Below are positions 1-64,000 of a DNA stretch of 64,000 nucleotides, in pieces. The notes below the pieces were generated by a model that ran no database searches, was not told the origin of the DNA, and saw only the letters and a program-made list of their open reading frames with translations. Both the position numbers and the translations under genes were made by a program. Source of the DNA: Physcomitrium patens (taxonomy: Eukaryota > Streptophyta > Bryopsida > Funariales > Funariaceae); contig NC_037266.1 in assembly GCF_000002425.4 (NCBI RefSeq), positions 4,777,443 to 4,841,442 on the forward strand, in the 5' to 3' direction. Every line of letters starts with the position of its first letter. The stretch's first letter is position 1.

Positions 1-1019
1 TATTAATTTGAGGATGAAAGGTCTAAGATGACTTTATATTTTTTTTTAGAATCTTAAAAAGAATTCTTTAAAATCTAAATAAAAATTAATTTTTTTAATT
101 TAATATAATATTTTTGGACAATCTATAATAGTCATAGATGTTATAAAAAAAATTAATTATTTCTTCTCTTGTGATAAATTTTTTACATGGTAAAAAATGT
201 GCCATTTTGATAAATCAATCTATTATGACAAATATACAATCATAAAAACCTGAGATTGAAAGATCCATATTAAAATCTATAGAAAAAAAATATCATGGTT
301 GTTCTAGAATAAATAATGGCTAAAGAAGTCCATAAAATCAATCATGAGGAGTTTTTAATCTTGAACAAATCTCACATGATAATACAAAATTTTTGATTGC
401 CTTCTATCTTTGAAGCCATCAAAAATCTTTGGATATTATCTCCAAAGTCTTATTGTATCCAAAATAATTGATTGCTAAAAAATTGTGATGAGCTTAAAAA
501 ATATATAATTATACTTTATTTTTTGGAATATATGATTATTTCTTAAAATAGAATAGATTATTTTTGGATTCAAATTTAGAAGTATCATAAGACTTAAAAG
601 AATTATTCTTAATATCATAAACAAGAGGATCAGAAGAGGTATTCTATTGAACTTACTTAAGAAAGGTTGAACTTACAAATAATGTTGATCTCATCATTTG
701 AATATGAAAATACTTAAGCTTCAATAAAATTATTTTTTGTTGATTAAAAATTACATTTTCTTCTTTTAGTATAAAATAAGAATGTTTAGAAAGGGCGTTT
801 GATAAACCTTGTTATTTTCTAGCTTGATAAGTGATTTGAAAAATAAATCTTGATAAAAACATGCTCCAATGGGCTTTGAAAAAATTCAAAACATGTGCTA
901 ATATGAAATCTTTGAGGTTCTTGTGATCCATATATATAGTGACTAGACTAGAAGTGTCTTTTAAATAATGATGCTATTCTTAAAATAAATTCATGATTAT
1001 AAGAAGCTCTTTGTTATGG
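1..1019 (-). mobile_element. Left part of fossil chromovirus F1 (integrase to RNase H)
   Basis: AT-rich sequence that, read on the minus strand, still follows the integrase and RNase H order of elements A and C. Around 185-235 the minus strand gives a decayed version of the integrase stretch that reads RFTKMAHFVPC in element C. Around 400-480 it aligns with the integrase zinc-finger region (the GHFGFNKTLELI stretch of C). The last bases before 1019 encode the decayed KELL of the RNase H IHDKELL motif, whose upstream half continues at 20973. No open frame survives. Most differences from C look like C:G to T:A changes. The 3' end lies left of the window. Confidence 0.75.
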
Positions 1020-1411
1020 TATTAGGGACATAATCCTTAGAACCTTCTAGAGACAAGTTTCTAGAATCTTCTAGAAGCAAATCTCTGGAACCTTCTAGAA
1101 GCTTCTTAGTTGGTAGAAGATATTAGAGACATAGTCCTTAGAACCTTCTAGAGATAAGTTTCTAGAACCTTCTAGAAGCAAGTCTCTGGAACCTTCTAGA
1201 AGCTTCCTAGTTAGTAGAAGTTACTTGAGAAGCTTTCTAAATAGAAGTATATATTGGAATCAAGGTTGAAGAGATCTTCAGTCTCGACAATACATCTCTT
1301 GAAGCTCTAGCTCACCTCTCTGGTATTATTCTCATCTGATTAATCTAATACTTGTCAGTTCTTCTTGAACTTCTTGTTAGATCTCGAGTCTGTATTTCTA
1401 TGTCCGTGACA
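1020..1411 (+). repeat. 5' LTR of element A
   Basis: 392 bp, the same length as the 3' copy at 20581-20972. It begins TATTAGGG (the canonical TG is mutated to TA here; the 3' copy keeps TGTTAGG) and ends GTCCGTGACA. Its first 202 bp are a tandem duplication of a 101-bp unit (1020-1120 and 1121-1221) that carries the heat-shock-like blocks. A TATA box lies at 1248-1255. Confidence 0.92.
1059..1255 (+). promoter_or_regulatory. Heat-shock-element-like array and TATA box in LTR A
   Basis: Four runs of four alternating TTC/GAA blocks with exact 2-nt spacing occur at 1059-1076, 1088-1105, 1160-1177 and 1189-1206, for example TTCTAGAACCTTCTAGAA. This fits the consensus heat shock element nTTCnnGAAnnTTCn. 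The array lies 40-190 bp upstream of TATATATT (1248-1255). Binding by heat shock factors is inference from the motif; known heat-activated plant retroelements such as ONSEN carry such sites in their LTRs. Confidence 0.75.
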
Positions 1412-1413
1412 AT

Positions 1414-1447
1414 TTGTCAAGACTGCACTCACCTCATATATCAGAGC
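1414..1447 (+). other. Candidate minus-strand primer sites of element A
   Basis: TTGTCAAGACT (1414-1424), 2 nt after the LTR, is the reverse complement of AGTCTCGACAA (1280-1290) with one mismatch. The 1280 site is 32 nt downstream of the TATA box start, where transcription should begin. This matches the self-priming layout of Tf1. Further on, 1436-1447 keeps TATCAGAGC, most of the initiator-Met tRNA primer-binding consensus TGGTATCAGAGC. Confidence 0.7.
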
Positions 1448-1715
1448 TAGTTTCTTCTTTGTTAGAGTGTGGATTACCCCTTTGCTTGGAAGTGTACTAG
1501 CATTTTAGAGGTTGCGGATTACCCTCTTCTAAACTGATACTTCTTTTGTTATAATATTGGACTCTTATTCTTCTTGGAGAGAGTGGATTATCCCTTTTCT
1601 TGAAGCTCTTAAGGCATTTTAGAGGTTGCGGAGTACCCTCCTCTAAATCAATATTGTCTTCTTGTAGAGTCATTTCTGTCCTTCTTTTAGAATGGCTGGA
1701 GGCCAAGACATTAGT

Positions 1716-1770
1716 ATGACGGAAAGTTCAGAGTTCAAGTTGGATTCTATCATGAATGCCCTTGCTACGT
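1716..1770 (+). pseudogene. Element A gag, first fragment
   Basis: Start of gag, aligning with the ATG at 28584 of element C. An earlier in-frame ATG lies at 1692. The frame is cut after ACGT (1767-1770) by the 5' LTR of B1. The rest of gag lies at 10254-10530 (inverted) and from 15893. ACGT reappears as ACAT (reverse complement of 10527-10530) at the left end of B2. Confidence 0.85.
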
Positions 1771-2965
1771 TGTCATATTGTAACACGAGTATACCGTGAA
1801 AATATAAAGAAAGGGGACTTTTATTAATATTTAGTTACCTCGAATATTGGGGACAACGACCAATTCCCGTGCAAATACTGGGAGGCCAGGGTCAGTCACC
1901 CCATTACAGTCAGCCGGGGCATACTGAAATGCTCCGTTTGATTCTAATAACGGGAGTCAGTAAAAAAGGGAAAGGACCAATTCAACGATGGATGAGCCTG
2001 GTTCGAAGAGCCAATTGGATCTAATTTCAAGACATCTAATCTAGGTCTTACTCCGGGCCTCTTAGCCAATCTGACGTGAAGGATTAATTTGACCTAGTTA
2101 CAGAAATATCCAGGTCTTACTACTGGCCTCTTAGCCAATATGAGACCTGAATTGGTCGGGCGACTCAATGTGGTCCTGATTACGGGGCTCCGATTCCGTT
2201 TCAGGTTGTTCCATCCTTTGTGTTGTTCCGGGAACGTCCTTTCGGTAAAAGGATCTCTTAAAGGTAAAAATGGAGGAGAAAGCTCTGACGACGAGAGCCA
2301 ATTTTGGATCCAAGCTCTGACGGCGGGAGCCAATTTCGGATTCAAGACGAAAGATTGCAGAAATTCAGAATTAAGGTTAAGAAATGAGAGGAGAGAATAA
2401 GTTTTGAGGGAGTTTCGAAGGATCGGAGAGCTAGCTTCATGCTTCGAGAAGGGAAAAAAAGACAGAGAATTGGATTTTTTTTCTTCATAGGGTTTTGGGA
2501 AGACTGAAGCAATCGTTGCTGAAGTTAGTGTTGTAATGGTGAATCAGGATTTTTGATGAAGTGGGTGTGATTACTCTTAACTGTTTTGTGAAATCGAGTT
2601 ACGTCTGTGATGAAGAATTAAAAGGGTGTCTATAGGATTGAGTATGCGGAGTGAATGAAATTTATTGGATTAATCTAACTAGACAGTCAATGGATACAAG
2701 ATCGTAAGTACAAAGCGGAATTGAAGATTAACAGTTTGGATTGTTCGGGGTTCTTTGTAACATCTAGAGACCTACCGACTGGGGCAAAAAGGACTTCGGC
2801 GAGCAGTCGAAGGGCATCTATATAGATTTATGGTATATTCTTGCAGTCGTTTATATTCCAACAGTCAAAAACTGATAGACTGCTTGACTATTGGCGAATC
2901 TCCATACTACCTTCTACAACCAGACGCCCGGCACGTTCTCGAGCAGGAAAGCATGTAATATGACA
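1771..2965 (+). repeat. 5' LTR of B1 (subtype X)
   Basis: Starts TGTCATATTGTAAC and ends GTAATATGACA. Internal near-repeats include a unit of roughly 75 bp beginning around CAGGTCTTAC and a short unit built on CTCTGACGGCGGGAGCCAA. It shares subtype-specific sequence with the left LTR of B2 (for example AAATGAGAGGAGAGAATAAG near 2380), not with its own 3' partner. Confidence 0.88.
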
Positions 2966-3035
2966 AAAATAGTGAACCCGAAGTAAAAGCTTGAGGTGGA
3001 AGGTATTGGATTTCGGTTGATTTTATCTTTATTTT

Positions 3036-5409
3036 ATGGAAAACGAAAATAAAAATTTTGAAGGATTTTTGGGAGGAATTTCTGGTGGGGATTCTTCTAA
3101 AGGACAAAGTATGCACATGGATCCGTCTATTGCTAGTATGTTTCAAGCCTTCTCATTATCAATGCAGTAACAGCAAAGCAATGATCGAAAAGAAGCTTTG
3201 GTAACCAAAGCATTGCAAGCAGTGGTCAATAAAATTGATCAATTTGATGGAAGGAATATTTCAAGGTATTTAAGATGTTATGTTTGTGAAATGGAATTAA
3301 ATCGGATTTCTGAGAAGAAAATGGTTGAATTATTTGGACTTGCCACAATACCGGAGATAAGAGACCATATTACATTGATTACGGATCGTTATAGGAATTC
3401 ATGGAAGGTTTTTTTCACATGCATTGAAAGACGAATATTTCTTGGAAGATGCTGATCGCATTACTAAGAAGCTGTTTCTGGAATGGATTGAACGGCCCAA
3501 TAAGAATTTGCAAGCAACAGAGCTACTAAGGGAATTTGAGAGGCAGTACTCTCAATTATCGAAGGTAGAAAAATTGACATTGGAGCCGAACAAAGTTGAT
3601 CTATTTCTTCAAGCTGCTGATGGAGAATTGCAAGGGAAATTAGAACTCCTTCTTGAAGACAAAGAAGAAGATGAAGGATTGACAACAAAGTGGAAGAACG
3701 TTGAAGATGCGATGGGGTTGCTTACAAAAAGAAAAAGGAGGAAGGATAGGAGCAATATTCCGAAAACAGTACAAGCACCCAAAGCTCCAATACGTATAAC
3801 ACCACCAACAATGCCTACAGTTCAACCTTCGACATCCTTATCAAAGAAAGCAGATATGGAGATGGAAGAAATTATACGAGGAATGCGAGATCTTCAAATC
3901 AAATTGGCAAGACTTGAAGAGAATACTTCTACAAACAATTCGAAGAATATTTCGAAGCAAGGATATGTAGAAAGATGCATTTGGTGTGATGACACTTCAC
4001 ACACTAGAAAAGATTGCAATGAATTTAATAATATGATACGGCAAGGAATTATTTGCTAGAAAGATAGAAAGATAGCATTAAAAGATAGGGAGGATCTTCT
4101 TCAAACCAATTTTGGTAAGGAAGGAATGAGAGCATTGATTCAAGATTACTTAAAAGAGCATGAAACAACACCACGAGAAAGTGTAAGTTATTGTGCTAGA
4201 GTAGATGATGAAATTGGTGGAAGTACGAAAACTAGTGAGTTTTGGGCTTCTGCCATTTCTACAATGCAAGAATGGAAATTACCTCGAGAAGCGTTATTGA
4301 GGACTGCAGCTACAATACGAGGTGCAACAGGTTGGGAGGATCCTGTTGAGTCTCTTTCAGTTCATGTATATATTGCTAAGAGCCAACATGAAGCTTTGAT
4401 GGAAGAAAAGAGACGAAGAAATTTTGATGATACTAGAGAAGGAAATTCTTCTAAGAGGCAAACTCGAGGAGACAAGGCTCGGGAGGCAACTTCACAAGAA
4501 TTGCCTGTAAAGTATACTTCAGCATCATTGGAAGAAAAAACAAAAGAGACAAAAGATAAGGGCAAATCAATTGCTTATAAGTTACTTTCTGACATTAAAG
4601 CGGCAACAAATTTGAAAAGGGTGTTGGAAGAACGTATATTAAACGCTAAGGTGGAATTCACATTGAAAGAAGTTTTGGGAATTGCAAAGAAGGAATTTCA
4701 TGATGTTATCATTGACAGCATTAAGCGAAAGAGGCAATTAATGGGCGAAACAGGAATGAGTCATGCTATTGATGCAAGAATATATAAAGATGAAGAAGAG
4801 GTTGATATTGGTTACAACCAACCAACAAATAAAAAGAATGGGTATAATCAACGAGTACGTTTCAAAGATTATAGTGATAAGGAAATGGAAACTTTGAGCC
4901 ATTATACTCGAAAGCATTGGACAAGGGCAACTATTGAGGTATTGGTGAAAGTAGAAGATATAGAAGAACCAATTGTTGCTTTAGTCGACCATGGTTCTGA
5001 AATAAATCTCATGTCTAAAGTTCTTTATAAGAAGAAAAAATGGCCAATTGACATGGAACATGGATGGGCAATAGAAGCAGCTAATAACACATGGGGCGAA
5101 TTATATGGAACTTGTCCAGATGTCAAAATTCGGATTGGGGATGTTGCGACGGAGCAACATTTCTTTGTTCAAGATACAACGTCTTATCCGTTGATTTTAG
5201 GACAATCTTATATTATGGCAATACGGATAGAAACAAAAGTACTTGATGATGGTTCTGCTTATGCAAGGGTACGGAGCGAGGATGGAAGGAAAGCTGTACA
5301 ATTTCTATTAGTACCTCCTAACCATGAATGGAATCGAGATAGGTTGAGGGAAAAACCATTGCCAAAGATTGTTGAAAGATTTAAGGATTTTGGGGAGGTA
5401 CCACTGTAA
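3036..5409 (+). pseudogene. B1 gag and protease region
   Basis: Gag begins MENENKNFEGFLGG at 3036. A CAA to TAA change around 3168 stops it in B1 only. A +1 frame change after a T7 run near 3410 leads into the next 211 codons (ending 4059), which hold a zinc-knuckle-like CIWCDDTSHTRKDC. An in-frame TAG at 4057-4059 separates this from the following frame (4126-5409), which carries the aspartic protease motif ALVDHGSEINLM around 4977-5012. A frame break at 5407 precedes RT. The T7 frame change, the TAG and the frame break all recur in B2. Retroelement capsid/nucleocapsid and protease functions are inferred from motifs and order. Confidence 0.85.
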
Positions 5410-8400
5410 AGCGAGATTATGGAGGTACAAAAGAGGAGGTACTCTTGCGAGATGAAGGTGCCTTTGATGCGAGTTTTATTGGTATATTGGAGAATGGAAA
5501 TATTATGTATAAGAAAGTTAATGATTTTAAAAGAAAAGAAAGAAAAAAATTATATGATATTGAAGGACAATTATGCAAGTTAGGTACATTATAAGATGAT
5601 GAGAGGATTTTAGGTGTTTATGATGAAAATGGACTGGAAGATTCATTGGAATTGATTACATCTATTGGGTTAGGAAATAATGATAAGATTGTTGAGATTC
5701 ATTCCAGAGAGGTTTATACCATACTTGAATCTTTTCAAGCACCAGAAGTCACTGTAGAGACGAGATATGAAATGGCAGATAAAAAGGTAAAGCCTGTTGC
5801 CGGGCCATTGTCAGAAGATTCTAAAGAACAAATGGGAGAAGCATCAAAAGAAGCAAGTTTAAGAGATCCAATGAGTATTGGACATCAGTTTACTAAAGAG
5901 ACTTTTGAAGAATTGAAGATTGGTTCTGATGGTTTTTTATTGCTGGAGGAAATTACTTGCTTCAAAAGGATGTTGGCTAAACAAGGTAGATCATTTGCTT
6001 TCGAATCTCATGAAATTGGGTGTGTGGATCCAAATATTATAACACCTATGGTTATCTTCATTGTACCGCATGTACCTTGGAATCTAAGACCGATTCCAGT
6101 ACCGAAGGCACATTTACCTAAATTGGTGGAACTATTAAAAGAAAAGATAAAGATGAAAATATTGGAACCCTCATTTGTGTCGTATTCTAGTCGATTGTTT
6201 ACGGTACCTAAGAAGAATGGGTCACTACGGTTTATTCAAGATATGCAACCGGTGAATGCAATAACTGTCAGGAATGCAGGAATTGGACCTATTGTGGATG
6301 AATTTGTTGAGGCGTTTACTGGAAGGGCGATCTATTCAATAGGTGACTTGTATTCAGGTTATGATCAATTTCAACTTGTTGAAAGAAGTAGAGATATGAC
6401 AATAATGAGGACACCACTTGGATTGGTTAGAATGTGCACTCTTTCTCAAGGCGCGACCAACTCAGTTGCGCATATGATGAATGGGATGAATAAGATATTG
6501 AGAGATTTTATTCCGGAAAAGACTATGCCTTTTCTCGATGATGTTCTTATAAAAGGGTGCAGAGAAGGAGACAAGGATGAAACTTTAGATTCGAGGGGGT
6601 GTTGCAAATATGTTGTTGATCATATACAAGATTGTGAAAAGATTTTAACTCGGCTTAAAGAAGTTCATCTTACATTATCGGGTATGAAGTCCGTATTTGG
6701 AGTACGAGAGGTTGTGATTGTTGGATATTTATGTGGATCTTATGGAAGAAAACCAGATCCGACTAAAGTTGATGCAATTGGAAGGATGAAAGAAGATTGT
6801 GATTCTTTAACAGAGGTTCGTAGGTTTTTAGGTGCATGTGTATTTTATCGAATCTGGATCCCTCATTATGCTCACATAGCAGATCTATTATATGAACTGT
6901 TACGCAAGGGCTACCAATTTAAATGGGAAGAAAGGCATATTCAGGCAATGCAAAGATTGAAGAAATTATTGATGTCACCTCCAATATTGAAGAAGGTTGA
7001 TTATAAGTGCAATAGACCAGTGATTCTTATTGTGGACGCTAGTCTAATTGCCATTGGATGGGCTGTGGGTGAAGATGATTCAAATGGGAATAGATTTGCA
7101 GTTCGATTTGGAGCTAAAGTTTTAAGTATTCGTCGGCGTGCATATTCGCAAGTCAAAAGAGAACTTTGGGGAGTCGTTTATGCTATAAAAGCTGAAAAGG
7201 ACTATTTGATTGGGGCAATAGTAGTAATTGAAACAGATTGCTTGCCATTGCTTGGAATGATTACTAACTGTTCAACGCTAGATATTGCAATGTTGAGATG
7301 GATTGCTTATATTAAGTCACTAAATCCAGAATTTAAGCATATTATTGGGGAGGACAATTTAGTAGCAGACATGCTATCTCGAGCAAGATACGAGAGGGAG
7401 GACGAAATGAATGAAGACATTGATGACATTGGATTGAAATTCTATTCAATATCAAATCTCAACAGGGAGGACAAGCTATTTCTTGAAGAATCTTATGAAG
7501 GAGAATTATTGGATATTGGTCATTACTTGACTACCTTGACTAAGCAGGAAAATTGGTCTACAGAAAAATTCAAACAAATAAGAAAAAAAGCATATGGATT
7601 TTTACTTCGAGATGGATTCTTATGGAAGAGACCAAAGAAAGGAATTGGGATGCCACGACGAGTAATAGGCAAAAAGGAAGAAAAACTAAAATTATTAAAG
7701 GAGTTTCATGATAGTTTATGGGCAAGGCATAGAGGAATCTGGGCTACTTTTGCTAAACTCAAGGAACGATATTGGTGGAAAAATATGTATGGAGATGTGC
7801 TCTCATTTGTAGAGTCATGTGAAATCTATCAACCGTATTCTAATATCCGACATCGAGATGGTCTTCATCCTACGTATCCTCTGGCTATTCATTTTAAATG
7901 GGTTGTTGATTTGGTTATTATGCCAGTTGGATTATGGCAGATGAGATATTTGGTTTTAGCTCGTGAAGATTTATCAAATCAAGTAGAAGGAAGAGCATTG
8001 AGGACAAAATCTACAGAGGGGATTTGTAGGTTTTTGCTTGAAGATGTCATTTGCCACTACGAATGGGTAGGAAAAATCACTACAGATCATGGAGAATTAA
8101 ATGCACAAGAAGCTCATAAGTTCTTTGAAAGATGTGGAGTTAAACTATCACTGACTACTGCTTATAATCTGGAAGGGAATGCAAAAAGCGAACGTGGTCA
8201 CCCACCGATTGTGAAAGCATTAGTTAAAGCTTGTAATGGGAAAGTTAAAGAGTGGCCACGGCTTTTGTCATTTGCATTATGGGCTGATCGAACAACACAT
8301 AGTTCGACGACAGGATATATGCCAGTAGAACTTATGACAGGTCGAAAACCAATTATGCCGATTGAAGAAAAGGTACTTACTTGGAGTATGCTACCATGGG

Positions 8401-8885
8401 AAGATGGATTGTCAAGAAAAGAACTTCTGGCTATTACGATTCGACAATTGAAGTAAAGAACAGAAGATGTCCAGATAGCATTGGGAAGGTTAAAAAGAGC
8501 AAGGTTACAAAACAAGGCACGATTTGATAAGCAACATCGATTGAGACCAAAAGCAATCGAGGAAGGTGACAGGGTACTTGTTTATGACAATAGTCTGGAT
8601 AATCAACATAGTACTTTGCGGAAATTTTCAAAACGTTGGTTTGGACCATATGTAGTAACAACTATTCATGATAATGCAACTTACTCGTTACGGGAGTTAG
8701 ATGGTACAAAATTGAAAATACCAATTGCAGGGAAGCGAGTAAAAATATTTAAACGAAGACACGCGGAGATGAATATGGAGGACCTTAATGAAGGTATAGA
8801 GATTCCGCAGTAAGAAGATGAAAGTGATTTGGATAATGAAGGTAACGAAGACGAACTGGACAAAGACGTAGAGGATATATTCTGA
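5410..8885 (+). pseudogene. B1 pol: reverse transcriptase, RNase H, integrase
   Basis: A 936-codon frame (5646-8456) preceded by a short linker with a TAA at 5592-5594, and followed in the same frame after TAA (8454-8456) and a stop at 8811-8813 to TGA at 8883. RT shows the LFTVPKKNGSLRFIQD stretch and the catalytic FLDD in place of the usual YxDD (about 6533). RNase H follows (VDAS, then ETDC). Integrase has an HH-CC finger with the second Cys missing, the core acidic residues in VVDLV, TTDHGE and the GNAKSERG context, and a basic C-terminus without a chromodomain. The FLDD, the DHIQDCEKIL stretch and the overall style recall Ty3/gypsy elements of basidiomycete fungi, from memory only. Confidence 0.85.
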
Positions 8886-8935
8886 ATCAAACAGCAATTG
8901 GGTAAATTGGTGCATATCGGAGGATGCACAGGTTC

Positions 8936-8947
8936 AGAGGGGGTGGA
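8936..8947 (+). other. Polypurine tract of B1
   Basis: AGAGGGGGTGGA lies directly before the 3' LTR and would prime plus-strand DNA synthesis. The same tract occurs in B2 in reverse complement at 11758-11770. Confidence 0.75.
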
Positions 8948-10253
8948 TGTCGCATTGTAACAAGAGTATACAGTGAAAATATAAAGAAAGGGGACTTTTA
9001 TTAATGTTCAGTTACCTCAAATATTGGGAGCAACGACCAACTCCAGTGCAAATACTGAGTGGCCAGGTTCAGTCACTCCATTACAGTCAGCCACGGCATA
9101 CTGAAATGCTCCATTCGATTCCAATAACGGGAGTCAGCAGGAAGAGAAAGGACCAATTCACACGACGGGTGAGCCTGGTTCGAAGAGCCAATTAGATCCA
9201 ATTTCAAGAATCCAATCCGGGTCCTCTTATCCAATATGAGACCTGCATTGGTCGGGCAACCCAATGCAGTCTAATTACGAGAAAATCCAGGTCTTACTAT
9301 GGGCCTCAGCCAGTCTGACGCGAAGGACCAATTTGATCCAATTACGGGAATATCTAGGTCTTACTACGGGCCTCTTAGCCAATCTGACACGAGGACCAAT
9401 TTGACCCAATTACGTGAACATCCAGGTTACTACGGGCGTCTTATCCAATATGAGACCTGAATTGGTCGGGCGACTCAATGTGGACCCGAGTACGAGGTTT
9501 CGATTCTGTTTCAGGTTGTCTTATTCTCTGTGCCATTTCAGGGAACATTGTTTTCGGCAAATGGATCTCTTAAAAGTAAAAACGGAGGAGAAAGCTCTGA
9601 CGGCGAGAGCCAATTTCAGATCCAAGATGAAAGATTGAAGAAATTCAGAATTAAGGTTAAGAAAGGAGGGGGGAGAGAGAGGTTTTTTTTTATGGGGATT
9701 TTTGAAGGATCGGAGGGGAGCTTCATGCTTCGGAGCGGGGAAAAAAGACGGAGAATTGGGTTTTTTTTTCTTCATAGGGTTTTGAGAAGACTGAGGCAAT
9801 CATTGCTGAAGTCAGTGTTGTAATGGTGAATCGAGATTTTTAATGAAGTGGGTTTGATTACTCTTGACTGTTTTGTGAAATCGAGTTACGTCTGTGATTG
9901 AAGAATTAAAAGGGTGTCTATAGGATTGAGTATGCGGAGTGAATGAAATTTATTGGGTTAATCTAACAAGACAGTCAGTGGATACAAGATCGTAAGTACA
10001 AAGCGGAATCGAAGATTAACAGTTTGGATTGTTCGGAGTTCTCTGTAACATCTAGAGACCTACCGGCTGGGGCAAAAAGGACTTCGGCAAGCAGTCGAAG
10101 GACATCTGTATAGATTTACAGTGTATTCTTGCAGTCGTTTATATTCCAACAGTCAAAAATTGATAGACTACTTGACTATTGGCGAATCTCCATATTACTT
10201 TCTACAGTCAGACGCCCGGTGCATTCTCAAGCAGGAAAGCACATAATACGACA
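8948..10253 (+). repeat. 3' LTR of B1 (subtype Y)
   Basis: 1306 bp, starts TGTCGCATTGTAAC, ends ATAATACGACA. Its distinguishing sequence (GGAGGGGGGAGAGAGAGG near 9664, then a T-run and ATGGGGATTTTTGAAGG) matches the right LTR of B2 (14521-15892, reverse complement), not the 5' LTR of B1. Confidence 0.88.
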
Positions 10254-10530
10254 CCGTTGGATAGTGTTAGGGCTGTAAAACTGTTATCAACCTGATTTGG
10301 TTGACGAATCCTCATAATTTGGAATGCGTACCATTGAACTTGTCCGGAAGTCTAACTCGGGGCTCCTTATGTTGTAGAACCAACGGTGCTTGTCGAACCT
10401 GAGGTAAAGTTGCTTCTCCAAGTGTAGAAGTTTGAGGCTGGTGCAACTTAGATTGTGCCATCCCAGATGCTCCATCATTATGAAGCCTTGCCACGACTCC
10501 TTCAATCTCTGTAATTCTTTGCAATAATGT
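10254..10530 (-). pseudogene. Element A gag, middle fragment, inverted
   Basis: The reverse complement of these 277 bp aligns to element C gag from about 28640 to 28912 (for example ATTGAAGGAGTCGTGGCAAG against ATCGAAGGAGTCATGGTAGG in C). It is exactly the part missing between 1770 and 15893. The left end CCGT is the complement of the ACGG found at 15893-15896. The right end ATGT is the complement of ACAT, matching ACGT at 1767-1770 with one transition. Confidence 0.9.
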
Positions 10531-11757
10531 TGTCATATTACATGCTTTCCTGCTCAAAAACGTGCCAGATGTTTGACTGTAGAAGGTAGTATGGAGATTC
10601 GCCAATATTCAAGCAGTCTATCAGTTATTGACTGCTGGAATATAAACGACTGCAAGAATACACTGTAAATCTATATAGATGCCCTTCGACTGCTCGCCGA
10701 AGTCCTTTTTGCCCCAGTCGATAGGTCTCTAGACGTTACAGAGAACCCCGAACAATCCAAACTGCTAATCTTTGATACCGCTTTATACTCACGATCTTGT
10801 ATCCATTGACTGTCTCGTTAGATTAACCCAATAAATTTCCTTCACTCCGCATACTCAATCCTATAGACACCCTTTTAATTCTTCATCACAGACGTAACTC
10901 GATTTCACAAAACAGTTAAGAGTAATCACACCCACTTCATTAAAAATCCTGATTCACCATTACAACACTAACTTCAGCAACGATTGCCTCAGTCTTTCCA
11001 AAACCCTATGAAGAAAAAAAACCCAATTCTCTGTCTTTTTTTCCCTTCTCGAAGCATGAAACTAGCTCTCTGATCCTTCGAAATCCCCTCAAAACTTATT
11101 CTCTCCTCTCATTTCTTAACCTTAATTCTGAATTTCTGCAATCTTTCGTCTTGAATCCGAAATTGGCTCTAGCCGTCAGAGCTTGGATCCAAAATTGGCT
11201 CTCGCCGTCAGAGCTTGGATCCAAAATTGGCTCTCACCATCAGAGCTTTTTCCTCCGTATTTACCTTTAAGAGATCTTTTTACCGAAAGGACGTTCCCGG
11301 AACAACACAAAGGATGGAACAACCAGAAACGGAATCGGAGCCCCGTAATCGGGACCACATTGAGTTGCCCGACCAATTCAGGTCTCATATTGGCTAAGAG
11401 GCCCATAATAAGACCTGGATGTTTCCGTAACTGGGTCAAATTGGTCCTTCGCGTCAGATTGGCTAAGAGGCCCGTAGTAAGACCTGGATTGGATGTCTTG
11501 AAATTGGATCCAATTGGCTCTTCGAACCAGGCTCACCCGTTGTTGAATTGGTCCTTTCTTTTCTTTGCTGACTCCCGTTATTGGAATGGAACGGAATATT
11601 TCAGTATGCCCTGACTGACTATAACGGGGTGACTGACCCTGGCCTCCCAGTATTTGCACTGGAATTGGTCGTTGCCCCCTATATTCAAGGTAACTAAATA
11701 TTAATAAAAGTCCCGTTTTTTTATATTTTCACAGCATACTTGTATTACAACACGACA
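10531..11757 (-). repeat. Left (3') LTR of B2 (subtype X)
   Basis: 1227 bp. In reverse complement it starts TGTCGTGTTGTAATAC and ends GTAATATGACA. Its body matches the 5' LTR of B1 closely, including the AGAGGAGAGAATAAGTTTTG stretch. It has one more copy of the short CTCTGACGGCGAGAGCCAA unit, which explains the length difference. Confidence 0.87.
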
Positions 11758-11817
11758 TCCACCCCCTCTGAACTCGTGCATCCTCCAGTATGCACCAATT
11801 TACCCAGTTGCTGTTTG

Positions 11818-12076
11818 ATTTAGAATATATTCTCTATATCTTTGTCCAGTTCGTCTTCGTCACCTGCATTATCCAAATCACATTCAATCCCTTGCAGCGG
11901 ATCTAACTTGTGTAATTCTCCTTCAATATTATATAATCTTTTTCTTTCTTTTCTTTTAAAATCATCAACTTTCTTATACATAATATTTCCATTCTCCAAT
12001 ATACCAATAAAACTCGCATCAAAGGCACCTTCATCTCGCAAGAGTACCTCCTCTTTTGTACCTCCATAATCTCGCT
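11818..12076 (-). pseudogene. B2 pol remnant with internal deletion
   Basis: The minus-strand frame reads from the linker after protease (RDEGAFDASFIGILENG) through YNIEGELHKL straight into the last codons of pol (DELDKDIENIF, stop). In B1 these two parts are separated by about 3.2 kb (roughly 5590-8820). The junction is in frame. Deletion within the element is inferred by comparison with B1. Confidence 0.85.
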
Positions 12077-14450
12077 TTACAGTGGTACCTCCCCAAAATC
12101 CTTAAATCTTTCAACAATCTTTGGCAATGGTTTTTCCCTCAACCTATCTCGATTCCATTCATGGTTAGGAGGTACTAATAGAAATTGTACAGCTTTCCTC
12201 CCATCCTCGCTCCGTACCCTTGCATAAGCAGAACCATCATCAAGTACTTTTGTTTCCATCCGTATTGCCATAATATAAGATTGTCCTAAAATCAACGGAT
12301 AAGACGTTGTATCTTGAACAAAGAAATGTTGCTCCGTCGCAACATCCCCAATCCGAATTTTGACATCTGGACAAGTTCCATATAATTCGCCCCATGTGTT
12401 ATTAGCTGCTTCTATTGCCCATCCATGTTCCATGTCAATTGGCCATTTTTGCTTCTTATAAAGATCTTTAGACATGAGATTTATTTCAGAACCATGGTCG
12501 ACTAAAGCAACAATTGGTTCTTCTATATCTTCTACTTTCACCAATACCTCAATAGTTGCCCTTGTCCAATGCTTTCGAGTATAATGGCTCAAAGTTTCCA
12601 TTTCCTTATCACTATAATCTTTGAAACGTACTCGTTGATTATACCCATTCTTTTTATTTGTTGGTTGGTTGTAACCAATATCAACCTCTTCTTCATCTTT
12701 ATATATTCTTGCATCAATAGCATGACTCATTCCAGTTTCGTCCATTAATTGCCTCTTTCGCTTAATGCTGTCAATGATAACATCATGAAATTCCTTCTTT
12801 GCAATTCCCAAAACTTCTTTCAATGTGAATTCCACCTTAGCGTTTAATATACGTTCTTCCAACACCCCTTTCAAATTTGTTGCCGCTTTAATGTCAGAAA
12901 GTAACTTATAAGCAATTGATTTGCCCTTATCTTTTGTCTCTTTTGTTTTTTCTTCCAATGATGCTGAAGTATACTTTACAGGCAATTCTTGTGAAGTTGC
13001 CTCCCGAGCCTTGTCTCCTCGAGTTTGCCTCTTAGAAGAATTTCCTTCTCTAGTATCATCAAAATTTCTTCGTCTCTTTTCTTCCATCAAAGCTTCATGT
13101 TGGCTCTTAGCAATATATACATGAACTGAAAGAGACTCAACAGGATCCTCCCAACCTGTTGCACCTCGTATTGTAGCTGCAGTCCTCAATAACGCTTCTC
13201 GAGGTAATTTCCATTATTGCATTGTAGAAATGGCAGAAGCCCAAAACTCACTAGTTTTCGTACTTCCACCAATTTCATCATCTACTCTAGCACAATAACT
13301 TACACTTTCTCGTGGTGTTGTTTCATGCTCTTTTAAGTAATCTTGAATCAATGCTCTCATTCCTTCCTTACCAAAATTGGTTTGAAGAAGATCCTCCCTA
13401 TCTTTTAATGCTATCTTTCTATCTTTCTAGCAAATAATTCCTTGCCGTATCATATTATTAAATTCATTGCAATCTTTTCTAGTGTGTGAAGTGTCATCAC
13501 ACCAAATGCATCTTTCTACATATCCTTGCTTCGAAATATTCTTCGAATTGTTTGTAGAAGTATTCTCTTCAAGTCTTGCCAATTTGATTTGAAGATCTCG
13601 CATTTCTCGTATAATTTCTTCCATCTCCATATCTGCTTTCTTTGATAAGGATGTCGAAGGTTGAACTGTAGGCATTGTTGGTGGTGTTATACGTATTGGA
13701 GCTTTGGGTGCTTGTACTGTTTTCGGAATATTGCTCCTATCCTTCCTCCTTTTTCTTTTTGTAAGCAACCCCATCGCATCTTCAACGTTCTTCCACTTTG
13801 TTGTCAATCCTTCATCTTCTTCTTTGTCTTCAAGAAGGAGTTCTAATTTCCCTTGCAATTCTCCATCAGCAGCTTGAAGAAATAGATCAACTTTGTTCGG
13901 CTCCAATGTCAATTTTTCTACCTTCGATAATTGAGAGTACTGCCTCTCAAATTCCCTTAGTAGCTCTGTTGCTTGCAAATTCTTATTGGGCCGTTCAATC
14001 CATTCCAGAAACAGCTTCTTAGTAATGCGATCAGCATCTTCCAAGAAATATTCGTCTTTCAATGCATGTGAAAAAAACCTTCCATGAATTCCTATAACGA
14101 TCCGTAATCGATGTAATATAGTCTCTTATCTCCGGTATTGTGGCAAGTCCAAATAATTCAACCATTTTCTTCTCAGAAATCCGATTTAATTCCATTTCAC
14201 AAACATAACATCTTAAATACCTTGAAATATTCCTTCCATCAAATTGATCAATTTTATTGACCACTGCTTGCAATGCTTTGGTTGCCAAAGCTTTCTTTTG
14301 ATCATTGCTTTGCTGTTGCTGCATTGATAATGAGAAGGCTTGAAACATACTAGCAATAGACGGATCCATGTGCATACCTTGTCCTTTAGAAGAATCCCCA
14401 CCAGAAATTCCTCCCAAAAATCCTTCAAAATTTTTATTTTCGTTTTCCAT
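12077..14450 (-). pseudogene. B2 gag and protease region
   Basis: Gag starts MENENKNFEGFLGG at 14450 and stays open for 139 codons, with an intact glutamine run (SMQQQQSND) where B1 has a stop. It then shows the same T7 +1 frame change as B1, the same 211-codon frame with CIWCDDTSHTRKDC (14062-13427), the same in-frame TAG, and the same frame ending EVPL before pol. One extra stop near 13215 (TGG CAA region) shortens the protease frame, which begins at 13189 and holds ALVDHGSEINLM. Confidence 0.85.
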
Positions 14451-14520
14451 AAAATAAAGATAAAATCAACCGAAATCCAATACCTTCCACCTCAAGCTTT
14501 TACTTCGGGTTCACTATTTT

Positions 14521-15892
14521 TGTCATATTACGTGCTTTCCTGCTCGAGAACGTGCCGGGCGTCTGGTTGTAGAAGGTAGTATGGAGATTCGCCAATAGTC
14601 AAGCAGTCTATCAGTTTTTGACTGCTGAAATATAAACGACTGCAAGAATACACCGTAAATCTATATAGATGCCCTTCGACTGCTCGCCGAAGTCCTTTTT
14701 GCCCCAGTCGGTAGGTCTCTAGATGTTACAAAGAACCCCGAACAATCCAAACTGTTAATCTTCGATTCCGCTTTGTACTTACGATCTTGTATCCACTGAC
14801 TGTCTTGTTAGATTAACCCAATAAATTTCATTCACTCTACATACTCAATCCTATAGACACCCTTTTAATTCTTCAATCATAGATGTAACTCGATTTCACA
14901 AAACAGTCAAGAGTAATCAAACCCACTTCATTAAAAATCTCGATTCACCATTACAACTCTGACTTTAGCAACGATTGCCTCAGTTTTCGCAAAACCCTAT
15001 GAACAAAAAAAAATCCAATTTTTCCATCTTTTTTCCCCGCTTCGAAGCATGAAGCTCTCCTCCGATCCTTCAAAAACCTCCATAAAAAAAAACCTCTCTC
15101 TGCCCCCGTCCTTTCTTAATCTTAATTTTGAATTTCTTCAATCTTCCGTCTTGGATCCGAAATTGGCTCCAGCCGTCAGAGCTTAGATCCGAAATTGGCT
15201 CTTGCCATCAAGGCTTAGATCCGAAAATGGCTCTCGCCGTCAGAGCTTTCCCCTCCGTTTTTACCTTTAAGAGATCCATTTACCGAAAACAACATTCTCT
15301 GAAATGGCATAGAGAATAAGACAGCCTGAAATAGAGTCGAAACCCTGTACTCGGGTCCATATTGAGTCGCCCGACCAATTCAGGTCTCATATTGGATAAG
15401 ATGCCCATAGTAATCTGGATGTTTGCGTAATTGGGTCAAATTGGTCCTCGCATCAGATTGGCTAAGAGGCCCGTAGTAAGATCTAGATGTTCCCATAATT
15501 GGATCAAATTGGTCTTTCGCGTCAGACTGGCTGAGGCCCATAGTAAGACCTGGATTTTCTCGTAATTAGACTGCATTGGGTTGCATGACCAATGCAGGTC
15601 TCATATTGGATAAGAGGACCCGGATTGGATTCTTGAAATTGGATCCAATTGGCTCTTCGAACCAGGCTCATCCGTCGTGTGAATTGGTCCTTTCTCTTCC
15701 TGCTGACTCCCGTTATTGGAATCAAATCCAGCATTTCAATATGCCGCGGCTGACTGTAACGGGGTGACTGAACCTAGCCACTCAGTATTTGCACTGGAGT
15801 TGGTCGTTGCTCCCAATATTCGAGGTAACTGAACATTAATAAAAGTCCCCTTTCTTTATATTTTCACGGTATACTCGTGTTACAACACGACA
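14521..15892 (-). repeat. Right (5') LTR of B2 (subtype Y)
   Basis: 1372 bp; in reverse complement it starts TGTCGTGTTGTAACACGAG and ends GTAATATGACA. It carries the subtype Y body found in the 3' LTR of B1. The flank ACGG (15893-15896) is the duplicate of the reverse complement of 10254-10257. Confidence 0.88.
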
Positions 15893-16510
15893 ACGGAGGA
15901 GTCACGTGTTGGGCTTGTTGGAACCTTACTTACAGGACAAGCTCTATCATGGTTTGCTCTTTTGTTTGAGAAACGATCGTCCATACTAAACAACTTTGAA
16001 ACCTTTTTGGAGGCGTTTGCAGAAGCATTTGGTGAACACGACAAGGTTCGATGGACTACAACAAAGATCCGATCACTATGACAAGGGATGCACTCTACAT
16101 CAGTCTATGCATCAGACTTCAAGCAATTAGTATGTGACATCAATTGGGATGAAGAAGCATTGATGAGTCAATTCTATTGGGATTTAAAGGACGATGTGAA
16201 GGATTTGCTGTTAACTTTTTCTGATCCACAAATGTTAAACAAAGCTATTAGCCAAGCTGTGAAGTACGATAATTGCCTATTTCAATGCTGCCAAGACCAA
16301 CGTTCAAGACAACATACGATTCGCCACGCCCCAACTATATCGGCAAGCAGTGTGAATTCACATTCAAAGGTAGAAGACATGCAAATTGATGCGGTACGTG
16401 TCAAATCTCTTACTCTAGAAGAAAAAAAGCGGCGTATGGAGGAAGGTCTATGCTTGTATTGCGGTGAAGAAGGCCACAAAGTTGGAAACTGCCCCAAGAA
16501 GCAAAATTGA
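15893..16510 (+). pseudogene. Element A gag, last fragment
   Basis: Resumes A gag at the position equal to about 28909 of C. CGA to TGA at about 16079 interrupts it. The frame from 16088 to 16510 is then open to a zinc knuckle, CLYCGEEGHKVGNC, the CCHC nucleic-acid-binding motif of gag nucleocapsid. Confidence 0.88.
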
Positions 16511-16569
16511 TGTATTGTCAAGACTAGGGGCACGTTTATTCAAGAAAATAAGGATGCCCAGCCACAATA

Positions 16570-19500
16570 GGAACCGTGTAGCTGGACAGTGAAATATCGC
16601 AACAACAACCAGGTTCCTTTCTTTTCGCTCAACCTGCCCTTTGTTTTATAATCCCTTTGTTTATTGGCCTTCAAAAACTAAGAATCTTAGCATTATTAGA
16701 TTCAGGAGCATCTGCTTGTTTTTTAGACGAAGAATTTGTGAAGTATCAAAAGATCTCTTTAGTACAAAAATCCAAACCTGTTCATGTTGAGGTCATAGAT
16801 GGGCGACCTTTATTCTTTGGTAGTATCACCCATGAATCAGAACCTATAGAAATGACGTTTAAGGGCCATAGTAGTCATATTATTTTCAATATTATTAGAA
16901 CCCCATCAAATCCTGTTATTCTTGGTCTTTCCTGGTTAGAAAAGCATAACCCATCCATAGATTGGAAGTTGCGGAAGATGACCTTTCCCACAAAATTATC
17001 CAAGAGCAAGCCTAGTAGAAAACCCCAAATAGAGAAATCCTTATTTATTGGAGCAAGAGCGTTTATAAGATCATCCAAGGAAGGCACACCGTTTTTTTTT
17101 TATGCGGCTCCAACTATCGGGGAGAAGATCTCGACAACAAGTATACCGAAGCAATATAAGGATTTTAAAGACGTGTTTCAAAAGAAAAATACCAATATGC
17201 TACCGGAACACAGACTATATGATTGTGCCATAGACTTATAAGAAGGAGTACAACCGCCTTTTGGCCCAATCTATAATCTATCGTAGACGGATTGGCAGAG
17301 TTGCGAAAGTACATCGATGAGAATCTAGCCAAGAACTTCATCCGTCATTCAAAATCATCAACTGGAGCACCCATCTTATTTATAAAGAAGAAAGATGGCT
17401 CATTATGGATGTGTGTGGACTATCGAGGTCTCAACAAGATAACAAAGAAGAATCATTACCTGTTACCCTTGATTTCTGGTCTCTTAGAATAACTTGGACA
17501 TGCAAGGATTTTTACAAAAATTGATCTAAGGGGAGCTTACAACCTCGTACGAATCAAGGAAGGAGATGAGTAGAAGATAGCGTTCCGTACAAGGTATAGC
17601 CATTTTGAGTAAAATGTCATGCCCTTTGGTCTTACCAATGCTCCAGCGGCCTTTCAACATATGATGAATGACATTTTCCGAGAATACCTTGATAATTTTG
17701 TTGTCATCTATTTGGATGATATTTTGATATTCTCCAAAAATGAGGAAGAGCATGAAAAGCACGTTCGCTTGGTCTTGGAGAAACTATGCAAGTGAGGACT
17801 ATATGCCAAGTTAGAGAAGTATTTATTTCACCAAATAGAGATGGAATTTTTGGGGTTCGTTGTAACTACGGAAGGCTTGAAGATGGATCCCAAGAAGGTG
17901 GAAGCAATCGTGTCCTGGGAGGTTCTGAAGACGGTGAAAGACGTACAATGCTTTCTTGACTTTGCCAACTTCTATCAGATCTTCATGAAGAATTACTCTC
18001 AAATTGCTGCTCCTCTCACTCGGTTGACATGCAAAGATAAGCTGGAATGGGGACCTCTAGCGGAGAAGGTGTTTCAAGACCTAAAAATCGCATTTACTAT
18101 AGCTCCAATCTTGGTACATCCAGACTTTACAAAGACCTTTTATTTAGAAACTGATGATTCGGATTTTACCTTAGGAGCTATACTTTCAGAAATAGGAGAA
18201 GACAAGAAGCTCCATCCAGTTGCATTCTATTCTCAAAAGTTCTCTGCTACTGAAATCGATTATGAGATCCACGATAAGGAACTTCTTGCTATAGTGGATT
18301 CTTTCCAAGAATGGCGTCACTTTCTTGAAGGAGGTGCACACCCAATGATCATATACACAGATCATAAGAATTTGGAGTATTTCATGTCGGCTCGAGTTCT
18401 AAATCGACATCAAGTTCGGTGGAGTATATCGCTATCTAGGTTCAATTTTGTTATCACTTATTGACCTGGAAAGTAGCAAAGACTATCTGATGCCTTATCG
18501 AGGAGATCGTATCTTGTACCAAAGGTTGGAGAAGTAGTGTTTGATCAACAATGTATGACATTGTTAAAGCCAAAGCAATTTTGGCTTTGTGCTATTATTG
18601 TGCTAATTGATGCAAACTTCCTGAATCAGATACGTGCTGTGACCATTGAAGATTCAGTAGCCATTAATATCAAGCAATGTACCAATGACGACAAGTTCAA
18701 GGTGGAGAGAGATCTTTTATACTTTGAAGAGCGGTTGTATATCCTAAAAAGATCAGCACGACTCCGAGTTCTTCAATCTCGCCACGATTTTCCAGCTGCG
18801 AGACATTTTGGATTCAACAAGACCTTGGAGTTTATTTCTCGAGATTTTTGGTGGCTCCAAATGTAAAAGGATGTGAAAGATTTTTTTCTCTCTTGTGACA
18901 TCTGTTCAAGATCCAAGAATCCTTGACATCGCCTTTATGGACTTTTACAGCCATTGCCGATTTTACATCGACCATGGTCTTGAGTTTCCATGGACTTCAT
19001 CACGGACCTGCTATCATCAAACTCATTTGACAACATCTTTGTTGTAGTAGATCCGCTAAGAAAGATGGCGCACTTTGTCCCTTGTAAGAAGACATCGTCT
19101 AGTGAAGTCACAGCAAGGCTCTTTCTCGATAATGTGTATCAATATCATGGACTACCAGATGATATCGTATCAGATCGAGGAACCCAGTTTGTATCAAAGT
19201 TTTGGAGATCTCTCTTTGAAATACTGAAGGTGGATATCAAGCTTTCTTCGGCTTTTCATCCTCAAATTGACGGCCAAACGGAACGGGTGAACCAAGTCTT
19301 GGAACAATACTTACGATGCAGCATCAACTATTAGCAAGATGATTGGACTACATATCTGTCGCTAACCGAGTTTGCATATAACAACACCCTCCATGCATCG
19401 ACTCAATACATACCATTCTTTTCCAACTATGGATATCATCCGAAGCTTGATTTATTGAGTCCATCAACAAATAACAATCCAGCAGCTGAAGGATTTGCGA

Positions 19501-20040
19501 AACAACTATCAGAGCTTCAAAATACATTGAAGCTTCAATTACAATCCGCTCAAGAATCCTACAAGGCGTCTGCAGATAGATTTCAGAATCAAGCACCTAC
19601 TTTCAAAATTCGAGATAAAGCATGGCTTCTTCGATGGAATATCAAGACCAAGCGACCATGTGATAAATTGGACTATCGAAGATTGGGACCATTTATCATC
19701 CAGAAGCAAATCAATGCAATGGCGTACCGTCTGGAATTACCGGCTTCTATGAAGGTACATCCAGTCTTTCATGTTTCTCTGTTTGAGCCTTATCGAGAGT
19801 TGTCTTTTCCTGGAAGAGTACAATGTCCGCCACCTAGTATTGAGATCGAGAACCATGAGGAATACGAGGTTGAAAAGGTACTAGATTCACGGCAAAGGTG
19901 GGGCAAGTTGGAGTATCTTGTTCATTGGTACAGCTACAACATTAATGAGCGAATGTGGGAGCCAACTGAAAATCTCGCCAATGTGCCATAAAAGGTACAG
20001 GAGTTTCATCAACAACATCCTCATAAACCTAAGTCGGTTT
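16570..20040 (+). pseudogene. Element A pol with chromodomain
   Basis: Order: protease (LLDSGASACFLDE, about 16696), RT (catalytic [11 protein letters not shown], about 17710), RNase H (ETDDSDFTLG, IHDKELLA, TDHKNLEYF), integrase (LSSAFHPQIDGQTERVNQV) and a C-terminal chromodomain (EYEVEKVLDSR, LVHWYSYNINERMWEP, about 19860-19980). At least ten in-frame stops, for example CAG to TAG at 17283 and TGG to TAG near 17571, as judged against C. The chromodomain would have tethered integrase to methylated histone H3 in heterochromatin (family knowledge). Confidence 0.9.
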
Positions 20041-20179
20041 GATGATAGCTTCCTTCTGAAGCTTGCTCACCCAAGAATATAAGAAAGGAGGAGAGCACCA
20101 CCAAAATTCGTAGTTGATGTAGTTATTTTCTCCAAGATAAAATAGAATTTTTTTAGTAGCCATAGTTTGGTCTTCTAAT

Positions 20180-20533
20180 ATGGATAGCCAAGAGATAGAT
20201 ACTATGTCAGTCAAATTATCTCAACCGACTAGCTCATGAAGGTGACCCCGAGATGAAGAACTACCTACACTACGACGACGACGGAGGATATCGAGTAACC
20301 GATCACTGGTGATTATATTTGAGTCTGAGCCTACTTACGATGATCAGCCAGAAGGCGTGTTTGCAAGACAATTTCACAATGAGGACACGGAACTTCATAC
20401 TTGGTCAGAAGTTGAAGGAGTGGGCGACTACCATTGGTTTCAAGGGCTGATGAACCACTTGCCTCGTGAACAACAATTGGAGTTCATAGCAGACGTTATG
20501 TGACAGATCTTCATTTTTTTACATTGGTACTGA
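20180..20533 (+). pseudogene. Element A ORF3, decayed copy
   Basis: The frame ATG (20180) to TGA (20531-20533) is 118 codons and aligns without frameshift to the 116-codon ORF3 of C (33188-33535), apart from two codons near the N-terminus. Three internal TGA codons all stand where C has CGA, as expected from C to T decay. The core FHNEDTELHTWSEVEGVG and LPREQQLEFIADVM is kept. No known domain recognised. Confidence 0.8.
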
Positions 20534-20566
20534 TCAACAACATTACTTCTCAGAGACCTCGAAGCT

Positions 20567-20580
20567 AAAGGAAGGAATGA
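20567..20580 (+). other. Polypurine tract of element A
   Basis: AAGGAAGGAATGA-type purine run ending at the first base of the 3' LTR; plus-strand primer site of the element. Confidence 0.7.
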
Positions 20581-20972
20581 TGTTAGGAACATAATCCTTA
20601 GAACCTTCTAGAGACAAGTTTCTAGAACCTTCTAGAAGCAAGTCTCTGGAACCTTCTAGAAGCTTATTAGTTAGTAGAAGATATTAGAGACATAGTCCTT
20701 AGAACCTTCTAGAGATAAGTTTCTAGAACCTTCTAGAAGCAAGTCTCTGGAACCTTTTAGAAGCTTTCTAGTTAGTAGAAGTTGCTTGAGAAGCTTCCTA
20801 AATAGAAGTATATATTGGAATCAAGGTTGAAGAGTTCTTCAGTCTCGACAACACATCTCTTGAAGCTCTAGCTCACCTCTCTGGTATTGTTCTCATCTGA
20901 TTAATCTAGTTCTTGTCAGTTCTTCCTGAACTTCTTGTTAGATCTCGAATTTGTATTTCTGTGTCCGTGACA
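20581..20972 (+). repeat. 3' LTR of element A
   Basis: 392 bp, starts TGTTAGGAAC and ends GTCCGTGACA, followed by TSD TATGG. It keeps the 101-bp tandem unit, the TTCnnGAA blocks, a TATA box (20809-20815) and AGTCTCGACAA at 20841-20851, again 32 nt after the TATA start. Confidence 0.92.
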
Positions 20973-22496
20973 TATGGATCTTATAATTGATCTCAGTTGT
21001 TGAAAATTTTTAGAATGAAAAGCTATTGAGTAGAACTCATCATCTACTTCCATTTGTGACAATTCCACATCCATAATAAAATTTGATGTATCTATTTCTA
21101 TAAATAAATACCTTAAAAAGTTAATATAATATAAAATTGATACAAATATAAATAATATATTTTAGACTTTGAAAGACGTTCTAACTTCTTTGTTCCATTT
21201 AAATTTATCTTTATATATCAAATATGTAAGAAGAGTCATAATTTGAAAAAAGCTTTTGATAAAGATTTGATAATAATTTCAAAATTTTATAAAGCATTGC
21301 ACATCTCTAATTATTTTTGGAATCTTTCAATTTATGATAGTTTGAACTTTTTAAAAATCTATCATAAAAAAAATTATTTGAAATGATGTATCTTAGGAAG
21401 TTAACTTGAATAGTATGAAATACATACTTTTCCATCTTGACATATAATCTTGCATCTCTTAGTTTTTGTAATACATGACTAACATAGAGTTCATGATTTT
21501 TTGTATTTTTAGAATAGTTTAAAATATTATTTAGATAATATATTATCAAATCAGTAAGAAATTTACAAAGAACATTATTCATTAGATATTGAAAAATAGC
21601 TAGTATATTTGTGAGTCTAAAAAGTATGACATTATATATGAAATATATCATACTTGATTCAAAATATAATTTTTTATTCATCTCTTTTTTTAATGCATAT
21701 TAGATTATATGCTCTTGTTAGATCTATTTTTGTATAGATCTTTACTTGATTTAGTTGAAGTCCTAAAATCAAAGTTAGAGGATATCTATTTTTTTATGGT
21801 GATACTATTGAATTCTTCATAGTCCATATACATCTACAAAGATCCATCTTTTTTCTTTATAAATAAGATAAGAGCCTTTGCTAGAAATTTAAAATAACAT
21901 ATGAAGTTTTTAGCCCAGTTCTTGTCAATGTATTCCTTGAATGCAGCTAATTTATTTTGTGATAAACAATAGATTGATCCAAATGGTGGTTGAGCTCTTT
22001 CTTGAATATTGATTGAATAATCATAGAGATGATACTTTGAAAGAATATTTGCATTCTTTTTTTCAAAAATATCTTGATAATCTTGATATTGGCTTAAAAT
22101 ACTACTTAAATTTTTTTTCTATAAAAAAATAGATATAGTATATATAACAAAATTTGGTCCTTGTTTTATAATATGCATGAAAGCTCTTATACCTATTAAT
22201 AAGAATTTAAATGTATTAGACTTATGGATTTCTACTTAACTAGCAGAATCCTAGATTAAACTATGAAAAAAATCAAGGTTACAAGAAATCTATTCTATTT
22301 GAAGATTATAATTTTTTAGCTATAATAATCCTAAAATAATTAGATTAAAAAGAAATATAATCACAATAAATATTACTAAGCTATTATAATCTTTAGTTGC
22401 TACTTCTAAAAGAATTATTTTATAAGTAACGTCTCCAAAGAATAACAAATGATTATCTATTACTTCCATATGTATGAATTTATTTTTCTTAATTAA

Positions 22497-22557
<61 letters not shown>

Positions 22558-23790
22558 TAAGAAAAGATTCATGTCTAAAATAAGTTGAAGCTCTTGAATC
22601 TAATAAGACAAAGATTTTGTGATTTTTTAGTCCTAAATAAACTTCTATCATAAAATAAGATAAGGAATTTGAAGAAAGAATAGAACCTTTACTTGATGTT
22701 ATGTAAGATTTCAATCACATGATTCTTATTTTAGCTAAAAAAACTTGTTTTTTGAAATATTATTTTATTTGATAACTATGCTCTTCATTCTATAATTATG
22801 TTGCTTCTTTAGACAATATTAAGTAATATGCTTAAGTTCTCTACAATATAAGCATAATCATTCTTGACATCATCAAATCTTTTCTTGCTCAATAAGAAAT
22901 TTGAAATGTACTGTATCTATTTGTATAGGTTTTGATCTTGATGAGTAAGCTTTTATAAACTTAAAAGTTATTGCCATGACTTGACTTGTACTTCTCCAAA
23001 TAAACCTTTATTCTTGGCATTTTTTAAAGAAACAATTGTTATATGTAATGGCTTAAGCAATAAATTGATCTTGTGAATTTACTCTTGACATTGTTAAAAA
23101 TAAATTTTTGATATTGTCTTTTAATCCATATCAAAATTGATTGATAAGGACTTTGTCATTCCAATCTATGTTGCAAGTAAGGTTTTGAAATTTTGTAGCA
23201 TATATAGTTATTAAACATGATTCTTATTGTAAAAATAAGAGTGTGGTCTTGACTATCTTTTCTCAATTAATTTCTTCAAATGTAGTTATAAATACTTCTA
23301 AGAATGAATTCGGATCATAAAAGAGTTGTGAAACTTTTTTCATTGAAGGTAAAAAATAAAAGAGAGTACTCTAAAATAGAAGTATATGTATAAATCCAAC
23401 TTGAATAAATTACTAAGATATTGAAAAGGATGCAACCATAGAAAGTGCTTCACTTATTGTAGAAATCCTTAAAACTTTGATCTTGTTTCATTAACTTCTT
23501 TGACATATTTATCCTTATTTCTTCATACTTATAAAAATAAGATTTGTTGTAATTAATTTTGAACTTGATCTACTTACTTTTTTTGACTATATAACTTTTT
23601 GATGTAGAATCTAAATCTTGTTGTTGACTTTTTTTATAGGCATAGAAATAGTACCTCCATGATTTATGTTAGAAATATATTAGATTTTGATCCTAAATGT
23701 ATTGATAAGCTCGTGAAGATGTGCAACAATTGCAAATTTATTTTTATTTCTATGTGAATAGCATTCATAAATTTTCCTTCCATAGATGAC
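20973..23790 (-). pseudogene. Fossil chromovirus F1: RNase H, RT, protease, gag
   Basis: Minus-strand continuation of 1-1019. Directly at 20973 comes the other half of the RNase H motif (TTEINYKIHD). At 21307-21681 a decayed RT is readable: FRLTNILAIFQ, IIYYLNNILNYSKNTKNHE (YLDD became YLNN) and ARLYVKMEKYVFH. Around 22600 lies a protease remnant, FVLLDSRAST (DSGAST in C). A decayed zinc knuckle is near 22840-22860, gag near 23100-23300, and the likely gag start near 23785. GC content is very low and many codon changes are C:G to T:A. Confidence 0.78.
22501..22554. repeat. (AT)27 microsatellite
   Basis: About 54 bp of perfect AT dinucleotide repeat inside the F1 protease region, where it pads the frame with Ile-Tyr repeats on the minus strand. 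Confidence 0.95.
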
Positions 23791-23829
23791 TCAAATAAAT
23801 TTACAAATCAAATTAGAAAAAGATAATTT

Positions 23830-24450
23830 GCAACTTCTAATATCAAATAAAAATTCTACAAAGAAAGATAGTCTATTCTTTTTAAGAAAAATAATTAGTA
23901 TTTAAAAATTAAAAAATAGTTTAAAAGTAGATAGTTCATAATCTTTAAAATACTATAATAGAAGTACAATAATTCATTCACTTCTAAAATAAAATAAAAA
24001 TAATAAGTTAGTATTTTTATCAAATTATCAAAAATATGAATTTTAAAGGACTAAAAAATCAATAAATACTTGTGTCATTCAAATAAACTAAAAAATCATT
24101 TAAAGATAAAATAACATTAAACAAGAATGGCTATTTTTAAAGATAAGAAGATTAGAAAGTCTTGAAATAGGACTAAGAACTAGAAAGGTATTGACAAGAG
24201 TGAAGAAGGCTTCATTTTTACTTTTATATATATTATCTAACTAAGAGCTATATGGCGACATCCTGTAAGACGTCTAATACATGTCTAATTTGTAAGACAT
24301 GTCTTAACTTACAACGCAAGTTTTTTATATGTATGCCATATCATTAGCTTGTATCACAAGCTAGCTATACATGCAATACATGGCTAACTTGTTGGCCAAG
24401 TTTCCAACCTACCAATCAACTATAAACATGTATAAATTCAAATATACATC
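23830..24450 (-). repeat. Decayed 5' LTR and primer region of F1 (inverted arm 1)
   Basis: On the minus strand a PBS-like TGATATTAGAAG (about 23835-23850) follows the end of a decayed LTR, at the same spacing as in element C. The LTR body (about 23870-24450) is an inverted copy of 26750-27290: the reverse complement of 24123-24215 matches 26925-27020 (ATGAAGCCTTCTT, CTTTCTAG, CTTAGTC). Borders are approximate. Confidence 0.6.
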
Positions 24451-25847
24451 TATAAAGTTTCTACAAAGCTTTTATGAAGCTTTTCCATAAAATAATATCA
24501 AATCTCTTTACATTTATCTTCTAGTTAATATTTCTTATTTAGATAAATATGCATGTCTATGACACTTGAATTCTATCTTCTTTTTTTTATTATTCTACAA
24601 GAATATTACATGACTACTTCCTAAAAAACAATCAACAACATAGAGGGCAATAGTTAATTCTCCAAACAATCGCCTTCTTACTTTAGACATAATTTTACCA
24701 CAAAAAGAAGACTTAATGTAGTACTTCTTAACTATGTTTCAATCATCTTTAAGTATCCAATGGCAATTTCTAAGAAGAGAGAAGAATAATTCAATCCAAA
24801 GCTCCATTCTTTTTCCTACCTCTATAAGCGTATACATATTAAAGATAGCAAGGTTTCTCCTTGGAATTCCAAAAAAAAAAAATCTAGTACCTTCTATTAT
24901 ATTGAAAGTAACCAGATCTTGTAATTATGTAGAAAATCTAAATTTCCATTTAATTGCTCACCCTTCTACAACTTGCACCAATGTCTTATAGTTCATGCTT
25001 GTACATGACTACTACCTCTTTTGCAAAGAAGTCTATTCTTGGCCAAATAAAATTAGTCAAAGCATGGAGCTTGCTACCACAAAGTTTATGTTCCTTGAAG
25101 CATAAAATATCCATATTTCATAGGCTTGTGCAAAAGTAATTTCTAACTATGCGTACTTTTTAGAGGCAATTAAGTCTTTGTATGTTTTTTAAAATAATCA
25201 TGATTTTTATGACTGATAATTTAAAAGATGGTGGAGAACTAAAGGAGACTGTAGATTGATTTTGGTGTAAAATTGACCTTTGGTATATTGCATCGAGTCT
25301 AAAGGAGCATCATGCAATAGTGTTGATTTGATTTAAAGATATTTATTTGATACTAGATTTAAAACTTATTGATTTTCCTCTCCTAGAGGATAAAAAATCT
25401 ACTATTATGAGAAACCAATCATCTATCTTCTAGCCACTTTAGAAACTATGGATGAATGTACTTTTGAACAATAGTACCAAATAAAATTATTGAAAAAGAG
25501 CGATGAGTTAAGGCAATTGAGGGCAAGTTTCTTTTTTGCATTGAGATCAATAGTTGTAGTAGAAATGTTATAAATGTATCTCCTACACTCTCAAAGAGCA
25601 TGGATTGTAAAAGTGGGATTAGTTGATTCATATCAATATCCATTCTTTTTTAGATATCAAGACTATTTTTGAGTTGATTGTATGAATCACCTACTTGTTC
25701 TTTCAAACCTTCATTTGATTCTTACTAAAAATATGTAGAAAGTGGACTCACATGAATAAAAATTAATGGATTGTCAAAAAGTATGTATAATTTGTGGTTT
25801 TATATTCTTTTAGATCCTATAGATTTTGGCTTATCTTGATTAGTTAG
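24451..25847. other. AT-rich stretch without recognisable gene
   Basis: Low-GC sequence between two decayed LTRs. Short open frames (24734-24991, 24954-25139) lack any motif I recognise and have no codon character. It may be a fossil too decayed to name. Confidence 0.5.
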
Positions 25848-26283
25848 TGTCATAGATATACTACACAAGAGATTAAACAAGAAGTAGAACAAAAGAGTTT
25901 CAACAAAAAAGCTAGTAAGAATTTGATTAAATTAGATGAGTATAAGATCAATATTAAGAAAGGTCAGTTAGAACTCTAAGAAATATATTATCAAGACTAA
26001 GAATCTCCTTAATCTTGATTCTAATATATACTAGATATTAAGAAGCTTTTCAAGAAGTTCTCATGTTGCTTAAAGGTGAAGCAACCTTAAGAAGCTTCTC
26101 AAAAAACTTTCTTAATCCTCTTAGAAATTTCTAAAATCCATTAAAATATTTCAAAAACTTTCTAAATTTTTTTAAAATATTCTATTTTTTTAAAATCTTC
26201 TATTAATTTTTTTAAAATCTTTTAGAACCTAATAAAATATTCTAAAAATATTACAAAAATATTTTTGTTGAATGTTCATAAAA
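25848..26283 (-). repeat. Decayed LTR of the A/C family
   Basis: On the minus strand the right border reads like the TGTCATGGACATACATTGG start of LTR C, and the left border TGTCATAGATA (25848) like its TCCGTGACA end. In between are recognisable counterparts of the LTR C body (ATATATACTAG for the TATA region, AAGAAGTAGAAC, repeated AGAAGCTTCT). Its distance to the integrase fragment at 27340-27464 suits the 3' LTR of F2. Confidence 0.65.
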
Positions 26284-26749
26284 TCATCTCTCCTTTTAAC
26301 TCCAAGTTTTATGAAGAGCATTGGTTCTATTTTTGCAATAGAACAACCAAAGCTTAGGCATCATCTTTAAGATTTTTTTTATTTGAATTGACTATAGCAT
26401 GGATGTTTCTTTCTTCAAAAAGATCTAACTTCATCTTAAAGATGATCTTATAAAGGTTTTGAGAGCTAAAATGATTGATTTGGTAATAGTGATAAAAAAA
26501 AATTCCAACTTTGGCTCTACTTTAAAATTTATGATATAAAAAATTTCCAATTCAACATATTGGATCATAAGCTAGTGTCACAAATATACATAGATATTCT
26601 AGTGAATACATATATGATTAAGTAGAAGTAGGTAAAAATAGATAAAAGTAGATTAATTTCATAATACCTTTTAGAGAAGCTTTCTAGAAGCTTTATAGAA
26701 GCTGCTTTGACTTTATATGTGTTTGTAGTTGATTGATAGATTAGAAACT
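26284..26749. other. AT-rich stretch, nothing recognised
   Basis: Low-GC sequence between two decayed LTRs; no open frame or motif that I can support. Confidence 0.5.
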
Positions 26750-27301
26750 TAGTCAACAAGTTAACCACATGTTGGTTGGTTACAAAACAAGTTAACTATG
26801 TAGTACACAAATAGAAAACTTATCTTGCAAGTTAAAATATGTGTTTTGCAAAGTCAACACGTTTTAGAGATCTTATAGGACATCGCGACATAGCTCCTAG
26901 TTAAGAAAATATATGGAGGCAAGAATGAAGCCTTCTTTACTTTTGTCAATGCCTTTCTAGTCCTTAGTCTTGTTTTAAGACTTTCTACTCTTCTTATTTT
27001 TGACAATAGCCATTCTAGTTCAATATTATATTATCTTTGAGTGATTTTTTAGTTCCTTTTAATGACACAAGAATGTATTGAGGATTTTCTTTCTTTGAGA
27101 TTTATATCTTTGAAAACTAGATATACTAAATCCTAGGATTGATATAAGTAATACTTATTCTTTTTGTTATATATAGCATCTTATTAGTTTCATAGATGAA
27201 GATAGTTTCATTTGATAAGCAACAAGATTGATTTGTTTTCCAAAACTTTGATATTAATTGAGATTCTTGATTAAAAAAATGATGTCATTAGGTAGGCTAT
27301 G

Positions 27302-27302
<1 letters not shown>
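26750..27302 (+). repeat. Decayed LTR in opposite orientation (inverted arm 2)
   Basis: Inverted counterpart of the F1 LTR at 23830-24450. On the plus strand it ends with a PBS-like TTGATATTAATTGAG near 27255, so it is the 5' end of another element of the F1 family, truncated at the TA repeat (27303-27333). Confidence 0.55.

Positions 27303-27333
<31 letters not shown>
27303..27333. repeat. (AT)n microsatellite
   Basis: About 30 bp of AT dinucleotide repeat at the junction between the truncated LTR arm 2 and the F2 integrase fragment. Confidence 0.9.
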
Positions 27334-27335
<2 letters not shown>

Positions 27336-27339
27336 AAAA

Positions 27340-27464
27340 AGAGCCTTCTTATTTTTTTTCTAAAAATTATCTTTGTATATAGAACAAAATGTGCCATCTT
27401 TGTCAATCGATCTATAATAATGTAGATAGTATCAAATGTAGCTAATAGTAATAGAGAGGACCAA
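27340..27464 (-). pseudogene. Fossil chromovirus F2, integrase core fragment
   Basis: AAAATGTGCCATCTTTGTCA matches the F1 stretch near 190 and, on the minus strand, the integrase core MAHFVPC region of C. The upstream part of the same integrase continues at 35442 after the nested insertions. Confidence 0.7.
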
Positions 27465-27868
27465 TGTTGTATTGTAGCATGACTATATAGTAAAAATATA
27501 ATTAAAAATAAAATTTTAATTAATAATTAATTATCTTGATTTTATAATAATTTAAGATATTTAAACATGATTTTTATAAAAATCTTTTAGTTTATTTTCT
27601 TAGCTTAATAGTTAATAGATTAAAGATTGGTTAATAATTTTATCTTTTAGATTATAGAGACTCTTTTACTGCCTTAGAAAGACCATAAATTGATAAAATC
27701 AAGATAAAAGTAGTAAATAATTAGTATAGTTGATACTAAAGTTAGGTTGAGGATAAGGTTGGGTGAAAAAATTGTGTGATATTCTAATATATGTGAAATT
27801 TTACATACACTTAGCATAATTGGATGTGCTAAGTGTATATGAAATTTTGTGATAATCTAATAGTGTAG
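27465..27868 (+). repeat. Decayed B-like LTR, left part
   Basis: TGTTGTATTGTAGCATGACTATATAGTAAAAATATA aligns with the start of the B LTR (TGTCGTGTTGTAACACGAGTATACCGTGAAAATATA), with mostly C:G to T:A changes. Element C inserted at 27868; the rest is at 34009-35441. Confidence 0.65.
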
Positions 27869-27905
27869 TGTCATGGACATACATTGGAAGATTCTTCGAA
27901 TATTC

Positions 27906-28120
27906 TTCTAGAATATTCTCTAAAGATTCTCTAAAGATTCCTTTAGAAGGTTCTAGAAGATTCTTAGAATATTCCCTAAAGATTCTCTTAGAAGGTTCTA
28001 GAATATTCTGATAGATTCTAGGAAGTTGCTCGAGAAGTTTCCTAATTAGTAGAAGTTGTTGGAGAAGCGTCCTACTTAGCGGAAGTAGCTCGAGAAGCTT
28101 CCTATTCAGTAGTATATATA
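27906..28120 (+). promoter_or_regulatory. Heat-shock-element-like blocks and TATA box in LTR C
   Basis: TTCTAGAATATTC at 27906-27918 (three blocks), GAAGGTTCTAGAAGATTC at 27946-27963 (four blocks) and GAAGGTTCTAGAATATTC at 27991-28008 (four blocks), all with 2-nt spacing. TATATATA follows at 28113-28120. The repeated unit CTCTAAAGATT between the blocks varies in copy number between the two LTRs. HSF binding is inferred from the consensus. Confidence 0.75.
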
Positions 28121-28144
28121 GGAGTCGAGGTTGAAGGGTTCTTC

Positions 28145-28155
28145 AGTCTCGACAA
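28145..28155 (+). promoter_or_regulatory. Predicted transcript start of element C
   Basis: AGTCTCGACAA begins 32 nt downstream of the TATA box start, the normal plant TATA-to-start distance. It is the reverse complement of the 11 nt at 28283-28293. The same 32-nt spacing occurs in all four LTRs of A and C. Confidence 0.65.
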
Positions 28156-28282
28156 CACATCTCTTGGAGTTCTAGCTCACCTTTCTGGTGTTGTTCTTGT
28201 ACTCATCTGTTTAATCTAGTTCTGCCACTTCTTCTTGAACTTCTTGTTAGATTTCAAGTCTGTATTTTGTGTCCGTGACAGT

Positions 28283-28293
28283 TTGTCGAGACT
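28283..28293 (+). other. Self-priming site of element C
   Basis: TTGTCGAGACT, 2 nt after the 5' LTR, pairs perfectly over 11 nt with AGTCTCGACAA (28145-28155); pairing stops at exactly 11 bases on both sides. In Tf1 of fission yeast the first 11 nt of the mRNA fold back onto such a site and prime reverse transcription. The function here is inference from layout and exact complementarity. Confidence 0.75.
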
Positions 28294-28303
28294 ACATTTT
28301 CAC

Positions 28304-28315
28304 TGGTATTAGAGC
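28304..28315 (+). other. tRNA-iMet-like primer site of element C
   Basis: TGGTATTAGAGC differs by one base from TGGTATCAGAGC, the usual plant initiator-Met tRNA primer site, but lies 23 nt after the LTR instead of 0-5 nt. Element A keeps TATCAGAGC at the same place. Confidence 0.55.
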
Positions 28316-28583
28316 TAGTTCCTTCTTTTTAGAGAGTGGATTACCCCTCTTCTTGAAGGTGTGCTAGTGTTTTAGAGGTTGCGGATTATCCTCCTCTAAA
28401 CTGATATCTCTTCTTTCTCAATATTGGAGCCTTATTCTTCTTGGAGAGAGTGGATTACCCCTCATCTTGGAGTCTTAAGGCGTTTTAGAGGTTGCGGAGT
28501 ACTCTCCTCTGAACCAATATTGTCCTCTTGTCAAAACTCTTTTTTCTTCTTTTTGAAGGTTAGCCGAAGGTTAAGACGTTAAA

Positions 28584-29585
28584 ATGGCTGAAAGTTTGGA
28601 ATCCAAACTAGACGCCATCATAAATGCTCTTGCCTCGTTGTCACATAGGACAACAGAGATCGAAGGAGTCATGGTAGGACTCCATAACAATGGAGCATCT
28701 GGGATAGCGCCATCTAAAGCATATCAGCCTCAAACTTCTGCGCCAGAAGAAGCAGTTCTACCTCCATTTCAACAAGATCGAGTAGTCCTACAACGAAAGG
28801 AGCCTCGAGTTAGTCTTCCGGATAAGTTTGATGGAACTCGTTCCAAGTTTCGTGGTTTTGTCAACCAAATCAGGTTGATAATAATTTTACAGCCCGAACG
28901 TTATCCGACGGAAGAAGCGCGTGTTGGGCTTGTTGGAACCTTGCTTACAGCACAAGCTCTGTCTTGGTTTACTCCCTTGTTCGAGAAGCGATCGCCAATC
29001 CTGAGCAACTTTGAAACGTTCTTGGAGGCGTTTGCAGAAGCATTTGGCGAGCATGATAAAGTTCGATGGGCTACAACAAAGATCCGATCGCTACGACAAG
29101 GAACACGCTCTGCATCAGTCTATGCCTCGGATTTCAGATAATTGTCAAGTGACATTAATTGGGGTGAAGAGGCGTTGGTGAGTCAGTTTTATTGGGGCTT
29201 GAAGGATGATGTGAAGGACTTGTTGTTATCTCTTCCTGATCCTCAAACGCTCAACGAAGCTATTAGCCAAGCTGTAAAGTGTGACAACCGCCTATTCCAG
29301 CATCGCCAAGACCAACGTCCAAGACACCAAATGACTCGTTACGACGTGACTATGTCTCCAAATAGCTTAAACTCACATTCGGAGGCAACAAACATGCAAA
29401 TCGACACGGCGCGTGTCCGATCTCTTACTCCAACAGAGAAGAAACGGCGTATGGAGGAAGAGTTACGTTTGTACTGTGGAGAAGAAGGTCACAAGGTTGG
29501 AAATTGCCCAAAGAAGCAAAATTGGCACCCTGTCAAGACTAGAAGTGCGATGATTCCGGAAAACGACGACGCCCAGCCACAGTAG
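28584..29585 (+). pseudogene. gag: Element C gag (one premature stop)
   Basis: 334 codons including the final stop, from ATG (28584) to TAG (29583-29585). One internal TAA at 29139-29141 stands where A has CAA. The protein has the capsid-like retrotrans_gag region (LVGTLLTAQALSWF, VYASDF) and a C-terminal CCHC zinc knuckle, LYCGEEGHKVGNC. Pol lies in another frame just downstream, so a frameshift or reinitiation is needed to express it. Confidence 0.92.
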
Positions 29586-29590
29586 GAACC

Positions 29591-32500
29591 GTGCGGCTGG
29601 ACAATCTAATATCACGACAACAATCAGGTTCCTCCTTCTCTGTCCAACCTGCCCGTTGTTTTACAATTCCTTTGTTTTTAGGCCCTCAAAAACAAAAAAC
29701 TTTAGCTTTATTGGATTCGGGGGCATCTACTTGTTTTTTAGATGAAGAGTTTGCTAAACGCCACAAGATCCGTTTAGTACAGAAGTCCAAACCTGTTCAC
29801 GTAGAGGTGATAGATGGACGACCCTTATTGTCAGGCAACGTTACCCACGAATCAGAACCTATAGAAGTGGTGTTTAAGGACCATAGTAGTCACGTTATTT
29901 TTAATATTATTAGAACCCCATCAAGCCCTGTTATCCTTGGTCTTTCTTGGTTAGAAGATCATAATCCGTCCATTGATTGGAGGCTACGAAGGATAACATT
30001 TCCTGAAAAAAATAATAATAAACCTGTTGGTAGAACCTACATGAAGAAATCCATGTTTATTGGAGCGAGAGCGTTCCTAAGATCGTCCAAGGAAGGCGCA
30101 CCATTTGTCATTTATGCAGCTCCAACTAGCGGCGAAAATATCTCAACATCGAATATACCAGAGCAATATAGGGATTTTGAAGACGTGTTTCAGAAGAAGA
30201 ACGCCGATATACTGCCGGAACATCGACCATATGATTGCGCCATAGACTTAGAGGAAGGAGCGCAACCACCTTTTGGTCCAATATACAACCTATCGCAGAC
30301 GGAGTTGGCAGAATTGTGGAAGTACATCGATGAGAATCTAGCCAAGAATTTTATTCGACATTCAAAGTCGCCAGCTGGAGCACCAATCCTATTCGTGAAG
30401 ATAAAGGATGGCTCACTGCGGATGTGCGTGGACTACCGAGGACTCAACAAGGTGACCAAGAAAAATCGCTATCCCTTACCTTTGATCTCCGGCCTCTTAG
30501 ATCAACTTGGACGTGCAAGGATTTTTACAAAGATTGATTTAAGAGGAGCCTACAACCTTGTGCGAATCAAAGAAGGAGATGAATGGAAGACAGCCTTTCG
30601 TACAAGGTATGGTCATTTTGAGTACAATGTCATGCCTTTTGGTCTTACCAATGCTCCAGCGGTCTTTCAGCATATGATGAACGACATCTTTCGGGAGTAC
30701 CTCGATGACTTTGTTGTCATCTATCTGGATGATATTTTGATATTTTCCAAGAATGAAGAAGAACATGAGAAGCACGTTTGTTTGGTTCTTGAAAAACTAC
30801 GCGAACGAGGACTCTACGCCAAGTTGGAGAAGTGTCAATTTCACCAGAATGAGATGGAATTTTTGGGCTTCATTGCGACTACAGAGGGCTTGAAGATGGA
30901 TCCAAAAAAGGTAGAAGCAATTATATCTTGGGAAGTTCCGAAGACGGTTAGAGATGTTCAGTGTTTTCTTGGATTTGCTAACTTCTATCGGATCTTCATC
31001 AAGAATTATTCTCAAGTTGCTGCACCACTCACGCGTCTAACAAGCAAAGACAAGCTCGAATGGGGATCACAAGCAGCAAAAGCATTTCAAGATCTCAAGA
31101 CGGCATTCACTACGGCTCCAATCTTGGTACACCCTGACTTTGCAAAGGCTTTCTATTTAGAGACCGATGCTTCAGATTTTGCTTTGGGAGCTGTGCTTTC
31201 ACAGATGGGCATAGACAAGAAGCTTCACCCAGTTGCGTTCTATTCACGGAAGTTCTCTGCTGTTGAGATCAGCTACGAGATCCACGACAAAGAGCTGCTT
31301 GCTATAGTGGATGCCTTCCAAGAGTGGCGTCACTTCCTGGAAGGAGCTGCACATCCAGTGACTGTTTATACGGACCACAAGAATTTGGAGTACTTCATGA
31401 CAGCTCGAATTTTGAATCGTCGTCAAGCTCGATGGAATATGTCTCTATCACGATTTGACTTTATTATCACCTACCGCCCTAGAAAACAGCAAGGATTATC
31501 TGACGCATTATCGAGGAGATCGTATCTTGCGCCAAAGGCTGGAGAAGCAGCGTTTGATCAACAATGTACAACATTGTTGAAACCAAAAAAATTCAGGATT
31601 TTTGCTACTGTTGCAACTATCGATGACGGCTTCCTCAGCGAGGTACGTACTGCGACCATTGAGGATTCTATAGCTCTTGACATCAAACAACGTGTCGATA
31701 ATGACAAGTTTAAGGTGGAAGGAGATTTTCTGTATTTTGAGGAGCGGTTGTATATCCCGAAAGGACCAACTCGACTCCGAGTACTTCAATCTCGCCACGA
31801 CTTTCCAGCTGCGGGACATTTTGGATTCAACAAGACTTTGGAGCTCATTTCACGAGATTTTTGGTGGCCCCAAATGTGGAAGGATGTGAAGGAATTTGTC
31901 CTTTCTTGTGATGTTTGTTCAAGATCCAAGATCCCTCGACATCGTCCGTATCGACTTCTCCAGCCATTGCCTATTCCGCACCGACCATGGTCTTCAATTT
32001 CTATGGACTTCATTACGGACCTACCGCCATCGAATTCATTTGACAGCATCTTTGTTGTGGTGGATCGATTTACAAAGATGGCGCATTTCGTGCCTTGCAA
32101 GAAAACATCGTCAAGTGAAGACACCGCAAGACTCTTTCTCGATAACATATATCGTTATCATGGCCTACCAGATGATATCGTGTCGGATCGAGGTACTCAA
32201 TTTGTATCCAAGTTTTGGAGGTCCCTCTTTGAGATATTGAAGGTGGATATTAAGCTCTCTTCGGCTTTTCATCCTCAAAATGACGGTCAAACGGAGCGGG
32301 TGAATCAAGTTTTGGAGCAATATTTACGATGCAGCATCAACTATCAACAAGATGATTGGACTGCATATCTACCGCTTGCTTAGTTCGCATACAACAACAC
32401 TCTTCATGCGTCAACTCAACAAACACCATTCTTCTCCAACTACGGATACCACCCCAAGCTCGATTTATTGAGTTCTTCAGCAAATAACAACCCAGCAGCT

Positions 32501-33061
32501 GAAGGATTTGTGAAGCAACTATCGGAGCTTCAAGCGAAGTTGAAGCTTCAATTGCAATCTGCCCAAGAGAGTTACAAGGCATCTGCAGATAAATATCGAA
32601 ATGAGGCGCCTACTTTTCAAGTTGGAAGTAAAGTATGGCTTCTTCGACGGAATATCAAGACCAAGCGGCCATGTGACAAATTGGACTATCGGAGATTAGG
32701 GCCATTTGTTATCGAGAAGCAGATCAATCCGGTGGCATATCGTCTGGAGTTACCAGCTACTATGAAGGTACATCCAGTCTTTCACGTGTCTTTGTTGGAA
32801 CCTTATCGAGAGTCAGCTTTTTCCCAAAGAGTACAAAGTCCGCCACCAAGTATCGAAATTGAAAACCATGAGGAATACGAGGTGGAAAAGGTACTAGATT
32901 CACGGCGTAATAGGAGAAAATTGGAGTATTTAGTGCATTGGAGTGGATACGACATCAATGAACGAACGTGGGAGCGTGCCGAAAATCTTGCCAATGCACC
33001 AAAAAAGGTACAAGAATTTCATCAACGATATCCTCATAAACCTAAGCCGATTCAACGATAG
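29591..33061 (+). pseudogene. pol: Element C pol: protease, RT, RNase H, integrase, chromodomain
   Basis: A 1157-codon frame including the terminal stop, with one internal TAG (32381-32383; A has GAG) in the integrase. Protease LLDSGASTCFLDE; RT with YLDDILIFS; RNase H with ETDASDFALG, IHDKELLA and TDHKNLEYF; integrase with an H-H-C-C finger (HDFPAAGH to CDVC) and core acids in SMDFITD, VSDRGTQF and DGQTERVNQV. The C-terminal chromodomain (EYEVEKVLDSR, LVHWSGYDINERTWE) retains the Tyr, Trp and Tyr positions of the methyl-lysine cage. The first start in this frame is GTG at 29591; the true entry is probably by frameshift from gag. Confidence 0.93.
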
Positions 33062-33187
33062 CTTCTTGCTGAAGCTTGCTCATCAAGTAGCATAAAAAGG
33101 GGGGAGGGCACCTCCAAAACCCATAGTTCGATAGTGTAGAACTTTGTTAGCAACTATAGTTTGCTCTCATCATTTTAGCCTTTGGAC

Positions 33188-33535
33188 ATGGATAGTCAAG
33201 ATACTACACTTGTTATGTCATCTCAAGTGACTAGCTCACGAAGACGACCGCGAGATGAAGAACCGCCTGCACCACGACGATGTCGGAGGATACCGAGCAA
33301 CAGATCGCTAGTAATTGTATTTGAGGTCGAGCCTGCCTACGACGGTCAGCCAGAAGGTGTGTTTGGAGGACAGTTTCACAATGAAGACACAGAAGTCCAC
33401 GCTTGGTCAGAGGTTGAAGGTGTTGGTCACTACCGTTGGCTCCAAGGGCCGATGAATCATTTGCCTCGCGAACAACAATTGGAATTCATAGCGGATGTGA
33501 TGCGACAGATTTTCATTTTCTTGCGTTGGTATTGA
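33188..33535 (+). CDS. Element C ORF3, conserved unknown protein
   Basis: 115 codons from ATG 33188 to TGA 33533-33535, between pol and the polypurine tract. Arg/Pro-rich N-terminus (SSRRRPRDEEPPAPRRCRR), then an acidic, aromatic core (FHNEDTEVHAWSEVEGVGHYRW) and LPREQQLEFIADVMRQ. I recognise no family. The decayed counterpart in A (20180-20533) keeps the frame, and in the LPREQQLEFIADVM segment all five nucleotide differences are synonymous, which points to past selection on protein. Chromoviruses normally end with integrase, so an extra ORF is unusual. An envelope seems unlikely: no signal peptide or membrane segment. Confidence 0.7.
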   Translation: MDSQDTTLVMSSQVTSSRRRPRDEEPPAPRRCRRIPSNRSLVIVFEVEPAYDGQPEGVFGGQFHNEDTEVHAWSEVEGVGHYRWLQGPMNHLPREQQLEFIADVMRQIFIFLRWY

Positions 33536-33571
33536 CTGATAACAACATTGCTTCTCGGAGACCTCGAAGTT

Positions 33572-33585
33572 AGAAGAGGAGGTGA
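33572..33585 (+). other. Polypurine tract of element C
   Basis: AGAAGAGGAGGTGA directly before the 3' LTR. Confidence 0.8.
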
Positions 33586-34008
33586 TGTCATGGACATACA
33601 TTGGAAGATTCTTCGAATATTCTTCTAGAATATTCTCTAAAGATTCTCTAAAGATTCTCTAAAGATTCTTTTAGAAGGTTCTAGAAGATTCTTAGAATAT
33701 TCCCTAAAGATTCTCTTAGAAGGTTCTAGAATATTCTGATAGATTCTAGGAAGTTGCTCGAGAAGTTTCCTAATTAGTAGAAGTTGTTGGAGAAGCGTCC
33801 TAGTTAGCGGAAGTAGCTCGAGAAGCTTCCTATTCAGTAGTATATATAGGAGTCGAGGCTGAAGGGTTCTTCAGTCTCGACAATACATCTCTTGGAGTTC
33901 TAGCTCACATTTCTGGTGTTGTTCTTGTACTCATCTGTTTAATCTAGTTCTGCCACTTCTTCTTGAACTTCTTGTTAGATTTCAAGTCTGTATTTTGTGT
34001 CCGTGACA
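33586..34008 (+). repeat. 3' LTR of element C
   Basis: 423 bp; contains one extra 11-bp CTCTAAAGATT unit compared with the 5' LTR. TATA at 33841-33848 and AGTCTCGACAA at 33873-33883. Followed by TSD TGTAG. Confidence 0.95.
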
Positions 34009-35441
34009 TGTAGTTGCAAGATATCTGGATTTTCATACAAGAACATATTAGGAGTTGGTAATTTAGAGCTGGATAGGTTTTCTATGCTATCTAAAGATCT
34101 ACTAGTCAGATCAAAGTGAAATTTGGCATAGTATTAGAAAACTTAAAGATCAAGCTAGATACCAATTTTGAGTTGAAATTAACAGTTAGAGAAGAAAAAA
34201 TCATTGTTGGAACATTTACATCAACTTTTAAGTTGACGGCCAAATAATATCAATGTGGTTTTTGGGCATTTTCTCACGATTTGTAAGTTGGATTGAGATG
34301 AATTCTTTTGAGTACATAGAAGACTTATAGTAGTATTTATGTACAAAATTTTTCTCCAAGTCGACAATTCGATAAGAAGCTACAACTCACTAAAGCTTAT
34401 TGATTAAGATTAGGACTTACAAAAAAAATTCAAAATTACCTAATTATGAAAGTAATAAGGCACTTGGAATTTATATATAGTTGAAATTACTAAGAAGAGT
34501 ATTTTTGAACACTTTATATTAGATTTAAGCACTTTTGAATTAAAATTTAAATTATATTCTTTTTATAAAAGTAAAACATATTAGAATTCTTGGATACTTA
34601 TAAAATATAATTCTACCTTCTATCGTAAGATGCTTAGTGCATTTTTAAACAAAAAAAAACACATGATATGACACCAGTTACCAACTTGGGTCAAAATCAG
34701 ATCTTTAGATACAACATCGCATACTTTTGGTGATTCTAAGGTTCTTTGATGGATTAGAGAGTAGGATTTGAGGGCAAAATTCAAAAGAAAATTTTTAAGT
34801 ATTGGTTTTATGTCAATGAAGTTAATATTCAGTTTTTGGGAGATTTTCAAAGTTAGTGATTTTCTTAGTTAGATTAGATTTTAAAAAAAAAATTATGTTT
34901 ATAAAATTGAGGGTTTCTTGATATCTGTGATGGTTGTATAGGTGAATTTTCGGCAGTATGTTGGTATTCTAGTTATTAGTGTGTGTGCAAATTTTGACGC
35001 CAATTGAACAATTAGATCAAAGTGTGTGAAGTTTATTGTGGATTGAGGTCTTAAGAATTGGAATTCAAGGGTCAATGAGTATTTTTAAGATCTTTAGCAA
35101 TCTATTAATTGGATTGGAATGAATTTTTTTGTGTAGAAACTAGACTTGATTTCTAATAGTTTAAATGTCTTTTAAAGGAAATTCAATGGTTCTTGAAGGA
35201 GATATTGACACTGAAAGTTCAACATTCAGATTTTGAATTTCTTTACGATTTCTTTATGCTTCTTTCATAATTTTTTTGAGGTTTCTATGGATTTGATTAA
35301 AGCTTTATTAAAATTATTAAGGTTTAATTGGAGTTATTTAGGATTTGATTAGATTTAGAATCTTATTGTCACAATTTTCCTTCTACCTTCTACAGCTAGG
35401 AGCTCGGTGCATTCTCAAGCAAGGCTTTACGTAATATGACA
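34009..35441 (+). repeat. Decayed B-like LTR, right part
   Basis: The last 60 bp (TTCTACAGCTAGGAGCTCGGTGCATTCTCAAGCAAGG to TAATATGACA) match the end of the B LTR (CCCGGTGCATTCTCAAGCAGG to ATACGACA). The middle is too diverged to align by eye and, at about 1.8 kb in total with the left part, the unit is longer than the B LTRs, so it may be another subfamily or hold a further insertion. Confidence 0.6.
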
Positions 35442-35640
35442 AGGATCTTTTACATTTGAAGCCACCAAAAATCTCGAGAGATAAGCTCCAATGTTTTGTT
35501 AAACCCAAAATGTCTTACAACTCAAAAATCATGACAAGGTTGAAGAACATGAAGTCACACTAGTCCTTCTAGAATATGTAAACAATCTTTAAAATACAAA
35601 AGTTCTTCCACAAACTTGAACTTGTCATTGTCAAATAGAG
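35442..35640 (-). pseudogene. Fossil chromovirus F2, integrase N-terminal fragment
   Basis: The minus strand reads a decayed GHFGFNKTLELISRDFWW stretch (35448-35520 region) and, upstream of it, the region matching DKFKVEGDFLYFEERLY of C. It continues the integrase fragment at 27340-27464. It ends near 35640, where a DUF4283-type pseudogene begins. Confidence 0.75.
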
Positions 35641-36439
35641 AGATTATAGTAGTTGATTATGATAATGGCTTTTTCTCCCTAATCCCAACATTCGTGACAA
35701 ACCAGAAGGTCTTCCAACTTGAGTTGAAGGAAAGTCCAACATATAAACATTCGTCTGTTGAAGAAGCATTGTGCTTGTTCCTTCCCAACAATTCGCCTAT
35801 GCTACTAGCCATTTGAGTAGCCACCCCTATAAACTCGCTTGGAATATTCTTAAGAGTGACCCATATAGGAACTTTTAAGCCTGTGGACCAAGTGGCATTG
35901 AAGCCAGGGGTCCAAGACTGAAGGATGCAAGTTCTTTATTGGGACTTATGGGGCGTAAGCATAAGAATTTTTTTAGTAGTGGATTGGCAACTCATGATTT
36001 GAAAGAAGCCGCAACCTAGATTGCGGCTTGCTCCTACCCAATCCCCCACCTGCTTTTGCAATGAGTCAACCCAACTTGGAATGACCGATGGAGATTGCTT
36101 ACCTCCTACGAAATAAGCCACGATCGGGTGTTTTTGGAGGTACTTGTCTTTCTTGACAGTGGCTTGGTCCACCTCGACCTCTAGCACAGTATGACAAAGG
36201 AGGAACCCTGTGCAGCTGCGTGAAAAACTCTCAGGGAGAACTTCCCCTGGAACTGCATGCAATTGGTGAATCTTGTCATTTTTCCCCATGCTCGTGACTG
36301 CCGCAACAACCTCAGGCTCAATTTCCTCGTCCCGCATCGCTTGTGTACGGCCCCTGTCGCCTTCAGAGCATGTAAGGACCACTGGGGCACGGGCTATTCC
36401 CTTGCATAGAGCATCTGCGTAAGACATTTTGCCCTCCAT
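35640..36439 (-). pseudogene. DUF4283-type protein, pseudogene
   Basis: An open frame of 167 codons (ATG 36439 to stop near 35936) continues beyond the stop in the same sense with PIWVTLKNIPSEFIGVATQ and SIGELLGRN, typical of plant DUF4283 proteins. Upstream parts fit too: VDSLQKQVGDWVGASRNLGCGFFQI. DUF4283 proteins are plant nucleic-acid-binding-like proteins, often linked to LINE-type elements or zinc knuckles. The reading frame is broken by TGA after TPHKSQ, and the C-terminal part fades near 35640 at the F2 fossil. Its normal base composition contrasts with the AT-rich fossil next to it. Confidence 0.65.
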
Positions 36440-38146
36440 GATACTAAGACCTTAGGTCCAGCTAACCCTAATCTCAAAAAATCAGTCCCACACCGTTCTA
36501 GATCTCAGAATCTCGTTTACCAAGTTTCACAAGATAGATCTCCAGGCACATCCTAGAGCACAGAACGAATTGGACCACAAGTTGCCCTTGGCCACAATGG
36601 ATCTAAGATCTGCGCACGATAGGCTCATCACAGACGTGAGAGCTCCTCCGGCGCTTCATTGCGGCCCAGTCTTTGTTTCACTCATTTTCATTTCGAAAAG
36701 AACGCTGTTGCAACTTGTAGTCCGTCGTGGGCTGTCCTCTCTCGATGATGAATAAAAACTGTGCTTTTAAAATTTTTGATTATCCCCTGAGTTGGGACTT
36801 GTCTCGGAATGTGGAACCCAAGTTGGCTTGTTTGGATTTATCGGGTCCAGGTGAGGGTAGAGTCGGTGTCGAGGTGAAGAATAACCGCCTTGGATGTCAG
36901 TGATGGTAAGTGTGAATTTCATAGGGGTTGGCTGTGAGGACAGTACTGTCATTCGGAGAAAAATCTTTTGGGGGTAGAGTTTCTCAGGTAGGTGGTTCTT
37001 GCATCTACGTATTTCTTGGTGCTCTTGATGGTCACAAATACTTCCATTTCCTCCACGTGATTTTGTGTTTAACTTACTCGGTATTTTCATCGATCGGATA
37101 TTGATTAGCCTTTCTCCGATGAGACGACGAAGTCATGATACTCGCCGCTTCGCACTGGGAGTGGATGTCATGGTAACTAGAGGTCAGGATTATTGCTCCT
37201 AACTCATCCTCAAGCTCTAGAGTTGGCTTGAAAACAAAAATGTGTATTTGTTTTTTATACTGTTAATAATACGCAATTTGGGGCTTTTTTGGAGTTGATT
37301 AGAAGTGGAGCATTACGGCTGGTTCAACGCCTCAAATATGATATCTCGATAAAAACAAAAAAATATATAAATATACCAACTTGTTCGAGACAGAATCGAT
37401 CGAAAATTTCAGGCTAAGTGGCCAGAAACTTGCAGCATTCGAGCACCATCTGTTTGAGATTCCTAAACGAGTTGTTCCGCAGATTATTTGAATGTCAATA
37501 TTCATTCAAGCTTCTGGGAGATTTTTCACTGGTGATGGTTCTAGTCTGGGCATAAGATCTAAGTATTGAAATTGTCCAGAGGCCACGAGTGCTCCGCTTG
37601 TAATAAACGAATGAGCAGCAATTTCAAATGCATGCAAATTTACCAATGACCAGCATCTATTTTCTGGGCACCAGAGAAACAGGCTTTAGATGGTCTTGGT
37701 TTGGGTTGAACGCTGAAGAAGTAACTTAGTGGAACAAAGAATGTCATGAATGATGCGTCCAGTTTATTGAAAGACTTAAACACGTTTGCAAATGGCACAA
37801 TCACAGCGACCCAAACGATCAATTTGCAATGATAGGTGGCGCATCGTATGAACAATCCTTTGGTTTAGGTATTTTCCTCTGGTACAGATGCTACTCTACA
37901 AGCTCCAGGAGCAATGCCATGGTACTTCTACACAAACTTGTGACAAGTCACGCTATCCTTCGTTGCCAAATCAAACCAGGTTCACCTTGAGAGCGTACAA
38001 CCACTAGGGGTCCGAGAAGGTACCTTGAAAATATAAAACACAAGGGACAACAAACCTCCTCCATTCACAGCCTTTGCACACGCTCCTGCGGCTTGGCTTT
38101 TGAACTTCACAATCGGGAAACAATAAGCCTAGGTCGCGATTACCAA
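36440..38146. other. Intergenic region between the retroelement block and DUR3
   Basis: Base composition returns to gene-space values. A minus-strand frame of 107 codons (36767-37090) and a plus frame (36570-36755) show no motif or splice support. The right end should hold the DUR3 3' untranslated region. Nothing else recognised. Confidence 0.5.
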
Positions 38147-40853
38147 TTAACCGGCAGTTGTCTTCTCGTCACTGATGTGCTTGGGCACCTTGGCCGGGGA
38201 TCTACAGATCATTCCCAAGATAATGAGGTAGATTGTTTCCCAGCTCTCGACGATGGGCATGATGATGATCACAGCAGAGCCTACTGTACCCCAGATGATG
38301 GCGATGGCGGCCCAGAACGTGAAGTAACCCTCCGAAAACACCTTAGCAGGTAGAGCCATGAGGGGCCAGATGATGACAATCAGAATGGTAAAGCCAATGC
38401 CCCACCTGATAATCCAACTCCTGGCCTTCTTCAGCTTCTCTTCGTTGTACTCCTCCTCCGGAACGTCGGATGCGTCTTGCTCAACCATGGTGATGTGCTT
38501 GGTGGTGCTCCAGTCATAGTTCTGGGGAGAAATAACGCTGAAGATGGCGTGAACGGCGCCTCCTGTAAGAATGGACACCAAGTTGCCCGCGAGCATGGGG
38601 GCGTTCCTGCCCGTGGTGTCCAGATTGACGCGCTTGTACATCACCTCGGTCACGGTGAGCCATGTGATAACTCCCGCCAGCATTCCAATGACAGACCCGG
38701 CAATGGCACCCTTGGCATTGGCTTTCCTCCACAGGAGCAAGAAGGCCACGGGAATGACGGCTGACCCGATAAACACTCCCATGGCTAAGTACATCCAGCC
38801 CAAGGAGACCCCCGCCTTGTTCAACACGATAGCCAGAACGCCCATAAAGCACCCGAACAGCAACACGAGCAACCTTGACACCCACAGAATTTGCTTCCCA
38901 TTGGCCTTGGGATTGATGTAGGTGCGGTAGATGTCGTAAGTGCAGAGGGAGGAGAATGCAATCAGTTCTGACGATCCTGCAGAAGTCACAGCCCTACATG
39001 TGTGCACACACCATCTTCATTTCAATACAAGTCGAGGAACAAACAGGAACTAATTCACAACCACAAGGATCAAGCTACCATGATGAAAAATAACCGTGAG
39101 CTAGTCGAAAGGAAAATTTCAGAGGGCAGGAAACAGGGGATTTACATGAAGAGCATGGTAAGCAGAAGAACGGCGCCGCTCTTGCCCATGAGTGCCGTAG
39201 CTGTAGCAGGGGGAACGAGACCATGATTAGCCTCATCGGCCGTGAGGGGCAGACCAAGAGCCAGTGATCCAAGACCCAAAGAGGTAGCCAGGGAAAAAGG
39301 CACGGCAAACCACACCAATCCTCCGAGCAGGTAACCCTTGTGTGTAGAGGTGGGGCGAGCAGCGATGGCACTCATCCAGTACCCCTGTTCACACACAGGG
39401 CACAAACATAATTGATTAGTTCACTGGAAGATAGTTTGAGATAGATCGAAGCGGCACGATGAGAGCTAGTACAGAACTTCAGTAGCAGAGGATCTGGGTG
39501 TGTACATTGTCCACAAACACTGTGCCGAAGTTTCCAACAATGTTGATGATACCAAAGACCAAACCTCCAGTGCTAAGCATGGTGAGGTAGGATCCGCCAT
39601 TATTGCCCGCGACAGGTCCACACGCCTGGGAGTCGAAGTTGAGAGGAGGAGTGCAATCTCTATCATGCGACACGGAGTAAAGCCTATTGTAGACTTCCTT
39701 GGGAGTTCCAAGCTTGTCACTCTTCACATATACCAAGAAGACGAACACCACGAGCACAACGTGCACTGCAAGAAGGCAGACAATCCACCCTTATTGTAAA
39801 CAATGTCTCCAGGAAGCACAACCGGCCGTAGAAAAACCCGAAGCGCAATGTTGCGAATTTCGATTGTCAAGAGAAAGGATCGCAAAGTAACTTACCAACG
39901 ACGGAGTGAAGGTAGCTAGCCAAGAATGTGGCCTTAAGACCTCCGTGCAGGGTGTAGACAACGACTCCCAGAGGAATGAGGAAACTTGCGGCATATAAGT
40001 TCATTCCCGTGAGAGCATTCACAACAGCAGACCCTCCAAGAAGAAGCATAGCTGTGACGATGATGTTGGTGGCGAAACAGAAGCAGAGAAAGACGATATG
40101 CGCCGTTTTTCCCCATCTAGCGCGAACAATCTCGCAGATGGTATGGGCAGCGGGCGCTTTCCTCTTGATTTCAATTGCCAACACACCGAACAACAGCACC
40201 TGCACAGTGGCGCCACTAGCGTACCAGAAAGGCCCACTAACTCCGTACTGCCACGCCACGTTGGAGCTCTGTAAAATGGTTGCAGCCCATGTCCACTGCA
40301 CCACATCCACCCCAGGCCACCATCACAACGGAGAATCACGAAAATTCATTACAACACAGTTGCAATTTGAGAACTGCTAGACTGCAAAGGCACAATTACA
40401 CATTCGATTCCTCGTGCACATGATCCATACCTGTGACACGATGACACTGGCGATCAGCCCTGTCTTGATGTTCCGTCCAGCCGTGTTAAACCACTCCGAA
40501 TTGTGTTTGGAGTAGACGAAACGCTGCTCCAACCACACCTGCATGTCCACCACCACCAACATCAACAACTCTTGTTACACTCATGGTAAAGCGATTATTG
40601 GGTGTGACTGAGCAGTACAGATCGAAATTCAAACTTCAGGGACAATCTTCCTCGACTTGGGCGTACGTACCAGGAAGGACGTCACAACTGCAAAGAGTGC
40701 GCCGAATCCCAACACGACAGCATAGCCAACGCCCTGAGAGAGGAAAGCCTTCCCACCAAAGTAACTAGACTGTCGGGTGCACTCGCCCGTCAAAGGGTCA
40801 TTGAAGTAGTACTCCGCACCTGCTGTTATGGCTGCAAAGTTGCAAGGAGCCAT
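38147..40853 (-). CDS. DUR3: Urea-proton symporter DUR3
   Basis: High-affinity urea/H+ symporter of the sodium:solute symporter (SSS) superfamily, plasma membrane, about 15 membrane segments. Six exons: 40853-40671, 40538-40431, 40295-39896, 39765-39506, 39384-39146, 38993-38147; all introns GT-AG and the sum is 2037 nt (678 aa plus stop). Diagnostic stretches: [110 protein letters not shown] and [16 protein letters not shown], all DUR3 hallmarks. The start at 40853 gives the N-terminus [17 protein letters not shown], like plant DUR3. The C-terminus ends soon after the last membrane segment and is shorter than I recall for Arabidopsis DUR3. Single gene, no related neighbour. Confidence 0.95.
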
Positions 40854-41013
40854 CGTTACAGACTCTCCGTGTTGAGGAGCCGGATGCTACACTCTAAGCG
40901 TCTCTGCACCTGCACTGCAAAGGGAACTGAGACCGGAGCGGAATGACTCGCATGCTGTTGGGATGATCAACTTATACGCACCTGAATCTCCTCCACTAAG
41001 GCCCTACAACAAC

Positions 41014-41023
41014 CTTTATATAG
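41014..41023 (-). promoter_or_regulatory. TATA box of DUR3
   Basis: On the minus strand TATATAAAGG, about 165 bp upstream of the DUR3 start codon, the only strong TATA motif there. Transcript start expected near 40985. Confidence 0.6.
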
Positions 41024-41029
41024 GACCCT

Positions 41030-44000
41030 TGTCACACATTCCCAAAGACCTCCGTGGATCCTCTGTACCTACGTGACAGACCGAAAAATGCCAGAATCGT
41101 GAAGGTCAAGACTTTCCTAGCATTTACAACTGCCAACAGCGAGTCCGAGATGGAATCGGCAATGCAACTTCGCCGTTGGTGGACCCTCCTGTTTAGTCCA
41201 CAAAATTGTCGTTAGCATCCAAGGCCGGGAATCGGCGATTTTGTACCCCCCAACTCCCTTCCGCTCCACCGCTGCTGTTGCAAACTAGATTCTACCAATT
41301 TTTATGCACCCCCGTCTAAGTCCTCGGAACTCATTCACCACAAGCGAGGGTGAGAGGAGATAGGGAAACGGTTTAGAACTGACTGGATGTATTTGGTAGT
41401 CCGTCGACTAAGAATCTTGCTTGCGAGCTCCAATCTGTGAGCAGATTCCCGGGGCCATGAGAAGCCATAAATGGCATGATTCGTTTCCTTCCAATTACCT
41501 AGAAAGTAGTTAATGTGCGAGGATCATTGAAATACCAATATGCACGTGGTGGAGTGGTGCCACTTGCAATCTCATTCTCCCGTTCACCTCTTCCCTGTGC
41601 CCGATTCCTGCAAGACTTCCAACCGCCTGCATCAGAAGACTAAGTTTTTGCCTCCCAATCCTTGTCTACTATCAAAGTTCAATAGGGATTTACTAGCTAG
41701 ACAAACTGAGCATGTTCATCCTACAACCTAATACCGCCCTGATTGAGGAATATTCAATTGGGTCCACCAACGACACAACTCCTACAAAGCTCGAGAAGGT
41801 CTCTCACCACCTGCGACTACGAACTTTTTCCTTGTTGAGGTTTGTCGTTGGTCAACACATGTTCTCGCCAAGCTTCATGGAGACAGTTGCAAATTCCTCC
41901 GCCCTGAATCACAACCAACCTGCAGAAGAAAATGAATTCGAAACTATTCATCAACCAATCTTACTTTCGAGATCCCTCTCTATTCGCAGGTTTGTGACTT
42001 AGAAAGATGCAATTTAGGGTGTCCTAGAAACGAACGTTAAAATGAGGAAATCATTTCTGTCAACAGTAAATGTGCAGGAGTGTGCAAGGCAATGAATCTT
42101 ACTCGTGCTCAAGTTATCTTACACAATTCATGCCTGAATGTGTGCATCGAATATTCATGTCGATCACGATCGTCTTGCTGCCTAGCTCCGTTGAATTAGG
42201 AATCTCCATTTCAATTTTTTATCATATACTTGTCCTTCTCGAAATATGTGTGCGGCTTTACAAAGCTCTGAAGCCCCAGTTGGTTTGAAAGATAACGTAT
42301 CGTTTGAATGGATCTGTTCTTTACCCTCCCAGCCAATCAATGTGATGCATATTTTTTAAAGTCTCCCCAATTTATCTATAAACTCAAAAACAAGTATAAT
42401 ACTACCTACAGTTATCGTTTTCCGATTTCTAAGTTTTGAGTTTCTACGATAAGAGTTGTTCAAAAAACACTAGCATTTGTTGATTGTTAAGTGTCAAACA
42501 ACATCTACTTTATTCCTCACCTGTTAAGTTCGATGAGTATTTTGATGAAAAATTTAATAAGAAAAATAACGAAATCATAAAATTACTTTATCAATTGGAA
42601 GTATTGCGATGAGGTGGAAAAATGTATTAGTTTCACATACACCTTCGAGGTAGTGTCTCACCAGGGGCAACCGCAAATCAATAAAGCTTACCTGGATTTC
42701 ATGAAACTGTAACAATGTCAAAAAAATACAATTGTTTGATTTAGAGGGCTGTTTTTGACGTCCACGAATGACAGCTATCATCTGGCGTCCCCACCCCTTG
42801 ACAAAGCTGTCACGAGGTAAACTTCACTTCTACTTCGATAAAAATAAAACAAGGTATCACCCAAACTCACATCCACTCATTGTACTGATAATACACCATA
42901 CTCCATTTAACCTGACAGGTAGTTGCTACCTGTCAGACGGTTGCTTAATTCACGCGCTGAAAAGCTTTCGTTCATTGTTGCCTACCTGGCATGTGCCTAG
43001 ATCCTTCAGCTGAGTATCTGCGAGGGTTCTGAGTTTACGAAAGTAGAAAAATAGAGACACGGTCTGAGATTAGAGTCAGCAGCCCATGCCACACTGGATG
43101 TGCGTAAAAAAAGACTGAATGAAAGTATTCTTAGTTCCATCTAAACATTCGCCAAAGAAGCTAGAATACCGCGGTGGGATGAGCGGAGAACGGGAAGGTT
43201 TGAACTAGGGGAGGTTGCAGCAGCAACAGGACAAAAATGAAAGCTATCAAGGAGCCAAAGGATTCCTGAGCCGGAATCCATCGAAAAGGTCGACCGACTC
43301 CTACACTGAAGTGTGTGACGCGGCCACTGTTCATACATTCTTTACAACAGGACGTGATGGTAGCTCACAAATTGTAGGCTAATTTTCTCACGCGCACTCT
43401 TCGAGTAGGAGCCAATCTGCCATCATGCATGCAATGACTTCGTAAAGAAATTCGTCTAGTGGCTGAATGACAGAATGACGAAGAGAAATCCGAGTTTAAT
43501 TGTGCTGATTCGACGGCTTCGGGATTGTTTTTTCTGTTGATGGAATAATCTGTAATGTCAAATGGGGTTATTCGTCACTTCTAGGCTTATAGTCATTTGA
43601 CATTGCACAACATTCCATCAACACAAAAGCAGTTGTTTTGATGGAATAATGTGTACAGTCACTTCGGGGTTATTAGTCGCTTCTGGGCTTACTTAGGATG
43701 TGTTGTGGAGGAGATGATGCGGGAATTTATATCCCAGTGCATCTGGACTGCATCTCTGGATCAGAATGGCATAGATCACCAAAACGATGCGTTATAAAGT
43801 TGAATGCGACGGCCGTGGCCATAAATTCTAGCTCTCACCCTCCGGTGCAGTATGAAACATCTGGTTGCGTGTCTATCAGGGCCTTTCAGCACCGTCAGGT
43901 TCATACATTTAATAACTGAATACAGATTTGTCAGTAGGCTTTGAGATAGCGATGATGGGTTATTATTTGCTGGATCTCCATCGATGAACATTGTGAAAGG

Positions 44001-45397
44001 CTGATACCCACGTTGTGAAACTGAACAATGCATGCACAAGGAAAATTCTTGAACTAAAATGGTAACATGATGTACGCGCCAGCCCCACTCTGTATCGGCC
44101 TTTATGCCCACTGTCGTCTATTCCATCAACAACCCCTGTTAACGTCACAGCGATTTTGTCGAATCTAGTTTTCAGAAGTAGCCGTGGCTTTACTTTACTA
44201 GGCACTCTAATTGAAGCTCTTGCAACAAATTACAATTCCCCAGACTCAACAATTGCTTCGATGTGCGCCACAATTTCAGAATGGAAGCTTGCACTGAAGT
44301 TTGAGCCTAATCCAGTTGCATGGTCGAGTATTGTTCGAAGCTTTCGCCCAAGGTAGAAGACCCCAAGGGCAGAAGCACCAGGGGTTTCTCTGGATGAAAC
44401 TAACAGGTGGAAGTTTCGTCGCTTAATTACAAAGGCGAATGCAGGGTCGATTGCACGATTTCTCCGTCGTTCGAAACAGTTAAACAGCTTCCATTTCACA
44501 AAGCATTCTGTGATTGAAAAGCTTTCCGAATCCAACTGCTTTACGTGTCAGCTAAGGATTGAAACTCATCATGGACATGTGGCAAGAACAATGTACAAGA
44601 AGAAATTACTGTCGAGAAGCCGATTCAATCTCCAAGTAATGTCGCTCTCTTGAGAACTGAGTGCCCCCACAACAGTACTTGACCATTTTCTACTCATATC
44701 GTAATCAAGACCAGTACCTTACAATCATCCTTGATTGGGTGGGCGAGAGATCCCATCTGTTTGTCCTTCGGTGCTAGTGACCGAGGTTTCTTTTCGATCA
44801 ATTTCAAGTGATGAGCATGACCCATCTGGTGGCGGTGGCTAGTCAGTTGAGGGTGTAGCAGTTGCCCGTTTCAAGTTCTAGACAGTGGTTTGTCTCAAAT
44901 CGTTTGAGGTCGAGGACGTTTGAGTTGTGGGTGCCAGCCAATTGTGGTGAGCTTGGCTGCTAATTTTTTTCTTGTGATGTGCATCTCTTTATTGAGCTGG
45001 GTTTTGGTTGCAGCAATGTGGGACTCACGGTGGATGAGCTGGGAGAGCAATCTTCGATGTTTTTGCAATTTGGTTTTGATTTGTGGTGCATGGCGGCTAG
45101 AATTCTTTCCTCGATTGGAGATCTTCGTGGGTTACTCGCTGTTTCTTGGGTCTCGTCATGGTCGGTGCGTTTTAGATTTCCTTGCGGTGGGAAATTTGTT
45201 CTACTGATTCTCGGTTTTTTATCTCGTTCGTCTCAAAGAGATATACAACATGGGCGTTAGATTCAAGATTAGTGTCCTACGAAATTAAGAAAAGGCTTGT
45301 GATACATTGTTGCACTGTGTAAATCCTCAGAAGAGAGACTGTTCATTTTGTGACTTGCTCCTAGTCAGTGTGCAGTCTGTGAACTATCCTTCTGTGC
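41030..45397. other. Intergenic region between DUR3 and the hydrolase gene
   Basis: 4.4 kb between divergently transcribed genes. Many short open frames (for example 43776-44111 and 44230-44535 minus) without motifs. A small hairpin plus direct-repeat unit lies at 43535-43692. No RNA gene or transposon domain recognised. Confidence 0.5.
43535..43692. repeat. Hairpin with partial direct duplication
   Basis: TGTTGATGGAAT (43535-43546) and AATGTCAAATG (43554-43564) recur inverted as CATTTGACATT (43594-43604) and ATTCCATCAACA (43612-43623). The left half with GGGGTTATTCGTCACTTCTAGGC is repeated directly at about 43637-43692. ATTCCATCAACA also occurs near 44119. This may be a small MITE-like element. 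Confidence 0.65.
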
Positions 45398-47211
45398 ATG
45401 ACCGGTGCTGTGAATCAATTCCTGGATGAAATGGATTTTGAGACTAACGAAGACTTGGTTGAGCATGTAGCATCAACTATGGCATCGGCAAAGATGGACG
45501 AGGATGTGAAATACGTGGGGCTTCCAGATGGGAGGCGCATTGCATACAGAGAACAAGGGCTGGGTAAGGACATTGCCAAGAGGAGCTTGCTAGTGTTGCA
45601 TGGTTTAGGCTCCTCTCGCGTCGCTGGAATGCCTGGTAAGTCCTAAGATGCCATGGTTTGTACTGTACATCCTCTTTAATGTGTTATTATGCTCAACAGT
45701 ATGCTACCTACTGTATCAATTTTACGAAAGAAATTCCAACATATCTTCTTCAACTACAGCTTAATGTCGTTACGTGATTACTGCATTGTCATGAGTGCCT
45801 TAACAGCCAGTCTCGGTCGTGTCTCTGGATCAACACTCTTTGTAGATGACCTTGTAGTAAGATTTCGTTCCTGTATGTACACAGGACTTCACTCTTTCTT
45901 TTTAGAAGTAAGTCACCAATTGAAGAGTTCTCCTTGCAGGTGTCTCTGAATCTCTGCTAAAGGATATGGGAGTGAGGTTCGTTGCCATCGACAGGCCCGG
46001 ATATGGCTTCAGTGACTTCAACCCAAAGCAAACGTTTGAGTCCGCTGCCAAAGACTTAGCTCATGTCGCTGACTGTCTGGAGCTTGGGTCTAGGATATAC
46101 TTGCTGGGATACTCCTGTGGCGGTGCTTACTGCTGGGCAGCTGCTCGCTATATTCCGGAACGTATTGCTGGCATTGCAATGTGGGCTCCTGTCGGGAATT
46201 ACTCGTGGAAAGTACGTGTGGGCCTTATCATTAGTTCTGCACATTGAATGCGTTTAAAATTCGATGTGGATATCTCAATATGCACAGAAGAATCGTAACT
46301 GTCCTTGGATTGGCAGGGCATTTCGGAAATAGAGAGGAACACTTTGATAGGAAGCACAACTGAGAGGTCAAGAAAAACGCATGCAATTATTCGGAAAGTG
46401 CCGCAGTGGATGCTGTATGCATATGTGCGCTACTTTATTGTACCTACCGTGGGAACCAAGTGGGTGGAAGACGCAAAGAGCAGACTATCTCCTCCCGATG
46501 CTCAGAATCTGCAAAAATATTCAGCGGACATCATGGAGAGGTCAGAAGTTTGAATTTGCGTAAAGGTCTCTGTATTGCTAGGATTCTATGCCTCCGTATT
46601 TGAGGATGCATGAGCTTTCTGCTGAGGAATGATATTGTCTGAATACTTGGTTACACTGCAGAGATAGTATCATGAGTGCTAAGCAGAAGGGCAAGGGCTT
46701 GGCTCAAGATTTGCTCCTAATCTCCAGCGACTGGGGCTTTGAATTATCTGATGTGCAAGATCGGTATAAAGGCCCATTGCATATTTTCAATGGTGATCAA
46801 GATGTTCTGGTGCCTCTAGGTCTCCAAGAGATCATCAAGAGACAGGTGGGTGGTCTTCATCAATTTCTCAGATGGTTGTGCTCATCTATATCTTTATGCT
46901 ATTATTCAAAAGTCAACATGTGTACAATACTGTTTATTGACACCCACAAATGTTGCATCACAAACTTGTAGCTCCCAGACCTGGTTCATCTTCACGCACT
47001 TAAGGGAGAGGGGCATTTATCGGCATTTTGTTGCAATGATAAGATTCACCGAGATACGCTGAAATGCCTCTTTGGGAGTACCTCAACCATTGGAGAGGAT
47101 GCAGGTAAACTGGGCAAGAAAAGTGACGATCAGGAGGTGAAAGTTGGCAGCAGCATTTACGAAACAATCAAAGAAGGCACTTCGGCGCTACAGAAGCCCT
47201 ATCTTCACTGA
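45398..47211 (+). CDS. Alpha/beta hydrolase fold protein
   Basis: Five exons: 45398-45635, 45940-46211, 46317-46540, 46662-46845, 46972-47211; GT-AG introns, total 1158 nt (385 aa). Hydrolase of the alpha/beta fold, plant group with LPDGRRIAYREQG at the start of the fold and LLVLHGLGSSR (oxyanion region). Nucleophile elbow GYSCGG (Ser); acid in HIFNGDQDVLVPL (Asp); base in LKGEGHLSAF (His). The order and spacing of the triad are normal. IDRPGYGFSDFNP is typical of this plant group. No clear signal peptide or membrane segment; the short acidic N-terminus (MTGAVNQFLDEMDF) precedes the fold. The substrate cannot be told from sequence. The C-terminal 45 residues are polar and look unstructured. 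Confidence 0.9.
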
Positions 47212-48294
47212 AGTCTCCGTGCTACAAGGTAGTCGGTATTAAACTTTCTGTTCTGATAGACCCGTACGCCTTCAACAAAACAATTTCGTAAATAGCTGTT
47301 GTTAGAGCACAGATGATTCAGATTTCTTTAGATAATTAATAATGCAGAACTGTAAACGTTCACATACACAAAAGTATTGATCCATGTAGGCATATCTATC
47401 GAATTGATTTAGTGCAACAGCAGCCAATGCTCCTGTAACTCTGAGTTACGAAAGTGAAGATGTGATAGCAATTAATCTACGCATCGTAAAGACGGTTTAT
47501 GACTGTGTTGACTTGGCAACAAGGGCCTACCCTGCTCCTTCATAAATCCCACAGCGAAGTGAATTTATAACTACAATCTCACGAAACAACATGAGGTGTG
47601 TGGCAACTCAGTTACAACCTCAAGATTCCAATCTGTGCATTTTAATAACCCTGAAGACTACTGGATTGTTAGTCACAAAAACCTTGAAAAGAGGTCAGGA
47701 ACCTCGTGTCTTACAGCTAGCTACGAATGTCGTTGATATTCTGTTGTTAACTAGAGGATTTGATTGACTATCAACAGAAGAACATTCTGTGCGGAGCAGT
47801 TCTTGAATCTAGCTTACAGGGAAGCTTCGTTTGATGAGTCTACTCTTGATACATTTACAGCACTTCATTGATAATTTTCCAAGAAAAACACGAATAAGTT
47901 GTTCCGTTGAGAAATCCAATGATCACTTCCTGTTCCCTCATCTGCATTATGTGGTTGAAGTTGCTGCGACTCTCATTACAAGGCACCATTTGCAACATGA
48001 TGTTGCCAATTAAAACTCATACAAAAAGACCGAATGCAGGTAAGCATGACTTACAACGCCCGTATCACAGTAGACAACGTCTCAGCAAAAGATTTAGAAC
48101 AAATGGCATGGGCGGATAAGATCCGATGTAACAACCGATTGTGTGCGGCAAGACAAAGCATCCATGTAACAGGCAGCAATTGGGAATAGCTTTAATAAAA
48201 TTTGCACATTTAAAAAAAAACTGTGCTCCTACGAGTTCAATGCTGGGACATTCGTATGGACAAGGCAACCGAAATGTTACAATGCGATACTGGC
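47212..48294. other. Intergenic region between the hydrolase and uS10 genes
   Basis: 3' regions of two converging genes; 1.1 kb with no open frame that I can support. Confidence 0.5.
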
Positions 48295-49239
48295 TTAAAC
48301 ATCAGCAATGGTAACCTCGACCTCAACACCAGGTTCAATGGTGATGGAAGTGATCTGCTTGACCACCTCGGAGGGACTGTGCAAATCGATCACACGCTTG
48401 TGCACACGCAACTCAAATCTGTCCCAGGTGTTGGTACCTGAGAGAACACCGCATAAAGGATATGAATTTCAGTACTTTTTTGAATGAGAATGACAGAGAC
48501 CTAGCATTTGAAAGGACTCATCGAAAAGAAATTGATTTTCAAGGATTTCAATTCCTTCTCCGTATTTGCAGAAACTTCTAAACCTCGAAATAATAAATTC
48601 ACAAATGATTTGAAGGTCAACCGTAAACTTTCCAGAAAAATTCTACACAATTGCTCAAAAACATGACCTGCGGGAAGAGATTAGTCAGGAATAAAGCACA
48701 CCTTCTCCACAAGGAGACTTCCGGGTGGTGATGTGCAACACCTTGGTAGGCATACGCACTGGGCCCTTCACTTTGAGTCTCTTGTCCTTGGCGCCCTTGA
48801 TCAAGTCAGCGCACACTGCGTCATTAAGGCCAACGTTGACATAAAGCTGAGTATTACACATAACATTACGAAGTACAACTACGGGAATCTTTCACAAACC
48901 CTGAAAACCAAATGCCATTCCCAAGCGGAATGGCGTCCAATCAGACTCAGACTCCATGAAATCAAAACTTCATCTCTAGCATTAGTCTAACTAGTGATTT
49001 ACGATAATAATATACACACCCCACGTACTCATAAGCTTCTACCCTAGCAGCTTCGTGAGACTGAACGAAGATATAAAAAAAAATAAAAAAATAAAAAAAT
49101 AAACTTTCGGAATTAGTGGTGCATGCTTACCCTTCTCGAGATTCTTCACATTCTTGGAGGAAAGGGTGATTCGGATCCGGTGGACATTCTCAACAGGCTC
49201 CTCCACTCCGATCTTTCCAGGCTTGATTGGCATCGCCAT
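48295..49239 (-). CDS. RPS20: 40S ribosomal protein uS10 (S20)
   Basis: Component of the small cytosolic ribosomal subunit (head). Three exons: 49239-49131, 48815-48702, 48437-48295; GT-AG introns, total 366 nt (121 aa), the usual length of plant S20. Diagnostic stretches: [72 protein letters not shown] and the C-terminal [14 protein letters not shown]. Introns interrupt codons in phase 1. An A/AT-rich tract (49077-49102) lies in intron 1. The start [15 protein letters not shown] aligns with the plant N-terminus; the second Met is an alternative. Confidence 0.96.
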
Positions 49240-51108
49240 GATGCAAGCTGGAATTCGTAACCAACATGAAAAACGAGCAACAAATTGATGGTTAAGACGC
49301 GTAAAAAATGGCCCTTAGCAATTCATATCAGAAACCTAACTGAACTATACACCAAAATGCAAAGACAGCCCGAATGACTACACATTATAACCGGGCGAAA
49401 GTGGCAAATCGTTCGATTAAGATACCTGGTAAGGATCACCCTAGACAAACACGGTGCTTACGAGGAAAACCGCAACCCTACGACGCAAAAAATACATTCG
49501 AGAGAGCAAAAAAATCGCACTGTGTGGGTTTTGATGGGTTCCATTTTAGGTCTGGGATTTTCAGGCGTACGTGTCAGTAGACTCGGTTCGAGGCTCGGAA
49601 CACCGAAGCTATAGGTACGGTGGTTTAGAGTGTGTTCGGAATGTTGTTTACTTCTTTATGCCATGGTGGAAAAATAAGCAACAAATTACTTTTTTTTATA
49701 AAGAGGAATGTTAAATGTACCCAAGTTTTTTATTAAATCGACCCACCCATTATGAAAAGAAAAAGAAAAACCTCTAGATTCATTTCTCCCCTATTGGATT
49801 CTCCACTTGGATCTGCAACCAATAAAAACCAACCACATTCATTATGATTATCATATTCTTCGTCAAGAGTGGGTCTATTTAACAGTCCCTTTTATGAAAT
49901 GAACTTTGCATTCAGCCATTCTAAATGAGTGGATATGTTCTGTTTTAATATACTATAAATATGAAATAGCAATATTCTATTATTAATTATACATTTAAAT
50001 AGTTTTGGATGATGTAGTAATATTTATTGTTGCTATCATTGTTTTGACTTTCAAGAGGTTTACAAATAAAAAATTTAATATACATATATATTTATTTATT
50101 TATTGTAATATTTAAACATTTTGTGTTAATTTCATAGTCCTTCCATTTGAGTTTAAACATCTTATTTACAAAATTGGGTTGTTAAAAAAAAATCATGTCT
50201 AATAAAACTTTAATTGCTGCATTTGCTTAAATTATTTTATTCTTTGCAAGCTCTTCATAAAATAATTAATATCCTCCTTGTTAAGCATTGTGGAATTCAC
50301 ATAGATCAAATTACTATATAAAGATCAGCTGGGGAGCAGGAGGGGGAGTGTTTAACTTCAGGCCAAAAGAGTGAAATTGTGAACGGGCAATTGGTCCATT
50401 AAAAAGCTTGCTCAAATCCAGGATCTTACATTCACTGGAATGGCCTTCACAACACTAATGCTGCAGCTGGTTCTATGGCTCAAGTATTCTTTAAGAGTAC
50501 TGTGAGCCACATTAGATGCATATAAAACTGTGCAAACTGAATTTAACTGAACTTCACCATGAGTGACTACAGGCGAAACGAAATGTGACAAGACTACCCC
50601 AACTAACTTTGCATTCAAAAAATGCATGCTATCCCTGGTGGGCTTCCCTTAAAGCTGAAAATAATTAAAATGACTTCACAAGCTTAAGTACTTGGCAGAG
50701 GGAGATGAGATCAGTAAAACTGGCGAAACCTAGCACAAGACATTTACAAGACCTACTACAAGGTACTCACCAAGGACTGCAGGTCGTTGGTTGTTGGAAA
50801 ATGCTCCTTTCATCCATTCTTGTGAAGCACCTTGCTACCCCAGAAATCTATGCATACAGATTTCAGCAACCGTTACGATGCATCTCACAGCGGCGGCGGA
50901 GTATGATGCCACTTTCGGTTATTATTTCTGCTTGACAAAAAAATAGAATAAAAAATGATTCCACGTTTTGCAAATGCCTTCACATAGTTGAATCCACACG
51001 AGGTGGTCGATACAAAGAATGAAGTCAGCCTAAAACAAGCTATTCTTCTAGGAATTTCAGAGGTAACTCTTGTTGGGAATTGTGAAGCCTAAGAACAGTC
51101 TACAACAA
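49240..51108. other. Intergenic region, promoter of uS10 and 3' side of tRNase Z
   Basis: The first 400 bp should hold the uS10 promoter and 5' UTR. 49680-50300 is AT-rich without motifs. 50400-51108 probably includes the tRNase Z 3' UTR. No open frame with recognisable features. Confidence 0.5.
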
Positions 51109-54100
51109 TCATGAACTAGACACAGGCTGGTCTTGGTTATGGACTACAGTGACCGCTGCGAAGTCATAGGCAGCCATTACTGACTGCTTCCCAAATGTTC
51201 GTTTGGCCGCCCATACTAAATCTTGGATTGTTCCCTTGTCCTGTACAATTGAACACCTCTGTTTAGCTACCTTCAGGTGCATGATGTGGTAAAGTGATAC
51301 TTGTGATAACTCAGAATCTTTTCTTTACAGACGAAATTCAAGAGAAAGGAACTTACCGAGGTACCATATAAGGAACCTTCCAACTTGCCGCTAAAATGAG
51401 TTAGCACAAGAGACTTTGCATCGATCATTCGAGCAAATTTTCCTGCCATAGCTGCAAAAATCAATACAAAATCAATGGTTACAATCTTGAATGAAATAAA
51501 AGTTATTAAACCGAATCAGAGTTATTCAACCGATACAGCAATGCAAATTCAGAAATATAAAACATACATGCTGTGGAATGGCCGCGGTGAGCAGCAAGGT
51601 CCGACTCTTGCTCAATAACGGTCGCCTCATGAACCAGCACATCAGCTCCTCTCGCAGCAACAAGCAGTGACCGGGAGTCACTAGTGTCTCCAAGAATCAC
51701 TGAAAAGCGATAGTATGATAATATGATGAATATCAACACTAAATGAGACGAACATCAGCATTTCTTGCACGGATGAATGAGTTGCGAAAAGCTCAAAATT
51801 GGCAGACCTATATAAAAATATGTACCTGCTTTCCGGCCTTTCCTTGGAGGACCAAGCACGTCAGATGGATTGACCTGACATATAACAATGCACTTGAATC
51901 AACTTTAACTGAAAAAATACGATAACACTACGTACATAACTGGTATTCCATCCATGAATTCCAGAGGTGAAAAAAGACATAGGTAGGGATTGCGGATGTG
52001 CTTCAATAAAAATGACTTCCGTTGCTACGCAATATAAAGGGCTTTAAAAAACTTAAGATGCCGCGGGTTTAAGGCGGGTTCCAAAACACTTCCAACTCAA
52101 ACTTACCGTACTGCCATCTTTAAGTGTGACTGAATGCCCTTCCTGTAACTTCGCATACATGGGGCCTGGTAGAACCCCGAGCTCCTTTGCTCGATGTACA
52201 TCAAACCTAATGCAGTAGAAGCCATGATCAACATGATATGTATGATAGATCGCTAAATGCAGAATACAACTACGAATTTATGATATCTCAAGTGTAAACG
52301 GACAAACAAACTATGAACATGACTGTAGCCTAAAGGGTTCTAGCTGGTATCAACTGAACAAGAGCTGAGATCTACAGGTATGGGAGATAATGTTTTCAAA
52401 AGCCTTGACAAAGAGCACCTGCCAGTACGAGGCTGTTCCTCCACAACGTAACCCCAACAAGGAATGGAGTGCTTAAGCAAGCCTGCAACAACCACGTACT
52501 TTTTGTCTTCGTGCCTGAAGGGTACAGAGGAATTTATTGAGGAATGAGACAAATTATATTCATATTCAAAATATGAACGTGTACATAAACCTAAACATAC
52601 ATTCCCACTCACGTATGTTTATCATAAACATTGTCCAATGCGTTTGACTTCAACATTCAGAACTGAATTACTAGACATCAAAAACGTTTACATTGGTACT
52701 AACAAGAAAAGGAAAACGAAGTGCAACATTGTCCACACGTGCATAGATTTAGGTATGATTTAGCAAGCCTAAAGCTGCTAAAGATGTATGCACTAAGTTC
52801 TACCTGTCAAAGATTAAAAGCAATTTTTTTGCAAACAAGTTGAAGTCTTATGCACAGCAGCTAACTTACACACGCCACAAGCCGTCATCCTGAGAGCATA
52901 GGATATCTCTTCCAGGTAGCTCATCCTCGTGCATTTCATCATTTACATTCCATTTATTATTGATTCTCTTTCGTTTCCCCTGCAGAGGGGAAAATATGTT
53001 ATAGAAAAAATAATATCACGAACAGGTATCAGAATGCATCGGAAGCAGGAAGAGTACAATCAGAAAAAAACGGTAAAAAGTCTCTTTGCATTCACATAGA
53101 TGACCATCAATAAATCAGATTCTCCAATTGAAACATCACATTTGTTCACGCAATGTCACCTCTTGTAGCACAAGCTCGTGAACGGTATACTTGATGGGCA
53201 CACGGGCATGGGCCAATTTTAAAGTAGTTCGAATCCATTGCCTTAAACCTGGGGGACCAAAAATCTCAATGGGCTCCCGGGTTGATGGTGCTGTCATACC
53301 TATCATGCACAGAAGGCCTTCCTACAAAATATGCACAAAATAAATTACTAATTTCTCATGGCTCGAGTGGATATCCCAAATCATAAAAAAGTAGAGATAT
53401 TTATGGAGTTTACATCACAGGATATAAAAATCACATCATCCAAAAAATTTACACAAAACAGAATCCCATTATCTAGACTTCCTAATTATGGAACTTACGG
53501 GCTATCAAAGGCTTAGACACAGGATAATTTCAATAGTCGAAAAATACTTTTGAAAGTCAAGGGATCAGTGCACACCTGGGAGTCCGAATATCTGGAGAAA
53601 CGAGACGAATCCTTGGATTAAGGAGCAACTTGGAATACGAAAACTATATGACACCCCTTTTAATACTTGATTAAAAGAATTAACAGCTAAAATTTTCACA
53701 TGCTGTACATCTAAGACATGATCGCACAAACTTGTGTATCACACTTATGGATACATGGTCGCCATGCATGTGGGTGATGAAAATATTGTCGATTGTTCGA
53801 TGCCGAAACGGGGTACGGTGCAATTGTCGCTGCACACCTTCTCCACAATCAAACATGTATATCGTGCCATCTGATAACCAACAACGAACCATACTCATTA
53901 AACTTATACTGCCAACAATCATCTAAGAAAGCAAGGTACAAAACCAGTAACAGGAAAATTAGAAACCAGGACAATATCAAATCTGTCAAAGGCTGGAAAG
54001 CAGCTGTTCACATAACAAGTAAAAAGGAAGAAGCCTGTGACAAAATTTAACAAATGCCTCAATGAGAATATTTTTCGGAAATTTGTTACAATTCAGCATT

Positions 54101-55542
54101 CCACACATGAAACTGGTGAGAAATAAAACAAACTCTGAGGATATCAATAAGGAAGTTACCAAGAAAGTTAAATCAAGACTGACCTAAGCGCAGTGCTATG
54201 GAGGACGTGTTCCGACTCAAGGTAGGCATGGATGATGAGGTGCCTAAAAACACAATCTGCATGGCCCGGTGATCACAAAAATCTTCAGTCATAAAGGGCA
54301 CCGGCTCTGATTCACCTGCAAAAGGCATCATACATTCCTCTTTATAGATATAGCCAAATATATTGATGCCAGTGTCCAATTTGAACCCATCATGAAAGGC
54401 GCAATGTACGAGTGGCTTCAACTGAACGAAGCTAACTGACTGGTTGCTTTAGCCCTCTTGTTCTGTAAGAATTTACGGTGCTTACTTTCACTCAAAGTGG
54501 TACTGTTCTTTTGGCGCTTGTCACCAATAATCAATGACGAAGACGTAGTCCTCTCACGTGAATTGTGTCCACTTTGCGTTCTGTGCAGCACTGTACGACT
54601 TGAATTCGAACTGGACCGATCAGGAGGGTCCTGGTACTCAGGATTCCAAGACTTGGCCCCTGAAAAAGCAATAAAACATGTCAATTAAGCAACCCTCTCA
54701 AGGTTTGAAGCTTGTGAGACTTTCCATCAAATAATTCCAGATATATCTGCGAGGTTATTTCAACACTTACTCTCATACGAATTAGAATTATTATACTCGT
54801 TCTTTACGCCACTTGTTGGCGATACACTCTTTCTTTTCTCATGTGTATCATGTCCACTTTGCACCCTACGTGGCAATGAACGACCTGAAGTTCGATCTAA
54901 CCAATCTCTAGGCCCTTGGTCATCGGCTTTCCGAGTTTGAGTCCCTGCAAAGAATAAAATCACAAACTTGCCATTCAAACCAAACTTGTACCAAAATTTT
55001 ACAATTCACTAGTTCCGATTACCTGATATTACGACAAAGACATAATGAAACAGACTTTCCTGGATATCTCTGTATGAAATGGTCGTTTAGTCAATACACA
55101 AAACGAATACTTCACTTGTATGAAGTTTGAGAAAGGTTGCTCTCAAGGCAAGCACAATTCGACCATTTCTGTAAGGATAAAAGATAAGTGGCAAGAGGAT
55201 AAATGTACGCAAGAGAACGTACATTCAAATTTCAAATTCAAAGCCCCAACAAATACTTCACATGAATAGCCATAACATCCCAATTCTACACTGTGATCGT
55301 CAAAATCCAAGGTCCATATCGTGGTTCAAGGAATAAAATAGGCAGCCCTAATCAACTTCATCAAGGATTAGGTCGTGTTCCAATTCCAAAGTAGTGAAAG
55401 AATCTCTTTAACTGGAACTGAAACAGAAGATTCACAAATCCTTACCGTGCGAGTTTCGGAACCTGGCAGACCCTGAAGAATAAGAAGCAACGTTATAATG
55501 TGATCGCAGCTGCTTCAAGCACCGAAGGCGTGTAGATGCCAT
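51109..55542 (-). CDS. TRZ: tRNase Z (tRNA 3' endonuclease), organellar-type N-terminus
   Basis: Removes 3' trailers from precursor tRNAs; metallo-beta-lactamase fold. Fourteen exons: 55542-55446, 54944-54771, 54659-54486, 54435-54184, 53870-53755, 53591-53576 (16 nt), 53317-53160, 52979-52870, 52514-52419, 52206-52107, 51874-51826, 51699-51568, 51451-51357, 51240-51109. The sum is 1701 nt (566 aa). Motifs: [31 protein letters not shown], the zinc-binding HMHGDH followed by IFGLPG (microexon), [34 protein letters not shown] and LTHFS. There is one lactamase domain, as in short tRNase Z, but about 200 residues precede it: a basic, Ser/Arg-rich start ([20 protein letters not shown], probable organelle targeting) and a polar linker built of two similar 174-nt exons. 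The first exons rest on splice-site reading only. Confidence 0.92.
53576..53591 (-). other. 16-nt microexon of tRNase Z
   Basis: ATATTCGGACTCCCAG flanked by CCAG before and GTGTGC after. Together with the first two bases of the next exon it encodes IFGLPG, which must follow HMHGDH in the family. Skipping it would lose these residues and shift the frame. Confidence 0.85.
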
Positions 55543-55963
55543 AGCGAGCTGGTGCAAGATCTCAACGAAACTGATCGCATGAATTTCAATCAAATAAGTA
55601 CAATCCTTGAAATAGAGTTTTGGAATGAGAAGAGTCCATCATATCAACTGGGTTTCAAGCTCAAAACTCTTGGCCGCTACGATTCTTTGCCGAAATCATG
55701 AATCAATCGTAGAAAACTGCACCAACACACGCACAGTTGAAGAGGGTCTACGTCGGCATCCCTGGCCTTAAACCCTGGTTTGTTCATCCAGACAAGTATA
55801 TACATTCGTTCACATGTCTGTTGGGACTCTTGACTCCTGCGCTTGTTTGCACTGCTTGCCTTGTCGAGGTTAGAAGAGTTTTTGTGTTCGGCGCAGCCTT
55901 CTCCAGCGTTTTTGCATCAATTTCGATCATTGAGTGAGGTCGAGAAGAACTAGTCCGGGAGAC
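55543..55963. promoter_or_regulatory. Divergent promoter of tRNase Z and the PPR gene
   Basis: 421 bp between the start codons of two genes that point away from each other. It must hold both promoters and 5' UTRs. No clear TATA box on either side, as usual for housekeeping genes. A short open frame (55737-55937) is not supported as a gene. Confidence 0.7.
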
Positions 55964-57353
55964 ATGAGGCGGGCGGTGGTGCAGCGCCTAGCGCGTGTTG
56001 CGACTTATCGTGGGCCTTCACATGGACTAGGGAGCTTTGCAGCTACTGAGGAGGTATGTTTTGGCATTTTACAGGGATAGATCGCAGTTGCATTTGGTGG
56101 TTAGAAACTTCGAGTGCATTTAGCGACGTCAGGTTGTCTTACCGGTGTTGTTTGGCCTCTGGTGATCGGGAGATGGATTTCTTCAAGAATAAGTGGATTC
56201 GGAATTTCCTGTTGGGATTCGTCCATTTCAGGCTTTTTGGGATTTGTAGTGTTGTTACTTACTCACTATTGTCAGATTTAGGATTTTAGGGTTCAGGGCT
56301 TTTGGTGGTGGGTGTAAGGTTTTTCTTATGGAATTCTCTATGAGGTTCAGATTCTGTTTTCCGGGTTCTGATTCTCCTCCAACTCCTCCTTTCCCTTCCT
56401 TTTTTAACTTTTAACTCTCTCTCTCTTTAGTTATTAGGTGTATGTGTGGAGAAGGGGCATGAAAATTAAGTTTCTATTTCATATTTTGCTGAAAATAGAT
56501 AGAGCTTCCACACGATTACATTCAGCTTCAGTATCTATTGTGAGTCATCGCCGCAATGGCATGCTTTTCACTCTTCATGCTGATGTGAGTATTATTTACA
56601 TTTTGCAGTTAGCCACTTCGGGTTCTCCAGCGTGTGCAGCATTTCACAGGTTTGAAAGGCCTGCAGATCGTCAGAAAAAATTCAATTGATTCTTTGCCGT
56701 GTAGCCACCGTTGTGCACCAGACACTTTCATGCCAATAAAATGCCTGTGAGGCTTTAGGATTCATTGTCTTCTGCGTCGTTCTGTTTCATTTTTGCACGT
56801 TTAGGAATCAGAACGTTGCTTTTTCACGTTGCTGAATCTAGAAATTATGTGAATACCTATAAACAGGGATGATCAAGCGGCTTTCGGTGTCCGGTGTTAC
56901 TCTACCGGTCAGAATGCAGCGGTTCATGCAATGCGTAACTATGCTAACAGCATCTATGAATATAACAAGGTCCTAGACGAACTGAATTATAGCAAGCGGT
57001 AATTGTCGCATCTTTTAACTGTTTATTTTTTCTTATTTATTTAAATCCTGCATTCTAGTACAATCTCCTCCACGTCTGCTGACATAAACTGATTAGGTCG
57101 TTCTCACTTGTTAAGTACCTGCAGGTCGTACTTGATGCGGGATGTGTATGAAGATATGCAACTGGATGGAGTACGGCCAATCCGCAACACTTTCCACACT
57201 CTAATCACTGGTTGCATGAAAAGTCAAAGACTGCAGGATGCTGTTTATTTTTTTGATGAAATGAAAGCCATGGGTCTTCAACCTGATGTAAGTGCAGGCT
57301 TACAATATATATATATATATATACACCATCATCTCCCTCCCCCTTTCACCTAC

Positions 57354-57400
<47 letters not shown>

Positions 57401-60352
57401 TTATTCATAATTTTTTTGGGGTATTCATAATTTTTCTAGGATCTGCATATACAGATGTGACGAGGTAATTTATGGACACCGATGTTCTGACTGTTCGAGC
57501 AAAATTTGTGGCTCTGTTCAGATTGTGCTCTACAACTGTATTATCTCAACATGTGGACAAGCCAACCAAATTGAACGTGCTTTTCAGGTTTGCTTATACG
57601 AAGTGATTTTGAAGGTTTATTTAAATGACTATATTGTCTTTGCAGATAGGGAAGTGCATCCTGTCGCTGCATTGCTGAAATGATCATGTTGGAGATTTGA
57701 TTAAGGACTTGGAATGAAGGTCATTTTGAAGTTCAGATGTTACCCTTGCCATTATTCCTTTTCGTTAAAATTTGCTCCATTATCATGATTGGCGTTATCA
57801 GGTGGCAGCAGAGATGGAAGCAACTGGGATCAAGCCAACCGATCGCACTTTCCTTGCTTTGTTGAATGCGTGCGGCACAGCTGGTCGGGTAGAAGAAGCG
57901 TATGTCTATTTACCCTGCTTTCTTACAAGTACATCAAGCTATCTTCCCGGATCGTTCTTCTGATTGTGTGTTAAAAATTTAGTAATACGAAGGTTTTTTC
58001 TCCCTCTCTTGCTCCCCTGGTACATTTCTTCCTTCATGTTAGCGTAATATTAACCCTCGTGAATACAAAAAGGCTCATGGTCTGCAACCACAATCAATTT
58101 ATTGTTAAGTATCTTTAGAAGTGGCTCCGTTTAGACTCTGTAATTTGTCCTGCAGTTATGGTGTGGTGCAGAGGATGGCAGCATATGGCTTGACCCTAAA
58201 CAGCTCATGCTATGCTGCGCTTATTCAAGCTCATAAGAACAGCCGCCCCATCAATCAAACGACATTTCAGAAGGTCAGCATGATATTTTATGATGTTGTT
58301 CCCCTGATATCTCCTTCAAAAGGTTCAGTCTGATTCTATTGTAACATCATCTTATCATTTGTTTCACGTATACTGCGCCCGCTGACAGTGATGCGCGCTC
58401 ATTTTACAGATATTTGAACTTCTGGAGAAGTCAAAGGGTGCCGACGCAGTGGCAGGTGATGGAGAAGGTCGAGATGATTTCGAGGAAGAGCTGGCAAATC
58501 TTGTGACGGGAGGAGGTCTTCAGCCTACCCGAAGTTATGTCAATCGTCGACTCAATGTCTATTACTCTGCACTGCGGGCTTGTGGAGCGTTGGGAAACAT
58601 TGAGGTTGGTGGATAGTACAAATCGAAAATTTAATGGAATTAGTGGCATTTTATCTTGTGATTTTCTATTAAATCGCCGTCCAAATTTGAGATACTTGCA
58701 AGATTATTTTCACTTTTATAAGTGAATCTTTTTATATCAAATTCTCCTTGTAACCAGATTGATCTTCTAGTACACTGGATATCCGATGACTGGGCGTTTG
58801 AGGGTGAAATTGCAGTTCAGAGCTTATGTATACATGGTGTGGCCTTTCTACTACATTTTTTTTTAATATGAATCGAAGTGCCATAACCAGCAACTTATTG
58901 ATACATTTTGTGGTTGGCTACAGGCAGTGGAGAGGATTATTGAAATGCTTAAGAATGATAAACATCAAGTCGATGCTACCTGTATAGCTGAACTTGTCAA
59001 GTAAGTTCGACCCTTGAGGAGTTCTGAGAGGAATATTTTAATTCAATAACGAATGAGTACATATCATCTCCTCTCCTATTTGGTTGTCCTTGTATCACTC
59101 GTGGAACTAACACTATGTGGTGAATTTTCTTTTGAAGGGCTTACATTGGGCGTGGTCAAATGGAGAAAGCTGTTCAAGTTATGAATGAGTACATTGATTC
59201 TGGCAAGAATCCGTCATTAAGTCTTTTTGTTGTAAGTGAAATTTCTTGGATTAATCCCATAACTTTTATTTTTTCAACTATTCACAAAATTGTCGGAAAT
59301 TGATTTTCCTCGATTAACTCCATATATCCTATTTTTAGACTTTTCATGTAGTTGTTGAAAGATGTTTTGTTCAGCTTCAATCAATTTAGCGAGTGTTTCT
59401 TAATTCGCCCATTTGACTGATGCAGACATTGATAGAAAGGTGCCTCCAACAGCGGACCCCGGCCAACATGGCAGCTGCCAGAAAGCTTCTGGTGCGTTTG
59501 TCTAGCTGTTGTAGCAAAATGAAGCACTATTTTGTTCCGTAGAACACTTGCTCTTTGGTTAGGATTTGACCCTGACTTCTTGTGTGTCTGTTTTTTCTAT
59601 TCCCAGGATCGAATGGATGAAAAGGGATTCTTCTTGAACACGGCTATTGGATCCAACTTCCTCTTCCTGGCTTCATTGGATATGGTACATCTACGGTGTT
59701 TGATATTTTTTATAATGATAGTGTGTGGTTTTCTAATGAAAGCCAGGTAGTCAGTTTGTTTGTATGCTGGAGGTCTGATTCCAGGTCATATAAATGTTGC
59801 AGGTAGGAGACTTTTCTACTGCAAATACAATTTGGGATATGATGCATAAGCGCAATTTACGACCCTCCATCAAGTCTATTACCTCCTATAGCAATGGCTT
59901 GCATGTCAGCCTCAACACCTTGCTTTTTGTATATTTCTTTGCTACATTTCCAAGTCCTTCCTCACTGTGGTTTCATCTTTTTAATGTTCTCATTCTTTAT
60001 AATCTCAGGATGTAGTTTTAGCGAATCCGTTCGTGTAGCCGTGATTTTTCATGTGGAAATGATAAATTTACTAATTATTTTCATGACATGGTGTCCTATG
60101 CAGTCAAGGAAAGTTCCTGAAGATGATCCCCGGTTAGCTGCCACTAAAGATATTATTGCAAGAGTACAAAAGAGGAACAACTGGGTTCATGGAGCCCAAA
60201 CTGAGATACCAAAGGAAGATGGTCAAGAGCAAGAATATGGAGATAACGTACAACACAGCGGTGAAGTAGATGTACCCACTGAGCAAGATCATATTGCTGT
60301 CGATGGTGATGCTGAAGAGCAAAGCAGGGAGCATGTAGCTGCCGCAACTTAG
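55964..60352 (+). CDS. Pentatricopeptide repeat (PPR) protein, probably mitochondrial
   Basis: About fifteen exons: 55964-56053, 56609-56649, 56867-56998, 57125-57287, 57522-57587, 57802-57899, 58156-58273, 58410-58604, 58758-58836, 58928-59000, 59138-59231, 59426-59491, 59607-59684, 59803-59904, 60104-60352; 1644 nt (547 aa). The frame closes exactly. N-terminus MRRAVVQRLARVATYRG is Arg-rich and lacks acid residues, as in mitochondrial presequences. PPR motifs: GVRPIRNTFHTLITGCMKSQ, AVYFFDEMKAMGLQPD, VLYNCIISTCGQANQIERAF, AAEMEATGIKPTDRTFLALL and NACGTAGRVEEA. There is no E or DYW editing domain; the C-terminus is acidic and polar. Likely RNA binding or a mitoribosome role; the exact orthologue is not assigned. 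Exon 58758-58836 is the least certain (in frame, but could be skipped by using the acceptor three bases upstream in the next exon). Confidence 0.88.
57307..57400. repeat. Compound microsatellite in a PPR intron
   Basis: (AT)n, then a pyrimidine-rich spacer, then (CT)n and (CA)n, in the intron after exon 4. It produces a spurious SLSLSLSHTHTH open frame. Confidence 0.9.
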
Positions 60353-61685
60353 CCTTGACAACCCATCCCTTGTTCCAGCCACCAACATAGTTTTGACGGT
60401 TAGGCCAGGATATTACCCCACAATTTGAGAGCACATACGAGGAAAGCTAAGGCGATAAAAAAAGATTTCCTACGGTCAGAGTTGAGGATCGTGAGTTCTA
60501 TGAGAGCGGGTGTCTCCTACAGGTTGGTTAGGTCATAATCCATTACTCAATTCTTTGGTTTAAATTTAAAGCAAGCACCAGTTGCTTCTCTAAATTTGAT
60601 ATTAGTGAAATAGTTGAAGTCATGGAAGGTAGTTCGAAGTGGTTTTACATTACGGTTACAGGAAGCTCATTGTTAGACGCTGTGGTGAATCAGCTTGACG
60701 CCACACAGTGGTAATCATTTGTTGTCTCTTGATTAGAACACTGCTGAGGGAATTCGTTTGGTGGTTGACGGTAAGTGATCTTTCAATCCTGATACAGAGC
60801 GTAATTATCACTTTGAGGGGTTTAACTTTGAGAATCAAATTTTGTTGCAATTCGTTAAATCGTTTGACAGTTTGCTTAATTTTATTCCTCAGGCTTTGCT
60901 ATTTGATTGGAATTCAGTAATGGTATTTGGACCATGTTTGACCAGTTCTATTTCCATGCGTTTGTTTCGATTTTCTGATTTTGTTTGATTTTTTCATAAT
61001 TGTTTCATTTTTAGAAAACCAGCTAGAGTTTCCTACCTCTGAGTTGATCAGAGGCACCATTTTTCTAACAATTAAAATTTGGCCAGGACTACTGTTGTGC
61101 ATTTAGCGAATTTTGCTTCTTAAAATGGAAAGTTAAATGATCTGCATCGGAGGGGCTCAATAAGTGATTGTATACTAGAGTTTGTTATTGACTGAGTTGT
61201 GGTATTTAGTGTCTCTACCCTGCTTACACAAAGTTCAATGCATATTGTGACGTGTCCTGCATATGATTCCTACACTAATTGATACCTAACCACTCACCAG
61301 ATGTTAGGACAGGAAGAAAAACTTCTTTTCGGAGCATGACTGTTAGATGTCCCGGTACTGCACACAAGGAATGATGCGGGACTCAAAGAGACCTACGTGA
61401 ACAGCATTAAGTTTTCACCATCTGCTTTCCAATTTTTACATTTGTATGTCAGGCAACGAAATTAGGACTCGAGCAATCAGGTGCAGGTGGATGTGACCCA
61501 CTGTGCAGTGGGTTCATGGAAATGAGGAACTCCGTAAACATGCTGAGGAGCTCGGGTATGTCTACCTGTATATTTGTTGCCCCACCCAAGTGCGACGGTT
61601 TCTAATTCCAAACATGAAAAACAGTCTCATCTTCTTGTGGGATTCTAGATCGATTTCATGTCAACATGACTCCTCACTCAATTCA
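60353..61685. other. 3' region of the PPR gene and unassigned sequence
   Basis: The PPR 3' UTR should occupy the first few hundred bases. At 61480-61560 a short open stretch (VHGNEELRKHAEELG) followed by GGTATG looks exon-like but has no partner exons that I can link. Nothing else recognised. Confidence 0.45.
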
Positions 61686-62210
61686 TCAATCCAGGAGATC
61701 CCAAGAAGTTGAGGATAAGCGCAGCGGCTTCTTGGAGTTGCATGCCCTGAAAGCCGAGTCCACTTCATCACAGATCCTTGATGCCAGATGTAGATACACA
61801 TCCAATGTATGCAAAGCGATTGAACCGCGGGATGGGGCACCGCGATACCCAATAACATCGCAGGGCAGGAATGCACTCTGAATCTTCTCCTGGCGATCTT
61901 CCGGCCTTGTGTCGGCTACGATGCGTATGACCTCATTATCACCAAGCAAACGCTCGTTATTCTGTAACTGTGAGCTTGCTATGGCACTTCGATCCAGACG
62001 AAAAGCTGAGCTTGGTTTACTGTCGCTTAGAGTGAGCGGATCACTGTCGCTTCTGGCAGTTCCCACCGTCACGGATTGCTTCTTCCCAGAACTCACCCGC
62101 ACGTAGTTCTTACCAAGAAGATTTCCACTGCCGTCTTGAGGGCTCAACAGACAAATGCGATCGGGACGACTTGCTGACGTGCTGAACGAGAGAGCTGCCT
62201 CAGTAGCCAT
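61686..62210 (-). CDS. Hypothetical protein, 174 aa
   Basis: Open frame from ATG 62210 to stop 61688-61686, the longest unexplained frame in the gene space. The N-terminus MATEAALSFSTSASRPDRIC is Ser/Thr/Ala-rich and could be a plastid transit peptide. The rest is polar (VRVSSGKKQSVTVGTARSDSD) with a mixed end (HTLDVYLHLASRICDEVDSAF). No family recognised. Not overlapped by another supported gene. It may be a single-exon gene or a first exon; a moss-specific gene is possible. Confidence 0.45.
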   Translation of the reverse strand: MATEAALSFSTSASRPDRICLLSPQDGSGNLLGKNYVRVSSGKKQSVTVGTARSDSDPLTLSDSKPSSAFRLDRSAIASSQLQNNERLLGDNEVIRIVADTRPEDRQEKIQSAFLPCDVIGYRGAPSRGSIALHTLDVYLHLASRICDEVDSAFRACNSKKPLRLSSTSWDLLD

Positions 62211-64000
62211 ACCGGAAGCCACAAGCCTGCGTCGTTTTGAAATCGCAACTTACAAATATCAAGGATGAGGTAGATCACGCGCACCTGTACACCTATCATG
62301 CTAAACAACACCTGCATTTTCGAGATGAGAATGAAACAACACGTGACTAAGATTATCTTGTAGCCAAGTATTTGAGATGAAGAGTCACGTAGAAGGATGA
62401 GAAAAAAGGTTGTTTAAAGACTGAAGTCAATACTACAGTCCCATCCTACCAACAGTCTTAGCCTCATGAAAATATTTTCACAGCAAAACATCCTGGAGTT
62501 TGAAACCCTATACATACATGCACGGATCTTAGCATTGTCACAGTAATTGAGTCCTACCAAACCAGCATGTGTACATGCGTGGGAAAATTGTATCCTTTAA
62601 ATTTTATGGATTGCATTAAAAAATAAAAGTAAAACAAAATAAAGTATTAGTATGGAACTTATAACTTTGTTCTAATTATGTCTGAAGAAAATAATGAGAT
62701 TCATTGAGCCAATGCAGTAAAGAATTCAATACATTAATAAAGCAAAGAATGACACATAAAACGGTGATGTTAGTGTAGAAAAAGTTGCGGTGCTTTTCAA
62801 AAATACTCAGAACACTGTTTTGCAAGTTCATAATAATACTTATAAGCATAAGAATACATGTCTTGTTTGATAATGACATGGCAATAATAAAGACTAACTC
62901 ATGTGCTTAGCACTTCACTTCAACTGTCCACTGTTACAGGTCTACAACACCATCTCAGTCATACTTGTTGGACGTCATAAATGCAGACTCTTCACATATT
63001 TTGAGTCTACCCTCAATATTGATTGTGTTACAAAGCTTAAAATCAGACTGAAGATAGCAAAGTAACTCTGATTAGTCAAAGCGACCAGCTTTGGCGAGTC
63101 ACAGTGGTGGCCAAATCCTCAAGCGCGTTAAAATCCTGAAAGGGAGTATCAGAAAATTTGCGATGTTTAGCTCGCTGTCAGTCGCCAAGTCTGCGTAAAA
63201 CCCTTCGACACGAACTCTCCTCCGAACATGTTTCGATGATTCTATTGAGGTTACCTGGCTAGATATGGCGGACGAGAAATGTGTTGAATAGAAGTACAGC
63301 TAATGTGCTTGTGTAGGAGAGTAAAATGAAATGTCGAATCCTCGAGATGCGTATCTGGACCTAAATCATTTTGCAACCCAGTACAAGAGGAGCATAACGA
63401 GGCAAAAGACCGTCACCGCTCCAACAATGAACGTGTCACGAGACTTTCGACGTCGGATTGCAGTCAAAACTTTATTAACCTGCAACAAGTCCATCGCAAG
63501 AATAAAATACCAACCTTACGACACACCAGCCATGTATTAATGCCAACGAATCGATACCATACAGGTTCCAAAGCTTACCGAGGGCATTCTGGTGCTGATC
63601 GCACCAATTTTGGAGGTTATATCCCTAAAGGTAGACCTTTGATACCTCAAGGCAGTGTACGTTTCCTGAGCATGTCCGATTACAGAATCGATCTGCACAG
63701 AAGAATTGTCAAAACAAAAACAACCTCATCAATCCAAAATCCAACACGACGGGGAGAAACGGATTGTTGATGATTAGTTAAGCTTCATTAAACTTCAAGT
63801 TTATTCACAACCTGTCACTGATAATATAAATGCGCCAGCGAAGCTTTAAGAGAAGTGGATCTTGATAAACTCCAGGCAAGTCGCCCTCAGAGCTAGCATA
63901 CACTAATTTACTTCTGTTACATTACCTGGGCTGTACTTCTGTTAATATTCGCTTGCTCGCGAAATAAAGATTGTAATCCGTTACCCCGGTCATCCAGAAA
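62211..64000. other. Right end of the window, no supported gene
   Basis: 62580-62880 is AT-rich. Open frames at 63331-63540 and 63540-63770 (plus) are basic, without motifs and without splice support. They could be part of an untranslated or non-coding transcript. Confidence 0.45.

Follow-up and report, generated by a model that had tools for sequence, protein, structure and literature searches.

The retrotransposon Tf1 of fission yeast primes reverse transcription with the first 11 nt of its RNA, which is cut between bases 11 and 12, and self-priming has also been proposed for Tcn1 of Cryptococcus (PMC7175516). Tf1 requires two side helices as well, and the structure has been called a 'pretzel' (PMC10085805). 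For plants, self-priming has been predicted for the majority of the Tcn1 elements, which are found in moss and club-moss, and an aromatic-cage chromodomain motif was present in 95% of the Tcn1 elements (Neumann et al., 2019; PMC6317226). In the accessible text on SM-Tcn1, neither a tRNA site nor self-priming is reported as found (Novikova et al., 2010; PMC2864245). As far as the accessible parts of these publications go, self-priming in plants thus rests on prediction. A literature search limited to main texts and a minority of the subscription papers retrieved no study of moss elements that deals with paired changes or LTR ends. RLG1 of Physcomitrium patens is a very abundant chromodomain gypsy element with 5092 complete elements, its tree does not clearly track plant relationships, and the words 'priming', 'tRNA' and 'Tcn1' are absent from the main text of that article (PMC7466625).

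Element C, found in a moss genome, is a chromodomain Ty3/gypsy element, as judged from its Pfam domains. It is located in the window, i.e., the whole stretch of 64,000 nucleotides that was analyzed. Like Tf1, it has a chromovirus pol, and the predicted first 11 nt of its RNA are the complement of a site that closely follows the 5' LTR. The likeness is one of description, and in contrast to Tf1 the host is a moss, the leader hairpins are repeated, and of the two 'pretzel' side helices just one has support, which was obtained for C, A and part of F. The moss and club-moss Tcn1 clade, as described in the accessible text of PMC6317226, shares with element C the host range of a non-seed-plant chromovirus, the 5-bp target site duplication (TSD), the aromatic cage and predicted self-priming; while that text contains the prediction only, element C adds paired changes and LTR ends. 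PpatensLTR2 (GQ294565; named in PMC10085805) and SM-Tcn1 are Tcn1-like chromoviruses of moss and spike-moss, respectively, and can be likened to element C by description. SM-Tcn1 has a similar layout, with an LTR of 440 bp, TG...CA ends and a 5-bp TSD, but its authors found no self-priming according to the accessible text (PMC2864245), whereas the signal is clear in element C. RLG1 is also similar by description, being a chromodomain gypsy element, and its 5092 elements are of the same order as the 5472 junctions reported below.

We conclude, with a probability of about 0.9, that element C is a Tf1/sushi (Tcn1-like) chromovirus that primes its minus-strand DNA with its own RNA. This conclusion is based on the pairing, its in-step change between subfamilies, the spacing, and the LTR ends. 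It is the best reading because compensatory changes, the conserved TATA-to-start and LTR-to-site spacings, and the LTR ends all fit. The sequence-only reading of the window had already proposed a plant chromovirus with Tf1-like self-priming, and the paired changes, the spacing and the LTR ends now support this proposal. It described the group as best known from fungi and vertebrates, but a plant host is not unexpected, as self-priming had already been predicted for moss and club-moss Tcn1 elements in the accessible text of PMC6317226. The mechanism was thus already known as a prediction, and element C represents a well-supported instance of it.

Element C and its 11-nt pairing

The features of element C are summarized in Table 1. 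The two LTRs are identical at 407 of 412 aligned bases, with 11 gap positions. Pfam domains for gag, protease, reverse transcriptase (RT), RNase H, integrase and chromodomain are ordered along 28584-33061, in three ORFs in this copy. The chromodomain (YEVEK...HWSGYD) aligns with solved chromodomains, and its aromatic cage is complete, with Y, W and Y at the positions that form the histone-methyl-lysine cage in HP1. In an RT tree of 46 rows, which was midpoint-rooted and contained no named Tcn1 or Tf1 sequence, element C stands beside chytrid and frog elements, and three angiosperm rows are separate from it (100/99). A scan of viral contigs revealed no relative. The window also contains a urea-transporter gene, the closest named matches of which are from mosses (Ceratodon purpureus 83%, Sphagnum 76%); P. 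patens as the host, and RLG1 as the family, would be compatible with this.

Table 1. Features of element C and of the related element A; positions are those of the window.
Feature	Position	Strand	Basis
Target site duplication TGTAG, left	27864..27868	.	same 5 bp at right end
5' LTR of element C, TG...CA	27869..28280	+	alignment of both LTRs
TATA box TATATATA	28113..28120	+	start 32 nt 5' of predicted transcript start
Self-primer and predicted transcript start AGTCTCGACAA	28145..28155	+	exact complement of 28283-28293; covaries with partner in subfamily E
2-nt spacer GT, LTR end to primer-binding site	28281..28282	+	also 2 nt in 12 subfamily E copies
Putative self-primer-binding site TTGTCGAGACT	28283..28293	+	sequence; pairing in family copies
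tRNA-iMet-like 12-mer TGGTATTAGAGC (TGGTATCAGAGC in 26 of 28 C-type copies)	28304..28315	+	core within predicted leader structure
Predicted pairing partner of 28305-28312, leader hairpin	28401..28408	+	minimum-energy fold
gag ORF, DUF4939 / Ty3_capsid / Retrotrans_gag	28584..29141	+	ORF and Pfam
pol ORF: protease, RT, RNase H, integrase zinc finger and core	29591..32383	+	ORF and Pfam
Integrase C-terminal part: SH3_Tf2-1 and chromodomain with Y-W-Y cage	32468..33061	+	Pfam, chromodomain alignment
Purine run AGAAGAGGAGG, likely polypurine tract; 3 nt TGA, then 3' LTR	33572..33582	+	sequence
3' LTR of element C; its end is the base that self-priming predicts	33586..34008	+	LTR alignment
Target site duplication TGTAG, right	34009..34013	.	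same 5 bp at left end
Self-primer AGTCTCGACAA in the 5' LTR (1020-1411) of related element A	1280..1290	+	LTR alignment, occurrence count
Putative primer-binding site TTGTCAAGACT of element A, one CpG-to-CpA change	1414..1424	+	sequence

The claims of the sequence-only reading about the geometry of the signal were confirmed: each 11-mer is the exact reverse complement of the other, the downstream one lies 2 nt past the 5' LTR, and the upstream one begins 32 nt downstream of the first base of the TATA box. The LTR boundary was taken from the alignment of both LTRs and the TGTAG duplications, and because TGTAG is present on both outer sides the LTR end is fixed independently of the pairing. The pairing is exactly 11 nt long, as had been stated, because the bases on both flanks are mismatched (28144 C versus 28294 A, and 28156 C versus 28282 T). 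On the + strand of the window the self-primer sequence occurs four times, once in each LTR of elements A and C. A match of at least 11 nt between the LTR and a site that starts within the first 10 nt after the LTR was obtained in 21 of 20,000 dinucleotide shuffles, and a match anywhere in the first 40 nt in 130 of 20,000; these counts do not yet require that the partner is located at the expected transcript start. The latter number indicates that 11 nt alone are not overwhelming, and it had to be considered that the match is due to chance or to shared ancestry and has no role.

Copies of the subfamilies C, A and F

Perfect pairing was found in 27 of 28 C-type junctions, a count that is biased because these were the first 28 of 40 places ranked by similarity to the window. 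The corresponding numbers are four of nine for A-type and five of six for F-type junctions; eight of 40 A-type places, one of them with a second junction, and six of 42 F-type places were read. All misses in C, A and F are single changes. Five of the nine A-type junctions contain one uncompensated CpG change in the binding site, and in copy L019 the self-primer half is changed. Inside a subfamily, the copies therefore show decay rather than covariation.

Paired changes between subfamilies

Leaders of an abundant and distant subfamily, E, turned up in 20 arbitrary 10-kb stretches. Its LTR was not found by Blast searches with the R-U5 region of C or A, and the RT of the E copy L046 is 77.9% identical to that of element C over 380 aa. 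The layout of E comprises a TATA box, 31 nt, ACTCTTGTCAA, a U5 ending with CA, 2 nt, and TTGACAAGAGT; the terminal CA has decayed in copies L041 and L043. In comparison to C, three of the 11 pairs (2, 6 and 8) are changed on both sides, and all 11 pairs are kept. A family-wide lack of compensatory changes had been named by the sequence-only reading as a refutation; this test was run and passed, as E contains the changed pair in the same geometry. Five junctions with both halves were present in the twenty stretches, and four of them pair perfectly, while L047 has decayed. Twelve further E copies, out of 40 E-type places, all pair perfectly and have an LTR-to-site spacing of 2 nt. The TATA-to-start spacing is 30-32 nt in the other subfamilies that were read.

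For seven junctions, 96.1% of the cells pair, compared to 32.5-42.9% when the partners are slid by one to three columns. The covariation score of these seven sequences is 0.277, versus 0.120 (sd 0.035) after shuffling, and none of 500 shuffles was as high. Two of the five measures, the number of pairs with a change on both sides and that of further pair types, did not exceed the shuffles (290 and 455 of 500, respectively), as is expected if C and E represent two states. Genome-wide, the exact E junction pattern TTGACANNTTGACAAGAGT occurs 3490 times and the pattern left open at the changing positions 5472 times, and both reversed controls gave 0 occurrences; the listed places of the open pattern, all on one contig, split into two linked classes. 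A scan for a TATA box plus an 11-mer pair without a G+C filter yielded 379 matches, versus 657 (reversed) and 596 (complemented). It was used for individual junctions only, because it was swamped by AT repeats and the null was no cleaner.

In two E copies, L095 and L096, the binding site reads TTGACGAGAGT, with G for A, and a G.U pair is kept. Such a pair is the step expected between C-G and U-A. A third, intermediate class of 11-mers, for which these two places were the candidates, was rejected: their self-primer halves are E-type, and one has a further change.

In a second subfamily, the same two positions are occupied by another 11-mer pair with three double changes, and the site is retained at thousands of junctions; both findings argue against chance or shared ancestry as the origin of the complementarity. 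This explanation is refuted in practice by covariation, and its probability is negligible. Thousands of junctions with at least two 11-mer classes also constitute a natural paired-change test in moss elements.

LTR ends as a probable record of the priming site

The primer sets the cDNA end. An LTR end was found at 17 of 20 C-type 3' ends that were probed, the exceptions being L050, L056 and L064. All 17 terminate with the CA that is also the end of the 5' LTR; they read GTGTCCGTGACA, followed by other sequence. A 3' end was assigned to the copy of its 5' junction by the expected distance and by matching duplications, the latter in six copies that were checked; the 5-bp duplications match in five of these C-type copies, and the sixth has one mismatch. 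Five further C/A-type LTR ends that are not followed by a binding site all have the same stop, one with TA for CA, and three of three LTR ends of subfamily E stop at the same place. Some of these other C/A-type and E ends may belong to solo LTRs. The LTR ends are those predicted by self-priming, if it is allowed that 2 nt are trimmed by the integrase.

Folding of the leader RNA

The 11-bp stem of R and the primer-binding site (R:PBS) is present in the minimum-energy fold of element C and of ten of 13 other leaders, nine with 11 pairs and one with 10; it is absent from this fold in the other three. Its mean pairing probability is at least 0.69 in 12 of the 13 leaders and 0.15 in L078. The leader of L046 forms no stem when it is folded only to 58 nt past the LTR, and the stem forms with 240 nt of leader. 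The side helices were compared with shuffles. For the 3' flank duplex of the 'pretzel', 0-19 of 300 shuffles were as good in C, A, C/A and one F copy, which supports it there; it is unsupported in the F copy L082 (89 of 300) and in three E copies (65-222 of 300). For the 5' flank duplex, 276-298 of 300 shuffles were as good in C, A and F, where it is thus unsupported; with 26-41 of 300, it is weak in E. According to the predicted folds, TATCAG has CTGATA, some 100 nt further downstream, as its partner in C, where one pair is G.U, and in eight of the 13 other leaders. L046 has five of the six pairs, L007 a more distant partner, and the pairing is absent from L043, L070 and L078. In those C, A and C/A copies that were tried, the adjoining GAGCTAG is predicted to pair with CTAGCTC, which is located in R.

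The leader at 28315-28583 is made up of repeated hairpin units, AGAGTGGATTACCCC ... GAGGTTGCGGATTACCCTCCTC. C and A have two of these units and an F copy (L078:1340-1760) has three, and they possibly have a role in packaging.

Several hairpins of the leader are strong, and conserved pairing by itself names no function; the 11-nt pairing might therefore be real and serve RNA packaging, dimerization or translation control instead of priming. However, in both subfamilies the site follows the LTR end after 2 nt, which is where a primer must lie, and the LTR ends agree with this position, so that such a function in place of priming seems very improbable.

A possible tRNA primer

The 12-mer TGGTATCAGAGC begins 23 nt after the LTR. 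Of 28 C-type copies, 26 have it without any change, and the window copy and L027 each differ from it at one position. The 12-mer fits the initiator tRNA-Met (tRNA-iMet). The sequence-only reading did not mention this site, which is weighed here as a rival: the initiator tRNA could prime reverse transcription at the 12-mer, and the pair of 11-mers would be only RNA structure. The conservation of the 12-mer speaks for this, as does the description of the same letters as a conserved primer-binding site of plant retrotransposons (PMC7215508). Yet priming by the tRNA would place the cDNA end 23 nt past the LTR, and the 17 of 17 3' LTR ends, which lie at the expected distance from copies with a perfect 12-mer, are at the self-primer end; no other LTR end that was read corresponds to the tRNA site either. 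In addition, the TGG is missing from the A, F and E copies read, which have TATCAGAGC-like letters, and TATGAGAGC is present in 12 of 12 E copies. The arrangement by which a tRNA-primed chromovirus is recognized, a site directly after the 5' LTR with matching ends, was not found in element C. The core of the 12-mer can be accounted for by pairing within the modeled leader, and because the core and the adjoining letters pair in the folds, the 12-mer is better read as leader structure, although these pairings would be compatible with tRNA. The tRNA-iMet as the main primer was therefore rejected on the basis of the 3' LTR ends and the fit of the 12-mer to the leader structure, and we regard it as extremely unlikely.

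There is also little probability that the C subfamily has two primer sites in one RNA structure, with the tRNA as a helper or back-up primer; if this were true, the subfamily would represent an element between two priming modes. A tRNA-like leader motif could also mislead primer annotation. In element B of the window (2965-3005; DUF4100-type ORF), the 40 nt that follow the LTR end, TATGACA, contain no tRNA-iMet-like letters.

Proposed mechanism of self-priming

For element C itself, we infer the following course of self-priming. Transcription would start at or very near 28145, as the TATA spacing suggests, and nucleotides 1-11 of the RNA would fold onto 28283-28293, just beyond U5. By analogy to Tf1 (PMC7175516), the RNase H of the element would then cut after nucleotide 11, and the freed 3' end would be extended over the 2-nt spacer into U5 and R. 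The cDNA would end 2 nt past the LTR, and these 2 nt would be removed by the integrase. Moss elements offer a tractable place for measuring self-priming in a plant.

Further observations on the LTR elements

Element A (1020-20972) has the TSD TATGG. It is split by two inverted copies of a different LTR element, at about 1771-10253 (+) and 10522-15892 (-), which are nested close to where the internal region of A begins. The copy L032 (1242-1628) has a C-type R-U5 (99%) together with an A-like U3; this mosaic suggests recombination or template switching between subfamilies. The motif TTCnnGAAnnTTC, which resembles what we take to be the heat-shock-element consensus, has 25 sites in the window, and 23 of them are clustered in the U3 parts of the four LTRs of A (1020-1411 and 20581-20972) and C, compared to a shuffle mean of 1.29. 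A repression of RLG1 by heat shock has been reported for P. patens (PMC7466625), and the clusters would be at odds with this repression if element C is RLG1.
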